In this document: in pieces, positions 1 to 54,600 of the stretch | Layout: each line of letters opens with the position of its first letter | How positions within the stretch are numbered: position 1 is the first letter of the stretch | NCBI RefSeq assembly: GCF_900107765.1 | Contig: NZ_FNQY01000028.1 | Location: 1 to 54,600, forward strand | DNA: 54,600 nt | Direction of reading: 5' to 3' | From: Arachidicoccus rhizosphaerae | Lineage (GTDB): Bacteria; Bacteroidota; Bacteroidia; Chitinophagales; Chitinophagaceae | The notes under the pieces: generated by a model | What the model saw: the letters and a program-made list of their open reading frames with translations, nothing else | The model's database searches: none | Told to the model about the DNA's origin: nothing | Translations under genes and position numbers: made by a program

Positions 1-256
<256 letters not shown>

Positions 257-527
257 TAATGTGTTGTTTGAACTGACTAAATTTCTCTCGAAAATTAGGC
301 GTCAAAATTTGTGTATTTTTTTTCAACGCTTCGTAGTGTCTTCCTTACTGTTATTTTTAATTCCTTTCAAAGATCTTTATAAAAGTATCGCTACCCTTAT
401 TTTGCTTACCTAAAGCCCTGCGACTTTTTGTAACTTCTTACCCTTATTCAACCCTTATTCACTTCAAAGCGCTTCCCGCTTTTTTGCCACTCCGTTTTCC
501 GTCCGGTCTGTACCGTCTGGCGGAGTG

Positions 528-559
528 CAAAGGTAGTAAGCTTTCATTTACTAACCAAA
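528..559 (-). promoter_or_regulatory. rRNA operon promoter, proximal
   Basis: On the minus strand TTTG (556-559) is followed after 20 nt by TACCTTTG (528-535), a full match to the Bacteroidota primary sigma consensus TTTG / TAnnTTTG. It lies about 270 nt upstream of the 16S 5' end and points toward it. Confidence 0.85.
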
Positions 560-690
560 TTTATTTTGAAGTTTTTTTTATTTTTTCTTTTCAGCCCTGT
601 GTTCGCAACTTATTGTAAACCACTTGCTTGCAGAAGAAATTTATGATAAGAGCTGACCGATTCAGTGTTGTCTTTTCCGTTTCGGGATTG

Positions 691-721
691 CAAAGGTAAG
701 CGCTTTTTTTACTCTACCAAA
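691..721 (-). promoter_or_regulatory. rRNA operon promoter, distal
   Basis: On the minus strand TTTG (718-721) is followed after 19 nt by TACCTTTG (691-698). This second complete consensus repeats the -7 element of the proximal promoter about 163 nt upstream, giving the tandem P1/P2 arrangement typical of rRNA operons. The 560-690 stretch between them shows no gene. Confidence 0.82.
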
Positions 722-821
722 CTTATTTTAAAAGTTTTAAAAAACTATTTTTAAAACATCAATGTTTATCACCATTACAGAAGAAAAATAATTTTATAAT
801 GGACTGCCTGCTTTTAATCCC

Positions 822-846
822 TTTACCGGACCTGCTGTCCGGTAAA
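822..846. other. perfect 10-bp inverted repeat (hairpin)
   Basis: TTTACCGGAC (822-831) and GTCCGGTAAA (837-846) flank a 5-nt loop. It lies between the end of the MBL hydrolase gene (1013, minus strand) and the distal rRNA promoter. Neither strand has a clear U-run directly after the stem, so it may be a weak terminator insulating the rRNA promoters, or a structural element. No gene is seen in 722-1012. Confidence 0.5.
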
Positions 847-1012
847 AAGAGGCAGCATTACACGCAAACCCCTACCCCGGCTGCATTGCAGAACGAAAAT
901 GACCGGTGACGATTTGAGTGTACTGCTAACCTGCCTACATTTGGGATAAAAGCATTCCGGAAAACAAAGCAGGCTATTAGATGATTCAAACCTATTAAGA
1001 TAACCTCATCCT

Positions 1013-1954
1013 TTATACATATAATACATCAATTTTATCTGGTGTCCCTTTTTTTGAAATATCTGTTGCTACTTTTCCATTATTCGGAACCTGCTTTTCT
1101 ACCACAAGTGGTTCCCATTTATACAGTCTACCATCTAAAATAACCCTGCCTGCTCCAGGAAAGGGCAGATGACAGCTTAAGTATATAGTGCGCTCAGCAG
1201 CTCCTTCTGCAATTAATCTGGCCCTGGTCTGTTTACCGAGTTCAAAATCCGTATCAAACTGGGTCCCCCAGGCAGCAAAAGAGACCAAAGCAGGTATATG
1301 GAAAGCATCGACAGTGTGTATCAATGACTTACGCCCATCAAAGATTCTAAAAACACAGTGCCCTGGCGTGTGCCCGGGAGCAAGAATGACCTCCAGACAC
1401 CCAAATAATCTATCTCCATCCTCATAAGTATTTAACCTGCCGCTGATCTCTTTAGTAAAATTTTTGGCGTTGGAGATGGAAACTTCGCTCCCTGTCTTAC
1501 GCTTACTTTTTGAAAAATCTGGCTCAGGCTGCTGCCAAAATTCCAGCTCCTCTTTGCCTACATAAAAACTTGCCTCAGGAAAATTCAGTTTCCCGGCCTG
1601 ATTAAAAATACCTCCCGTATGATCCTTATGGATATGAGTTATGACAATATCTGTGATTTGATCAGGACTTACACCAACTGCCTTTAGATTTTGGAGCAGC
1701 CTGCCTGCTGACGGCCCAAAATAATCCCCGGCGCCGGCGTCCAGCAGTATTTTCCGGTCTCCTTTTTCCAAATAAAGGACATTTAGATCTAGTTTTACCG
1801 AACGACCAAGGCCTCCAGCCAGTTTCAGCCCCTCTTCCACTTCTTTTCTATCTTCCTCGGGTGCAAATATGGGTTGCAGGTCTTCCATATATTTATATCC
1901 GTCATATATAATATAGCCGGTGAGCTGCCCTATATTTATTTTGATATGTTCCAT
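1013..1954 (-). CDS. MBL-fold metallo-hydrolase
   Basis: 313 aa without a signal peptide, so probably cytoplasmic. The zinc-binding motif HIHKDHTGG is at residues 107-115 (H107, H109, D111, H112). A second metal-ligand region, PGHTPGHC, lies near residue 190, where lactonase-type members carry their third His. The order HxHxDH then GHTPGH fits the metallo-beta-lactamase superfamily, and the overall length and spacing resemble the quorum-quenching lactonase / glyoxalase II-like branch. The substrate cannot be told from sequence; a lactone or thioester hydrolase is a reasonable guess. The gene is isolated: its 3' side faces the rRNA promoters and its 5' side is divergent from the secreted protein at 2131. 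The start is the ATG at 1954, the first Met of the frame. Confidence 0.85.
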   Translation of the reverse strand: MEHIKINIGQLTGYIIYDGYKYMEDLQPIFAPEEDRKEVEEGLKLAGGLGRSVKLDLNVLYLEKGDRKILLDAGAGDYFGPSAGRLLQNLKAVGVSPDQITDIVITHIHKDHTGGIFNQAGKLNFPEASFYVGKEELEFWQQPEPDFSKSKRKTGSEVSISNAKNFTKEISGRLNTYEDGDRLFGCLEVILAPGHTPGHCVFRIFDGRKSLIHTVDAFHIPALVSFAAWGTQFDTDFELGKQTRARLIAEGAAERTIYLSCHLPFPGAGRVILDGRLYKWEPLVVEKQVPNNGKVATDISKKGTPDKIDVLYV

Positions 1955-2130
1955 AGGATAAAGTTAAGACCTTTACAATTCGGCTAAACAAAACCTTCGT
2001 ACCAACCTTAGTTAAAAATTACTTCAATTTCAAAAAAGTAAAATGCGATCTTGTTTTTCAATTTATTCAATCCGGTGCATGGCGGCAAAATCTAATTCAA
2101 AACACTTATCTTTAATAAAATTGCAAAGCA

Positions 2131-2775
2131 ATGACAAAGGCATCTTTTTACCTCACGTTGTTTTTGATAAGCACAAACCTTATTCAGGCACAAAAAATAC
2201 AACCCGACATCAGATCAAATGAAAACTTTATTACGGTAAACCGGCAACTCAGTATCAATAAGCAAGAAAATAATCCCATTATTTACCTAAATGCAAAGCA
2301 GGGGCCGGGAATTGCCTGGATTAAAGACATTGATTTTTCTTTTGGCACCATTGAATTTGATATAAAAGGCAAAAACATACCGCAGGAATGCTTTATAGGC
2401 CTGGCTTACCACGGTTTAAATGACAGCACTTATGATGCCATCTATTTCCGTCCCTTTAATTTTAACGCCAAAGATACCCTTTCTCATAGTCATGCAATTC
2501 AATATATATCTATGCCTAAATATGATTGGTATAATCTGCGGAAAACATTTAAAGGAATATTCGAGAACTCGTTAAACCAAAATATTGATCCAGACGCCTG
2601 GTTTCATGTAAAAATAAATCTAACAGCAGGGCATACCTCGGTTTATGTAAACAATAACCCTGCCCCATGCCTTACCCTTAGGCCGCTTAATAAAAACAGT
2701 CATGGGAAATTGGGCTTTTGGGTGGGTAATGGTTCCGACGGCTATTTTTCCAATGTATACCTGGAAAAAAATTAA
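2131..2775 (+). CDS. secreted jelly-roll (LamG/DUF1080-like) protein, function unknown
   Basis: 214 aa. Residues 1-20 form a signal peptide ending in IQAQ, so the product is exported. The remainder is beta-rich, with the pattern of a concanavalin-like sandwich: a region near 60-95 (DIDFSFGTIEFDIKGK) and a C-terminal segment ending LGFWVGNGSDGYFSNVYL, which resembles the closing strands of LamG or 3-keto-disaccharide-hydrolase (DUF1080) folds. No catalytic motif is recognised, so sugar binding is only a possibility. It is followed 76 nt later by a GNAT gene on the same strand. Confidence 0.7.
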   Translation: MTKASFYLTLFLISTNLIQAQKIQPDIRSNENFITVNRQLSINKQENNPIIYLNAKQGPGIAWIKDIDFSFGTIEFDIKGKNIPQECFIGLAYHGLNDSTYDAIYFRPFNFNAKDTLSHSHAIQYISMPKYDWYNLRKTFKGIFENSLNQNIDPDAWFHVKINLTAGHTSVYVNNNPAPCLTLRPLNKNSHGKLGFWVGNGSDGYFSNVYLEKN

Positions 2776-2851
2776 TCAATACTCAGTGTTTGTCAAAAAT
2801 ATTTGGCCGATAACCTGATTTCCCTCTTTTATTTTAATCAAAGCATATCCT

Positions 2852-3259
2852 ATGAATATCATCCTTTCTGAAACCAGAAAAATCAATAAAGCCGATATTA
2901 TACAACTATACAAAGCCAATAGTTGGAGTGCAGCACAAAAGCCTGAAGCGCTATATAATGGCTTGATGAATGCACACGCTCTAATTTCCGCATGGGATGA
3001 CGACCAGTTAATTGGCCTAGGCAACGCGATTTCAGATGGCCATCTGGTTGTTTATTACCCACATCTGTTAGTGCACCCTGCATACCAAAGGCACGGAGTT
3101 GGCCAGCAGATAATGATTAAATTACAGGAAAAATATACCGGTTTCCACATGCAGATATTAACAGCTGATAACAAGGCCATTAATTTTTATAAAAAAATGG
3201 GATTTACGCGGGCGGGCAGTACAATTCCCATGTGGATTTATAAAGGAAAAGAACATTAA
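2852..3259 (+). CDS. GNAT family N-acetyltransferase
   Basis: 135 aa, the usual length of a minimal GNAT domain. Motif A is visible as LLVHPAYQRHGVGQQIMIKL (about residues 73-92), with the Q/RxxGxG/A acetyl-CoA pyrophosphate loop. The C-terminal NFYKKMGF segment (about residues 111-118) is the typical motif B, where the Tyr commonly acts as general acid. The acceptor substrate is unknown. The gene lies 76 nt after the secreted protein and ends just before a strong terminator at 3338-3370, so the two may form a two-gene transcript. Confidence 0.88.
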   Translation: MNIILSETRKINKADIIQLYKANSWSAAQKPEALYNGLMNAHALISAWDDDQLIGLGNAISDGHLVVYYPHLLVHPAYQRHGVGQQIMIKLQEKYTGFHMQILTADNKAINFYKKMGFTRAGSTIPMWIYKGKEH

Positions 3260-3337
3260 TTAAAGATTGACAGTCTAGGGCAAATAATCACCCATTACGT
3301 AAATCAACTTACTATTGAATCTTTACAACCTTATGCT

Positions 3338-3372
3338 AAATCAGCCCGCTAAAATGCGGGCCGATTTGTTTA
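3338..3372 (+). terminator. rho-independent terminator after the GNAT gene
   Basis: AAATC-a-GCCCGC (3338-3349), a 6-nt loop, then GCGGGC-c-GATTT (3356-3367), followed by TGTTTATATT. The stem is 11 bp with one internal mismatch and a U-rich tail on the plus strand. Confidence 0.8.
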
Positions 3373-3449
3373 TATTCACTGACTATATGTTCAATTAAAA
3401 TGCCGGTTATCATTATTGTATAATGATAAATACAATTTTTATCCCTTAT

Positions 3450-4349
3450 CTACTTTAACGTAAGCACCGCCAAAATAGGACAATGATCTGCCGGGAACTT
3501 TAATTTACCATACGTATCGCTTAGAACCCCCCATTTGCCTACGGTAAACTCTTTGGAGCAAAATATATGGTCGATAAACTCACCGTCTTCATATTTACCA
3601 AACTCGTTAAAGGAGCCTCTGGGAGTGTATGGATCTTTGGCTAGCAGATAGCTATCTTCAAGTTTTTCAGATGCTTCCAGTGTTTTATACCAACTGGTCG
3701 TATTGCCGCCATTGATATCCCCAACCATAATAACTGGCTGGGTCCCGGCTATTTCTTTAATCTTTTTCAGCATCAGCAGACTGCTTTGATTACGGGCATA
3801 ATCCTTTTCATAATCATAATGCGCATTAAAGACATAAAAGCTTTTTTTTGAGGATTTTGCCTCCAGCTTCACCCAACTGCAAATCCTGTTGCAACATGGA
3901 GCGTCCCAGCTTTTGGAAGGCACATCCGGAGTGGCTGACAACCAGAAATCACCTTTATCAAGCACCTTAAACTTATCTTTTCTATAGAAAATAGATTCAT
4001 GCTCACCGGCCAACTTCCCGTCGTCTCTTCCGATACCATAATAAGCATATCCCGGCAATGCCGACTGGAGCGTCTCCAGTTGATGTTCCAGCGCTTCCTG
4101 CACACCAAATATGTCAAATTCATGGAATTTGACCAGCGCTGCAACATGGCCTACCCTATCCTTCCAAAGATTACCGGTATCATAAGTATTTTCATTGCGT
4201 ATATTGTAACTGGCAATCCGCATGGTCTGCGCCTGCAATTTGGGGATTGCCGTCAAAAACAGAGCGCACGTGATTAACCCCGTGGAAATTTTAATTATTT
4301 TTACTAACCGACGACTGACGCTTTTGACGCCAAGATTTTTCTGATACAT
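3450..4349 (-). CDS. secreted endonuclease/exonuclease/phosphatase family protein
   Basis: 299 aa. A hydrophobic segment at residues 18-40 ending in LQAQ is an export signal. The EEP (DNase I / inositol phosphatase) core follows: IASYNIRN with Asn49, GVQEAL with the metal-binding Glu85, a NAHYD motif near 172, VGDINGGN near 210, and the closing PADHCPI near 287 with the catalytic Asp-His. The family cleaves phosphodiester or phosphomonoester bonds; members encoded beside SusCD genes may remove phosphate or phospho-substituents from imported polymers, which is inference here. It is the gene downstream of the SusD at 4906, separated by 556 nt holding a strong hairpin, so its expression may be uncoupled from susCD. 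Confidence 0.85.
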   Translation of the reverse strand: MYQKNLGVKSVSRRLVKIIKISTGLITCALFLTAIPKLQAQTMRIASYNIRNENTYDTGNLWKDRVGHVAALVKFHEFDIFGVQEALEHQLETLQSALPGYAYYGIGRDDGKLAGEHESIFYRKDKFKVLDKGDFWLSATPDVPSKSWDAPCCNRICSWVKLEAKSSKKSFYVFNAHYDYEKDYARNQSSLLMLKKIKEIAGTQPVIMVGDINGGNTTSWYKTLEASEKLEDSYLLAKDPYTPRGSFNEFGKYEDGEFIDHIFCSKEFTVGKWGVLSDTYGKLKFPADHCPILAVLTLK

Positions 4350-4611
4350 TTATTTAGATTTTATTGATTCAGATCGGAGATAATAGCCTATACTTTAATT
4401 CCAGTTTTTTTACCAAACCCGGTGTCTCTGCTACCTGGTTCAAAAAACTTTTTGTTCAATAAACCATTGCAGCAGCTACCCGGCAATTAAAGGTAGTTAA
4501 AGAATCTTAAAGACACAGGCCCAACCATGGTATTTAGTTTCTGTTTAGATTTGATAGCCCTGAGCTGCCCGCCTCAGAATAATTTCAAAATATTTCTGAT
4601 TTTGCGCTCAG

Positions 4612-4654
4612 GCCATTTAAATGGCGGGGACCAGCTGACAGTGCTGGTCCCCGC
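4612..4654. other. strong 12-bp hairpin with overlapping 14-bp palindrome
   Basis: GCGGGGACCAGC (4624-4635) pairs perfectly with GCTGGTCCCCGC (4643-4654) around a 7-nt loop. A self-complementary GCCATTTAAATGGC occupies 4612-4625 and overlaps the left arm by 2 nt. It lies about 250 nt downstream of susD, in a 556-nt gap (4350-4905) with no gene. A classical U-run is absent, so this is either the end of the susCD transcript or an RNA-processing structure. Confidence 0.6.
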
Positions 4655-4905
4655 TGACGACAACTGATTTTACCATACTTTTTATTGAGAAACATTTGCC
4701 GGTTATTTATTAAAAGCTCGCTAACTGCCACTAACAATACCGGTAAATTTTAATCCAAACCTTCAAACAATGCTTAATTTAAAAGTAGAGTAAATCAATC
4801 ATCTCACTTAAACCAAATACTAAACAATAAACATTAACCCAAACTTACAAACATCTTTATATCTTTAATGCTTACCATTCATTAAGCTGAACCTTTTTGA
4901 CTTAC

Positions 4906-6681
4906 TTATTCTTCCCAGCCTGGATTTTGAACAAGGTTGGGATTTACCTGCAGATCGGCATAAGGAATAGGATATAAATACTGATAATCATGCCACTTCC
5001 TGGAAATATTATCCAACCAGTGCAACTCCCCTTTGCTACCTCCTGAAAGTGTTTGCGGTTGCTTAGAAACATCTATATAAGTCACCCCGCTTACTTTAGA
5101 AGATGGCGCAGTTGTATAGAATGCTACATCCAAGATGCCATCTCCGTTTAAATCCAGCGGCGTATTCAGGGCCGGTACATAAAATCCGTTCCATGGAAGT
5201 TCCAGAAGTTCCCCATGTTTCCAACGAATCAAATCCTCCATTCTGAATCCTTCCAGGCAGAGTTCGGTACCTCTTTCTCTTCGGATTTCCATAATTGACG
5301 GATCAGTAATATCAGAAAAATAGGTCTTTTTCATATAAGGGTCAACAACAGTCGGCTTACTATCGATACCACCAGTAATGCCTGCTCTGGCACGAAGTGC
5401 TCCTACCGTTAATTTCCAGTCAGCATCCGTCAATGTACCCAGCTCCGCCTTCGCTTCTGCGTAGTTAAGCAGAATCTCTGCATACCGCATCAGTGAGACG
5501 GAATTGGTATTTAAGGATCCTCCATCATAATACATATCGTCCAGCGTCCATTTAATGGGCATATAACCGGTATAAGTATAAGAAAAGACCGGAGGACCGG
5601 GAATTTTTGTTCCACCGGAAGTCCTTTGATAATCTCCCATACGAATGGTCTGCTTCAGCCTTAAATCCCGGTTTTTAACTTCAGAGGCAAAAACCATGGT
5701 ATCATGCCCTGCCACATCTGTAAACGGTGTGCCGTCCTGCATTAAATACGTATTAATAAAGGTCCTTGTAAAGCTAAAACGGCTTCCATAGGTCGCACTG
5801 GTAAAATACCAGTTACCATCATTATATTTCGCGAGTGCTACACTGCTCACATCGGCTAACATAATCTCTGAACTGATAGGCGCCTCGCTGATAAACAGGC
5901 TACGGTAAGGCTGATCACCTGCCGTATTCAAACTATAAACACCACTCTGAATAACAGAATCTGCAGCTGCAGCCGCCATTTTCAGGTAAGTATCCGCCGT
6001 ACTCTGTAAATTATAACTAGTCTGGTATTTCCTAAAAGTACCGGCAAACAGACACACCCTGGATTTGAAGCCCCAAACTACAGTCTTTGTAATCTGACTT
6101 CTTGTGCCATCCGACATCTCTGTCATATTGGCCGCTGCGTAGTCCAGATCAGCAATAATAGAATCCATAATGACTGTCCGGCTGTCCCGGCCTTTATACA
6201 ATAAGGCAGTATCACTTACATCCAGTGGCTTGTTATACCATGGCACATCCCCGAATCTTAGCAGTTTCTGGAAATAGAAGTACGCTCTGAAAAACCGGGC
6301 CAGCCCCATATAGTTATTACGAATTTCTTCGGACACCGAGGGATCTGTGTTATTTTGAATAAAATAATTCACATTACGCAGGTCCGTCCAGGACCAGCCG
6401 CTTCCTTCTCTGGAAGAATAAGCTCCTTCTCTGATATAATCCGGAACACTGCTGGTTGCCCCAAAATCAGATAAAGAACAGTCTGTTCTGAAAACATCGC
6501 TAATCCCGGGCAGCATATTGTAAAATGAAAGACTGTAGAGCTTCAGACCATCTTCGCTGCTAAAAACAGCATCTTTTGTTGCGGTACTTACTGCCGTCTG
6601 GTCCAGTTGCTTGGTGCAGCTGACACCCAGGACCAACAGACTCAGAAAGGACAGATATATAAATATTTTTGATTTCATCAT
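4906..6681 (-). CDS. RagB/SusD family nutrient-uptake outer membrane lipoprotein
   Basis: 591 aa. A lipoprotein signal with VLGVSC places the acylated Cys at residue 22. The body carries SusD hallmarks: an N-terminal helical segment around FFRAYFYFQKLLRFGDVPWY (about 128-147, shared by the TPR-like half), RYAEILLNYAEAKAELG (about 400-416), and the C-terminal RRERGTELCLEGFRMEDLIRW region. SusD proteins bind the ligand at the cell surface and form the lid of the SusC transporter. The gene starts 17 nt after susC stops, the usual tight coupling. Two adjacent Met codons (6681 and 6678) are equally possible starts. The substrate is not deducible from this protein; the co-regulated GH20 suggests amino-sugar-containing glycans. 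Confidence 0.95.
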   Translation of the reverse strand: MMKSKIFIYLSFLSLLVLGVSCTKQLDQTAVSTATKDAVFSSEDGLKLYSLSFYNMLPGISDVFRTDCSLSDFGATSSVPDYIREGAYSSREGSGWSWTDLRNVNYFIQNNTDPSVSEEIRNNYMGLARFFRAYFYFQKLLRFGDVPWYNKPLDVSDTALLYKGRDSRTVIMDSIIADLDYAAANMTEMSDGTRSQITKTVVWGFKSRVCLFAGTFRKYQTSYNLQSTADTYLKMAAAAADSVIQSGVYSLNTAGDQPYRSLFISEAPISSEIMLADVSSVALAKYNDGNWYFTSATYGSRFSFTRTFINTYLMQDGTPFTDVAGHDTMVFASEVKNRDLRLKQTIRMGDYQRTSGGTKIPGPPVFSYTYTGYMPIKWTLDDMYYDGGSLNTNSVSLMRYAEILLNYAEAKAELGTLTDADWKLTVGALRARAGITGGIDSKPTVVDPYMKKTYFSDITDPSIMEIRRERGTELCLEGFRMEDLIRWKHGELLELPWNGFYVPALNTPLDLNGDGILDVAFYTTAPSSKVSGVTYIDVSKQPQTLSGGSKGELHWLDNISRKWHDYQYLYPIPYADLQVNPNLVQNPGWEE

Positions 6682-6698
6682 TAAAAATTTAGGGAGCT

Positions 6699-9600
6699 TT
6701 AAAAATTAACACTCAGACCCAGGGTCAGACTTTTAAGAATCGGATAATTGTTACCATTACCACTGGAACCACTGGTCAGCACCTGATCAGATCCGTGAAT
6801 ACCTTCAATATCGAGAGCTTTGGTATGCTTATACAACGGGGAGGCACTCCAGAGGTTTTCACCAGACAAATAAATCTTGGCACTCTGGATGCGCATCCGC
6901 TTCATCCATTCTTTGGGCAGATTATAACCAATCTGCGCATTTTTGAGTCGGATATAACGGACATTTTGCAAGTACTTAGTCTGCGTTGCATGGAGTTCTC
7001 CTGAACCGTTTTGGGCAACATAACCTCTGTACCTGGGGAAATAGGCATCCGGATTGCTTTCAGACCAGATATCATCCAGCTGGGATTTGAAAACATAGTT
7101 ATAAGGCCTGTTATATTGTCCCCAGAACACATCTGCTTCACCGCCTGGCCACCAATCCTGTTTAAGCACACCCTGGAAAAACAAACTCACATAAAACCCT
7201 GCATAGTCACCGGAAAGGGTAATCCCAAAATTGTAACGAGGTGTGGTGTTACCGATTACTTTCATATCTCCCGGATTATCTACTGTATTATCTCCGTCAT
7301 TAATTACCCCATCGCCATTCAGATCTTTAAATTTAATATCTCCCGGCAACCAGGTTCCTGAGTTGGAGGCTTTAAATAATGCCTGAGCAGCCTTGGCCTC
7401 CCCTACATTATCAGCCGTCCAGTAACCATCCGTCACATATCCCCATATTTCTCCCACCTTCTCACCGGCATAATAATCAGATAACTTTCTGGTCTCATTA
7501 TTATACTTATCAATGGTAGCTGTGTAATCACTCATCCACAGACCAATACTATAACCAAAGGGTCTGTCATGTAAATTAAAAGCATCTGCCCAGGTAACGG
7601 AAGCTTCCCATCCTTTCGTGGTCATGTCCGCATAGTTACCTTTTGGCACGGTAGCCCCGAAGACGGCCGGCAAAGTCTGCCCCACTGTAAACATATTGGT
7701 GGTCTTTCTTGTATAGATATCTCCTGTAATATTCAGGCGATTGCTTAAAAGCGATGCATCCAGACCCAGATCAGCGGTAGTGGCCGTTTCCCAGGTAAGT
7801 CCATCAGGTATAACGCCCGGAGCACTGGTATACTGCCCTAACACACCATTTATAACTCTTCCGGACTGACTGATATTAAAGCGCTCCTGATAATTATAGG
7901 AGGCAATATTCCCATTACCTAATGAACCATAGGAGGCCCTGATTTTTAAATCGGAAATGGCTTTAGGAGATATATGCCAGAAAGATTCTTTGGACAGACG
8001 CCAGCCGGCAGAAGCAGACGGGAAAAACGCAAATTGCTGGTCACTTGGAAACTTACTTGAACCATCATAACGACCGTCCAGTTCTAAAAGATACCGATCC
8101 TTATAAGAATAGTTCAACCGGTAAAAGCCCCCTAGAATAGCCCATTTTTCATAGCCTCCTCCAGTTGTTATACTCTGTCCGAGGGCCAGGTTCAAATCCG
8201 TTGCATTGGCATAAATCAGGCCGTTTCTGCCGGCTGAAAAAGCATTATAGACGGACTGCTCATAGTTATACCCTACCATCGCTTTTAAATAATGATCCCC
8301 CAAATGGGTTTCATAGTCCGCATAGATATTGGTGGCCAGATAATCTGTTTTATACTGATCCTGACTTAAGTCATTATAAGCAGTACCTACATAAGCAGTA
8401 ACACCCTCTACTGAACTGTAAGGCACCTGTACTCGAATCTGTTTTTGGTCCTCTCTGGTATTTTCAAAGGTTAAATCACCTCTGACATGTAGTTTATCCT
8501 GCATAAATGCAGCCACAAAACCTGAGGTATTACGAATCACTGTTTTATTCATATCAATACCATTCTTACCATAAACAAAATCTCCGACCGTATAGGCGGC
8601 TGAGAAGGTAAGACTGCCATCAGGGTTAAAAAGCATGGAGGAAGGATGCCCTTCATCTGCCAGGTTACGCCAGATACTGCCCCCTTCCCCTACATTGAGC
8701 GGGTTATGGTAATACCTGCTGGAGAACTGAAAATTATCGGTAATCTGTAACCAGGGTAATACCTGAACCGTTCCTTTACCTGTCAGGTTATAAAGGTGAT
8801 AGTCATCAGAGTTGTACCTGAACAGCCCCCCCTGACCATAATAACGCCCGGTCAGATAAAAACTGGTCTTTTCACTGCTCCCAGAAATGGACAGATTCTG
8901 ACTGGTAGCACCCAGATGATCTTTATAGAGCAGGTCATACCAGTTGGTATTGCCATAATAGACATAATTGCCATTTTGATCTGTTTCAACCTTGGGCAGG
9001 GACGGATCATCATTGCGTTTTTTATATTCCTGCAAATAAGCTTCAGAGAATGGCTGTGTTTTATTGATATTCTGCGCAGTCTGGGCATAGTCATTCCATG
9101 CGCTCCAGGCAGAGTCAAACATGGTGGCATACACATAACCGTTATCCACGATATCTGGCACTACCGTCGGTTTTTTAGAAGAATAATCCGAGCTGTAATT
9201 GATGCTTACCCGGTCTTTTTTAGGGGTTTTGGTAGTAATCAATACCACTCCGTAAGCAGCCCTTGCACCGTAAATAGCGGAAGAGGCCGCATCCTTTAAC
9301 ACCGTTACAGAGGCAACATCATTAGGGTTTAATAAACTTGGATCACCCTGGACTCCGTCAATTAATACCAGGGCGCTTCCTCCCTGTCCTATGGAAGTAT
9401 TACCACGGACATTAAAAGTAGGCGATTGAGTAGGCTTCCCATCCTGAGGAACCAGGTTCAGGTTAGGTACCATCCCCTGAAGCCCCTGGCTGATATTGGG
9501 CAGCGACCTGTCTTCCAGCACCTTACCACTGACCTGAGCTACCGCCCCGGTCAGATTGGCCTTTTTCTGTTTACCATACCCAACGACCACCACTTCTTCC

Positions 9601-9980
9601 AAATTGTTATTATCGGCCGACAATACAATATCCAGATGCACCGTACTGTCTGCTGTAAAAGGTATATCAGAGATAACCGAAGGCTTAAATCCTATAAACT
9701 GTGTTCTAACCTTATAGGTATCTTTTGGTACATCATAAAAATCAAAGCGCCCGGAAGGATCCGCAACCAGCTGTTTATGAAATGAACTGTCCAGGTTATA
9801 CAAAATAACGGTGGCACCGCCCACTGTTGCTCCAATATCGCTTTTTACCTGGCCTTCAATGCCTGCCTTACCTCCTGACTGCGCCTGGAGCTTGTCTGGC
9901 CGGATTAGCCAAAGACAGCCTCCCAGCAAAGCCCAGGCAGATAGTTTTTTCAGACCTGCCATACCCAAACTGTTTTTCAT
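6699..9980 (-). CDS. SusC/RagA family TonB-linked outer membrane protein
   Basis: 1093 aa, the normal size for the family. Residues 1-34 are a signal peptide ending in LQAQ. A carboxypeptidase-D regulatory-like beta domain (about 38-115) is followed by the SusC signature EEVVVVGYGKQKKANLTGAV (about 128-147), a plug domain (about 150-255, with ALVLIDGVQGDPSLLNPNDV), and a long C-terminal beta-barrel finishing in LGLSVNF with a terminal Phe. It imports oligomers across the outer membrane in a TonB-dependent manner, together with the SusD immediately downstream. A dyad at 10152-10166, about 170 nt upstream, recurs upstream of the GH20 gene at 13639-16140 and may coordinate them. Confidence 0.96.
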   Translation of the reverse strand: MKNSLGMAGLKKLSAWALLGGCLWLIRPDKLQAQSGGKAGIEGQVKSDIGATVGGATVILYNLDSSFHKQLVADPSGRFDFYDVPKDTYKVRTQFIGFKPSVISDIPFTADSTVHLDIVLSADNNNLEEVVVVGYGKQKKANLTGAVAQVSGKVLEDRSLPNISQGLQGMVPNLNLVPQDGKPTQSPTFNVRGNTSIGQGGSALVLIDGVQGDPSLLNPNDVASVTVLKDAASSAIYGARAAYGVVLITTKTPKKDRVSINYSSDYSSKKPTVVPDIVDNGYVYATMFDSAWSAWNDYAQTAQNINKTQPFSEAYLQEYKKRNDDPSLPKVETDQNGNYVYYGNTNWYDLLYKDHLGATSQNLSISGSSEKTSFYLTGRYYGQGGLFRYNSDDYHLYNLTGKGTVQVLPWLQITDNFQFSSRYYHNPLNVGEGGSIWRNLADEGHPSSMLFNPDGSLTFSAAYTVGDFVYGKNGIDMNKTVIRNTSGFVAAFMQDKLHVRGDLTFENTREDQKQIRVQVPYSSVEGVTAYVGTAYNDLSQDQYKTDYLATNIYADYETHLGDHYLKAMVGYNYEQSVYNAFSAGRNGLIYANATDLNLALGQSITTGGGYEKWAILGGFYRLNYSYKDRYLLELDGRYDGSSKFPSDQQFAFFPSASAGWRLSKESFWHISPKAISDLKIRASYGSLGNGNIASYNYQERFNISQSGRVINGVLGQYTSAPGVIPDGLTWETATTADLGLDASLLSNRLNITGDIYTRKTTNMFTVGQTLPAVFGATVPKGNYADMTTKGWEASVTWADAFNLHDRPFGYSIGLWMSDYTATIDKYNNETRKLSDYYAGEKVGEIWGYVTDGYWTADNVGEAKAAQALFKASNSGTWLPGDIKFKDLNGDGVINDGDNTVDNPGDMKVIGNTTPRYNFGITLSGDYAGFYVSLFFQGVLKQDWWPGGEADVFWGQYNRPYNYVFKSQLDDIWSESNPDAYFPRYRGYVAQNGSGELHATQTKYLQNVRYIRLKNAQIGYNLPKEWMKRMRIQSAKIYLSGENLWSASPLYKHTKALDIEGIHGSDQVLTSGSSGNGNNYPILKSLTLGLSVNF

Positions 9981-10151
9981 ACTGCTTTTCGTTTAAAGTG
10001 TTAGTGTATTATGATTAAGTGTTTTATTAATTCAGGTATTTCCTTGAATACATTGTAATGCACGCAAAAACCTTTTTTCATTTTATGAATAATGAGGGGC
10101 AATATTCTGATTCTAATGTAACCCAGGCGTTTCCTCAATATCAACAAAATG

Positions 10152-10166
10152 TTAAGTCCGACATAT
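10152..10166. promoter_or_regulatory. candidate operator upstream of susC (dyad shared with GH20 gene)
   Basis: TTAAGTCCGACATAT centres on the near-palindrome GTC-C-GAC. Its 13/15 match lies at 16236-16250, upstream of the GH20 gene. Each site sits 95-175 nt upstream of the start codon it would serve. The regulator is unknown. The surrounding 9981-10774 gap holds no convincing gene. Confidence 0.5.
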
Positions 10167-10579
10167 TTTTTAAGGATAAAAAGAACGCTTCCTCCATTTG
10201 TTGTCTAAAATGGCATTATTTAACAGTTACCTCATCATTTAGCATCGCTCGCCCTTTCGCTAACCGTCGACCTGTACCGGGACACCTGCTTTATCTCTTG
10301 CAGAAGCCTTGGCTAATCAAGTGCGCTGATTTCTTAAAAGTTTCATTCGCAATATTTATAGGTCACTTTATCTTACATTAACCCCCATTTTTGTTTTATT
10401 TATTTTCGTTATTAGCGATAAAAAGGACAAAATCGCATAATTTCAAAAGAAAAATGAAATAAAATAGTGATTAACCGGACAATTCCGGCTCGTTGATTAA
10501 AAACGGATTAGACTGCGCTGCAGGCTTTATGCAGCAGTGGCAAAACGGATAACTGGGAACTGTACGATTTTTACATAAA

Positions 10580-10595
10580 TGTCCGTATTCGGACA
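10580..10595. promoter_or_regulatory. dyad TGTCCG-N4-CGGACA upstream of the ABC permease
   Basis: TGTCCG (10580-10585) and CGGACA (10590-10595) form a perfect 6-bp inverted repeat with a 4-nt spacer, 180 nt upstream of the permease ATG. A smaller dyad CCGGA-N4-TCCGG lies at 10475-10488. Position and symmetry suggest a protein-binding site; no convincing sigma-54 -24/-12 element was found downstream. Confidence 0.4.
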
Positions 10596-10774
10596 GTCTG
10601 TATACTTAAATGGATTTAGTTTTTACTGAAAACCAACAATTTATAAAACGGCATAATCGTAGATGGGCAAGAAAACGCCGGTCATTTTTAAAGAAAAGGA
10701 GTTGTAAGGCTGGCTTTAAAAAAGAATATACTTTTATTAAAATAATATTGATTTTTATCCAGCAATAAAAACGC

Positions 10775-13155
10775 ATGCTAAAACAATATATAAAGTTAGC
10801 TTTCAGATCTATTAGATTGAACCGCACTTTAGTCTGATTAATATTTTAGGATTGGCTGTCGGACTAGCTGCCGGCATTATTTTATTAATATGGGTAAATC
10901 AGCAATTAAGCTTCAATCGCTTCCATACAAAAGCGGACCGGATCTATCAATTAAATGCCAGTTTTACTTCAGATGGGCAGCAGACGACTTTTAAAAATGT
11001 TCCTGGCGCTGTCGGCTATATGGCCAAAAGCCTGAAAGAGGTGCAGGTCATACAACGTATTTATGAAAAAAACGATCAAACACTCTCTATACCTCAAAAT
11101 AATAGAATCTTTGATGGAATACAACTGGGTTATATAGACAGTAATTTCTTAAAAATATTTGATTTTAAATTGCTAAAGGGACAAAAAAGCGCCTTATTAC
11201 CTCAAATCCATACGATTGCCCTTACTGAAGAGGCGGCCCATAAGTTATTTGGGAACCAAGACCCGCTCCAACAAATCGTCGAATTTCAGGGAAAAGCATT
11301 TACGGTTTCTGCTGTTTTGCAGAATTTTCCCGATAATTCATCCCTTCATTATGATGCCTTGCTTCCCATGGCTTATTATGAAGAACAGTTTAAAACGGTT
11401 CAGGGTAGTAATAACCAGCAAGGTATTGATCAAAATATCAATCTGTATTCTTTTACCACTTTTCTGTTAATAAAGAACCCGGCTGATGCTGCTATGGTTG
11501 GGCAAGAACTCACCCAGGCATTTAGCAACGAAGAAACATCTGCCGATGTCCATATAAATTTGCAGAATATCAGGCAGGTTCATCTCATTACAGCTGATGG
11601 CAATGACGCGGCTTTACAAATGGTGCATATCATGCTGACTATTGCTTTGACGATTCTTTTAATTGCGGGCATCAATTATATCAATCTGTCAACTGCCAGA
11701 GCACTTGGCAAATCCAGACAGGTAGCGGTCAAAAAAATAATGGGTGCCAGACGACACCATCTATTTTTACAATATATCGTAGAAAGTACCGTTATTTTTG
11801 TTACGGCCTTTTTGCTGGCGCTACTCATTATAGGGCTGACGCAGTCATTTACCAGATCCGTTACGGGCTTATCTATATTTGCCCAGCTTACTCGTCCAAA
11901 TACCTGGTGGTTGATTATCCTTGCCGCTATCTGCACTTTATTTGTTGCCAGTATCTATCCGGCTTTATCCGCCTCTAATCCACACCCGGTCCAGGCTCTG
12001 AACGGGACAAGTAAAGCAGGCGGCCGAAGCCCGGCCGCTTTACTCAAAAAAGCATTGATTATATTTCAATTTGGAATTTCCTTTGCACTGGTGGCAACGG
12101 CTCTTTTGATGCACCGGCAAATGGATTTCATCCGGCAAAAAGACCTGGGTTATAACAAAGATTTTGTATTGGTTACACGGGTGCCACCCTCTGCCCTCGC
12201 CCATGTAGCGCAAATAAAGGCAGCATTAAGCCATTTCCCGGCGATTAAAAGCGCTGGCTTTGCGGGCGCGCCTGACCCTTCTGATATCCGCGACAATACG
12301 GGCCATATCCAATGGCCCGGTCAGCCTGATAATACGCTGATGATGATCGGTGACTTACAGGTAGACCAAAGTTTTATACCGACCCTTCAATATCAATTAT
12401 TGGAAGGACATAATTTTCGGGGAGATAGCTCCGATCAGCATCAATATATCCTAAATCAAACGGCTGTAACACAAATGAGACTCAAACCGCCCTATATTGG
12501 CCAAAAAATCAGTTTTCATGAAAGGCCCGGAGAAATCATTGGAGTATTGAAAGATTTTAATTTTAAGCCGCTGAACGAAAAAATAGCACCATTTATATTA
12601 TATACGAATCAAGTTCCCCCCTCTTATCTGTATATACGGGCTAATGGCCAGCAGCTGGATCTAGCCATTAAAGACGTAAAAACAGTCTATGAACGCTACG
12701 CCGGTAACAGACCTTTCAAATATGACTTTCTGGACGACAAAGCGGCTTCCCATTACAGCACGCAATATAGAACCAATCAACTCTTTAATCTGTTTTCCGG
12801 CATAGCCATTTTTCTATCCTGCATGGGCTTATTTGGCTTAATTTCTTTTTCAGTACAGGCCAGAATTAAGGAAATTGCCATGAGAAAAGTACTGGGTGCC
12901 AGTCCCCGGAGTCTTTTAAAACTACTCAGTCAGGACTTTCTTGCACTTGTTATAATAGGTAGTATCTTATTTGCGCCTTTAACCTATTGGTGGATCAACC
13001 ACTGGCTACAGGATTTTGCCTATAAAATAACCTTTAGCAACTGGATTTTCGTTATTGGATTTGGGGTGATACTTCTTGTCGCTATACTCACAATCGGACT
13101 TAAGGTCGTAACTGCCATAAAAGCGAATCCGACACAACATTTAAAAAGCGAATAA
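10775..13155 (+). CDS. FtsX/MacB-type ABC transporter permease, apparent N-terminal frameshift
   Basis: The intact part is about 770 aa with two FtsX domains: TM segments near the N-terminus, a periplasmic MacB_PCD-like domain, a TM cluster with KIMGARRHHLFLQYIVEST, a second periplasmic domain, and a C-terminal TM cluster with MRKVLGASPRSLLKLLSQDF. These motifs are typical of the approximately 790-aa lipoprotein-export or antimicrobial-efflux permeases common in Bacteroidota. The expected N-terminus starts at ATG 10775 (MLKQYIKLAFRSIRLNRT) but meets TGA at 10835-10837. The downstream frame reads FSLINILGLAVGLAAG from 10828, so one base is missing around 10826-10830. Without the repair the only start would be a TTG inside the first TM segment at 10852. 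No ATPase gene is adjacent. It is either a recent pseudogene or carries a sequencing error. Confidence 0.85.
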
Positions 13156-13638
13156 AATGATTTTTCAACTTTCCCTGCGTCCGCACCAGATTTTAAACCG
13201 ACTTGGTGTAATATAATATTTGGTAAAGTTGTGTTCATGCAGACTAGCTAGTTCATCAACTTCAGCATCGATAAAACTTAAAGGGTTGCTTAGAGGTATT
13301 TTTGCGGCATATGCATTCATTACAGGCTGGGCAGTAGATAGAGTTAATCCTTCATACCTAATTTGAGAAACCCATTGTCTAAAATCGGCTCAATATTGTA
13401 TTGTAAAGCAATCAGGCTCACCCCAATACTTGTCTTTGAATCTCATGAACTGATTTTAGGTGACGCATTCTGTCACGATTAATGTGTAAATACATGACAA
13501 AATTGGGAAAAAAATCCTGATCTGCTAACTACATCAACCTTTTGATAGAGAAAGGAGACCAGGATTTATCCAAACCTTCTTTTAGTGTTCCAGAATCTTG
13601 AACTTAAAATATGCGCGCCTTCATAACAGGAGACCATT
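13156..13638. other. intergenic region, no gene recognised
   Basis: 483 nt between the convergent ends of the ABC permease and the GH20 gene. Short open stretches exist on both strands, but none has a recognisable start or motif. No clear terminator hairpin or transposon end was seen. It may hold decayed sequence. Confidence 0.4.
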
Positions 13639-16140
13639 TTATTTTAATGCTTCGATTTCACCGGCAGCTAACGCTTTATTGTAAATAGTGAGCCCGGTAA
13701 TTTTACCGTTAAATCCACCCAGCTGTCTGAGCGGGAATACCAGGGTTTCGATTTTACGCATCTTGGTTTTATCTTTGTCATCATATTGAATAAAATGATT
13801 ATACAAGCTATCTGTTGCTTTTCCATCCACAAATAAGGCAGTGCCTTTATTGGTACCTGTCACCACAATGTGTACCCATTTATTGGTCGGGACTGTATAA
13901 TTGAAACTCAAATCATATCCTTCTCTGCTAAAGCCCAGTTGTCCTGTACCTTTTTGGTTTAATACCACGGATGCATGAGCGCTTGAAAATATAGTCTCAG
14001 ACTGGACTTTACCGGTTTTTTGGGCATCCGCTGAACGGTACAGATAAAAAGAGATGGTATAATCATAGCCAATCTCTTCCTGACTGAGTATTATTTTATC
14101 CTTGGGATTTTTAAATACCCAGCTACTTTTAAGTGCAGTACCTGTAAGAACAGAAACTTTTCTATCCTGACTGCTGAGTTTTTCCTTGAAAACCCCTTTA
14201 ATTCCTTTTGAACTGATGTCTCCCAGCCAGTCTTTTTTAATCGGAACATCCAATCCCTTGCCGTTCTGATAGGTTCCCATTCTGCCGCTTAGATTCAGGC
14301 CAGGGCCTTCTGTTATGTAAAGTCGCTGGTTGTCAAAACTTTTAAAGTCCATGGCTTTCTGCTCACCACCCCACATTTTCTGACTCAGAACCTGCAGCGC
14401 CGGAAATACTCTGTCCGTAACATCCTGTTCTGTAATGCCATTGCCGACAATATCATTCCACACTGCAAAAGCTCCGCCGATGATACCGGTATCTCCTGGC
14501 TCAAAACGGACACTACCTACCTGTGCCGGTGTCCAGTGGTCATATAAATGAGACAGGTTCAGGTAATCATAGTAATAACCGGCTGCAGGTACAATATAAA
14601 GCCAGCCGTCGGGTGTACTAATCTGAGGGTAGCCTAATTTTTTCATTTCCCTGGGTTCTGCATAACCGTTATACCAGGTGTTCATGGTTACCCCTTTTAC
14701 CCGGACCGGCGTGTTTCCCTGAGCCCAGGTTAAGGCTCCCCATAATCTGACCTGCTTGCCATAGTCCTGTACCCAGCCAATTACCCTGTCCGTAAATCCT
14801 CTGAAAGCCTCGGCTTCTGCCTTGGCATATTCGTCCGTTCCTATATCCACCACCGGACCGGTAAAAACCGGGTTTTCTCCTTCCAGGTATTCTTTAAAAA
14901 TATTATGTACCACGGTATCTGTTAGCGGATTATGTAAATCCAGGTGATCCATGCCGTATTTTTTGCTGCCAATATCCGGAACTGCATGAGTGAGTGCCAG
15001 GGCATGTGCCGGTACATCAATTTCGGGGACTATTAAAACACCATACTGGCGCCCCAAAGCCTGCAGTTCCCTGAATTCCTGTTTGGAATAGTGACCGTCC
15101 TTAGAGGTCAGTCCCGGATAAGTATCATTTTCCAGTCTGAAGGCCGCATAGGTGCTGTCCCAATTTTCCCCAAAATATTTTTTAAAGCCATTATCATTTA
15201 AGTGCACCTGTAAATCATTCATCTTATAATAAGACAACATTTTCACGTATTTACGTAAGAAGTCCATAGAGAAAAACTTACGACCGACATCCAATACCAG
15301 ACCTCTGACTTTATAGGTAGGATAATCCACAGCCAGGCCCTGCGGTATCTCTTTATGTTGTTCCAGTAATTGTAATAAGGTCCTGGTCCCCCAAAAGAGT
15401 CCTTTATAGGCAGGTGCCGTTATTTTTAGCACATCCGTTACCTCCAGCTGATACCCTTCCTCACCCAGTCTTGGCTGAGTGCCATTTAATTCCAGATATA
15501 TATCTGAATTTCCGGGGTTGCCAATTTTAATAGTCGGCCGCAGACCTGTAGTTTGTTCAATTTCTTGTTGCAGCTGGCTGGCCAGTGGGCTTAAAGTTTC
15601 CTTTTCACTGATCGGCAATACTATTTTTGACCTTGCAGATAACAGATAAAAACCTTGTCCTCCCTTCCAGGCCTTCAGTGCAGGTATCACGAAAGGAGCT
15701 GTTTGATTAAAAGCGATGCCGGATTGTACTTTTTGTGCAATTTCAGCAGCCGGTGGCACAACCACCGTTTTGGAAAGATCTAAAGCAAAACCGGAGTCCT
15801 TATCGTCCATCAATTGGTAATACAAGCAAACCGTTGTTTGTGCAATTGGAGCGTAAACCCTTCCCTGCTGGGTAATAACAGGCAAATGATCAGAGCCTTT
15901 AAAAACCAGATGATACCCCTCAGGGCTGGTCGGAAGGATTAATGAAGCACCTTTATTTCCCGCAGCTGCAAGTTCCGCCTGGGAAGGCAGTCTCACCTCC
16001 CCCACTTCTTTAAGCAACGCAGCGGTATCTCTGTGTAGGTTTTGCGCCTGAAGTCCGGTGCTGCCAATACTCAACATTCCCATACCGGCAAAAAGCAGAC
16101 AGCTTCTTAAGGCTCTTTTTTTAATTTTATCAAAAGTCAT
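13639..16140 (-). CDS. GH20 beta-N-acetylhexosaminidase with C-terminal LamG-like domain
   Basis: 833 aa, exported by a signal peptide ending LQAQ at residue 33. A GH20b-type domain spans about 165-272 (LSPLASQLQQEIEQTTGLRP). The TIM-barrel catalytic domain starts at YKVRGLVLDVGRKFF (about 276) and contains the catalytic Asp-Glu pair in VDIGTDEY (D436-E437). Residues about 690-833 resemble a concanavalin/LamG domain, with WVHIVVTGTNKGTALFVDGKA and a closing GFNGKITGLTIYNKAL. The enzyme releases terminal GlcNAc or GalNAc from non-reducing ends via a substrate-assisted mechanism. The first part (50-160) is an unassigned accessory region. The operator-like dyad at 16236-16250 links it to the susC at 6699-9980. 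Confidence 0.93.
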   Translation of the reverse strand: MTFDKIKKRALRSCLLFAGMGMLSIGSTGLQAQNLHRDTAALLKEVGEVRLPSQAELAAAGNKGASLILPTSPEGYHLVFKGSDHLPVITQQGRVYAPIAQTTVCLYYQLMDDKDSGFALDLSKTVVVPPAAEIAQKVQSGIAFNQTAPFVIPALKAWKGGQGFYLLSARSKIVLPISEKETLSPLASQLQQEIEQTTGLRPTIKIGNPGNSDIYLELNGTQPRLGEEGYQLEVTDVLKITAPAYKGLFWGTRTLLQLLEQHKEIPQGLAVDYPTYKVRGLVLDVGRKFFSMDFLRKYVKMLSYYKMNDLQVHLNDNGFKKYFGENWDSTYAAFRLENDTYPGLTSKDGHYSKQEFRELQALGRQYGVLIVPEIDVPAHALALTHAVPDIGSKKYGMDHLDLHNPLTDTVVHNIFKEYLEGENPVFTGPVVDIGTDEYAKAEAEAFRGFTDRVIGWVQDYGKQVRLWGALTWAQGNTPVRVKGVTMNTWYNGYAEPREMKKLGYPQISTPDGWLYIVPAAGYYYDYLNLSHLYDHWTPAQVGSVRFEPGDTGIIGGAFAVWNDIVGNGITEQDVTDRVFPALQVLSQKMWGGEQKAMDFKSFDNQRLYITEGPGLNLSGRMGTYQNGKGLDVPIKKDWLGDISSKGIKGVFKEKLSSQDRKVSVLTGTALKSSWVFKNPKDKIILSQEEIGYDYTISFYLYRSADAQKTGKVQSETIFSSAHASVVLNQKGTGQLGFSREGYDLSFNYTVPTNKWVHIVVTGTNKGTALFVDGKATDSLYNHFIQYDDKDKTKMRKIETLVFPLRQLGGFNGKITGLTIYNKALAAGEIEALK

Positions 16141-16235
16141 GAATACGAATTAGATTTTAGTTTTATAAGGGTGATCTCAATCCAGGTGAAAAATACAGAA
16201 AGAAAACGAATAATCCACACGCAACCGTTTGCAAT

Positions 16236-16250
16236 TTATGTCCGACATAA
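16236..16250. promoter_or_regulatory. candidate operator upstream of GH20 gene (15-bp palindrome)
   Basis: TTATGTC-C-GACATAA is a perfect 7-bp inverted repeat with one central base, 96 nt upstream of the GH20 start codon. It matches 13 of 15 positions of the element at 10152-10166 upstream of susC, and both are followed on the plus strand by AT-rich sequence. A shared regulator is inferred. Confidence 0.55.
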
Positions 16251-16381
16251 TATTTTATAAATAAACCAGCATATCACTCCCGACATCTCTGACAGTCATT
16301 ATGAAATGGTTTTGCTGGCATCAACTCATTAAATGAAAGAGTCATTCAAAAAAAAAATCAATTTTTTAAATATTTTATCTT

Positions 16382-16398
16382 TTGCAACATTGTTGCAA
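16382..16398. promoter_or_regulatory. 17-bp perfect palindrome, candidate operator
   Basis: TTGCAACA-T-TGTTGCAA, 8-bp arms around one base. Its right half contains the TTG (16393-16395) that would serve as the -33 element of the promoter at 16414-16421, so a bound repressor would block polymerase. The regulator is not in the neighbourhood; redox or nitrosative-stress regulators (Crp/Fnr or Rrf2 type) are possibilities only. Confidence 0.65.
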
Positions 16399-16421
16399 TT
16401 GTAAAATTCTTGCTATCTTTG
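16393..16421 (+). promoter_or_regulatory. promoter of the FAD oxidoreductase gene
   Basis: TTG at 16393-16395, an 18-nt spacer, then TATCTTTG (16414-16421), a match to the Bacteroidota TAnnTTTG element. Transcription would start about 20 nt before the ATG at 16448, giving a short leader. Confidence 0.65.
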
Positions 16422-16447
16422 CATTTTCTGACTTTTATTATTACATC

Positions 16448-17437
16448 ATGAATCAAGTACCGGATAATTCTCAACGTACCACCTCCAAGGCCTCTAACAG
16501 CACTGTCAATAACACGCATGAGGTCATCATCATTGGGGGCAGTTATAGCGGCATGCAGGCGGCTCTGACACTGGGCAGAGCGCTAAGACAGGTTTTAATT
16601 ATTGATGCAGGTAAACCCTGCAACCGGTTTGCGCCACAGGCGCATAATCTACTAGGTAGTGAAGGCACGCCTCCGGCTGAATTACATCAAAATGCCAGAA
16701 AACAAATTGCGGCCTATCCCGGCATACAGCTTTTAGAGGACCAGGTGGTAAATGTTTATAAGCAACAAGATACCTTTATCATTCATACAGCTAGCGGGCA
16801 GCGGTATAGCACAGCTTTCCTGGTAATGGCCGCCGGGTTGCAGGATATACTACCTGACATTGACGGGGTGTGGGAATGCTGGGGGAAATCCATCATCCAT
16901 TGCCCCTACTGCCATGGATACGAATTTAAAGGCGCCAGAACAGCCCTTTTGATATCATCAGACAGGGATTTACATATGGTCAGCATGCTGAAACAATGGA
17001 CGCCGCAACTCCAGGTCATTGTAACTGATGAGCGTAGTCTAAGCGCCCCCAGCCTTTCTTTTTTAAGGCGAGAAAAAATAAGTCTGATCCAGGGCCGGTT
17101 GACCGCAGTAAAACATGAGGACGGACAACTGCAATCCATCTCTTTAAAAGATGCTACAGGAAAGATAAATACGATTTATTTAGAGGTCCTGTATATACTC
17201 CCTCAGATAAAACAAAGTCTGGATCTGCAGGCAACCCTGGGCTATCAGCTGACCGATAGCGGCCACATTAAAGTAGATGAAGGCAGACGAACAAACATTC
17301 CCGGCTTATACGCAGTCGGAGATAACAGTTCCAGGTTCAGATCCCTGTCCCAGGCCATTGCCTCCGGCATGGCAGCAGGAGCCATGATTAATTTTGACCT
17401 GATTCAGAAAACAAGACCCTTACCGGTTGTTCATTAA
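16448..17437 (+). CDS. NAD(P)/FAD-dependent oxidoreductase, thioredoxin reductase-like
   Basis: 329 aa from the ATG at 16448. An in-frame TTG exists at 16382, but that would put the operator and promoter inside the coding region. The N-terminal FAD-binding fold shows IIIGGSYSGMQAALTLGRAL (GxxxxG type) and an acidic residue after the beta-2 strand (LIIDAG). The central CPYCHGYE carries a Cys-x-x-Cys in the position of the thioredoxin reductase redox pair. The C-terminus has GLYAVGDNSS, the second FAD motif. The protein resembles the gliotoxin/holomycin-type disulfide reductase-like branch rather than canonical TrxB. It is monocistronic, with its own operator, so expression is probably conditional, perhaps on redox or metal stress. 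Confidence 0.85.
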   Translation: MNQVPDNSQRTTSKASNSTVNNTHEVIIIGGSYSGMQAALTLGRALRQVLIIDAGKPCNRFAPQAHNLLGSEGTPPAELHQNARKQIAAYPGIQLLEDQVVNVYKQQDTFIIHTASGQRYSTAFLVMAAGLQDILPDIDGVWECWGKSIIHCPYCHGYEFKGARTALLISSDRDLHMVSMLKQWTPQLQVIVTDERSLSAPSLSFLRREKISLIQGRLTAVKHEDGQLQSISLKDATGKINTIYLEVLYILPQIKQSLDLQATLGYQLTDSGHIKVDEGRRTNIPGLYAVGDNSSRFRSLSQAIASGMAAGAMINFDLIQKTRPLPVVH

Positions 17438-17440
17438 AAA

Positions 17441-17473
17441 GCTGCCCTGACAGGATTTACCTACCAGGGCAGC
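17441..17473 (+). terminator. hairpin directly after the oxidoreductase gene
   Basis: GCTGCCCTG (17441-17449) and CAGGGCAGC (17465-17473), a 9-bp stem with a 15-nt loop, beginning 3 nt after the stop codon. The following sequence is AU-rich but lacks a clean U-run. Confidence 0.55.
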
Positions 17474-17501
17474 ATATATCTATTGTAAAACGAAGCCTCT
17501 T

Positions 17502-17533
17502 ATAAACCGGGCGGATGATTCCACCCGGTTTAT
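17502..17533. terminator. bidirectional terminator between convergent genes
   Basis: ATAAACCGGG (17502-17511) and CCCGGTTTAT (17524-17533), extended by two G-C pairs across a single mismatch in the loop. AT-rich flanks on both sides suit termination of the oxidoreductase from the left and the epimerase (ends 17574) from the right. Confidence 0.7.
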
Positions 17534-17573
17534 TATATAATCTGTTACAGTCCCGCCCATTAAGGAGCAAGGG

Positions 17574-18524
17574 CTATGCTGCCCCATAGTCCAATAAAGT
17601 GCCAGGTTCTGAACGGATTATTTCTTTTATGCCATCTTCATAACTGGTCGGCTGAAAGGCAAATCTCTTTTCAAACTTGTCACTGTTAAAGACATAATCT
17701 TTATCATATTGATAGAGCATCTCTCTTGACTCCCGCATGACCGGTATAAAGACCCCCAGAATACTGGTCAATGTTTTGCCCACGATGCGTTTTCGGGGTT
17801 TCACCCCTAATTCTTCAGCCACCATTTCAATCCACTGTCTGCCGGAAGGAGGATTTTTCGCGGTGGGCAGATGCCAGGTATGTCCGAAAGCCTCCGGGCA
17901 ATTGCCCAGCAGTGCTGTAGCACTGGCTGCATCCACCGTATAGGTAAAGCTATGACGATAATGGTCACTCACCAGCCAGTTAGCCGACTTGCCATTTTTA
18001 AGAGGCCGGATAACCATTTCGTTTAAAATACTGTTTTTAACACCCGGTCCGTAAAAATCAGCACAACGGGCAATCAGCGCATTCAAGCCATCTTTTTTCA
18101 CCCCGTTCCAGATCATCTCTATGAGCTGTGCCCTGACTTTTCCTTTCCTGCTGGATGGATCTATCCGGTGCGTTTCCATAATTTGGTTCAGGTTGTCCCC
18201 TTCATACATATAGATATTATCAAAAAAAACCAGTCGGCTCTTATGTTGGATACAGGCCGCTATTACGTTTTCCATAATAACCGGCCAGTCTCTTTGCCAG
18301 ATCTTATAAACATAAGGCAGACCGGCGGTCAGATAAACCACGTCTGTCCCCTCGACTGCCCTGATAACAGCATCTCGGTCTGTCAGATCTGCTTTAAAAA
18401 GCAGATCATTCGGGCCTACTTTTCTGGGATTTCTGCTGACCAGACGAATCTCTCTGGTATAAATCCTGAGTGCTTTTGCCAGTTCCGTACCAATGGCACC
18501 ACCAGCTCCTAAAATTGCCTGCAT
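17574..18524 (-). CDS. NAD-dependent epimerase/dehydratase-like protein
   Basis: 316 aa. The N-terminus MQAILGAGGAIGTELAKAL is a Rossmann dinucleotide-binding turn (GxGGxxG), followed by VSRNP and the KADLTD segment typical of atypical or extended SDRs. A Tyr in DNIYMYEG (about 98-105) lies near the usual active-site position, but the classical YxxxK is not evident, so the chemistry is uncertain; it may be an NmrA-like or non-catalytic NAD(P)-binding protein. There is no signal peptide. The gene is convergent with the oxidoreductase and has no co-directional neighbour. Confidence 0.82.
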   Translation of the reverse strand: MQAILGAGGAIGTELAKALRIYTREIRLVSRNPRKVGPNDLLFKADLTDRDAVIRAVEGTDVVYLTAGLPYVYKIWQRDWPVIMENVIAACIQHKSRLVFFDNIYMYEGDNLNQIMETHRIDPSSRKGKVRAQLIEMIWNGVKKDGLNALIARCADFYGPGVKNSILNEMVIRPLKNGKSANWLVSDHYRHSFTYTVDAASATALLGNCPEAFGHTWHLPTAKNPPSGRQWIEMVAEELGVKPRKRIVGKTLTSILGVFIPVMRESREMLYQYDKDYVFNSDKFEKRFAFQPTSYEDGIKEIIRSEPGTLLDYGAA

Positions 18525-19663
18525 GACTACTAAATTTTAAAACTTATAACCCAATAAATACATTAAGAAATTGTGTTGCCTTTCTACCTACGTTTTCCAT
18601 TACTAAAATGATGATCCAAATAACCGGCATACACTTAAAACAGTTATCCTGCAAAAAGCGCTACACCATCCCGCACCTCCATTAATAAATTCGGCATTTA
18701 TTCAACTTTATAAAATCGTAAATTTATAATTGACTTAGGAGAAACGACTCCATGTAATGAACATAAGGATTGGCTTTAAGCCTACATATTTTTCACATTC
18801 CTGCATCTGCCTAAATCTCAGACAATCAATTCAACCAAACAAATGCACAATCTATTTCCACTTACGGGATGAAAACCGGTCTTACCGGTTATTCCTATCC
18901 GCCTCATTCATTTCTGCCCACAACCTCGCCGTCCAAATAGGGAAAATCGCCCATAACAGGTCACAATACTATTATGTATGATTTAAAAACTTCTTAATTC
19001 CGCGATAAGTGTCTGATAACTTTGAATTCAGCACCTTTGTTTAAATCGCAAAACACTACTCCTGTAATAATAAGTCTTGTAGGTTCACAAAACTGTCCTA
19101 AGTGGAGCAAAACATTTCTTTTCAATAGTAAGAAAGGCTCCTGGAATTGCATTATCTCCCTCATTTGTGGAGTAAAAGTAATGACAGTTAAATTCATAAA
19201 AAACCTTTTATTCTTGTATTCGGTAAACCGTATTCTTGCATAGGTAAATAACGCTAACCGGTAGGAAAATCTCACACAGTCAGCTTTAGAAATCCATTAA
19301 TCACGCAGGCCATTTATCCTTTCAACAGGCCAGTCATAGATAATACAATTAATAATTACAGGCCTTTGAGCAATCCAATTAACGACCCGGCCTTTCCCAG
19401 CCTCTTTACCTTCAGGGATTTAGCAATACGATGTTACCACATTTATTAGGGCTATCTCTGACGCGTCCATTTAGACTGTCTTATATTCATGAAATTATCT
19501 TAAATATTTTGATTAATTTTGCCCTCATCTTAATAAACAACAAGTTTAATCCCTCTTAAAAAGCGGTAACGGGGATTGATGATGTCAGCCGGCAATTTGG
19601 TTGTACAATTAAACAGACAATATTTTCAAGACCAGCTTTATCAGTAAAAAAAGGATATATCCA
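18525..19663. other. 1.1-kb gene-poor interval
   Basis: No convincing coding region. Short open frames on both strands near 18994-19275 overlap each other and have no recognisable motif. One small perfect inverted repeat, AACCGGT-CTT-ACCGGTT, lies at 18874-18890. The stretch is long for this otherwise compact region and may contain a decayed gene or an unrecognised RNA. Confidence 0.5.
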
Positions 19664-20527
19664 GTGCCCGTCAAACAAAAAATAGCCGTCCATCACCATT
19701 TACCGGATTTAGTAAAATCCGGTATGATGGTGATGCGCTTTAATAATGATGAACTGACCGGCCAGGATATTATATTTGAAGCACACCGGGATACACATGC
19801 CCTATTTAATTTCGCCACATCCGGAAAATGCAGCTTCCTGTTGGATTTTAAAAAACATCAACTGGAAGGTCCTGTATTGCTGATGATTTTTCCGGGCCAG
19901 GTCCATCAGATTGAACACTGTACCGAAGTTAGTGGCTATAGTATCGGATTTGACCCGCTGCTGATGAACCCGGAATTGACTAAAACTTTAGAGTGTATAT
20001 TCAAGGAACCTTTGCCGCTGGAAGCAGGCACTCCATTTTATAAGGAATTATGTCAGTTGCTGGATTTACTCTACACCATGTTTGAAAAAGCCAGTGGCAG
20101 TGAGCAGACCGCTGCTTTCCAGAGCCTGCTGATAAGTCTGTTGCAATGGACTGCAGGCCAGTTAAAGCCTTGCTGCTCCTGTCAGTCACAGATTTCAGAC
20201 CGGGCCCGCAAGATTGAGGCAGACTTCAAATCTCTGTTGCAGGAGCATTATATCAAACATAAAAGACCTAGCTTTTACAGCGAAAAACTCAATATATCCA
20301 CCACGCATCTGGGGGACACATTAAAATCATTAACCGGAAGATCCATCACCCAGCATATTCAGGAACTCAGCTTCCTGGATGCAAAGCGCTATTTATACAA
20401 TACCGATTTATCCATTAAGGAAATCTGTTTTCTGGTTGGCTATGATGATCCGGTGCATTTTGGCAAACTTTTTAAAAAGCATTGCCAGCTGACGCCTGTT
20501 GAGTTCAGAAAACAAATCCGAGAATAA
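19664..20527 (+). CDS. AraC family transcriptional regulator
   Basis: 287 aa. The N-terminal half is a cupin-like sensing domain (LDFKKHQLEGPVLLMIFPGQVHQIE, about 55-85). The C-terminal 95 residues are a double helix-turn-helix with KLNISTTHLGDTLKSLTGRS and IKEICFLVGYDDPVHFGKLFKKHCQLTPVEFRK, the AraC signature. The start is GTG at 19664, preceded by AAGGATAT; no nearer upstream ATG exists. The siderophore-interacting protein follows 178 nt downstream on the same strand, which suggests iron- or siderophore-responsive control. This is inference from context. Confidence 0.92.
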   Translation: MPVKQKIAVHHHLPDLVKSGMMVMRFNNDELTGQDIIFEAHRDTHALFNFATSGKCSFLLDFKKHQLEGPVLLMIFPGQVHQIEHCTEVSGYSIGFDPLLMNPELTKTLECIFKEPLPLEAGTPFYKELCQLLDLLYTMFEKASGSEQTAAFQSLLISLLQWTAGQLKPCCSCQSQISDRARKIEADFKSLLQEHYIKHKRPSFYSEKLNISTTHLGDTLKSLTGRSITQHIQELSFLDAKRYLYNTDLSIKEICFLVGYDDPVHFGKLFKKHCQLTPVEFRKQIRE

Positions 20528-20705
20528 GACTACTGTTCCAAGGACTAGGCCTATTTTATTTGTTCTGTGTTTTTTTACTTTGCATCAGTCAAAAAAAGTA
20601 ACAGGCTGTTGTTAACCTGAGAAAGCCAATAAATCCTTTCGACCAGAAAAACAAAGTTACCTGCAACGGCCATACTAATTTAGTAGCAAGTAATAAAATA
20701 ACACT

Positions 20706-21443
20706 ATGCCAAACGTACCTAAATGGATGGCAGATTTAATGGAAACTGCCCTCAGTTCTAAAATGCCCGTATTTGAGGTTGTCGGTGCTGACTGGATCAG
20801 CCCTGAAATTCGCTCGGTGGTATTCAAGGGCGATCTTCAGAAGCTGAAGTTAATGCCGGGCTATGCGGTATCCTTCAGGGTTAGTCCCACTGCCTTCAGA
20901 AACTATACACCTGCCTTCATAGATCCACAGGAAAATATATTTCAGATTCTGGCCCATATACATGGGAAAGGCCCTGGTGCCAGATTTTTTGCAGATCTTA
21001 GCCTGGGTCAGCAAATTCCAGTCAGTATGGCCCGCGGCAGAAAGATTCAGGAGGCCGCAGCGCAATATTTTTTATTCGGAGATGAAAGTACGGTTGGACT
21101 GGCTTGTATCCTGCAGGCCCATTTCCAGCAGCTTGGGAAACATTTTTCAACGCTCTTGCACCTGGGGCAGTCTCAGAACGATCTGCCGGCAGCGCTGGGA
21201 CTGGGCAGTTATGAATTGGTACAAAGAGAAGCGGAATCCGACAACAAGTCTTCCATGGTCAGTGCTCCTGGATTTACCATTCTGGATGCGGCGGTCATGC
21301 CTAAATGGAATGATGCACAGTTTATCCTGGCTGGTAATGGCTTATATATTCAGCGAATCAAAAAAGAATTACTGGGTCTTGGTATAGACCGCAGAAGGAT
21401 ACATGCCGAGCCGTATTGGGTCCCTGGTAAAACGGGCCTATGA
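20706..21443 (+). CDS. siderophore-interacting protein (FAD-binding, ferric-siderophore reductase type)
   Basis: 245 aa. The FAD-binding 9 (SIP) domain spans about 20-125, with VVFKGDLQKLKLMPGYAVSFRVS and RNYTPAFID, matching the RxYT/S flavin-binding motif. The C-terminal NAD(P)H-binding domain contains FLFGDESTVGLA (about 120-131) and FILAGNGLYIQRIKKEL. The family reduces ferric siderophores in the cytosol, releasing iron. There is no signal peptide. The preceding AraC regulator is the likely controller. No siderophore synthesis or TonB receptor gene for siderophores was seen in this window. Confidence 0.9.
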   Translation: MPNVPKWMADLMETALSSKMPVFEVVGADWISPEIRSVVFKGDLQKLKLMPGYAVSFRVSPTAFRNYTPAFIDPQENIFQILAHIHGKGPGARFFADLSLGQQIPVSMARGRKIQEAAAQYFLFGDESTVGLACILQAHFQQLGKHFSTLLHLGQSQNDLPAALGLGSYELVQREAESDNKSSMVSAPGFTILDAAVMPKWNDAQFILAGNGLYIQRIKKELLGLGIDRRRIHAEPYWVPGKTGL

Positions 21444-21623
21444 CCGGACCCGTGATTTTGCCCCTATTTGCCAGGTGGTTTCTTCAATTAAACGATAACA
21501 ATCGATAGATTTTCTTAAATTGCGGTAGCGGACATACACAAACAAAGTTAAGGGCAGCTGGACGCTGGTACTGCCTTGCCTTCATTTGAGTTCAGCCACT
21601 AAAAAATAGAAATCTGTCGGAAC

Positions 21624-23597
21624 ATGGAAAATGGAAATCGCAGCAATCATCCGGTAAACCTTACACCTAAATCAGATAAAACAGGCAGGCCTGCTTCCAA
21701 AAAGTATTTTTCCCGCTACTCTTTTTTCAAATACCTTAAAACGCATGGTTCAGCACTGGGCTTTCTGCTGTTTTTCAGTTTGCAGGTAATCCCGCAGATA
21801 AAAGCGCAGTTTTTGAGTGCGGACGCGCCAACAGGCGGCATCCGACTCAATCAAATCGGCTTTGGTACCGAGGATACAAAAATTGCCATCTTAGACAGCT
21901 ATTTATTTCCGGGGCAACGCAAACCGCCCTTTTACCTGATTGCGCTGAATCAATTTGCAGACACTGTTTACAGCGGACAACTGGAGCCTACCGGCACAGA
22001 CATTTACAGTAAGAAAAATAATTTAGTGGCTGACTTTTCAGGTTTTACAAAATCTGGTCATTATTATCTTTCTATTCCGGGACAGGGCACGTCCTACCCT
22101 TTTATCATCAGCCACAATCCGTTTACAGACCTCTTAAAAGGTGTCATCAAAGCCTACTATTATAACCGTGCTTCCATGGCCATTACCGCACCTTATGGCG
22201 ATAAATGGATCAGAAAAGCCGGCCACCCCGACACAGCAGTATATATCCACCCGTCAGCTGCCACTGAAAGCCGACCTGCCGGCACCCTGCTACAGGCACC
22301 CGGTGGCTGGTATGACGCCGGAGATTACAATAAGTATATTGTTAATGCCTCCATTACCATGCACACACTAGTGGCCACACTTTATGATTATCCCGGGTTT
22401 ATATCACAGCTGAAAACTGCTATTCCGACACAGGTTTCAGCTACAGGGGAAAAGCTCCCCGATTACCTGACGGAATTACTCTATAACCTTCGCTGGATGA
22501 TGCAGATGCAAGACCCCGATGATGGAGGTGTTTATCATAAACTAACTTCTGCGGGTTTTGATCCGATGGAACTTCCTCAAAAAGATAAAGACAAGCGATA
22601 TGTAGTACAAAAATCAACGGCCGCCACGCTGGATTTTGCTTCTGTAATGGCTATTTCCGCATGGGTATTGCATCAAACAGGCTACGCTGATATGCTACCC
22701 GGCTTAACGGACAGCCTCATGAATAAGGCCCGCATGGCCTGGCAATGGGCCGTTAAGCATCCCAATATAATATATGATCAGGATGCACTCAATAAGGCAT
22801 TCAAACCCAAAATAACCACAGGCAGCTATGGTGATAAAAAAATCACAGACGAGTGGTATCTGGCAGCAGCCTGTATGTTAATTGCCACCAAAGACTCGGC
22901 TTACCTACCTTCGGTAAAGCAGTACACTCCCAGCAGTTTAACAGTACCTTCCTGGAGTAATGTTGAAACCATAGGGGCTGTTTGGCTCAGTAAAATTCAA
23001 TCAACAGATTTTAAAGATTCAAGAGTAAATGCCCCCTGGGAAACAACGCAACTGGAAGACATCTCAAAGCTGCAGCATCAGGCAGCTGCTCAAATCCAGT
23101 CACTCGCCAATCAACTCATCAATCAATCCAATCCGGGCTTTAAAACAGTGATGGGTGGTAGAATGAAGGATTTTAACTGGGGTAGCAACAGCAATGCAGC
23201 CAATCAAGGCTGGATTCTAATGACTGCCTACAAGCTAAGTCAGCGACGCACCTTCAGAACAGCCGCCCTGGGTAATCTGGATTACCTACTGGGTCGCAAC
23301 CCTACTGGTTATAGTTTTGTTACCGGTTTCGGCTCACTCTCACCCTTACATCCACATCATAGAATCAGTATCAGCGATGAGGTAGATGCACCAGTCCCGG
23401 GCCTTCTGGTAGGTGGGCCAAACCCTGGCAGACAAGACGGCGTTAAAGGCTATCCAGTTGAAGAAAACAGGCCGGACATGAGTTATCTGGACAATGATCA
23501 GGCATTTAGCGTCAATGAAATTGCCATTAACTGGAATGCGCCTCTGCTCTATTTAACGGCTGCCATTGAGGCTACCGAAAAAACAGCAAAGTGGTAA
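21624..23597 (+). CDS. glycoside hydrolase family 9 (cellulase-type) enzyme
   Basis: 657 aa. A long basic N-terminus precedes a signal-type hydrophobic segment (about 43-62, ending KAQ). An Ig-like CelD_N domain follows (about 68-160, GGIRLNQIGFGTEDTKIA), then the alpha6/alpha6 GH9 domain. The catalytic base region GGWYDAGDYNKY is at 227-238 (D231, D234), and the C-terminal DNDQAFSVNEIAINW carries the catalytic acid E632. GRNPTGYSFVTGFG with the HPHHR segment is the family's other signature. It hydrolyses beta-1,4-glucans; related Bacteroidota GH9 enzymes also attack mixed-linkage glucan or glucosamine oligomers, so substrate is uncertain. It has no linked SusCD. Confidence 0.93.
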   Translation: MENGNRSNHPVNLTPKSDKTGRPASKKYFSRYSFFKYLKTHGSALGFLLFFSLQVIPQIKAQFLSADAPTGGIRLNQIGFGTEDTKIAILDSYLFPGQRKPPFYLIALNQFADTVYSGQLEPTGTDIYSKKNNLVADFSGFTKSGHYYLSIPGQGTSYPFIISHNPFTDLLKGVIKAYYYNRASMAITAPYGDKWIRKAGHPDTAVYIHPSAATESRPAGTLLQAPGGWYDAGDYNKYIVNASITMHTLVATLYDYPGFISQLKTAIPTQVSATGEKLPDYLTELLYNLRWMMQMQDPDDGGVYHKLTSAGFDPMELPQKDKDKRYVVQKSTAATLDFASVMAISAWVLHQTGYADMLPGLTDSLMNKARMAWQWAVKHPNIIYDQDALNKAFKPKITTGSYGDKKITDEWYLAAACMLIATKDSAYLPSVKQYTPSSLTVPSWSNVETIGAVWLSKIQSTDFKDSRVNAPWETTQLEDISKLQHQAAAQIQSLANQLINQSNPGFKTVMGGRMKDFNWGSNSNAANQGWILMTAYKLSQRRTFRTAALGNLDYLLGRNPTGYSFVTGFGSLSPLHPHHRISISDEVDAPVPGLLVGGPNPGRQDGVKGYPVEENRPDMSYLDNDQAFSVNEIAINWNAPLLYLTAAIEATEKTAKW

Positions 23598-23641
23598 AAC
23601 CTATTTTGACAGCAGCAGGCTTCATCAGTTGCAGCATATAT

Positions 23642-24217
23642 TTAATTTACACAAACTGACCATACGAGAACACCGGGCTCTTTTACTTCCCAGTCGCTGG
23701 CTTCCTTAGGGATGTCAGACCAGTTCACAGACTTTTTAGCTGACTTATTACTCTGTATGCCTGATTTATTAAATTCCCTGGCCTTGATTAATAAATCGGC
23801 GATCAACTGAAAACGCCTGCCCTCTATTTGGAACTGTTCCGAGGCTTCCTGTAAAAGCTGCAGCATTTTATCAAATAACGAGGCAACGTCCTCAGGCTCA
23901 TCCTGGTTGCTTTGTTTGATTTGCATGACCTGTAAAAGTGCCAGTCTTCCGGCTTGTTGATCAAATTCCTGAATAAGTGCCACATCAATTCCCAGGGCCT
24001 GAGCAACCAGAGCCCGGTTTTTGAGCATAATATTGGCCGCGCTTTCCATTTTGGAAACCCTTTTTTGCGACCAACGCTCACCCATTCTAATCCCCAGCTC
24101 TTGCTGGGTCAGTCCAAAGAAGGAGCGAAGCCGCTTAATATTTGCGCCGTGATGTATCTTACTTTTTGGGGCGGACAACTGTCCGGATGGTCTTTTGCCT
24201 AGAGATATGGGTGTCAT
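23642..24217 (-). CDS. XRE-family helix-turn-helix DNA-binding protein
   Basis: 191 aa. Residues about 24-80 form an HTH_XRE domain (IKRLRSFFGLTQQELGIRMGERWSQKRVSKMES), with the recognition helix around QKRVSKMES. The remainder is helical, Gln-rich and without a recognised ligand domain (about 85-150). The C-terminal 30 residues contain many Trp and Lys. The gene is convergent with the GH9 gene (45-nt gap) and is likely an autonomous regulator; its target is unknown. Confidence 0.85.
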   Translation of the reverse strand: MTPISLGKRPSGQLSAPKSKIHHGANIKRLRSFFGLTQQELGIRMGERWSQKRVSKMESAANIMLKNRALVAQALGIDVALIQEFDQQAGRLALLQVMQIKQSNQDEPEDVASLFDKMLQLLQEASEQFQIEGRRFQLIADLLIKAREFNKSGIQSNKSAKKSVNWSDIPKEASDWEVKEPGVLVWSVCVN

Positions 24218-24316
24218 GGTCGGTCAATTTAGAATGAGTAAATACCTGACACAAATATAATAAACTTTTAAACATGATTAGCAAATAAAGATAAATTTTT
24301 TAGCTTTTTACACTAT

Positions 24317-24928
24317 TCACATTTTATCTTTAAGGGAATCCTCTTCTGACTGAATCCATTTTCCCACTATAGGAGCCTCATAACGCTGCATTTTATCCAG
24401 CAGGCCGTTAATGGAAGTATCCACCAGCAACATATCCTGATTTTGCTTTTTCAAAAAACCTTTATCCACCATTTTCTGACACAAAGCAATCAGTTCATCG
24501 TAAAAGCCGGCTGTATTTAAAATACCCACGGGTTTTTTATGCAATCCTAATTGCCCCCAGGTCAGCATTTCAAAAAGTTCTTCCATCGTGCCAAAACCGC
24601 CTGGTAGCGCAATAATGCCATCTGAGAGTGCATCCATTTTGGCTTTACGCTGATGCATCGTATCTACTACAATTAATGTTGTCAGATGTTCATGGGCGAT
24701 TTCAACGGATTTTAAAAATCCGGGAATCACCCCCACGGCCTTGCCTTTGGGATGATACTCAAGAACACCATTAGCGACAGCACCCATCAGGCCCACTTTG
24801 GCGCCGCCATATATCAGGCCAATTCCTCGTTTTGCCAGTTCAGTGCCCAACGCGTAGGCCTGTTCCATATAAATATTATCCTGCCCGCTGCTTGAACCGC
24901 AAAAAACGGTGATATTCTGTAATTGCAT
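24317..24928 (-). CDS. LOG-family protein (TIGR00730), nucleotide 5'-monophosphate phosphoribohydrolase-like
   Basis: 203 aa from ATG 24928. An upstream in-frame extension to 25099 would overlap the decarboxylase gene and lacks conservation-like sequence, so the start MQLQNITVFCGSSSG is preferred. Family signatures are GGAKVGLMGAVA (41-52) and PGGFGTMEELFE (109-120), the latter the nucleotide-binding and catalytic motif with Glu116/117. The family hydrolyses N6-modified adenosine monophosphates (cytokinin activation) or other nucleotide monophosphates. It is downstream of the PLP decarboxylase by 88 nt and may be cotranscribed with it. Confidence 0.9.
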   Translation of the reverse strand: MQLQNITVFCGSSSGQDNIYMEQAYALGTELAKRGIGLIYGGAKVGLMGAVANGVLEYHPKGKAVGVIPGFLKSVEIAHEHLTTLIVVDTMHQRKAKMDALSDGIIALPGGFGTMEELFEMLTWGQLGLHKKPVGILNTAGFYDELIALCQKMVDKGFLKKQNQDMLLVDTSINGLLDKMQRYEAPIVGKWIQSEEDSLKDKM

Positions 24929-25016
24929 AAAAATTAAAAAATTGATTGTAAAAATAATCTGGTGTTGAATAGATTTGATTGTAAGAACAGCGATGAGCCG
25001 GCACCAAGTGCCATCC

Positions 25017-26534
25017 TTAGGATTTGTATCTTCCCAGGGTTTGCATAATAACAGTTTGGATATGTAGAATATCAGCCGGACTGGTTTGCCAATTGACAAA
25101 GGAAGCTCGGATGGCAGTTCTGCCTCTGTATACAGTGGGACTCATAAAGACTTTACCTTCCAGGTTGAGTTGATATAAAAATTTTTCAACGCTCTTATTT
25201 TCGTCTTCCAGGTGAATCGAATCTCTTGAATTCGCGCTTAAGGTAAAGCATATATTATTCAGACGCGTCGGGGCTACCAGCTCCAGTTCCGGCTGCTGCT
25301 CTATCCAGTCTGATAACGATTTTGCCTGAGCAATACTGTTTTCCACAATGGCCTGGTAGCCCCTTTTCCCATAACTATTTAGGGAAAACCAGGCAGGTAA
25401 TGCCCGAAACCTTCTGGAATTCTCTGGTAAAAAATTCAAATAATTGAACTTTTCTAAAAGACTATCACCCGATATTTCACCCAGATAAGGTGCATTGGAG
25501 TTTCTAAAGGTATTATAGGTGGCCAGATGGTGTGTTTTTTGAATAAAGAATATGCCGCTGTCATAAGGCACATTCAGCCACTTATGTCCATCAATCGTTA
25601 TAGAGTCCGCCTTTTCCCATCCCTTAACCAGATGTCTATGTTCCGGACTGCAGGCTGCAAAAGCTCCGAAAGCACCATCAATATGCCACCAGAAATTATA
25701 TTTTTCTTTTAACGCCCCGATTTGTTCAAAATCATCAAAATCAACGGTATTTACCGTACCTGCACTCGAAATCAGAATAAAAGGCTGACCATTTAACTGC
25801 TTTATTTTATCTATCAAATCTTCCATATCCATTATTTCCCGGTCCCCCTTACTAACTTTAACCTTTGTAAGGTTTTGGCTGCCCATACCCAGCATGGAAA
25901 GACATTTAATACTGGATGAATGCGCGGTGGCGGTCAAAACAGCAATATCCTGTCTGAGCCCATCTAGTGCAATATTAAGTCCTTTTTGCGCTCCCCACCA
26001 CTGTCTTGCCGTACCCAGACAAGTGAAGTTACTCATGGTAGCCCCCGTCACAAAGCCCCCGATCAATGAATCCGGCAAACCCAGCAGCTCCCTTAAAAGC
26101 CCAATGGTAGCAAGTTCCAGTCTTGCGGAAACATCACCCTGCCCCGTTACAGCCTGTGTATTCTGATCCCAGACCGTTGTCAGCCAATCGCCCGCAAGGG
26201 CAGCAGGCGTTACCCCCCCTGTCACAAAACCCACATAACGCGGTCCGCTGGATCCAACCAAATGTGGGCTCCAGTTTTTTTTAAAATCTGCCAGCACCTG
26301 CTGGAGCCCCAGTCCGTTTTCCGGAAGTCTCTGAAAGGCTGGCAGGGGCAGCGCAGCCCCAACGCTTACCGGATGTTCCCGCATGGCTTCCAGATATTGG
26401 CGGGCATCTTCTTTAATTTGATTTAAAAGCCCTTCCCAGTCCGTGGGCGCAAAGCTGAGCGGGTTATTGAAATTTGTTGACAAGAGACTTTCCGTAATCT
26501 TGGAATCTTTATTGGGATCTTTTGCGACTGACAT
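25017..26534 (-). CDS. pyridoxal-phosphate-dependent group II decarboxylase
   Basis: 505 aa from ATG 26534; a TTG at 26576 also opens the frame, but MSVAKDPNKDSK is the more natural start. PLP features: FVTGATMSNFTCL around residue 160-172, WWHIDGAFGAFA with the Asp that pairs with the pyridine nitrogen (D286), and DGHKWLNVPYDSG with the Schiff-base Lys318. The fold belongs to the aromatic-L-amino-acid/diaminobutyrate decarboxylase family, so an amine from an aromatic or acidic amino acid is the likely product. No transporter for an amine exchange system is adjacent. It precedes the LOG gene. Confidence 0.9.
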   Translation of the reverse strand: MSVAKDPNKDSKITESLLSTNFNNPLSFAPTDWEGLLNQIKEDARQYLEAMREHPVSVGAALPLPAFQRLPENGLGLQQVLADFKKNWSPHLVGSSGPRYVGFVTGGVTPAALAGDWLTTVWDQNTQAVTGQGDVSARLELATIGLLRELLGLPDSLIGGFVTGATMSNFTCLGTARQWWGAQKGLNIALDGLRQDIAVLTATAHSSSIKCLSMLGMGSQNLTKVKVSKGDREIMDMEDLIDKIKQLNGQPFILISSAGTVNTVDFDDFEQIGALKEKYNFWWHIDGAFGAFAACSPEHRHLVKGWEKADSITIDGHKWLNVPYDSGIFFIQKTHHLATYNTFRNSNAPYLGEISGDSLLEKFNYLNFLPENSRRFRALPAWFSLNSYGKRGYQAIVENSIAQAKSLSDWIEQQPELELVAPTRLNNICFTLSANSRDSIHLEDENKSVEKFLYQLNLEGKVFMSPTVYRGRTAIRASFVNWQTSPADILHIQTVIMQTLGRYKS

Positions 26535-26775
26535 GAGCTGTATTTTGTATGGACAAAGATAAAAAAACAGCGGCAAAGGCCATCTTTAAGTAAAAGTCAC
26601 CAATCGAACTTTAATTAAAAAACGGCCATAACATCCGCCAATTCTTCTGTACGGTCTACCCACGATAAGTCCGGTAAGCTTGGCAAGACCTTTTTATGAT
26701 TAAGTAATGGCATTTAATGAGACATCCTTTTGTGAGCACAATACCTCAGATTCATTTGTTCAATTGTAAAAAATC

Positions 26776-26819
26776 ACAGCCGGGAAAATGCTCATTTTTA
26801 CTGAACTTTTCCCGGCTGT
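26776..26819 (-). terminator. terminator of the msrB gene
   Basis: ACAGCCGGGAAAA (26776-26788) pairs perfectly with TTTTCCCGGCTGT (26807-26819), a 13-bp stem with an 18-nt loop. On the minus strand it is followed by GATTTTTTAC, a good U-run, just downstream of the msrB stop at 26852. The rest of 26535-26851 shows no gene. Confidence 0.85.
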
Positions 26820-26851
26820 ACCTCTTTTTGCATTACAAACAATATTAAAAA

Positions 26852-27439
26852 TTAACGGTGCGGCTCAAAATCCAGTGACACAGAATTCATGCAATATCTT
26901 TTATACGTAGGGGCCGGACCGTCGTCAAAAATATGTCCAAGATGTGAATGACACCTGGCACACTCTACCTCAATACGGTGCATGCCATGTGAATAATCTT
27001 CCTTGTAGATAACCGCATCCTTTCTGTCCGTCTCAAAAAAACTGGGCCATCCGCATGAACTGGCAAATTTAGCATCCGAATCAAAAAGCTTATTCCCGCA
27101 TACTGCGCAATAATAAGTTCCTCTTTGATCGGCATTCCAGTACCTACCTTTGAACGGAGCCTCCGTTCCCTGCTCCCGGGCAACATTGTATAAATCCGGT
27201 GGCAAGATTTTCTTCCACTCTTCATTACTCACATGCAATACCGCTGTATCTGTCCTGGAGTAATAAGGATTATTTGCATGTTCACTTGTCCCTTCTTGCA
27301 TTGTTTTATTATTTTCCATATTATGATTGTTTTTTCCCTGCCCTGCACAGCCAGACACAGTCAATAGTACAGTGGCAAATAGCAGTGGGACTTTACAAAT
27401 TTTTACGAATCGGGACATCACCTGAAAATTATTATTCAT
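26852..27439 (-). CDS. msrB: peptide-methionine (R)-S-oxide reductase, lipoprotein form
   Basis: 195 aa. A lipoprotein signal with VSGC places the acylated Cys near 31, so the enzyme acts in the periplasm or at a membrane. The MsrB domain has two zinc-binding Cys pairs, CAVCGNKLF and ECARCHSHLGH, the CGWPSFF motif, and the catalytic RYCMNSVSL with Cys183. It repairs R-methionine sulfoxide in exported proteins using thioredoxin-like electrons. An alternative Met eight residues in would shorten the signal but keep the lipobox. The electron donor is not encoded nearby. Confidence 0.95.
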   Translation of the reverse strand: MNNNFQVMSRFVKICKVPLLFATVLLTVSGCAGQGKNNHNMENNKTMQEGTSEHANNPYYSRTDTAVLHVSNEEWKKILPPDLYNVAREQGTEAPFKGRYWNADQRGTYYCAVCGNKLFDSDAKFASSCGWPSFFETDRKDAVIYKEDYSHGMHRIEVECARCHSHLGHIFDDGPAPTYKRYCMNSVSLDFEPHR

Positions 27440-27587
27440 TGTAGCTTTAAGCTTAATTAGATTCTATCCCACAATGTACGACTATTGCTGCTAGCAAAAT
27501 CTTAAAAAACTATTTAACCAACGCAGATTCGCCGTATTATCTTTTCACCGTTTACATTTTTAATGAATATATAAAGCCCTTTTTTAG

Positions 27588-28085
27588 TTACAATAACAGG
27601 CTCATGACTTCTCCTGGCAGACCATCTATTTCTCCTACAAACTCAGAAACAAAGCCTGCCCCAACGAGAATTTTCCTGGAAGCTTTATTCTGGGGATCTA
27701 AAATAGCTTTGACCCGGGTTAAAGTCTTTTGTGCGCCGGCGGTTTCCAACAACCTTCTGGTAGCTTCAGTGGCGATCCCCTTACCCTGGTATGACTCGGT
27801 CAACATAAAGCCTATCTCAACTTCCTTATCATCAGCAGTTTCCAATACCAGTTTAGCCAGACCAATAAATTCCTGATTCTGCTCATTTATGATTTTAAAA
27901 TTTCCAAAGCCAGGAGCAATGCTGTTTTGTTGCAGGACTTTTTCAAAATGAACTTTACTCTCGGCCTCACTCAACGCGCTGCCTGTAATCATCTCCATCA
28001 CCCGGTCGCTCTGGGTCAGCAACCTGAAATCTGCATAATCACCCTGCCCAAAGGGAACTAAAATAAATGGAATAGAAGCTGCCAT
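27588..28085 (-). CDS. GNAT family N-acetyltransferase (RimJ/RimL-like)
   Basis: 165 aa. Motif A is IGFMLTESYQGKGIATEATRRLLE (about 91-114), with the QGKGIA acetyl-CoA loop. The upstream FIGLAKLVLETADDKEVEIGF beta strands and the final NKASRKILVGAGFVSE are typical of ribosomal-protein-alanine acetyltransferase relatives. Acceptor unknown. The gene is single, with msrB downstream on the same strand (148 nt gap). Confidence 0.9.
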   Translation of the reverse strand: MAASIPFILVPFGQGDYADFRLLTQSDRVMEMITGSALSEAESKVHFEKVLQQNSIAPGFGNFKIINEQNQEFIGLAKLVLETADDKEVEIGFMLTESYQGKGIATEATRRLLETAGAQKTLTRVKAILDPQNKASRKILVGAGFVSEFVGEIDGLPGEVMSLLL

Positions 28086-28262
28086 ATTGATGTTGTTTTA
28101 TGGGTAAAGCTTATATTGTTCTGTTGAAGATGACTCATCTTTTGTCATCAGGATACTTCCTGATATCATAGCCGAACCTGGATTAAAAATAAGGTTTATT
28201 ATAAAACTTTCAAAGAAAACCTAACAGTTGTTTATAAAATTCAGATCAGGCTTTAAAAATTA

Positions 28263-28289
28263 AATAGGCCCGCCTGAGGCGGGCCTATT
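28263..28289 (-). terminator. terminator of the LEA-like lipoprotein gene
   Basis: AATAGGCCCGCC (28263-28274) and GGCGGGCCTATT (28278-28289) form a perfect 12-bp stem with a 3-nt loop. The minus-strand continuation is U-rich. It lies 48 nt downstream of the stop at 28337. Confidence 0.88.
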
Positions 28290-28336
28290 GTTATGCATTG
28301 TTTTTAAGAAACTTTGAATAAATTACTAAAGGACGC

Positions 28337-28861
28337 TTAGTCTTTTTTGACAGCATCTTTTACTTTTTCAGCACCTTCAGAAGCAACGTGACCAACCGCC
28401 TGAGCACCTTTTTTCACGCCATTTCCTACTGCTTTTGCACCGGTAGCAGCACCTTCACCGACTTTACCGGCTACCTTTTTGGTACCATCCCAGGCTTTCT
28501 GTACGCCTGATTTACCGTCTTTACCAGCTTGTTCAGCAGCGGCCTGCGCCTGTTGGGCTTTATCATGTGCATCCTGACCCAGTTCATGCGCTTTTTTATC
28601 CGCCTTATCAGCAGCATTGCTTACTGCAGCACCCGTTGCAGCGGCAGCAGCCGTTGTCGCGGCGGCGGCATCGGTAGCAGCCTGATTTACAGCAGCGGCA
28701 GCCGTATCTACTGCGTCAGAAACGGTATCCAGCGCACTTGAATCAGCTGATTGTTCCACGTTGGTGGAATCAGCCGTCTGATCTGAAGACTGATTAGAGC
28801 CACAGGCAAACATAAAAGTACTGGCGCAAACGGCAACGAGTAATCCATTGATTTTTTTCAT
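28337..28861 (-). CDS. Ala/Lys-rich LEA-like lipoprotein
   Basis: 174 aa. A lipoprotein signal ends FMFACG with the acylated Cys at 20. Residues 25-80 are very rich in Ala, Asp and Thr (AAAATGAAVSNAADKA). Residues 85-174 carry repeating amphipathic 11-mer-like segments with KAWDGTKKVAGKVGEGAATGAKAVGNGVKKGAQAVG, resembling late-embryogenesis-abundant or apolipoprotein-like helices. Such proteins may protect membranes or envelope proteins during desiccation or osmotic stress; this is inferred from composition alone. No catalytic domain is present. It has a strong terminator and appears monocistronic. Confidence 0.75.
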   Translation of the reverse strand: MKKINGLLVAVCASTFMFACGSNQSSDQTADSTNVEQSADSSALDTVSDAVDTAAAAVNQAATDAAAATTAAAAATGAAVSNAADKADKKAHELGQDAHDKAQQAQAAAEQAGKDGKSGVQKAWDGTKKVAGKVGEGAATGAKAVGNGVKKGAQAVGHVASEGAEKVKDAVKKD

Positions 28862-28953
28862 GATATTCTTTTTCTTGTTTTTACAATTTAATTTTTTCTT
28901 TAATCCTCCTAAAGCGGTTTATTAGCTTTAGGTTGTCGTTCAATAACAAAGTT

Positions 28954-28990
28954 TATACCAAGAGATCAGCGGTAGCCCTGACCTGGTATA
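28954..28990. other. imperfect inverted repeat in 28862-29149
   Basis: TATACCA (28954-28960) and TGGTATA (28984-28990), with an inner TCAG/CTGA pairing separated by bulges. It lies between the stop of the PEP mutase-family gene and the start of the LEA-like gene, so it could end the former transcript or act in the leader of the latter. Confidence 0.4.
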
Positions 28991-29149
28991 TCCCATCTCC
29001 AAAACTCGACCAATCTTCCATTTTTCTATCTGAATCCCGTTTCTATTATGACCAATAGCGGTGCAGCTGATTTATACAATAACAAACGCTCAGAAGGCTA
29101 TAACTATATTGATTATTAATACATTGAAATAAACGCGCCTATTTTGGTT

Positions 29150-30004
29150 TTATCTGCCTGCCGGTTTGTCATTTACCGCTTTTGCAAACAGTTCGTTATA
29201 TTCTGCATGCTGCAAAGTCGGCACAAATCCATCCTGTTTATCTCCAGGCAAAAACTGACTGGCAGTTTCCTGCAAATAGCCGTAGGCGACTCTAAATAAA
29301 CCTGAGCCCAGGCTGATTCTTTTAACTCCGATATCTTCTAATTGTTTCTGACCAAAATTATTTTGTTCTAAAGATAACAGTACATTTACAGGCTTCGGGT
29401 TTACGGCCTTTACAAGTGTTTCTATGTCTTCCAGGGTTCTGATACCGGGTGCAAATAATACATCCGCCCCCACCTCTGCATAGGCCACCAACCGGTCAAT
29501 CGTATCTTTTAGATCCGCTTTACCATGAAGATAGTTTTCTGCTCTGGCGGTCAGCATAAAAGGCTTATTTAAAGCCCGAACTGCTTTAACAGCGGCCTTG
29601 ACTCTTTCTACTGATAATTTAAAATCATAAATGGGCTGCTCGGCAAGACCGGTCGCATCTTCAATAGAAGCCCCGGATAAACCGGTAGCGGCTGCCAGTT
29701 TTATCGTAACCGCGCAATCTTCCGGAAGATTGCCAAAACCATTCATCAGATCTGCGGAAACAGGAATGGAAGTATTGTCTAATATCTGCTGGGCATTTTT
29801 AAGCGCATCTTCCCGACTAACCCTGCCTGGGTCATCAGGCTTTCCAATAGAGAAAGCCATACCGGCACTGGTGGTCGCGATTGCGTCAAAACCCATATTT
29901 TCTAAGAGACGGGCAGAGGCCCCGTCCCAGGCATTGGCTAATACAAATATCCCGGGACGATAATGTAGTTCTTTAAATCGGGCCGCACGTTGCAAGTGAT
30001 TCAT
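29150..30004 (-). CDS. isocitrate lyase/phosphoenolpyruvate mutase family enzyme
   Basis: 284 aa, the size of the short PEP mutase/2-methylisocitrate lyase branch rather than true isocitrate lyase. Motifs: ANAWDGASARLLENMGFDAIATTSAGMA (about 23-50), PVSADLMNGFG (about 82-92, metal-binding Asp), GASIEDATG (about 109-117), and ARAENYLHGK in the place of the KKCGH lyase loop. The altered loop argues against isocitrate as substrate. It is probably a carbon-carbon or phosphorus-carbon bond lyase or mutase of unknown substrate. It is divergent from the second GH20 gene, with a 13-bp inverted repeat between them. Confidence 0.85.
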   Translation of the reverse strand: MNHLQRAARFKELHYRPGIFVLANAWDGASARLLENMGFDAIATTSAGMAFSIGKPDDPGRVSREDALKNAQQILDNTSIPVSADLMNGFGNLPEDCAVTIKLAAATGLSGASIEDATGLAEQPIYDFKLSVERVKAAVKAVRALNKPFMLTARAENYLHGKADLKDTIDRLVAYAEVGADVLFAPGIRTLEDIETLVKAVNPKPVNVLLSLEQNNFGQKQLEDIGVKRISLGSGLFRVAYGYLQETASQFLPGDKQDGFVPTLQHAEYNELFAKAVNDKPAGR

Positions 30005-30089
30005 GCTAATTGCATTTAAAGTGAGCCATATCGTTAGAGGCCGCCGACTATGATAAACGGCAAATCCTTCAATAAAAGTACTACTTTTA

Positions 30090-30120
30090 CTGCAATTGGA
30101 AAAAGAATTTCCAATTGCAG
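30090..30120. promoter_or_regulatory. 13-bp perfect inverted repeat between divergent genes
   Basis: CTGCAATTGGAAA (30090-30102) and TTTCCAATTGCAG (30108-30120) flank AAGAA. The repeat sits in the 169-nt gap between the PEP mutase-family gene (start 30004, minus) and the GH20 gene (start 30174, plus). It could bind a dimeric regulator controlling both, or form a hairpin in the GH20 leader. Confidence 0.6.
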
Positions 30121-30173
30121 ACGCTCAAATTGTAATTACAACTAGAAACAGCAATATTCACATTTTCATTAAT

Positions 30174-32768
30174 ATGAAATCTTCCATCTTCCGCTCTTTC
30201 TCTGGTCTATTAAAAACGCTGACCTGCAAAAGGACCAGACATTTAACTTGCACTACTTCCGCCTTATTAATAATCGTTCAGATTTCTTTGGCTGCACCAG
30301 CCTTTAAAAATAACAGGCCAGATGGCTTTTTAGATAAAATAAAAGATTCGACCTTTTCTGATACCCTTCAGCCGCTGAGCTATGATTTGGTTCCAAAGCC
30401 GGTTATGATTGAAAAGGATCCGGATGAGGGCTGCTTTCTTCTGAGTCTGACAAAGGCAGCATCCGATTCTGCTAAGATTTATATAGAAGTTCCAAAGCAA
30501 TGGCGCGGTACCGCTGAACTGCTGGCAGATAACTGGCTGCTGCCCGCCTCCACCGTCACCATCATTTCAGCACTTACTGAAAAAGCCGGCACTTCTAATA
30601 TAAATAATATAAGCAATAAGACAATCCACAGACAGCAAAACAGGAGCTCCGACAAGACGTATTTATCTAAAACGAGACGTATCATTTTCCAGCAGCTTTC
30701 CAGTGCGCAGCTCGGGAAAATGATGGAGACGGCCTTAGCGCATAATAAAAATACGACCTCCCCTCGGGATGTATCTGTCATGCAGAGCCATATTGAGCAG
30801 GCGTATGTCCTAAAAGTCACCTCCAGAGAAATTATAATCCAGGCTGCTGCTGACAAAGGAGCCCTGAATGGCATGTTTACCTTACTGCAATTACAAAAGC
30901 TTCAATGGGATAGACACCGCGTTCCTGCAGTAACCGTTTATGATTATCCCCGCTATAGCTATAGAGGACTAATGCTGGATGTCAGTCGTAACTTTTTCCC
31001 GCCCATGTATATTAAAAAGCTGCTGGATCTGATGGCTCTTTACAAAATGAATGAATTTCACTGGCATTTAACCGACGGCGCCGGCTGGCGTCTGGAGATA
31101 AAAAAATACCCTTTACTCACCTCACTGGCCGCATTCAGGCCAGAAGGCCCACAGACTAAATGGAGTCAGAATGGAAGACGTTATGCCAAACAAGGAGATC
31201 CTGAGAGCTATGGCGGTTACTACACCCAGCCGGAAGCTAAAGATATTGTAGCCTACGCCGCTCAAAGGGGAATTAATATTATTCCGGAAATTGAATTTCC
31301 CGGACATGCGGAAGAACTGTTACATGCCTATCCCTTTTTATCGGCCACTGGTTCTGCTAAAGATGTCCATGAATTGAACGTCTGCAGTGACAGTACTTAT
31401 ACCTTCATGGAAAATGTTCTTACAGAGGTAATGTCCATCTTCCCTTCTACTTATATCCATATAGGTGGTGATGAGGCTTCAAAAAAGTCCTGGCAGGACT
31501 GCGCCCAATGCAAGGAGCTGATGCAAAAAAGTCAGATCAAAGATTTAAATGGTCTGCAGAGTTATGGCATTCACCGACTGGAAAAGTTTTTAAACCAACA
31601 CGGCCGCCAGCTATTGGGTTGGGATGAGATAACCCAGGGTGGACTGGCTCCAGGCGCTGCCGTAATGGTGTGGCGTAATCCCCACACAGCGATCCAGGTG
31701 GCAAGAGCAGGCCATAAAGTCATACAGGCAACCAGTAAATACCTTTATCTGGATCATTATCAATCTGATCCCATGACAGAACCTGAGGCCATAGGCGGGT
31801 ATATTCCATTGTCCAAAGTCTATGCCTTTAATCCATTGCCGGAAGACAGCCTTAGCCTTTTCCAGCAAGCAAACATGTTGGGAGTTCAGGCCAATTTATT
31901 CACCGAATGGGTGCCGACTATGGAGCATGCTGATTATATGCTTTTCCCAAGAGCACTGGCACTGGCAGAAATCAGCTGGACACCGCATGGTCTGCAGGAT
32001 TTTCCCGATTTCTTAAAGAGAATGCAGCAACAATATCTGCTATTACAAAGAGCACATGTCAATTATTGCAGACCCAGGCCTGTGGTTTTGCAAGATCAAC
32101 AGGTCGACCGGGAAAATCAGCAAATTATTGTCTCCCTCTCCAGCGAACTGTATCAGCCAGAAATTTATTATACAGTGAATGGCGAGGACCCTGTAAAATC
32201 AGGTAAGCGCTACACCTCCCCTTTTGCCATCAAAGGCCACGCCCTGGTCAAAGCGGCGATTTTATCGCAAGGAATAAGACCAGAGGAAATTTCCCGGGCG
32301 ATCACAGACAGTTTCACCGTGGATTACCACCGGGCAATCGGCAAAAGAGTAATATACAATGCACCTTACGCTAAAAGCTACCCGGCTGCAGCAGATGCGA
32401 CTTTAACGGATGGCATCACCGGTTCATTAACCTATAGCGATGACCGTTGGCAAGGCTTTTTAGGTAAACAAATGGATGTCACAGTGGATATGGGCAGTGA
32501 AACACAGCTCCGGAGTCTGGACATTCGGTTTATGCAGCTAACCGGCCCTGGCGTATATATGCCCACTGAGGTAAAGGTCCAGCTTTCCGGCGACAATCAG
32601 CATTTTACGGATGTCGGCAGTGTCAAGACCACCACTCCCGCCTCACAGGACCGTCTTCGCTTTGAAAACTACCATTTTAACCTACAAGGTAAAAAAGCAC
32701 GGTATGTCAGACTGATCGCCCCGCATGACCGGGGGTTCTTATTCACCGATGAGATTAAAATTTATTAA
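30174..32768 (+). CDS. GH20 beta-N-acetylhexosaminidase with C-terminal chitobiase-like and discoidin domains
   Basis: 864 aa from ATG 30174. The alternative TTG at 30096 would run through the inverted repeat and is disfavoured. A hydrophobic export segment covers about 28-48. GH20b-like sequence precedes the catalytic domain starting at YSYRGLMLDVSRNFFP. The catalytic pair D433-E434 lies in IHIGGDEASKKSW. After the barrel comes a CHB_HEX_C-like Ig segment with IYYTVNGEDP, then a carbohydrate-binding discoidin-type (F5/8 type C) domain containing RWQGFLGKQMDVTVDMG and ending AHDRGFLFTDEIKIY-like sequence. This is the common Bacteroidota exo-hexosaminidase architecture. Residues 120-190 include an unusual polar insert. 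Confidence 0.93.
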   Translation: MKSSIFRSFSGLLKTLTCKRTRHLTCTTSALLIIVQISLAAPAFKNNRPDGFLDKIKDSTFSDTLQPLSYDLVPKPVMIEKDPDEGCFLLSLTKAASDSAKIYIEVPKQWRGTAELLADNWLLPASTVTIISALTEKAGTSNINNISNKTIHRQQNRSSDKTYLSKTRRIIFQQLSSAQLGKMMETALAHNKNTTSPRDVSVMQSHIEQAYVLKVTSREIIIQAAADKGALNGMFTLLQLQKLQWDRHRVPAVTVYDYPRYSYRGLMLDVSRNFFPPMYIKKLLDLMALYKMNEFHWHLTDGAGWRLEIKKYPLLTSLAAFRPEGPQTKWSQNGRRYAKQGDPESYGGYYTQPEAKDIVAYAAQRGINIIPEIEFPGHAEELLHAYPFLSATGSAKDVHELNVCSDSTYTFMENVLTEVMSIFPSTYIHIGGDEASKKSWQDCAQCKELMQKSQIKDLNGLQSYGIHRLEKFLNQHGRQLLGWDEITQGGLAPGAAVMVWRNPHTAIQVARAGHKVIQATSKYLYLDHYQSDPMTEPEAIGGYIPLSKVYAFNPLPEDSLSLFQQANMLGVQANLFTEWVPTMEHADYMLFPRALALAEISWTPHGLQDFPDFLKRMQQQYLLLQRAHVNYCRPRPVVLQDQQVDRENQQIIVSLSSELYQPEIYYTVNGEDPVKSGKRYTSPFAIKGHALVKAAILSQGIRPEEISRAITDSFTVDYHRAIGKRVIYNAPYAKSYPAAADATLTDGITGSLTYSDDRWQGFLGKQMDVTVDMGSETQLRSLDIRFMQLTGPGVYMPTEVKVQLSGDNQHFTDVGSVKTTTPASQDRLRFENYHFNLQGKKARYVRLIAPHDRGFLFTDEIKIY

Positions 32769-32834
32769 ACAGTAATTTATCTGCCCGGCTTTATACTGGG
32801 AATATTTTGCCGTAACTTTATTGAAAACGAAGTG

Positions 32835-33566
32835 ATGACAAATCCGGCACATTCCGCTAAGGACAAAAATTTCCCTGTCAAAAAAGAAGGTAGGACAATC
32901 AGACTTTCAGGCACAGCCAAACTAGGTATAAGTCTGGGCCTGGCCCTATTATTTTTTCTGTTAGTAAAAGTACCCAAGACCGCACATCTGGTACTTAGCT
33001 GGGATGTGTTTTGCCTGAGCCAGATTGTACTGATATGGCTGGCGATGCTTACAGATTCAAAATCCATCAGAAAAGAAGCCCAGCATGAGGATAGCAGCCG
33101 TAGCTTTATTTTTATCCTTTCTTTGTTTGCCGCCTTATTTTCTATTTTCTCTGTCGTACAAATGGTCTTATCGGCTGGCACAGGCGAACTCTACAAAGCC
33201 CTCAACCTGATCAGCTGCCTCAGTTGCATGGTGCTTTCCTGGATCCTGGTCCATACCATCTTTACGGTCCGGTACGCGCATTTGTATTATGCCAGAGATA
33301 ATGCCAGAAAAGACAAGCATGCCGGCGGACTGGATTTCCCCACACACCCTGAGGATAAGCAAAACAACGTGAATCAATGGCCGGATTTTTTGGATTTTGC
33401 CTATTTTTCCTTTACGCTCGGCACCACTTTTCAGGTGTCCGATGTGGAAATATCCGATAAAAAAATCAGGCGAATCGCCATGGTTCACGGCCTTTTTTCC
33501 TTTGCATTCAATGCCGCAATTATTGCACTCAGTGTAAATATCATTTCTGGGCTTATAGAGAAATAA
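32835..33566 (+). CDS. DUF1345 family integral membrane protein
   Basis: 243 aa from ATG 32835 (a GTG lies directly before it). Five hydrophobic segments are visible: about 35-52, 60-77, 95-120, 130-152 and 215-240. The signature DFAYFSFTLGTTFQVSDVEIS (about 185-205) followed by RRIAMVHGLFSFAFNAAIIALSVNI is characteristic of DUF1345 proteins, whose function is unknown. The N-terminal 25 residues are basic and cytoplasmic by the positive-inside rule. It follows the GH20 gene by 66 nt and may be cotranscribed, though a functional link is not evident. Confidence 0.9.
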   Translation: MTNPAHSAKDKNFPVKKEGRTIRLSGTAKLGISLGLALLFFLLVKVPKTAHLVLSWDVFCLSQIVLIWLAMLTDSKSIRKEAQHEDSSRSFIFILSLFAALFSIFSVVQMVLSAGTGELYKALNLISCLSCMVLSWILVHTIFTVRYAHLYYARDNARKDKHAGGLDFPTHPEDKQNNVNQWPDFLDFAYFSFTLGTTFQVSDVEISDKKIRRIAMVHGLFSFAFNAAIIALSVNIISGLIEK

Positions 33567-33647
33567 GCAGGGAGAAGCTTTAAAATCCTTACCGCGAGCA
33601 CTGCAGGCGATAGCTGATTTTCTGTATATAGCCCCTCTATATTAAGG

Positions 33648-34835
33648 CTATTTCCCTTTTTGCGTCGGGGTCTCTTCTTTAGGATTCAAATCCTTATGCA
33701 AGGCCATCATTTCTTTGCCGGCCAGTAAAAAGGCGCCTACGGCATATAATTCAGTATCATCATAATTTACATAACCCGGCGCTGCGCCTATTGGTTGCGC
33801 AAATCCAAGCATACCATTGGGGTGCAGACACCCAACCAATGCCTCCCAGGCTCTGTCTACTGTGGCCGTATACTGGCTGGCATCTAAAATACCATGGTTA
33901 ATCCCCCAAGCCATGGCGTAACAATAAAATCCGGTACCACTGGTCTCTTTGCCTGGATAACTGGCCGGATCCAAAAGGCTTGCGTGCCAGGTTCCATCGG
34001 CCTGTTGTAACCCAGCAATCCTGCTGGCCATATCCCTGAACTGGGCCACCCAGTATCTTCGATCCCAATAATCTTCCGGCATATATTCCAGCACTCTTGC
34101 AAGGCCTGCCAGCACCCAGGCATTCCCTCTGGACCAGAATACCTTTTCTCCGTTTTTTTCTTTTTGGGTAAAATAACGGCTGTCCCTAAAAAATAGTCTT
34201 TCTTTATTATCGTAAAGGTAATCAGATGTTTTCCACCAGAGTTTATCCACCAGATTCATATAGTTGCGGTCACCGGTAACGCTCGCCAGCATGGCAATAG
34301 GGGGCGGCCCCATAAAAAGAGCATCGCACCAGGCCCATTCTCTAAGACCAATATTATTTTTCCATTCCAAAGACTCCGTATGCGGTCTGTTTTTTAGCGT
34401 ATCAGCCAGAGACTTTAAATCCGCAATTCTATTTTGATCCTTTTTTAAAGAATAGAGCTGACAATAGAGTTGCCCAATGCAGTAATTATCCGCATGATAC
34501 CGGCTTTTACCGTCCTTTAGCTTCCACTGCAAGGAATCTGCCACTCCTGTTAAAAAATTCAGAGTGGCTGTATCCTTGGAAACATCCTGCCAGGCCAGCA
34601 GACCTGTATATAGTGCAGCACTTGTCCAATCACCCATCGGGTGACGCCAGCCTTTGTGTTTAATGGAATCCATCTGCCATACAGCAGCACGCTGCATGTT
34701 GGCATAAATGCTTTTGGACGAAGGACCGTTAATGACTGCACCGGACGAATATAAGGAGGCGGTTTTGCAGCCTGCCAGTACGACGATTGCCATAATAACC
34801 ACGGAACTTGTCAGGAATAAAAATCTGCTTTTCAT
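33648..34835 (-). CDS. GH88/GH105-type unsaturated glycuronyl hydrolase, lipoprotein
   Basis: 395 aa from ATG 34835; the frame is open further upstream, but MKSRFLFLTS begins a proper lipoprotein signal with VLAGC. The alpha6/alpha6 barrel shows GDWTSAALYTGLLAWQ, the NIGLREWAWCDALFMGPPPIAMLA segment with the catalytic Asp in WCDAL, and FWSRGNAWVLAGLARVLEYMP. It would hydrate and cleave unsaturated uronic acid from oligosaccharides released by pectin or rhamnogalacturonan lyases. The leader region 34836-35167 has no gene and no clear promoter. No lyase partner is in the window. Confidence 0.88.
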   Translation of the reverse strand: MKSRFLFLTSSVVIMAIVVLAGCKTASLYSSGAVINGPSSKSIYANMQRAAVWQMDSIKHKGWRHPMGDWTSAALYTGLLAWQDVSKDTATLNFLTGVADSLQWKLKDGKSRYHADNYCIGQLYCQLYSLKKDQNRIADLKSLADTLKNRPHTESLEWKNNIGLREWAWCDALFMGPPPIAMLASVTGDRNYMNLVDKLWWKTSDYLYDNKERLFFRDSRYFTQKEKNGEKVFWSRGNAWVLAGLARVLEYMPEDYWDRRYWVAQFRDMASRIAGLQQADGTWHASLLDPASYPGKETSGTGFYCYAMAWGINHGILDASQYTATVDRAWEALVGCLHPNGMLGFAQPIGAAPGYVNYDDTELYAVGAFLLAGKEMMALHKDLNPKEETPTQKGK

Positions 34836-35167
34836 AAAGGTATAGATCGTTAAATTGAACAGATTTGGCGACAGGGTATCAAAATTAGCGTTTAAAGGAC
34901 TGCTATACAGCCACAATTATCCCCTAATTAGACATATTTTGGTTGGTTTCCCATAAAATACCTGTCCCCTGTGCCCTGCAAAACTAAACAAAGTATACTG
35001 GCTTTACAAATTTCTGGTTACAAGCGCCCCAAACTGCCTGTTTTGCTCTCCCGCACAAAGATTCCCTCCGGCCTCAACGATTCCCCCCTTACACGCTACA
35101 ATAAAAAGACTTTACTGATACCAATCATCCCTTTTTTACGAATGGCAGATACTTAAAGCTAATATTA
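34836..35167. other. intergenic region, no gene recognised
   Basis: 332 nt upstream of the GH88/105 gene and downstream of the AbiEii remnant. GACATATTTT at 34931-34940 matches the right half of the susC-upstream element, but a 10-nt AT-rich match is weak. Nothing else is evident. Confidence 0.35.
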
Positions 35168-36295
35168 TTATATGGCCGTCTGTACAACGTCCGTCAGATG
35201 CTTTGATAATCCATTGCCTGTTAATGGGCGCTCTGATTCAGAATGCTGGCTGCAGTCTTTTAATCTGGGCCACTGAATTCCGTTAAACCACTGATTGATT
35301 TGCTGTATTTTTCCGACCAAAACCGGAAAGTCCCACTGCTGGTCGAAGATGACCTCTTTTCTGAGTTTTCTGTAATCATCCATTAAAGGGCCCAATAGAT
35401 TCAGAGGCGGAATAAAACATAGCTTTTTAAAGGAGCAGCCTCTAAAAGAAGTGGTAGAGATTTTGAGCCATTCATTACGATGGCGTCGCAATCGGTTGAG
35501 TAAATTTTGATCCATACGGTCGGTCGTAGTACTCACTAGTTCAAATAACTGGACAATATCATATAAATGCCTGGCAGTACCTATTATTTTATAAGACGCC
35601 GGTTCTTCAATCCTGTAAAGTTCATGCAGTAAAAGCATTTTCTCCAGCAGGCATTGCATGGCTGATACACTACGAACCTTAAATCCTGTACCGGCCGCCT
35701 GAACAGTTTGTGGTCCTGTATAATAACTGAGTAAATCCTGTTGAATACTACTTACCTGACAAAGCACAATGCCCAGAAAGCTGCACCTGATTTTTATAAT
35801 ACCTTTCGGGTTATGAATTCCTCCATAAAGGCAGGGATATTCCACATAAATATCTCTGATCGGCTGAGCTTTTTGAGTGTCAGCCAGAAAGCCTGCCCTG
35901 ACCTCCACCTGCACGCCCGTCTTAAGTAAGGCCTTTTGTAGTTTAAATTTTAACTCCTTCACCAGTATTTTCTCTACAAAATCACAGCCTTGCCGTTGGA
36001 TATTCTGTAAAAATTCTAAGGAAGGATTTTTGGGAGCCCGGCATCCCAAAGCCGCCTGTGCTACAAGAATATCTATATTCCTGCTTAAAGCCGGTGCAGT
36101 CCTTCAATGGTTGCGTACACTCCTGGACCCATGTAAGGTTAAATACTCGGCACTGGGTATTTCAAAGAGTGCCTTAAGCACAAATGACTGCCACCAATCA
36201 TGTTCCAAAAGATGCTGGGGAATTCCGGAACGGGTGGTCGCAATTTTAAGTTGCTGTTGGCGCTCCTCTTTTGAGGCCATTAAAAACTGTTGCAT
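35168..36295 (-). pseudogene. AbiEii/AbiGii-type nucleotidyltransferase toxin, inactivated
   Basis: Both parts lie in one frame. Residues 1-63 (ATG 36295) read like the family N-terminus: KEERQQQLKIATTRSGIPQH and DWWQSFVLKALFEIPS. A TGA at 36104-36106 then interrupts, and the frame continues with SRNIDILVAQAALGCRAPKNPS through MQCLLEKMLLLHELYRIEEP and RHLYDIVQLFEL, typical AbiEii C-terminal segments. The catalytic GGTSLSK motif is GSRSVRN here, and the SEDID metal-binding motif is SRNID. The toxin is thus broken twice over: a stop codon and loss of key residues. No AbiEi antitoxin gene is seen upstream. A short protein from an internal start at 36049 would lack the active site. Confidence 0.8.
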
Positions 36296-36507
36296 GTTTC
36301 TACTTTTAAATTAATAAAAAAAAATACATACACAATTTAATGGCAGATTACTGTTTAAAACCTGACATCCAGTACATTTTATTTTTTAACATATATCCCG
36401 CCTTTTTGGCTGAAAACCCTTTCCCCTATTTACTTTCAAGTGTTTTCGGCCAGAAACTCCAACTACTGCCAGGAATGAATAAAACAAAATATGGCCACCG
36501 GTCGTTC

Positions 36508-37488
36508 TTATTTGAGCTGACTATAAAGGTTAGGATAATCCGTGATTAATCCATCCACGCCCATATCCTTTAAACTTTGCAATTCGCTGAGGGTATTGGG
36601 TGTCCAGGGGATGACTTTTACACCCTGTTTATGAAATCCGGCTATCAATTCCGGAGTAACGATATGATAATCAGGAGAAAATATGGTTGGAGTAAACCCT
36701 AAGGTATTGATATACCCCTGAACAGTATTGGTGTCCTTATCCCCTACCAGATAGGACGTCTGCATATCCGGAAAAGAATCATGGACCATCCTTAGCGCTC
36801 TGACGTCAAAGGATTGAATCATGGTTCTTTTGGCAATTCCTTTGTCTATTATAATGTGCAAGGCCTTGGACACATAAGTACCCAGATCAGGATAATGTAC
36901 GCTGTCCGCCTTGGGGCTGGTCTTTAATTCTATATTATAAAGATTGATATGATTTTTCTGTTTGGCATAGGCCTCAACGGAGTCAATTAAAACGGTAAGT
37001 AAGGGGCGAACGGCAGGAATTTTCCTTTGTTTGGTGAAATTAGGATACGGTTTTAAGCCTACGTCATATTTGGCAATAGAATCATAGGTCATATTAAAAA
37101 GAAGCCGGCTCAACCCATCCTTTTTATTCATCGTTTCTCCTTCCGGTGTCAGACAGAAATCTGCGTTAAAATAAGCATCATGGCTCACTACGATCTGACT
37201 GTCTTTAGACATCTGGAGATCCATTTCCAGGGTACAGTTATAATCTATTGCATTTTTTTCACTGGCGATCGTATTTTCCGGCATAAGCCCTCTGCCACCC
37301 CGATGCGCCTGGGCATCAAAACCGCTTAATGGTTTATTAGTCGCTGACGAGGTGCAACCTGACAGCAAGCTGACCGTAAGAGGTAAAATAAGCGCGCAGA
37401 CCGCATAGGATAAATTATTCTTTATGCGGCTGCCTGCTTTAGGTGTCTTCCCTTTTACAGGAAAGGATAGGTTAGTATTATGACTCAT
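36508..37488 (-). CDS. glycerophosphodiester phosphodiesterase, lipoprotein
   Basis: 326 aa from ATG 37488 (MSHNTNLSFP); a longer start at 37533 would overlap the end of the phospholipase gene region without purpose. LLSGC at 41-45 is a lipobox, so the enzyme is periplasmic or surface anchored. The GDPD signature AHRGGRGLMPENT (61-73) carries His62, Arg63 and metal-binding Glu71; EMDLQMSKDSQIVVSHD follows with Glu, Asp and catalytic His. The C-terminus ends GVDGLITDYPNLY. It hydrolyses glycerophosphodiesters such as glycerophosphocholine to glycerol-3-phosphate plus alcohol. It starts 57 nt after the phospholipase C gene, almost certainly in the same transcript. Confidence 0.95.
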   Translation of the reverse strand: MSHNTNLSFPVKGKTPKAGSRIKNNLSYAVCALILPLTVSLLSGCTSSATNKPLSGFDAQAHRGGRGLMPENTIASEKNAIDYNCTLEMDLQMSKDSQIVVSHDAYFNADFCLTPEGETMNKKDGLSRLLFNMTYDSIAKYDVGLKPYPNFTKQRKIPAVRPLLTVLIDSVEAYAKQKNHINLYNIELKTSPKADSVHYPDLGTYVSKALHIIIDKGIAKRTMIQSFDVRALRMVHDSFPDMQTSYLVGDKDTNTVQGYINTLGFTPTIFSPDYHIVTPELIAGFHKQGVKVIPWTPNTLSELQSLKDMGVDGLITDYPNLYSQLK

Positions 37489-37545
37489 ATTTTCTATATT
37501 TAAAGCACCAGATACCTTTGCAACTGGTCTCAAAAAATGCTTAAT

Positions 37546-40119
37546 TTAAACGCTCCCCAGCTGAGCATCTGAGACGGACTCTTTGCCCGTCTCCACCCTG
37601 CCGGCAAAATGCCTTTCAAAACTATCATTACCGGAGACTTTTATCACAAAATCATACCAGCCACCTGAGTTTTTTACATCCATTACCAATTCTGCATTCC
37701 CCTGCTGGGCAATCCTTCTTTTGATGGGAGATTTACCGTATGCCTTGTCTACGATTTCCAGTTCATGAGAGAATGTCCTGTCGGTATTACTAATTTTTAT
37801 TATCAGATTACCCGTAAGACTTCTTGTCATCATACGTTTAGTCTCATAGCTTAGGCTGATGGTAAGCCCAGGATCTTTGAGGGATCCTTTCAGTCCTCGG
37901 TAAAAGCCATTGGGACCATAAAGTCTTAAATCATACTGCTCTTTCTGAAAACCATTTAATGGCCAGCTATGTTGCAGACTATTGCCGGCAGTCAGGGCAA
38001 AATGCCAGACCCTTACCGGATCAAAATCCCTGGTATTGTTTTTTTCTGCTTCCCAGCTCAGATATCCGCCATGAGCATAGGCCATAAATGGAGCCCCAGC
38101 AGACTGATCAGCGAAGATCTGATTGCCTGCTTTCATGTTTATGGTAACCGATCCGCCCACCTTATCTAACTGCCCTTCCGCATAAAGTTCATAAGGAAGC
38201 GCCAATGAAGGTCTTGAGCCCGGTTCCTGGCGTGGCCGCCATTCGGACTGCCCAGGATTAGTTTTAAAAGTCTTAATATCATTGCTATCCAATGCTTTAT
38301 AACCTTTAGGTGCGTCTTTAAATTTTGCATTGTAAATACGTTGAACAAACTGGTCCCGATCCAGGAATGGCAGTTTTTCTTTACCTGCTTTTTCAAATTT
38401 AGTAAAGGCTGCCGTCAAATCGCCACAAATGGCACGCCGCCAATCGGTAATAGTTGCCTGATGCAATTGCTTCCCAAACTTCTTAGCCACAAATTTTTCG
38501 ATAAATTGTAAAGGCGAAGTATGATCCAGCACCTGAGAACAGACTTTACCACCTCTGCTCCAGGGTGATGCAATAATCATAGGCACTCTGAAGCCCAACC
38601 CAATTGGGCCTCCTCGCGCACCTTTTTTATTAATTCCGTCACGGAGTTCATTTTTCAACCTAACCTGTTCAGCTGCAGTTTCTTTAATATCACTGGTCAC
38701 TTTTCCTGTCATCGGATTCTCTGGGTCGGGAGCCACATAAGGTGGCACATGATCAAAATAACCATCATTTTCATCGTAGGTTAAAATAAAAATGGTCTTT
38801 TTCCAGACTTCCGGATTCTTGGTCAGAATATCTAAGATCTCAGAGGTTAGCCAGGTGCCGTACCAAGGAGCACTTGGATGGTCAGAAAAATTTTGAGAAG
38901 GGACCAGCCATGAAACAGTTGGCAATTGGCCGCTGTCGACATCTTTTCTGAATTGATAAAGGACATCCCCGGCAGGAACTTCGACTTCCCTTTTAACGCC
39001 GCCGTCTTTATAATTCAATTGTACAAGGTCACGGTACTTAGGATCCTGATTATTAATAACAAAAGCATTGTTATATAAACCTTTTTGATAATCAGAAAGT
39101 TTTTCAAACCGGTCCCTGGTCCAGCGTCCCACCTGCTGCTGCGCATCTGCCAACACTTCTTTTTTCTTGGCAATGGTAGCTCTGGCAGTGTCCCACTTAT
39201 CAGAATTCTCTTGTAGGTTACTCAGACCACCTTCCAGCTCCTTTATTTCTGATTGCAGTTTTTCCACGCGTATCTGGACAGTATTCAGATAGCCTGGCTG
39301 ATAACGCAAATTAAATTGTGACAAAAACTCCAGCGGGTTGCAGCCAAAATTAGAGAGCCACGCACGTTCATTACCTTTGTATCCGCCCACTGATGACAAA
39401 TCATTTTGATAAACTTTCCAGGAAATACCCAGCTCCTGAAGATTTTCAGGCATGGTTTTCCATCTGGCTTCTCCCCATGGAATATCATTGCGGATATAAG
39501 TTTTGGAGTCACTATTTTTTTCTTCTCTAATCGTTCCGCTCCATAAATATAACCTGTTGGGCCAGGTACTGGTCATAGCAGAACAATAATGCTGATCACA
39601 AATCGTAAACGCATCTGCCATCGCATAATTAAAAGGAAGGTCTTCTCTTATGTAATGCCCCAGCGTCAATGGCATATCCTTATACTGTGGATTGTCGGAT
39701 TTCTTAGCCTCCAGCCAACCGTCATATTTACTTAAATTGTCTGCATCAACCTGGCTTGCTCTGGAATGGGGAATAGACCCCATCCAGGTAATCTTACTAT
39801 CTGCTATACTAAATCGAAAAGGGGCATAAGTTTCGCCCTTCTTATTGGTTTGTAACCAAACCGGATTACTATCCGGTAATGTTATGGCTCTTGGGTCATT
39901 AAACCCGCGCACACCTCTCAGTGCACCAAAACAGTGATCAAAAGCCCTGTTTTCCTGCATCAAAATAACAATATGTTCTGCCTGATAAAAATCACTTCCT
40001 TCTTCAGGGTCTATAGACAAGGCTTTTTTTATAGAAGCTGGAACAGCGGAAGCCACCCCGACAGCGCCAGACAATAACATAGCTTTTTTTAAAAATTCTC
40101 TTCTTGAGTCCATCATCAT
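37546..40119 (-). CDS. plcC: phosphocholine-type phospholipase C (acid phosphatase superfamily)
   Basis: 857 aa. The start has three consecutive ATG codons (40119-40111). A Tat signal SRREFLKKAMLLSGAVGVASA precedes the phosphoesterase domain, with IVILMQENRAFDHCFGALRGVRGF (about 50-73), DHPSAPWYG (413-421), and LTYDENDGYFDHVPPY (446-461), the family's metal-binding sites. Two C-terminal repeats (about 655-750 and 755-845) match the DUF756 domains of bacterial PC-PLC. The protein is longer than the usual 690-730 aa because of a predicted coiled-coil insertion around 280-350 (EKLQSEIKELEGGLSNLQEN). It would release phosphocholine from phosphatidylcholine or sphingomyelin outside the inner membrane. 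Symbol is by family only. Confidence 0.92.
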   Translation of the reverse strand: MMMDSRREFLKKAMLLSGAVGVASAVPASIKKALSIDPEEGSDFYQAEHIVILMQENRAFDHCFGALRGVRGFNDPRAITLPDSNPVWLQTNKKGETYAPFRFSIADSKITWMGSIPHSRASQVDADNLSKYDGWLEAKKSDNPQYKDMPLTLGHYIREDLPFNYAMADAFTICDQHYCSAMTSTWPNRLYLWSGTIREEKNSDSKTYIRNDIPWGEARWKTMPENLQELGISWKVYQNDLSSVGGYKGNERAWLSNFGCNPLEFLSQFNLRYQPGYLNTVQIRVEKLQSEIKELEGGLSNLQENSDKWDTARATIAKKKEVLADAQQQVGRWTRDRFEKLSDYQKGLYNNAFVINNQDPKYRDLVQLNYKDGGVKREVEVPAGDVLYQFRKDVDSGQLPTVSWLVPSQNFSDHPSAPWYGTWLTSEILDILTKNPEVWKKTIFILTYDENDGYFDHVPPYVAPDPENPMTGKVTSDIKETAAEQVRLKNELRDGINKKGARGGPIGLGFRVPMIIASPWSRGGKVCSQVLDHTSPLQFIEKFVAKKFGKQLHQATITDWRRAICGDLTAAFTKFEKAGKEKLPFLDRDQFVQRIYNAKFKDAPKGYKALDSNDIKTFKTNPGQSEWRPRQEPGSRPSLALPYELYAEGQLDKVGGSVTINMKAGNQIFADQSAGAPFMAYAHGGYLSWEAEKNNTRDFDPVRVWHFALTAGNSLQHSWPLNGFQKEQYDLRLYGPNGFYRGLKGSLKDPGLTISLSYETKRMMTRSLTGNLIIKISNTDRTFSHELEIVDKAYGKSPIKRRIAQQGNAELVMDVKNSGGWYDFVIKVSGNDSFERHFAGRVETGKESVSDAQLGSV

Positions 40120-40401
40120 ATTTATTTAAAAAATACCACCTGTAGTATAGCTGTAGCAACCCATAGCTTTTTAATCTTCAATTTGCGAATTGAAAGATAA
40201 ATATACAATTATTTATACGTTCTTCTCTTAGCTTTAAAATTGTTTTACAATTTAATCATATTTCATTTTTTATACACTGGCGCGTAATAAAAACCTAAGT
40301 GCTTTATTATGAAAACCGAACCTTTCTCAGATTAAATTTTTCTTACCTTATCATCAGAATGCCCGGCATTTATAAAACCTGGCAGGACAAAATGGATACC
40401 C

Positions 40402-40445
40402 GCCAGCTGTCAGTTACACCTGCTGTCTTTTTAAGGACAGCTGGC
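40402..40445. other. hairpin between susD and the phospholipase gene
   Basis: GCCAGCTGTC (40402-40411) pairs with GACAGCTGGC (40436-40445). An alternative partner GCTGTC (40422-40427) competes for the same right arm with an 8-nt loop. It lies 64 nt after the susD stop, in the 389-nt gap 40120-40508. The competing stems could act as a partial terminator or mRNA stabiliser. The rest of the gap is AT-rich and holds the presumed phospholipase promoter. Confidence 0.5.
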
Positions 40446-40508
40446 AGATCACTACAGGCAGGCAGGCCTCCCATTTAACTCATCTACCCCTTGGATCTTA
40501 CCTGTATA

Positions 40509-42080
40509 CTAATAACCAGCAGATTGTTCCAGATTTGGGTTGAGATCCTTTTGTACCTGCGGAATAGGCCACCAGTAATCTCTGGCCGGATCAAAGGTCC
40601 GGGTTTCGATGGCACTATGATTATAGGTATAAATCTTCTGATTCAGCTCTGTCTCGGCCGTCTTCCATCGCCTTATATCATTATAATAGAGCGCTTCACC
40701 CGCAAATTCTATGCGTCTTTCCAGATGAATAATGTTGCGCATGGAATCCTGTGTATAAGTACCTGTAATTTCCGGCATTCCCGCCCTGTTCCTGATCTGA
40801 TTCAGGGCAGACAATACTTTATCATCTGGTCCAGAGACTTCATTTCTTGCCTCAGCATACATCATCAGTATATCCGCATATCTGAGTACGATAAAATTAG
40901 TATACGACTGCCCTCCCTTTAAATCTGAAACATCAGAAGAAGCCGTTTCTTTATCATACACCGTATATTTTTTCATGCCATATCCGGTGATTGAAAACCG
41001 TGTATTAGTTACCGGTACTCCCATAAAAGTATCGCCGGGGAATACGATAGTCGCGTAAAGCCTGGGATCTCTGTTTTTATATGGATCACCGGCATCGTAT
41101 CCGCTATTAGGGTTGTTGATAGCAAGACCATTATCCATTTCATAAGCCTCCGCCAATCCCAGCAAAGGTGCATTGGTATTATACTGCCGTCCAATCAGAT
41201 CAAATGAATTACCTAAATCAGGATAAATAAACTGTACATCAAAAATCACTTCTTTGTTATTTTCATTTTCGGGCAAAAACAGGCTTCTGTAATTACCGAA
41301 TAAACCATACCCTGCCTGAGGAGCAGCATCTATAACAGCCTGTGCGGCATCCTCAGCTGCCTGCCATTTCTCCTTGCTATTATCTGTATTGAGCAGTGGA
41401 CTGGCTTCATATAATAAAATCCTTGCTTTTAAGCTCATGGCAGCACCTTTGGTAGCACGCCCCTGATCTGCCGAACCATATTTAAACGGTAGCAGACTAG
41501 ACGCACTATCCAGATCTTTTAATATTTGATTCACTACTTCAACCCGGTCCGTTCTTGGCAGTTCCGCCTGTGTACTCACATCTGGAGGATCCAGAATTAA
41601 CGGAATACCACCATAATAATTCTCCAGATTAAAATAATAAAGGGCTCTTAAAAAATAGACTTCTCCCCGCATCCGGGCATAATCATCTGCATCGAGCGGC
41701 ACCTCGCCGGCGTGTGCTAAAAATGAATTACAACGTCCTATTCCTGCGTAACAGTTCTGATAGCGGGTTGGAATTATCCCCTCACTGGAGGCTTCCTGCG
41801 TCCCCTCAGCAATCGCATTAAAGCCCATGGAGTTACTATAGTTATATGCATTCGGGGATGCCGTTTCCTCCCAAAGCGCAGTGGCCTCTCCACCATACAT
41901 ACCTGAATAAGTCAGTACTGCATAGCAGCCGGTGAGTGCGGCGTCAACCGCAGCTTCTGATTCCCAGAAATTACCTTCCACGTATTTATTATCGGGAGAA
42001 GTATCCAGTAAGCTTTTACTGCAACTACCCAACAGCAATATTGCTGATGAAAGGACCAGTATTATATTTTTGAATTGCAT
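40509..42080 (-). CDS. RagB/SusD family lipoprotein of the phospholipase locus
   Basis: 523 aa. The lipobox LLGSC puts the acylated Cys at residue 20. Helical SusD repeats include VYFLRALYYFNLENYYGGIPLI (about 143-164), GAAMSLKARILLYEASPLL, and FIVLRYADILMMYAEARNEV, with the C-terminal RRIEFAGEALYYNDIRRWK and PIPQVQKDLNPNLEQSAGY. It is the surface ligand-binding partner of the SusC 46 nt upstream. SusD proteins usually bind glycans; here the two downstream genes act on phospholipid head groups, so a glycerophosphodiester or phosphorylated polymer ligand is possible. Confidence 0.95.
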   Translation of the reverse strand: MQFKNIILVLSSAILLLGSCSKSLLDTSPDNKYVEGNFWESEAAVDAALTGCYAVLTYSGMYGGEATALWEETASPNAYNYSNSMGFNAIAEGTQEASSEGIIPTRYQNCYAGIGRCNSFLAHAGEVPLDADDYARMRGEVYFLRALYYFNLENYYGGIPLILDPPDVSTQAELPRTDRVEVVNQILKDLDSASSLLPFKYGSADQGRATKGAAMSLKARILLYEASPLLNTDNSKEKWQAAEDAAQAVIDAAPQAGYGLFGNYRSLFLPENENNKEVIFDVQFIYPDLGNSFDLIGRQYNTNAPLLGLAEAYEMDNGLAINNPNSGYDAGDPYKNRDPRLYATIVFPGDTFMGVPVTNTRFSITGYGMKKYTVYDKETASSDVSDLKGGQSYTNFIVLRYADILMMYAEARNEVSGPDDKVLSALNQIRNRAGMPEITGTYTQDSMRNIIHLERRIEFAGEALYYNDIRRWKTAETELNQKIYTYNHSAIETRTFDPARDYWWPIPQVQKDLNPNLEQSAGY

Positions 42081-42126
42081 GACTACAAATTTTATTGGTT
42101 AATATTTAATCTCAATTACGACTTAT

Positions 42127-45100
42127 CTAAAATGTAATCTTAACGCCTCCACTAAGCGTTTTTAACATCGGATAATGATAAAGGGAAGACACATTTAAAG
42201 TTGTCTCCGGATCATAATCCTTGTATTTAGAGAAAGTCAGATAATTTTCTGCATTAACATATATAGTAAACTGAGAAATCTTCACCCTGTTCAGCCATTT
42301 AGCCGGCAGTTCATAAGCCAGCTGGATATTTTTCATCCGCAGATAAGAGCCGTCTCTTAACCAAAAATCAGAGGCCTTAAAATTATCATCTCCGTCCGTG
42401 CTGGTGGTAACAATAGGCAGCCTGGCACCTGTATTTTCCGGGGTCCAGGCATCCTTGGCCCACCGCCAGGTAGCTCCCGCTCCGTTATTAAACGGAAAAA
42501 CAAGATTCCCTTCCGGATAAATCTTAAGTCCCCCTACTCCCTGGAAAAAAGCACTCAGGGACAGCCCCTTATAACCAAAGTCCAGATTAAAACCATAGGT
42601 ATACTTCGGCATTGCTGAAGAGGATTTTATGATAACTCTGTCATCAGCGTTAATTACACCGTCATTATTAACATCCCGGTATTTAATATACCCCGCTTTT
42701 GTACTAACTGACTGAAAAGGGCTGTTAGCCACTTCTTCATCACTTTGAAAAATGCCGATGGCATCCAGAATATAATAAGAATCAATAGGCAGACCCTCCT
42801 TGGTAATGGTGGCCAGGTTGGTATTATAGCTATATAGAATCTGACCATCAATATCCACCACTTTGTTTTGATTAAAGGAGATATTGCCATTCACACCATA
42901 GTTAAAGTCTCCTATGTGATCATGATATCCCAGGGTCAGTTCCACACCTTTATTATCCATCACACCGATGTTTTGCTGTGGTCCTGTCAAACCACCTACC
43001 TGATCGGGAATATCTACAGCACGAAGGATATTGGAAGTTCTTTTCTTGTATACATCCGCTGAGAAGTTTAAACGGTGATTCAATAACTCCAGATCCAGCC
43101 CTACATTATAATTAGTGGTCGTTTCCCAGGTGATGGTTGGATCCGTATAGGCGGTAGCGGCAGCACCGGAAGCAAGTGTTCCTCCGAAACTATAATTTCT
43201 GCCCAGGTTAATGGAGTTCTCATAACTGTACAAGGGTACCGCCTGGTTACCTACCTGTCCATAGGAAGCGCGAACTTTTGCCAGGTTTACCGTATTTTTC
43301 CAGGGAAAAAAGTTTTCTTTATCTAAACGCCAGCCAGCGGAGATACCGGGGAAAGAGCCCCAGCGTCTACCATCCGCAAACCGGGAAGAACCATCTGTGC
43401 GGAGAATGCCTTCTAAAAGATACTTACCTTTATAATCATAATTCGCTCTGCCAAAATAAGAAATCAGTACATCCGTGGTGGAATTACCTCCCGTTGCATA
43501 CCGCTCTGTACCGGCATCCAGCGCTGTCAGCGTTGCATCCAGATAACCTGTCATGGAGGCATCAAAATTTTTGGTTTCAAAATGATCATAGCTGGTTCCC
43601 ACCATTAAGCTCAGATGATGATCGCCAAAACTTTTATTCCAATCCAATGTCTGGTAAAAATGTTGATTCAGATTATTGTAATCAGTATTAGAGGATCTGG
43701 GTGCCGTGGAAGGACTGTTCCAATTAATATAGGAAGTCGGTATTTTGGGATTCCAGGTTTTTACCTGGGGTGTAAATTCTTCCAATAAACCATCATATTT
43801 ATCAATCCCGAATTTAATATTGTAGGTCAGGTTAAAGGGCAATTTATAATTTGCAAAAACACTGGTTACAAAGCGCTGTACCGTTTTATGGCCATAGCCG
43901 GTATACGCGATCATTCGTGGATTTTCCCAGTTATTTCTGCCCGGCGTACGCATCCAGGAATTTCCAAATCTGCCATCAGACAGCGTATCTGTTAAAATAG
44001 GCAGGGAACGCATCAGATAACTCCAGAAACTGGTATAAAAGGGCTGGGTATAATTTCTATAATAACCATCCAGCGTCATCCCTACTGTCAGCCGTTTGGA
44101 CACTTTAAAACTGGTATTTAATCCGATAGAATATTTTTTCTCATGATTGCCAGGCCCTATCATAATCCCATTTCTGTCTAAAAATCCTAAAGACAACCGG
44201 TAGGAGGCTTTATCGTTACTCCCGGATATACTCACATCATGTTTTTGAATTCTTCCGTTTTTTAAAGCAATATCAAACCAATTACTGGAGGGATAGGTAA
44301 TTGGATCCGTTTTCATTCCCGCTTCATATTCGGCGATCTCTTCATCAGAGTAATCTACGGCATCCTTACCTTCATTAATCAGGGCCTGATTTTTAAGTTT
44401 CATATATTCAATTGGATCCCAGATAACATCGGGCATGTACGTATAATTTTGTACGCCATGGTAAAAATTGTAATTGATTTTAGCCTGTCCGTGACCCGTT
44501 TTTGTGGTCACCAGAATCACACCATTTCCCGCTCTGGACCCATAAATGGCCGCCGAGGCATCTTTTAAGATGGTAACAGTGGCAATATCATTGGGATTGA
44601 GCTCATTTAAATCATATTCTACCCCATCTACCAATACAAGGGGATCATTGTCATTTAAAGTTCCAATACCTCTGATTCGTATCGTTGCCCGGTCTACTCC
44701 CGGTTGGCTGTTGGAAAGATTCACAAATAGGCCGGGGACTCCATGCAAGGCGTTGCTGGCGTTGGTGATAGGTTGTCCCTCTTTTTTGGTCATATCTACT
44801 GCTGTCACGGCTCCGGTCAGATTAACTTTTTTCTGTGTCCCGTAACCAACAACCACGACACTAGTCAAATCATTCGCATCTTCCTTTAATGCGATGACGC
44901 CTACTGAGCTACTTTGAATAACCAGGCTTTCACTCAGATAACCAATCATGGTTACATTAAGAGAATCTCCCACATTGGCTGCAATGGAAAATCCCCCATC
45001 ACTACCAGTAAGAGTATTTGTATTACTACCCGTTAAATGCACAGTAGCTCCTGCCAGCGGAGTCTGATCCTTAGCAGACACCACTATGCCTTTAATCTGA

Positions 45101-45180
45101 GATTGAGCAAAGACCATTACCGAACAAATAGAAAAGCCAATTAACAACCCCAGACGCCATTTAAGCAAAGAACATTGCAT
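42127..45180 (-). CDS. SusC/RagA family TonB-linked outer membrane protein of the phospholipase locus
   Basis: 1017 aa from ATG 45180 (MQCSLLKWRLG), which opens a normal signal peptide ending MVFAQ; an upstream in-frame TTG/ATG region to 45222 adds a basic, unlikely extension. A carboxypeptidase-D-like domain (about 29-100) precedes the signature TSVVVVGYGTQKKVNLTGAV (about 107-126), then a plug with DPLVLVDGVEYDLNELNPNDIATVTILKDASAAIYGSRAGNGVILVTT-type sequence, and a barrel ending MLKTLSGGVKITF. It forms the TonB-dependent importer with the following SusD. No FecR or ECF sigma gene accompanies it. Confidence 0.95.
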   Translation of the reverse strand: MQCSLLKWRLGLLIGFSICSVMVFAQSQIKGIVVSAKDQTPLAGATVHLTGSNTNTLTGSDGGFSIAANVGDSLNVTMIGYLSESLVIQSSSVGVIALKEDANDLTSVVVVGYGTQKKVNLTGAVTAVDMTKKEGQPITNASNALHGVPGLFVNLSNSQPGVDRATIRIRGIGTLNDNDPLVLVDGVEYDLNELNPNDIATVTILKDASAAIYGSRAGNGVILVTTKTGHGQAKINYNFYHGVQNYTYMPDVIWDPIEYMKLKNQALINEGKDAVDYSDEEIAEYEAGMKTDPITYPSSNWFDIALKNGRIQKHDVSISGSNDKASYRLSLGFLDRNGIMIGPGNHEKKYSIGLNTSFKVSKRLTVGMTLDGYYRNYTQPFYTSFWSYLMRSLPILTDTLSDGRFGNSWMRTPGRNNWENPRMIAYTGYGHKTVQRFVTSVFANYKLPFNLTYNIKFGIDKYDGLLEEFTPQVKTWNPKIPTSYINWNSPSTAPRSSNTDYNNLNQHFYQTLDWNKSFGDHHLSLMVGTSYDHFETKNFDASMTGYLDATLTALDAGTERYATGGNSTTDVLISYFGRANYDYKGKYLLEGILRTDGSSRFADGRRWGSFPGISAGWRLDKENFFPWKNTVNLAKVRASYGQVGNQAVPLYSYENSINLGRNYSFGGTLASGAAATAYTDPTITWETTTNYNVGLDLELLNHRLNFSADVYKKRTSNILRAVDIPDQVGGLTGPQQNIGVMDNKGVELTLGYHDHIGDFNYGVNGNISFNQNKVVDIDGQILYSYNTNLATITKEGLPIDSYYILDAIGIFQSDEEVANSPFQSVSTKAGYIKYRDVNNDGVINADDRVIIKSSSAMPKYTYGFNLDFGYKGLSLSAFFQGVGGLKIYPEGNLVFPFNNGAGATWRWAKDAWTPENTGARLPIVTTSTDGDDNFKASDFWLRDGSYLRMKNIQLAYELPAKWLNRVKISQFTIYVNAENYLTFSKYKDYDPETTLNVSSLYHYPMLKTLSGGVKITF

Positions 45181-45676
45181 TTTGAAGCATCCGGGCCTTT
45201 TCCTGAAAATTGTAAATACCATAATTTACGCTTTAGGGTTTAATAGAGAATGTAAAAGCACAAGTGATGTAATAATTTTTTTCTTAAGAATCAAAATTTT
45301 AGGTGCATACACGTGAATAGGATTATATATAGTTTGTATTATCAATGAGTAACACGCCGCTGCGGATTCCATAATTCCATCAATACACAAAGGATAATCG
45401 GATACATCGTCGTTAGGTGATATTTTACCCACGGCAAATAATATATGATGATAGCTATCCACAACGGACACTGATTAACGACTGTGCAGATGCTTAACAG
45501 TCAAATGACGCCCAATGCGCCAACAATAATGTAGGCCTTCAGGTTCCTCTCCCCCACTTACTCCCCGGCAATCGACTTTTTAAAATTCTCTGGCACGCCT
45601 CATGTACAATCTTTATTCACTTCAATCCTTCTGGCTCACTTCCAATATATACTTTTTTAATATGATGTTTTATTTA
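45181..45676. other. intergenic region upstream of susC, no gene recognised
   Basis: 496 nt between glpD (stop at 45677) and susC. It must hold the susC promoter, but no full TTTG / TAnnTTTG match was found; TATCCTTTG on the minus strand near 45382-45390 is a near match with one extra base. No terminator for glpD was recognised. Confidence 0.4.
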
Positions 45677-47248
45677 TCAGGTTAACAAATACCCTTTTGC
45701 AAGACTGGTAAATTCAGCCACTTGTGCGTCTATCCATTTTTGATCCTTGTCTAATTCTGTCGCCATAATCTGCGCCACTGGCCCGGCCAGTTCAATGGCC
45801 TTTTTAGCATCGGTAAACAATAGACGGGTTCTTCGGGCCAGTAGATCTTCAATAGTATGAGCCATTTCATATCGGACCGCCCAAATTACCTGAATAGTGA
45901 GCAATCTGTCATATCCGGCTACAGGCTTTGCCAACTCCGGCAGACTTTCAATAAAAGCGTTTATTAATTTTTTATCCGAACCATATCCGGATAAGGGATC
46001 TCCGCTATCATCTAATGGTGCAGCTCCGTGAATAGGAAGATCAACGGTTTTACAGGAAGCCTCCGGCAATAAGCCTTCCTGAATCATTTTACCTATGGTA
46101 TCTTCCGCCATTTTTCTATAGGTTGTCCATTTACCACCAACTATTGATACCAGCCCGCTTTCAGCCACTAGCACCTTATGACTTCTGGATATCTCCTTGG
46201 TTTTATCGGATTGATCAGAGGTCGCAGCCAAAGGACGGAGTCCTGCATAAACACTCTGGACATCACTTCTGGCAGGGGCAATTTCCAGATATTTACCGGC
46301 AGTTTTTAATATGAATTCAATTTCCTCTTCCAGCGCTCTGGGCTCCAGCGAATGTGCATTCAGCGGTGTATCTGTTGTGCCCATCAGCACCTTATCAAAC
46401 CAAGGTAACACAAACAGTACCCGGCCGTCCTCGGTTTTGGGAATCATGATGCCAGTCTTACTGTTTAAAAATTTCTTATCCAATACTAGGTGTATTCCCT
46501 GGCTTGGACGAATCATGGTTTTCGCGCCAGCGTTATCCATATGCAGAATTTCATCTGCAAAAACGCCCGTGGCATTCACCACACTGGAGGCTTTTACAGG
46601 GTGAACAATGCCGGTCAGCTGGTCTGTAAGTACAAGTCCGTTAATTTTACCCTCTTTATTTTTACTAAGACTGGTAACCCTCATATAATTAAGGCAGGTG
46701 CCACCATATTCAACAGCGGTCTGCGCCAGATTAAGCGCCAGACGTGCATCATCAAAAGTACCATCATGATAGAGCACGCCGCAGGTAAGGCCGTGTTTTT
46801 GAACAGTCGGCAATCTTTTTGACAATGTTGTCTTTTTGATCAGCATTGATTTTCCAAAACTCAGTCTACCGGCAAGAGCGTCATAGAGTTTTAGCCCGAC
46901 TGTATATTTTATCGCGCTCAGAAAACTATAACAAGGGATAATGATTGATTCATTTCTGGTCAGATGTGGTGCATTTTGCAGTAAACGCCCCCTTTCCTTC
47001 AGCGCCTCTCTAACAAGGCCGATATCCCCCTGGGCCAGGTACCGTACGCCACCATGCACCAGTTTTGTGCTTCTGCTGGAGGTCCCTTTGGCAAAATCAG
47101 CCTGTTCTACCAGTAAAGTCTTATAACCCCTGGTGGCTCCATCCACTGCGATTCCAAGCCCAGTGGCGCCGCCACCGATAACAACTAAGTCCCAGGTTTC
47201 ATGGCTTTCCAGTGATTTCAGTAATGTATTTCTATCGAACAATTCCAT
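45677..47248 (-). CDS. glpD: aerobic glycerol-3-phosphate dehydrogenase
   Basis: 523 aa. The FAD dinucleotide fold is at residues 21-50 (VVIGGGATGLGIAVDGATRG; G25, G27, G30), followed by the GlpD signature FAKGTSSRSTKLVHGGVRYLAQGD. VLFVLPWFDKVLMGTTDTPL and GLVSIVGGKWTTYRKMAEDTI are further family motifs, and the C-terminal helical DAO_C domain closes the protein. It oxidises glycerol-3-phosphate to dihydroxyacetone phosphate, passing electrons to quinone at the inner membrane. The gene is divergent from glpR, with a candidate operator at 47356-47372. This step connects the neighbouring phosphodiesterase and glycerol kinase to glycolysis. Confidence 0.95.
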   Translation of the reverse strand: MELFDRNTLLKSLESHETWDLVVIGGGATGLGIAVDGATRGYKTLLVEQADFAKGTSSRSTKLVHGGVRYLAQGDIGLVREALKERGRLLQNAPHLTRNESIIIPCYSFLSAIKYTVGLKLYDALAGRLSFGKSMLIKKTTLSKRLPTVQKHGLTCGVLYHDGTFDDARLALNLAQTAVEYGGTCLNYMRVTSLSKNKEGKINGLVLTDQLTGIVHPVKASSVVNATGVFADEILHMDNAGAKTMIRPSQGIHLVLDKKFLNSKTGIMIPKTEDGRVLFVLPWFDKVLMGTTDTPLNAHSLEPRALEEEIEFILKTAGKYLEIAPARSDVQSVYAGLRPLAATSDQSDKTKEISRSHKVLVAESGLVSIVGGKWTTYRKMAEDTIGKMIQEGLLPEASCKTVDLPIHGAAPLDDSGDPLSGYGSDKKLINAFIESLPELAKPVAGYDRLLTIQVIWAVRYEMAHTIEDLLARRTRLLFTDAKKAIELAGPVAQIMATELDKDQKWIDAQVAEFTSLAKGYLLT

Positions 47249-47355
47249 TGATACGATTTAAATTTTAACGGTCGTTGCCTCAGGCTCCAAGATTCGGTGT
47301 ATGTAGGTTGCAACAGCCTTAAATATCACAATATAGCTTCGTATGATACTAATAA

Positions 47356-47372
47356 ATGTTTCATTTATTTTC
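47356..47372. promoter_or_regulatory. candidate GlpR operator upstream of glpD
   Basis: ATGTTTCATTTATTTTC, identical at 16 of 17 positions to 48605-48621 upstream of glpK. It lies 108 nt from the glpD start. TTTC[AG]TTT resembles the TTTCGTTT half-sites known for DeoR/GlpR-family regulators; TTTCGTTTT also occurs on the minus strand at about 47392-47400. Confidence 0.55.
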
Positions 47373-47548
47373 TAAACAAATAATAAAACAACAAAACGAA
47401 ATTAAAGATAAACAATCAGAAATCACAAATAAAATATAAAGAAAATCTAAAATTTTTTATAACCAGTTGATATCAAATGAATTAATTCGACAGTAGCGGC
47501 TTTATTAACAAATTTAAATTTTTATAATGCCAAGTGCTTATCATTCAG

Positions 47549-47556
47549 TACCTTTG
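47549..47556 (+). promoter_or_regulatory. -7 element of the glpR promoter
   Basis: TACCTTTG, a full TAnnTTTG match, 18 nt before the ATG at 47574. The -33 position shows only TTTA-like sequence, so the promoter is probably weak. The leader would be about 10 nt. Confidence 0.5.
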
Positions 47557-47573
47557 TTGTCAAAACTATATCT

Positions 47574-48338
47574 ATGGCCAGTTTAGAGAGACATCAACAA
47601 ATCATTGACATAGTACATCAAAAGGGTTATGAGAGCGTTTCCAATCTTTGCAAGTCTTTAAAAGTTTCAGCGGTTACCATACGAAAGGACCTTAAGCTTC
47701 TGGAAAAAGCAGGAAAACTTTACAGAACCCACGGTGGCGCGTCCAATACCAATCCCTTTACCACTGACCGACCAGTTAATGAAAAGGAGATGATACAGAC
47801 CTCGGAGAAAAAATCCATCGGTAAAAAAGCGGCTACCTATATCACGGCGGATGATTCAATTATTATTGCCTCCGGTACAACCATGCTTGCGCTGGCCAGG
47901 GAAATATTACCTCAGCAAAAATTAATCGTTATTACCTCTGCCCTGCAGGTCGCAAGCGAACTTGTCAAGCACAACAACGTGGATATCATGCAGCTAGGTG
48001 GCATTGTCCGCCAGAGTTCTTCCTCAGTAGTAGGTAGTTATGCCGAGGATATTCTGAAAGATTTTTTCTGCACTAAACTCTATTTAGGCGTGGACGGCAT
48101 CGATTTTGAGTTCGGTCTTACCACCAGCAATTCCATGGAAGCCCAACTGAACAAATCCATGATCAGTGTAGTGCAAAAGGTTGTTGTGCTGGCTGATCAT
48201 ACCAAATTCGGTAAAAGAGGCTTTAGTAAAATCTGCGGACTCCATGATATCGATGAAATCATAACAGATAAAGGGATATCACCTGCAATTGTTGATCAAT
48301 GTCAAAAGCTGGGCATAAAAATAACGATTGCTGAATAA
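47574..48338 (+). CDS. glpR: DeoR/GlpR-family transcriptional regulator
   Basis: 254 aa. An N-terminal winged HTH (about 5-57, RHQQIIDIVHQKGYESVSNLCKSLKVSAVTIRKDLKLLEKAG) carries the DeoR signature, with LYRTHGGAS after it. The C-terminal DeoRC sensor domain shows TADDSIIIASGTTMLALAREI, LGVDGIDFEFGLTTSNSMEAQLNKSMI and KFGKRGFSKICGLHDIDEIITD, which bind a sugar phosphate. Its position between glpD and glpKF indicates repression of those genes, relieved by glycerol-3-phosphate as in E. coli GlpR. The assignment of ligand is by context. Confidence 0.9.
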   Translation: MASLERHQQIIDIVHQKGYESVSNLCKSLKVSAVTIRKDLKLLEKAGKLYRTHGGASNTNPFTTDRPVNEKEMIQTSEKKSIGKKAATYITADDSIIIASGTTMLALAREILPQQKLIVITSALQVASELVKHNNVDIMQLGGIVRQSSSSVVGSYAEDILKDFFCTKLYLGVDGIDFEFGLTTSNSMEAQLNKSMISVVQKVVVLADHTKFGKRGFSKICGLHDIDEIITDKGISPAIVDQCQKLGIKITIAE

Positions 48339-48604
48339 GCGATTCCCCCTATCTCTGCCGCCCTGGCCGAAAGATTTCACTTCCTGAACATCCACCCCTT
48401 ACGTACTTTCTATAGCGAAGACAATTAATCGATTAAGCGAGATTTAATTTTAATACTGAATAACGCTTCCCAACTGGCATATTTCCCGCCTTAACATAAT
48501 TTAGACATCTAACCCACTGATTAGCATTTAATTGTTAAGAAAATTTTATTTATTTTTACTATTTCCTTTTTTTATATTTTCAGATATGTTAATTTGCATT
48601 TGAT

Positions 48605-48621
48605 ATGTTTCGTTTATTTTC
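48605..48621. promoter_or_regulatory. candidate GlpR operator overlapping the glpK promoter
   Basis: ATGTTTCGTTTATTTTC, 97 nt before the glpK ATG, differing at one position from the glpD-side element. TTTG (48593-48596) and TATTTTCA (48615-48622, six of eight matches to TAnnTTTG, 18-nt spacing) suggest the promoter overlaps it, which would suit repression. A short imperfect stem AGACTA/TAGTCT follows at 48650-48681. Confidence 0.55.
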
Positions 48622-48717
48622 ACTTAATCTAAAAATGAAAGCACGTAGCAGACTATTTCCTTATATCCCTTTTGGTAGTCTATGCTGACATGCACCATAT
48701 TTAAACCAATCTTTCAA

Positions 48718-50220
48718 ATGGAAAAATATATCCTGACCCTTGATCAAGGCACTACAAGTTCCCGAGCGATTTTATTTAATCATCAGGGCGAGATTGTTTC
48801 TCTTGCCCAAAAGGAGTTTACCCAGATCTACCCGGAACCAGGCTGGGTAGAACATGACCCTATGGAAATCTGGTCCACCCAGGCAAGTGTAATTACCGAG
48901 GCTGTTTTACAAAAGGGAATTGACAGGCAGGCACTTGCCGCCATCGGCATCACCAACCAAAGAGAAACTACAGTTATTTGGGATCGCAACACCGGACAAC
49001 CCATCTATAATGCCATCGTCTGGCAAGACAGAAGGACATCTGCCATCTGTGACCAATTAAAAAAGGAAGGCAAAGCGGCTGTCATCCAGGAAAAAACTGG
49101 TTTAATTATAGACGCTTATTTTTCCGGAACAAAAATCCAGTGGATTCTTGATCATGTGGCAGGAGCCAGACAACGGGCAGAAAACGGAGAGTTGGCCTTT
49201 GGCACTGTTGACAGTTGGTTAATCTGGAATCTAACCTCCGGGCAGCTGCATATTACGGATGTAACCAATGCTTCCAGAACGATGCTTTATAACATCCACA
49301 CATTAAACTGGGATGAAGAGTTATTGGAATTATTACAGATACCGGCTGCTCTTTTACCTGAAGTAAGAAGTTCCAGCGAAGTTTATGGCCGCACTTCCGG
49401 CAATCTATTGGGTACCCAGGTACCTATTGCAGGGATAGCAGGAGACCAACAGTCTGCTTTATTCGGGCATATGTGTAATCAGCCGGGAATGGTCAAAAAT
49501 ACCTATGGGACTGGGTGCTTTATGTTGATGAATATAGGCAATAAACCGCGTATTTCTAAAAATAATCTGATTACCACGATTGCCTGGAAGATTGGTGATC
49601 AGGTACAGTATGCGCTGGAAGGAAGTATATTTATCGCGGGCGCAGTCGTACAGTGGCTCCGGGACGAATTAAAAATGATTGATACCGCCTCAGAAATTGA
49701 AACGCTGGCCACCACTGTTGCGGACAGCGGTGGCGTATATATGGTACCCGCTTTTGCAGGATTAGGAGCGCCTCATTGGAATCAGGATGCCAGAGGCAGT
49801 ATTTTTGGCATTACCAGAGGAACCAGTAAAAATCATTTTTGCAGAGCCGCACTGGAAAGTATCGCTTATCAGACAATGGACGTTTTAACTGCCATGCAAA
49901 ATGACGCCGGACTCACCATTAATCAACTTCGGGTGGATGGCGGCGCTACTGCCAACAATTTACTTTTGCAGTTCCAGGCGGATATTTTAAATACTGAAGT
50001 CCTCAGACCCCATATCACAGAAATAACGGCTATTGGCGCCGCCTATTTAGCAGGGCTGGCCGTTGGATTTTGGGAAAATATTCAGGCCATTGAAAAACAA
50101 TGGCAGGTAAATCGCAACTTTACTCCCACAGGCAATGATATGACTCAAAAAATAAAAGGCTGGCAAAGAGCCGTCAAGGCAGTAGAGGCCTGGACAAACT
50201 TAGATCAAGCCTCCAATTAA
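48718..50220 (+). CDS. glpK: glycerol kinase
   Basis: 500 aa from ATG 48718 ([18 protein letters not shown]), matching the E. coli enzyme length; a Met 12 codons earlier is less likely. FGGY signatures are [65 protein letters not shown] and [20 protein letters not shown]. It phosphorylates glycerol to glycerol-3-phosphate using ATP in the cytosol. It precedes glpF by 49 nt as one transcript and is preceded by the candidate GlpR site at 48605-48621. It would serve glycerol released when lipids or phosphodiesters are fully hydrolysed. Confidence 0.97.
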
Positions 50221-50269
50221 TAACAACTACCCTATTCATTAAACCTTTACTTTTTATAAAGCAAATTAC

Positions 50270-51007
50270 ATGAATCCATTAGTCGCTGAATTTATCGGAA
50301 CTATGATACTTATCCTGCTTGGCAACGGAGTTGTAGCCAATGTCCTATTAAAGGACACCAAGGGAAATGATAGTGGCTGGATTGTCATTACCACAGGCTG
50401 GGCGCTTGCGGTATTCGCAGGAGTTATCATCGCAGGCCCATACAGCGGTGCACATTTAAATCCGGCAGTATCTATCGGTCTGGCCATCGCCGGTAAATTT
50501 GCCTGGTCCCGGGTACCGGGATTTATCCTGGCGCAATTGTTAGGGGCTATGGCGGGTGCGTGGCTGGTTTATTTAATGTACAAGGATCACTTTAATGCGA
50601 CTAAGGCTCCGGGACTTGAAGCCGCCTGTTTTTATACCAGCCCAGCCATTAAAAATGCCAGACTTAATGTATTAAGTGAAGTACTCGGAACATTCGTCCT
50701 GATTCTGGCAGTCTTTTATATTACCGGCGGAGAATTCGGGGAAGCTAAAACGCCCATAGGACTTGGTTCAATTGGCGCCATACCTGTAGCTTTTATCGTC
50801 TGGGCCATCGGCCTTTCACTGGGAGGTACTACTGGCTATGCCATCAATCCTATCCGCGACCTTGGGCCAAGAATCACACATGCGCTTCTGCCTCTGAAAG
50901 ATAAAAATAAATCTGATTGGCAGTATGCCTGGGTGCCCATTATCGGTCCAATCATCGGATGCGCCATTGCGGCTGGGCTTTATTTACTGCTCAGCTCAAA
51001 TGGCTAA
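50270..51007 (+). CDS. glpF: glycerol facilitator (aquaglyceroporin, MIP family)
   Basis: 245 aa with six TM segments and two half-helices. The first NPA motif is at 64-66 (GAHLNPAVS). The second is NPIRD at 193-197, where Ile replaces the usual Ala, but Arg196 and the following Asp197 mark the glycerol-conducting (GlpF) branch rather than water channels. It allows glycerol to cross the inner membrane and be trapped by GlpK, encoded 49 nt upstream. The 408 nt to the next gene carry no plus-strand terminator that I can see. Confidence 0.93.
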   Translation: MNPLVAEFIGTMILILLGNGVVANVLLKDTKGNDSGWIVITTGWALAVFAGVIIAGPYSGAHLNPAVSIGLAIAGKFAWSRVPGFILAQLLGAMAGAWLVYLMYKDHFNATKAPGLEAACFYTSPAIKNARLNVLSEVLGTFVLILAVFYITGGEFGEAKTPIGLGSIGAIPVAFIVWAIGLSLGGTTGYAINPIRDLGPRITHALLPLKDKNKSDWQYAWVPIIGPIIGCAIAAGLYLLLSSNG

Positions 51008-51318
51008 ATATTGAGCAAATCCTCAGACATTGAATAGACGAAGAGCTGAATCAGCCCCTTGGTTAATTTACTACGTTAAATCCAGCGGTAGAAATAGATA
51101 ACATTTAGGTAATTTAACCAAAGGCTCTATTGGAATATTTGTCCTACTTTTGATAATGTCTTGACGTTTAATGCAGCTCAGAAAATGGAAATGCATTCAG
51201 AAAATAATATCGATTGAATATCCGCATATCTTTATTGGAACCTACAATAAAAACAATCTTACCTGTTTATAGTCCACTTTTTTCCATTCATTAGACGCCG
51301 TCTGTTTTTTACAAACAA
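51008..51318. other. intergenic region, no gene recognised
   Basis: Between glpF and the terminator of the minus-strand Lys/Ala-rich gene. AT-rich, with no clear promoter or hairpin. Confidence 0.4.
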
Positions 51319-51370
51319 AAACCGCAGCGCAATTATTTTGTGATGGTCCACATAATAAAGGCTGCGGTTT
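51319..51370 (-). terminator. long hairpin terminator of the Lys/Ala-rich gene
   Basis: AAACCGCAGC (51319-51328) pairs with GCTGCGGTTT (51361-51370). Inside, TTATTTTGTG and CACATAATAA pair at 9 of 10 positions, giving one long interrupted stem. U-rich sequence follows on the minus strand. It lies 46 nt past the stop at 51416. Confidence 0.75.
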
Positions 51371-51415
51371 AGATAGGATAACCGACCAATAATCTTGGTA
51401 TAAATCAGGATAAGT

Positions 51416-51778
51416 CTATTTTTTGTTTTCTTTATAACGCATATCCTTGGTACCATCTTTTTTCAGATGATGACCTGTTGCATCTACTTTTGCAGATGCA
51501 GTTTTAGCTTCGCTTTTAGTAGCTTTTTTTGCTTCTTTTGCAGCGGCTTTTTTCTCAGTTTTTGCAGCCTTGGATGCTTTTTTGGCTGTTTTTTCTGAAC
51601 TTGTTGTGGCGGCGGCCTTTGTTTTGTCTGCTGCTTTTACAGCATGTGTTTTTGTTTTCTTTGCTTTTTTGGCGACCTGACTAGTAGTCTGGGCGGTAGT
51701 TGTGCTTTGTGCGTGGCTGGCTGTAAAGCAGAAGCTGCATGCAAAAGCCATGATCAATCCAAAAATCAATTTCTTCAT
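51416..51778 (-). CDS. secreted Lys/Ala-rich small protein
   Basis: 120 aa. A signal peptide (1-24, ending SHAQ) is followed by about 75 residues made almost wholly of Ala, Lys, Thr and Ser (KKAKKTKTHAVKAADKTKAA). The C-terminus GHHLKKDGTKDMRYKENKK is the only distinctive part and recurs, to my recollection, in small exported proteins of Chitinophagaceae and relatives. The strong positive charge suggests binding to nucleic acid or to the anionic envelope. No function is known. It is probably expressed alone, given its own terminator. Confidence 0.75.
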   Translation of the reverse strand: MKKLIFGLIMAFACSFCFTASHAQSTTTAQTTSQVAKKAKKTKTHAVKAADKTKAAATTSSEKTAKKASKAAKTEKKAAAKEAKKATKSEAKTASAKVDATGHHLKKDGTKDMRYKENKK

Positions 51779-51918
51779 GATACTCGTTTTAATTTGTTAT
51801 TGGAAAAATTTCCAATCCAAATGTAAGTTGATTTTGAAGTCATGCATTCTTTGAAGACCGTAAACTATTGTTAATATGATATAATTATAAAATACTTAAT
51901 CACTTGCTTAATAAGTAA

Positions 51919-51951
51919 TTAAAAAGAACTTAAAAAGACCTTAAGAAGAAT
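51919..51951. repeat. three tandem 11-bp repeats (array A)
   Basis: TTAAAAAGAAC (51919), TTAAAAAGACC (51930), TTAAGAAGAAT (51941): three consecutive 11-bp units, nine or ten of eleven bases shared between neighbours. About one helical turn per unit, as in binding sites of OmpR/PhoB-type regulators. It lies about 140 nt upstream of the Lys/Ala-rich gene. Confidence 0.65.
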
Positions 51952-51959
51952 GGCTCCTC

Positions 51960-51992
51960 TTCAGACTTTCTTCAGACTTTCTTCAGACTATT
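51960..51992. repeat. three tandem 11-bp repeats (array B)
   Basis: TTCAGACTTTC at 51960 and 51971, then TTCAGACTATT at 51982. The third unit overlaps the stop codon of the lysR gene (51988-51990). Eight nt separate it from array A, which has the same unit length but a different sequence. Confidence 0.7.
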
Positions 51993-52872
51993 TATATTTA
52001 TAATCTAAAATTTGCTGAATGATACCAGGAAAAGCAGTTTCGGTATTGGGCAGCCATAGCATTACATTTTCCACTTTCTGCGCTATATCTTTCAATTCTA
52101 AATACTTGACACCCTTATATCCTGTCAGGCTGGAAAGCGGTTCCACAGTCAGCCCAAAACCTTTTTCGACTAGTCTGATCGCGGTGCTCGCAAAAGGGGT
52201 TTCATGCACGACTTTTGGCATAAAACCCGCCTGCACAAAGATGGAAGTCAACGTACTTACATACATCTCTCCTTCTTCCATTGGCGGCAAAATGAATTCC
52301 TGGTCTTTCAGTTTATATAAATCAAACGGTTTATTTTTATCCAGAGGAAAATCCAAAGGAGTTACTAGAGCAAAGTTGCTTCTCAGTAACAATTTACTTT
52401 TAAAGGAGCTGTCAATATCCGGGTTGGTTGCAAAGCCTATATCTATTTCCCGGTTCTTTAATGCAATATATTGCCTGGAATTATTAAACTCCAATAAGAC
52501 GATTTTAATATCAGGAAAAATTTGATTGATATGCCTTATCAAATCAGGTAAAAAATCATGCATGGCGGAGTGCGTATACCCAATTCTTATTACCCCGGAT
52601 TTGCCTTTAAAAAGACTATTGGCCTGCAATGCCACGTAATCAAATTGTTTTAAAATAAGTTCGCATTCTTTTTTAAAATACCTTCCCGCGGCCGTCAATT
52701 CCACATTTCTTTTATTACGTTCAAATAATGACACGCCCAGTTTATCCTCCAGTTGTCGAATTTGTCTGCTTAGAGCTGGCTGTGCAATGTGCATCTGCTC
52801 CGAACTTCTAGTAAAATGCAGGGTTTCTGCTACCTGCAGAAAATTCCTTAAAACCGAAGTATCCACATCCAT
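51988..52872 (-). CDS. LysR family transcriptional regulator
   Basis: 294 aa. The N-terminal winged HTH (about 3-62) reads LRNFLQVAETLHFTRSSEQMHIAQPALSRQIRQLEDKLGVSLFERNKRNVELTAAG, a textbook LysR domain. The effector-binding domain (about 90-290) begins VIRIGYTHSAMHDFLPDLI. It is divergent from the PLP decarboxylase at 52958 with an 85-nt shared gap, so it probably controls that gene and itself in response to a related metabolite. It ends within an 11-bp tandem repeat. Confidence 0.95.
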   Translation of the reverse strand: MDVDTSVLRNFLQVAETLHFTRSSEQMHIAQPALSRQIRQLEDKLGVSLFERNKRNVELTAAGRYFKKECELILKQFDYVALQANSLFKGKSGVIRIGYTHSAMHDFLPDLIRHINQIFPDIKIVLLEFNNSRQYIALKNREIDIGFATNPDIDSSFKSKLLLRSNFALVTPLDFPLDKNKPFDLYKLKDQEFILPPMEEGEMYVSTLTSIFVQAGFMPKVVHETPFASTAIRLVEKGFGLTVEPLSSLTGYKGVKYLELKDIAQKVENVMLWLPNTETAFPGIIQQILDYKYK

Positions 52873-52957
52873 TTATTACTTTTTTTAATTAATCAATGCA
52901 AATTAAGTATTTAATTTCATTACTTTTTTTTATTCCTTTGCTTTAAATAGATAAAAA

Positions 52958-54388
52958 ATGACTCCCGATAAAGATTTATTAGAAGCAGCGCTAAGTATAC
53001 AGGAATTTGAATCAGCGGGAAAGGAACTGTTAGGAATATTAAAAAAAGACATGCAGTTATCAGTTGACAGCCTGGACAACAAAACGATTGACTATATCTG
53101 TCCTGAAGACCAACTGAATTACTGGCAGGACGATTTTTATTCACAGCAGCCTGTCACCGCCTCTGCACTCTTTAAAACCATTCTGGATAGATCCATAAAG
53201 CTATCCAGACGAGGATATGTGGGTCATCAGGTTGCACCGGTATACCCCATCAGTATTCTGAGCAGCGCATTATCGGCTTATTTAAATAATGGCATGGCCG
53301 TTTATGAAATGGGAATGGCAGGCAACGCGATGGAAAAGATAATCATTGCAGACCTGGCAAAACGATTCGGACTACCGGATACAGCAACGGGGTTTGTTAC
53401 TTCAGGTGGAAGCCTGGGCAACCTTACGGCCTTACTTGCAGCAAGAGCTCATTATTTGCAACGGCAACAGCCATCCGTAAATTATCAAAAGTTGGCTATC
53501 ATGGTATCGGAAGAAGCCCATTACAGCATTCAAAGGGCCATGATAATCATGGGACTTTCTGTAGATAATATCCTAAAAATCCCAATTAACGAAAAAGGCC
53601 AGATCAGCATAGAGCAACTAACCGGCCTACTTGAAAAAGCCCAAAAAAACGATTGGCATATTTTTGCCTTAATCGGCTGCAGCTGTACAACTTCTTCAGG
53701 CAGTTATGAAGATTTAATAACACTTGGCCATTTTTGCAGGGAACAAAAAATCTGGTTGCATGTGGATGCGGCTCATGGAGGACCGGCCATTTATTCCAAT
53801 AAATACAAAGCTCTTTTGGCTGGCAGTGAAGCCGCCGATTCCATCATCATGGATTTCCACAAAATGATGCATGTCCCCTCTTTGTCCACGGCTGTTATTT
53901 TCAGAACGGCCGCCCACCACAAAGCGACCTTTAGTCAAAATGCAAAATATCTTTGGGAGGACCAAACCAGCGATCAGTGGTATAATTCCGGCAAACAGAC
54001 CTTTGAATGTACCAAACCCATGAGCATTATACATACTTATATTGCTCTAAGACTTTATGGCGACAAATTTTACGCACAACACATAGAATATTTATATGAC
54101 CTGACGAAAAACTTTGCTGACCTTATTGACCAGCATCCTTTACTGGAACTCTTGTGTACACCGCAATCCAATATTGTATGTTTTCGGTATACAGGCGACC
54201 TTCAACGTATAAATGAAATTAATAAACATATTTTATCGAAAATTATCCATGAAGGAAAATTTTATCTGGTTTCCACGAGCACGGGCGGTAATTTTTATTT
54301 AAGGACTACCATCATGAACCCTCGCACCACCATCAGTGATTTGGAAAAATTATTAAATTCTGTCGTAAAATTTGCGACATCTGTATAA
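52958..54388 (+). CDS. pyridoxal-phosphate-dependent decarboxylase
   Basis: 476 aa. PLP features: GFVTSGGSLGNLTALLAAR (about 145-163), WLHVDAAHGGPA with Asp270, and IIMDFHKMMHVP with Schiff-base Lys302. The fold is group II (glutamate/aromatic/diaminobutyrate) decarboxylase. It differs clearly from the 505-aa paralogue at 25017-26534, with which it shares only family motifs. The substrate is unknown. The divergent LysR gene 85 nt away is its likely regulator. It ends just before a bidirectional terminator. Confidence 0.9.
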   Translation: MTPDKDLLEAALSIQEFESAGKELLGILKKDMQLSVDSLDNKTIDYICPEDQLNYWQDDFYSQQPVTASALFKTILDRSIKLSRRGYVGHQVAPVYPISILSSALSAYLNNGMAVYEMGMAGNAMEKIIIADLAKRFGLPDTATGFVTSGGSLGNLTALLAARAHYLQRQQPSVNYQKLAIMVSEEAHYSIQRAMIIMGLSVDNILKIPINEKGQISIEQLTGLLEKAQKNDWHIFALIGCSCTTSSGSYEDLITLGHFCREQKIWLHVDAAHGGPAIYSNKYKALLAGSEAADSIIMDFHKMMHVPSLSTAVIFRTAAHHKATFSQNAKYLWEDQTSDQWYNSGKQTFECTKPMSIIHTYIALRLYGDKFYAQHIEYLYDLTKNFADLIDQHPLLELLCTPQSNIVCFRYTGDLQRINEINKHILSKIIHEGKFYLVSTSTGGNFYLRTTIMNPRTTISDLEKLLNSVVKFATSV

Positions 54389-54411
54389 AACCGGGGCTTT
54401 TAGGCAAAAAA

Positions 54412-54437
54412 ATCCCTGCTCTATAAGGAACAGGGAT
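54412..54437. terminator. bidirectional terminator between convergent genes
   Basis: ATCCCTG (54412-54418) and CAGGGAT (54431-54437), extended by two pairs across a C/T mismatch, with a run of seven A on the left (U on the minus strand) and CTTATTG on the right. It serves the decarboxylase and the sulfatase-like gene. Confidence 0.8.
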
Positions 54438-54468
54438 CTTATTGTAATCGATCAAAATTTAAACCCGG

Positions 54469-54600
54469 CTATTGGGCTTTACCTTCCAGTATTTCTGCTG
54501 CATCTGTTTGTTTATACTTTGCGATCAGTTTTCCCATATCTGCCTTTAATTTCTTAACAAGTGGCGTATTTTTCCGGGCTTCATAAATATTATGAATCTC
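54469..54600 (-). CDS. probable sulfatase, C-terminal end (partial)
   Basis: The last 43 codons are visible, ending in TAG at 54469-54471; the gene continues beyond the right edge. The sequence EIHNIYEARKNTPLVKKL followed by KADMGKLIAKYKQTDA matches the C-terminal helix of arylsulfatases, where a Leu/Ile-Tyr after a 'DP.E..N' segment is followed by an amphipathic helix and a Asp/Glu-rich turn. The active-site Cys/Ser motif lies outside the window, so the call is tentative. Confidence 0.6.
   Translation of the reverse strand, partial: EIHNIYEARKNTPLVKKLKADMGKLIAKYKQTDAAEILEGKAQ

Follow-up and report, generated by a model that had tools for sequence, protein, structure and literature searches.

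Bacteroidota are characterized by their SusCD importers, many of which have no known substrate; glycans are usually assumed. In the glp regulon of Escherichia coli, with GlpQ-GlpT/UgpB, and in Bacillus, with GlpQ-GlpT, a glycerophosphodiester phosphodiesterase (GDPD) is coupled to GlpF, GlpK and GlpD under a glycerol-phosphate regulator. In Pseudomonas aeruginosa, the breakdown of phosphatidylcholine by a phosphocholine-type phospholipase C (PC-PLC) feeds glycerol catabolism, as is proposed here (PMC4113454, from the available part of the text). SusCD loci for organic phosphorus, termed PUSI and PUSII (PusCD), were described in 2020 in Flavobacterium johnsoniae and its relatives, and the PusD proteins are sorted into six forms there (PMC8115612, in the portion available).

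Here, we analyse one stretch of 54,600 nucleotides (the window), a whole contig of the 4.87-Mb genome of Arachidicoccus rhizosphaerae, in which a SusCD pair lies beside the genes of glycerol catabolism. The recurrence of this pairing in three orders suggests that these Bacteroidota take up the glycerol-phosphate backbones of phospholipids by a route dedicated to them.

The locus and its genes

The eight genes reported in an earlier note on this DNA are all open reading frames at the positions and in the order given there, and their families hold in profile searches. The order on the minus strand is glpD-susC-susD-PC-PLC-GDPD, and glpR-glpK-glpF run divergently on the plus strand. The SusC-type TonB-dependent transporter (42127–45222, minus strand; TIGR04056, 875 bits against a cut-off of 368) is adjacent to the SusD-type lipoprotein (40509–42080, minus strand; PF07980, 1.6e-46), with a gap of only 46 bp, as in a SusCD-type nutrient-uptake locus. 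The SusD protein has a lipobox (LGSC) at residue 17, and is placed by its tree in the glp-linked clade described below.

Behind susD, the PC-PLC gene (37546–40119, minus strand) encodes 857 aa and scores 716 bits with TIGR03396 (cut-off 580); the protein has a PF05506 C-terminal domain, and the solved phospholipase C 9gy2 matches it at 6.5e-106. The GDPD lipoprotein (36508–37533, minus strand) matches PF03009 at 7.5e-30 (105 bits, cut-off 23.6), and the closest solved structure is 3ch0 (8e-63). Both export signals mentioned in the earlier note could be located, that is, the twin-arginine motif of the phospholipase (SRREFL at residue 5) and the lipobox of the GDPD (LSGC at residue 57). The GDPD also contains HRG at 77, E-x-D at 103 and SHD at 117, where HR, E-x-D and H are the catalytic motifs of the family; HRG, E-x-D and HD are readable in 24 of the 25 GDPDs inspected, the exception being that of L050, which has HN. 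Its true start is likely the internal ATG at codon 16, and no obvious surface-export motif is seen in it.

GlpD (45677–47248, minus strand), the only match of its kind in the genome, scores under the NCBIfam glpD cut-offs, and its family call comes from PF01266 (2.3e-54) and PF16901 (8.9e-18). On the other side are the DeoR-family regulator, GlpR by position (47574–48338, plus strand; PF00455 and PF08220), the glycerol kinase GlpK (48682–50220, plus strand; TIGR01311, 747 bits, cut-off 590) and the glycerol facilitator GlpF of the MIP family (50270–51007, plus strand; PF00230, 4.8e-43; TIGR00861, 174 bits, cut-off 171).

From glpD to GDPD, PLC and GDPD are the only genes besides susCD, so that the unit has none of the carbohydrate-active enzymes of a classical polysaccharide utilization locus (PUL); this verdict would need revision if the GH88 gene were co-transcribed with the GDPD unit. 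That gene (33648–34916) lies beyond GDPD on the same strand, and a GH20 gene (30096–32768) lies there on the opposite strand; an AbiEii-like gene lies in between. Both have relatives at the two other Arachidicoccus loci, namely those of genome G180 and A. ginsenosidivorans. No RNA element was matched in Rfam at the gathering score between 30000 and 54600 of the window, and the inverted repeats checked in four intergenic stretches yielded nothing usable.

A glp-linked clade of SusD proteins

The window SusD was compared with 298 genomes of its order, with no more than five candidates scored in each genome and matches at E ≤1e-60 listed. Four orthologues beyond the window were found at 56–75% identity, and all other listed matches have at most 39%. 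At the family level (E ≤1e-90), 19 of 394 genomes have matches, the own genome counted, among which 17 have a copy with at least 53% identity and two have a copy at 45–46% at most. Only 2 of 395 genomes, again counting its own, matched in the phylum search. Therefore, the clade is thinly spread. The SusD of A. ginsenosidivorans has 82% identity to that of the window.

A scan of the GTDB collection with a five-row alignment gave 102 relatives, and the locus counts below refer to the best 80 of these 102. L034 and L036 were dropped before counting, as they belong to the same genomes as L067 and L069; the tree omitted the fragments L082, L083, L084, L101, L107 and L117 as well. Split reading frames were counted as pieces (PLC and susC of L043; susC of L054, L069 and L083; susD of L083; glpK of L063). 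In the quick tree of 77 SusDs, that is, the window and 76 loci, all 30 glp-linked rows fall into one clade of 34 rows (SH-aLRT 95), and the glp label changes 4 times compared with a mean of 24 for shuffled labels. Residues specific to the clade are R179, E225–L229 and R470, in the numbering of the window SusD. The clade includes Arachidicoccus, Chitinophaga, Parafilimonas and Thermoflavifilum from Chitinophagales, Pontibacter from Cytophagales, and Olivibacter, Anseongella and Sphingobacterium from Sphingobacteriales.

Conserved neighbours of the clade

Neighbours were counted up to 10 kb on each side of 36 clade loci (window included), 9 sister loci and 38 paralogue loci. At least one of glpR, glpD and glpF is present at 31/36 clade loci, compared with 0/9 sister and 0/38 paralogue loci. 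For the individual genes, glpR occurs in 29, glpD in 23, glpK in 21 and glpF in 21 of the 36 clade loci, and each of them in 0/9 sister and 0/38 paralogue loci. GDPD is found in 24/36, 1/9 and 7/38 loci, respectively. Fisher values for these comparisons disregard relatedness and carry no weight here. The counts thus tie the clade SusCD to glpR, glpD, glpK and glpF, and the link extends to GDPD at two thirds of the loci. The earlier note had named confinement of the synteny to this genome as a refutation; the SusCD-glp link is instead conserved across three orders. The complete set glpR, glpD, glpK, glpF and GDPD occurs in 18 of the 35 clade loci fetched, plus the window. Five clade loci lack glp genes. 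In three of them (L044, L066 and L082), the contig ends 0–3.5 kb upstream of susD; the other two, both from Sphingobacterium (L064 and L065), have no glp gene within 10 kb, and have GDPD together with two FGGY kinases. L045 was counted through a cut glpF, and longer DNA revealed its full glpR and glpDKF set.

The commonest enzymes beside the clade SusCD are phosphohydrolases. In addition to GDPD, the phosphatase PafA is found in 8, PLC in 6, a GDSL lipase in 4 and an HAD acid phosphatase in 3 of the 36 clade loci, with 0/9 sister and 0/38 paralogue loci in each case; a calcineurin-type phosphatase is present in 3/36, 2/9 and 0/38 loci, and DUF6528 in 3/36, 5/9 and 0/38. The profiles were built from the clade loci and applied to part of the neighbours, so these comparisons may miss other phosphatases near paralogues; the GDPD profile nonetheless matched near seven paralogue SusDs. 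Nine glp-linked clade loci (L035, L046, L048, L055, L058, L060, L061, L068 and L083) have no GDPD, PafA, PLC, HAD phosphatase or metallophosphatase by these profiles within 10 kb, and consequently glpR is a steadier partner than any phosphohydrolase. Part of the neighbours look sugar-related, which we count against the phospholipid reading. Four loci (L035, L060, L061 and L068) have a BNR-repeat protein on the far side of glpR. Genes resembling those of an oxidoreductase and a xylose isomerase are found downstream in L066 and also in L045.

The gene order is reshuffled among the loci, and the gene set persists. In the usual form, seen in Chitinophaga, glpR is divergent from a tightly spaced glpD-glpK-glpF-GDPD-susC-susD, and Pontibacter has the same order of the latter six genes. 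The loci L049 and L052, from C. ginsengisegetis and C. arvensicola, have this glpDKF-GDPD-susCD run in full. The order is glpD-GDPD-susCD-PafA in Thermoflavifilum, glpDKF-susCD-GDPD-HAD phosphatase-GDSL lipase-metallophosphatase in Olivibacter, and glpDKF-susCD-purple acid phosphatase-susCD-PLC-GDSL lipase in Parafilimonas. PafA, identified by its match to the solved PafA 5tj3 at 1.2e-202, adjoins susD from behind in eight clade loci. The median gaps are 53 bp for glpD-glpK (n=17), 54 bp for glpF-GDPD (n=15) and 38 bp for GDPD-susC (n=16), and such short distances suggest operons. In Arachidicoccus, GDPD is placed last and the glpD-susC gap is 425–638 bp (n=2), with 454 bp in the window. Seven loci (L035, L055, L058, L060, L061, L068 and L083) have just glpR divergent from susC.

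Two candidate hallmarks of the system were dropped. GDPD follows susD in 7/38 paralogue loci too, and therefore GDPD alone is not a specific marker of the glp-linked SusCD. The phospholipase was considered as the core of the system, and was given up on the following counts. Above the cut-off, 61 PC-PLC matches were found in 117 family genomes, and 40 of them were examined; the survey omitted four from the own genome, the clade gene of G180, and 16 that start less than 70 kb from the contig start, too close to it for a control to fit. A susCD lies within 7 kb of PC-PLC in 15/40 cases, compared with 9/40 for controls placed 60 kb upstream; L198, one of these controls, is the glp-SusCD locus of G180 itself, and without it the controls amount to 8/39. 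In six of the 40, PC-PLC immediately follows susD in the same orientation (L135, L149, L152, L154, L156 and L158), and among these L156, from Parafilimonas, belongs to the glp-linked clade, being identical with L045. Within the clade, PLC is on the same strand behind SusCD in 4/36 loci (the window, L033, L043 and L045), and convergent beside another SusCD in 2/36 (L062 and L069). Among the loci seen, only Arachidicoccus and Parafilimonas have a same-strand PLC with the clade SusCD. PC-PLC is an accessory outside the conserved core; the exact susCD-PLC-GDPD unit of the earlier note is seen only in Arachidicoccus, and Parafilimonas has a PLC-GDSL version.

The regulator and its putative operator

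The best score of the window regulator against NCBIfam is for AgaR (238, cut-off 260), followed by GlpR_Halo (190, cut-off 300) and PRK10906 (131, cut-off 331). The name GlpR is therefore given by gene order, as no equivalog cut-off is reached. Across the 4.87-Mb genome, the 16-mer TGTTTCRTTTATTTTC has just two exact copies, one in the glpD-glpR interval (TGTTTCATTTATTTTC, 47357–47372, plus strand) and one ahead of glpK (TGTTTCGTTTATTTTC, 48606–48621, plus strand), and may represent the GlpR operator. With one mismatch there are two further sites in the genome, one of them at 10392 of the window. Allowing up to two mismatches, 3 matches compare with 0.18 expected, but two of these matches had served to define the pattern. 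A 14-mer operator pattern with three mismatches was rejected, with 26 matches seen and 27 expected, which is no excess over chance. A run related to the 16-mer can be discerned at the corresponding two places of G180 and A. ginsenosidivorans.

The 454 bp between glpD and susC (45223–45676) contain no copy of the putative operator; consequently, GlpR would control the window susC only through transcription that continues from glpD. L055 is a locus with glpR directly facing susC; by eye, its DNA between these two genes is similar to that between glpR and glpD in L049, and therefore the region of the regulator itself abuts susC in loci of that type.

A proposed pathway without GlpT

The earlier note had found no GlpT-type carrier of glycerol-3-phosphate in the window and left its inner-membrane uptake as a gap. 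The absence extends to the whole genome: a search with TIGR00712 at E 1e-5 gave no match there, compared with matches in 8 of 14 controls, E. coli among them; it covered the GlpT type of carrier, as distinct from Ugp and other MFS types. The gap itself gets a likely answer in a phosphatase together with GlpF and GlpK, so that phosphatase plus GlpF probably stands in for GlpT in this genome. PafA is encoded on another contig, and the genome holds two GDPDs. The HAD phosphatase of G180 has no match in the genome of the window, in a search run without a positive control. The substrates in the growth tests of the phosphatase include glycerol phosphates (PMC8812569, in the available part), which is consistent with a sequence from GDPD through phosphatase to GlpF, GlpK and GlpD.

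The substrate and the regulation proposed here for the clade SusCD are read from gene content and sequence. The locus is a member of a conserved glp-linked SusCD family, and we think it somewhat more probable than the alternatives combined that it serves as a GlpR-linked and carbon-sensing importer of water-soluble glycerophospho compounds. SusD and SusC would bind such compounds, released by the breakdown of phospholipids or glycerol-phosphate polymers, and import them with TonB energy; candidate cargoes are glycerophosphocholine, -ethanolamine, -glycerol and short glycerol-phosphate oligomers. The GDPD lipoprotein would cleave the cargo into glycerol-3-phosphate and an alcohol, and a periplasmic phosphatase (PafA or similar) would convert glycerol-3-phosphate into glycerol and phosphate. 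GlpF would then admit glycerol, GlpK rephosphorylate it and GlpD oxidise the product to dihydroxyacetone phosphate. The DeoR-type regulator would tie the response to the carbon backbone, not to phosphate starvation. The PC-PLC of Arachidicoccus, and the PC-PLC and GDSL lipase of Parafilimonas, may be additions that feed the pathway from intact phospholipids. The earlier view that this SusCD imports a glycerophosphodiester or a phosphopolymer, not a plain glycan, is thus favoured by the glp link in three orders and by the phosphohydrolase neighbours (GDPD 24/36, PafA 8/36, PLC 6/36), with the phospholipase removed from its core.

Alternative explanations

SusCD pairs generally handle oligomers, which counts in favour of a glycerol-phosphate polymer or oligomer as the substrate, such as capsule or the wall or lipoteichoic acids of nearby Gram-positive bacteria, with the GDPD as an exo-lytic teichoicase. 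An N-acetylmuramoyl-L-alanine amidase within 10 kb of 6/36 clade loci (0/9 sister and 0/38 paralogue loci) would agree with it; however, the amidase is opposite in strand to the clade susD in 6/6 loci, and no teichoic-acid glycosidase is present among the clade neighbours scanned. The GlpQ of Bacillus subtilis, a glycerophosphodiesterase, discriminates between phosphoglycerol wall and lipoteichoic acids (PMC7086022, as far as its text is available), in line with such a role for the GDPD, yet PC-PLC and GDSL lipase in some clade members point to phospholipids, and we regard the polymer as an unlikely substrate. A slightly smaller chance is given to phosphate scavenging of the PUS type, induced by low phosphate, with glp neighbours that merely dispose of carbon. 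Known PusCD loci do pair SusCD with phosphodiesterases and phosphatases, PUSII PhoA1 has a GDPD-type domain (pf13653) (PMC8115612, in the text at hand), and PafA is found in 8/36 clade loci. However, PafA is described as phosphate-insensitive (in the accessible portion of PMC8812569), a DeoR-type GlpR is present in 29/36 clade loci, and a Pfam scan of 31 window proteins recognized no response regulator.

Finally, the SusCD may be an importer of glycans that has no relation to the glp cluster next to which it came to lie. The 454-bp glpD-susC gap without an operator copy, the nine glp-linked loci without a recognised phosphohydrolase, and the GH88 and GH20 genes with their Arachidicoccus relatives could be ascribed to this. 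Against this, 31/36 clade loci are glp-linked, in rearranged order and in three orders, compared with 0/47 for the other SusDs. Moreover, the genes scanned directly behind susD are mostly phosphohydrolases, and the proteins scanned at clade loci include one glycoside hydrolase (GH92, in L052, on the other strand) and one BNR-repeat protein (in L035, beyond glpR). We therefore consider a chance landing highly improbable.

Comparison with known systems

A glp-tied clade in three orders offers a concrete and testable non-glycan substrate for SusCD, and predicts that Chitinophaga and its relatives feed on phospholipid debris. If true, it would explain how a bacterium without GlpT uses glycerol-3-phosphate compounds, and would set a carbon-sensing arm apart from the phosphate-sensing PUS loci in the cycling of organic phosphorus. 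The chances seem about even that the clade represents a distinct SusCD class in Chitinophagales, Sphingobacteriales and Cytophagales, with GlpR-controlled, carbon-sensing outer-membrane import of phospholipid-derived glycerophosphodiesters, where a single cluster would provide for surface capture, hydrolysis, dephosphorylation and glycerol catabolism, with no GlpT-type permease involved.

Like a PUL, the locus gathers SusCD, exported enzymes, a regulator and genes for catabolism into a single cluster. However, no glycoside hydrolase or polysaccharide lyase lies between glpR and GDPD in the window, and the substrate would be a C3-phospho backbone instead of a glycan. In contrast to the GlpQ-GlpT systems of E. 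coli and Bacillus, the genome has no GlpT match, and SusCD supplies the outer-membrane uptake. The use of phosphatidylcholine by P. aeruginosa differs in organism and regulation, and to our knowledge that PC-PLC system has no SusCD.

The likeness to PUS is closer, as SusCD lies beside phosphodiesterases or phosphomonoesterases, not glycoside hydrolases, and an organic-phosphorus substrate is proposed there too (available text of PMC8115612); in the window, PLC and GDPD co-localise with SusCD in this manner. However, PUS is defined by induction under phosphate depletion; the neighbours in the present clade are a DeoR-type regulator, the catabolic set for glycerol and glycerol-3-phosphate, and GDPD or PC-PLC, whereas the part of PMC8115612 available names no glpR, glpK or glpD and mentions inner-membrane transporters of organic phosphorus. 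The remark in the earlier note that this is not a described PUL class has to be narrowed, since PUS/PusCD loci for organic phosphorus have been known since 2020 (PMC8115612, same portion), and no glp-linked SusCD was found in the open-licence literature searched, as far as its texts are available, which is weak evidence. The closest known system, judged from the literature available in part, is the Pi-starvation PUS of Flavobacterium.

In the genome of Arachidicoccus rhizosphaerae to which the window belongs, two further PC-PLC genes are found behind susCD pairs, at 7475-15135 of locus L010 and at 7880-16902 of locus L011, and the SusD of both pairs is of the SusD-like_2 type. One of these PC-PLC genes is located directly behind susCD, with an ECF sigma/FecR pair upstream, and the other is separated from susD by the gene for a DUF5689 protein. 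Since both are also behind susCD, three of the four PC-PLCs of this genome are linked to SusCD, and the SusCDs involved are different ones. The PLC gene of A. ginsenosidivorans (L043, 12080-14700) reads as two pieces, which is due to a frameshift or an assembly fault.

The contig that carries the glp-linked locus also contains a second SusCD pair, with susC at 6699-9980 and susD at 4906-6681, both on the minus strand, followed by a gene for an endonuclease/exonuclease/phosphatase-family protein (3450-4349). The region 3450-9980 is possibly another SusCD locus for a phospho-substrate. A copy of the operator-like 16-mer, the putative GlpR operator, occurs with one mismatch at 10392-10407, upstream of an FtsX/MacB-like gene.

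Downstream of the window GDPD lies an AbiEii-type nucleotidyl transferase gene (35168-36049; weak Pfam match, 3.8e-06), whose relative in another Arachidicoccus genome, G180, reads as two shorter frames. Also beyond GDPD are GH20, DUF1345 and GH88 genes (30096-34916), which have relatives at the equivalent position in G180 and A. ginsenosidivorans.

When the loci were grouped by SusD, a DUF6528 protein (PF20138) was found in 3 of the 36 loci of the glp-linked clade, 5 of the 9 sister loci and none of the 38 paralogue loci (L046, 7428-8438; also L048, L060, L072, L074, L075, L077 and L078), and it is a candidate accessory of the lineage of the glp-linked SusD. At L060, it is located behind a SusCD other than the glp-linked one. 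Six loci (L061, at 11678-12499, and L035, L060, L068, L082 and L083) encode an N-acetylmuramoyl-L-alanine amidase no more than 10 kb away from the glp-linked SusCD and on the strand opposite to it.

GDPD also occurs shortly after susD, without glp genes, in seven paralogous SusCD loci (L093, L096, L104, L105, L106, L108 and L111), whose hosts are Niastella, Larkinella, Arcticibacter, Chitinophaga and a Chitinophagaceae MAG. These paralogous SusCD-GDPD loci are a lineage separate from the glp-linked SusCD.
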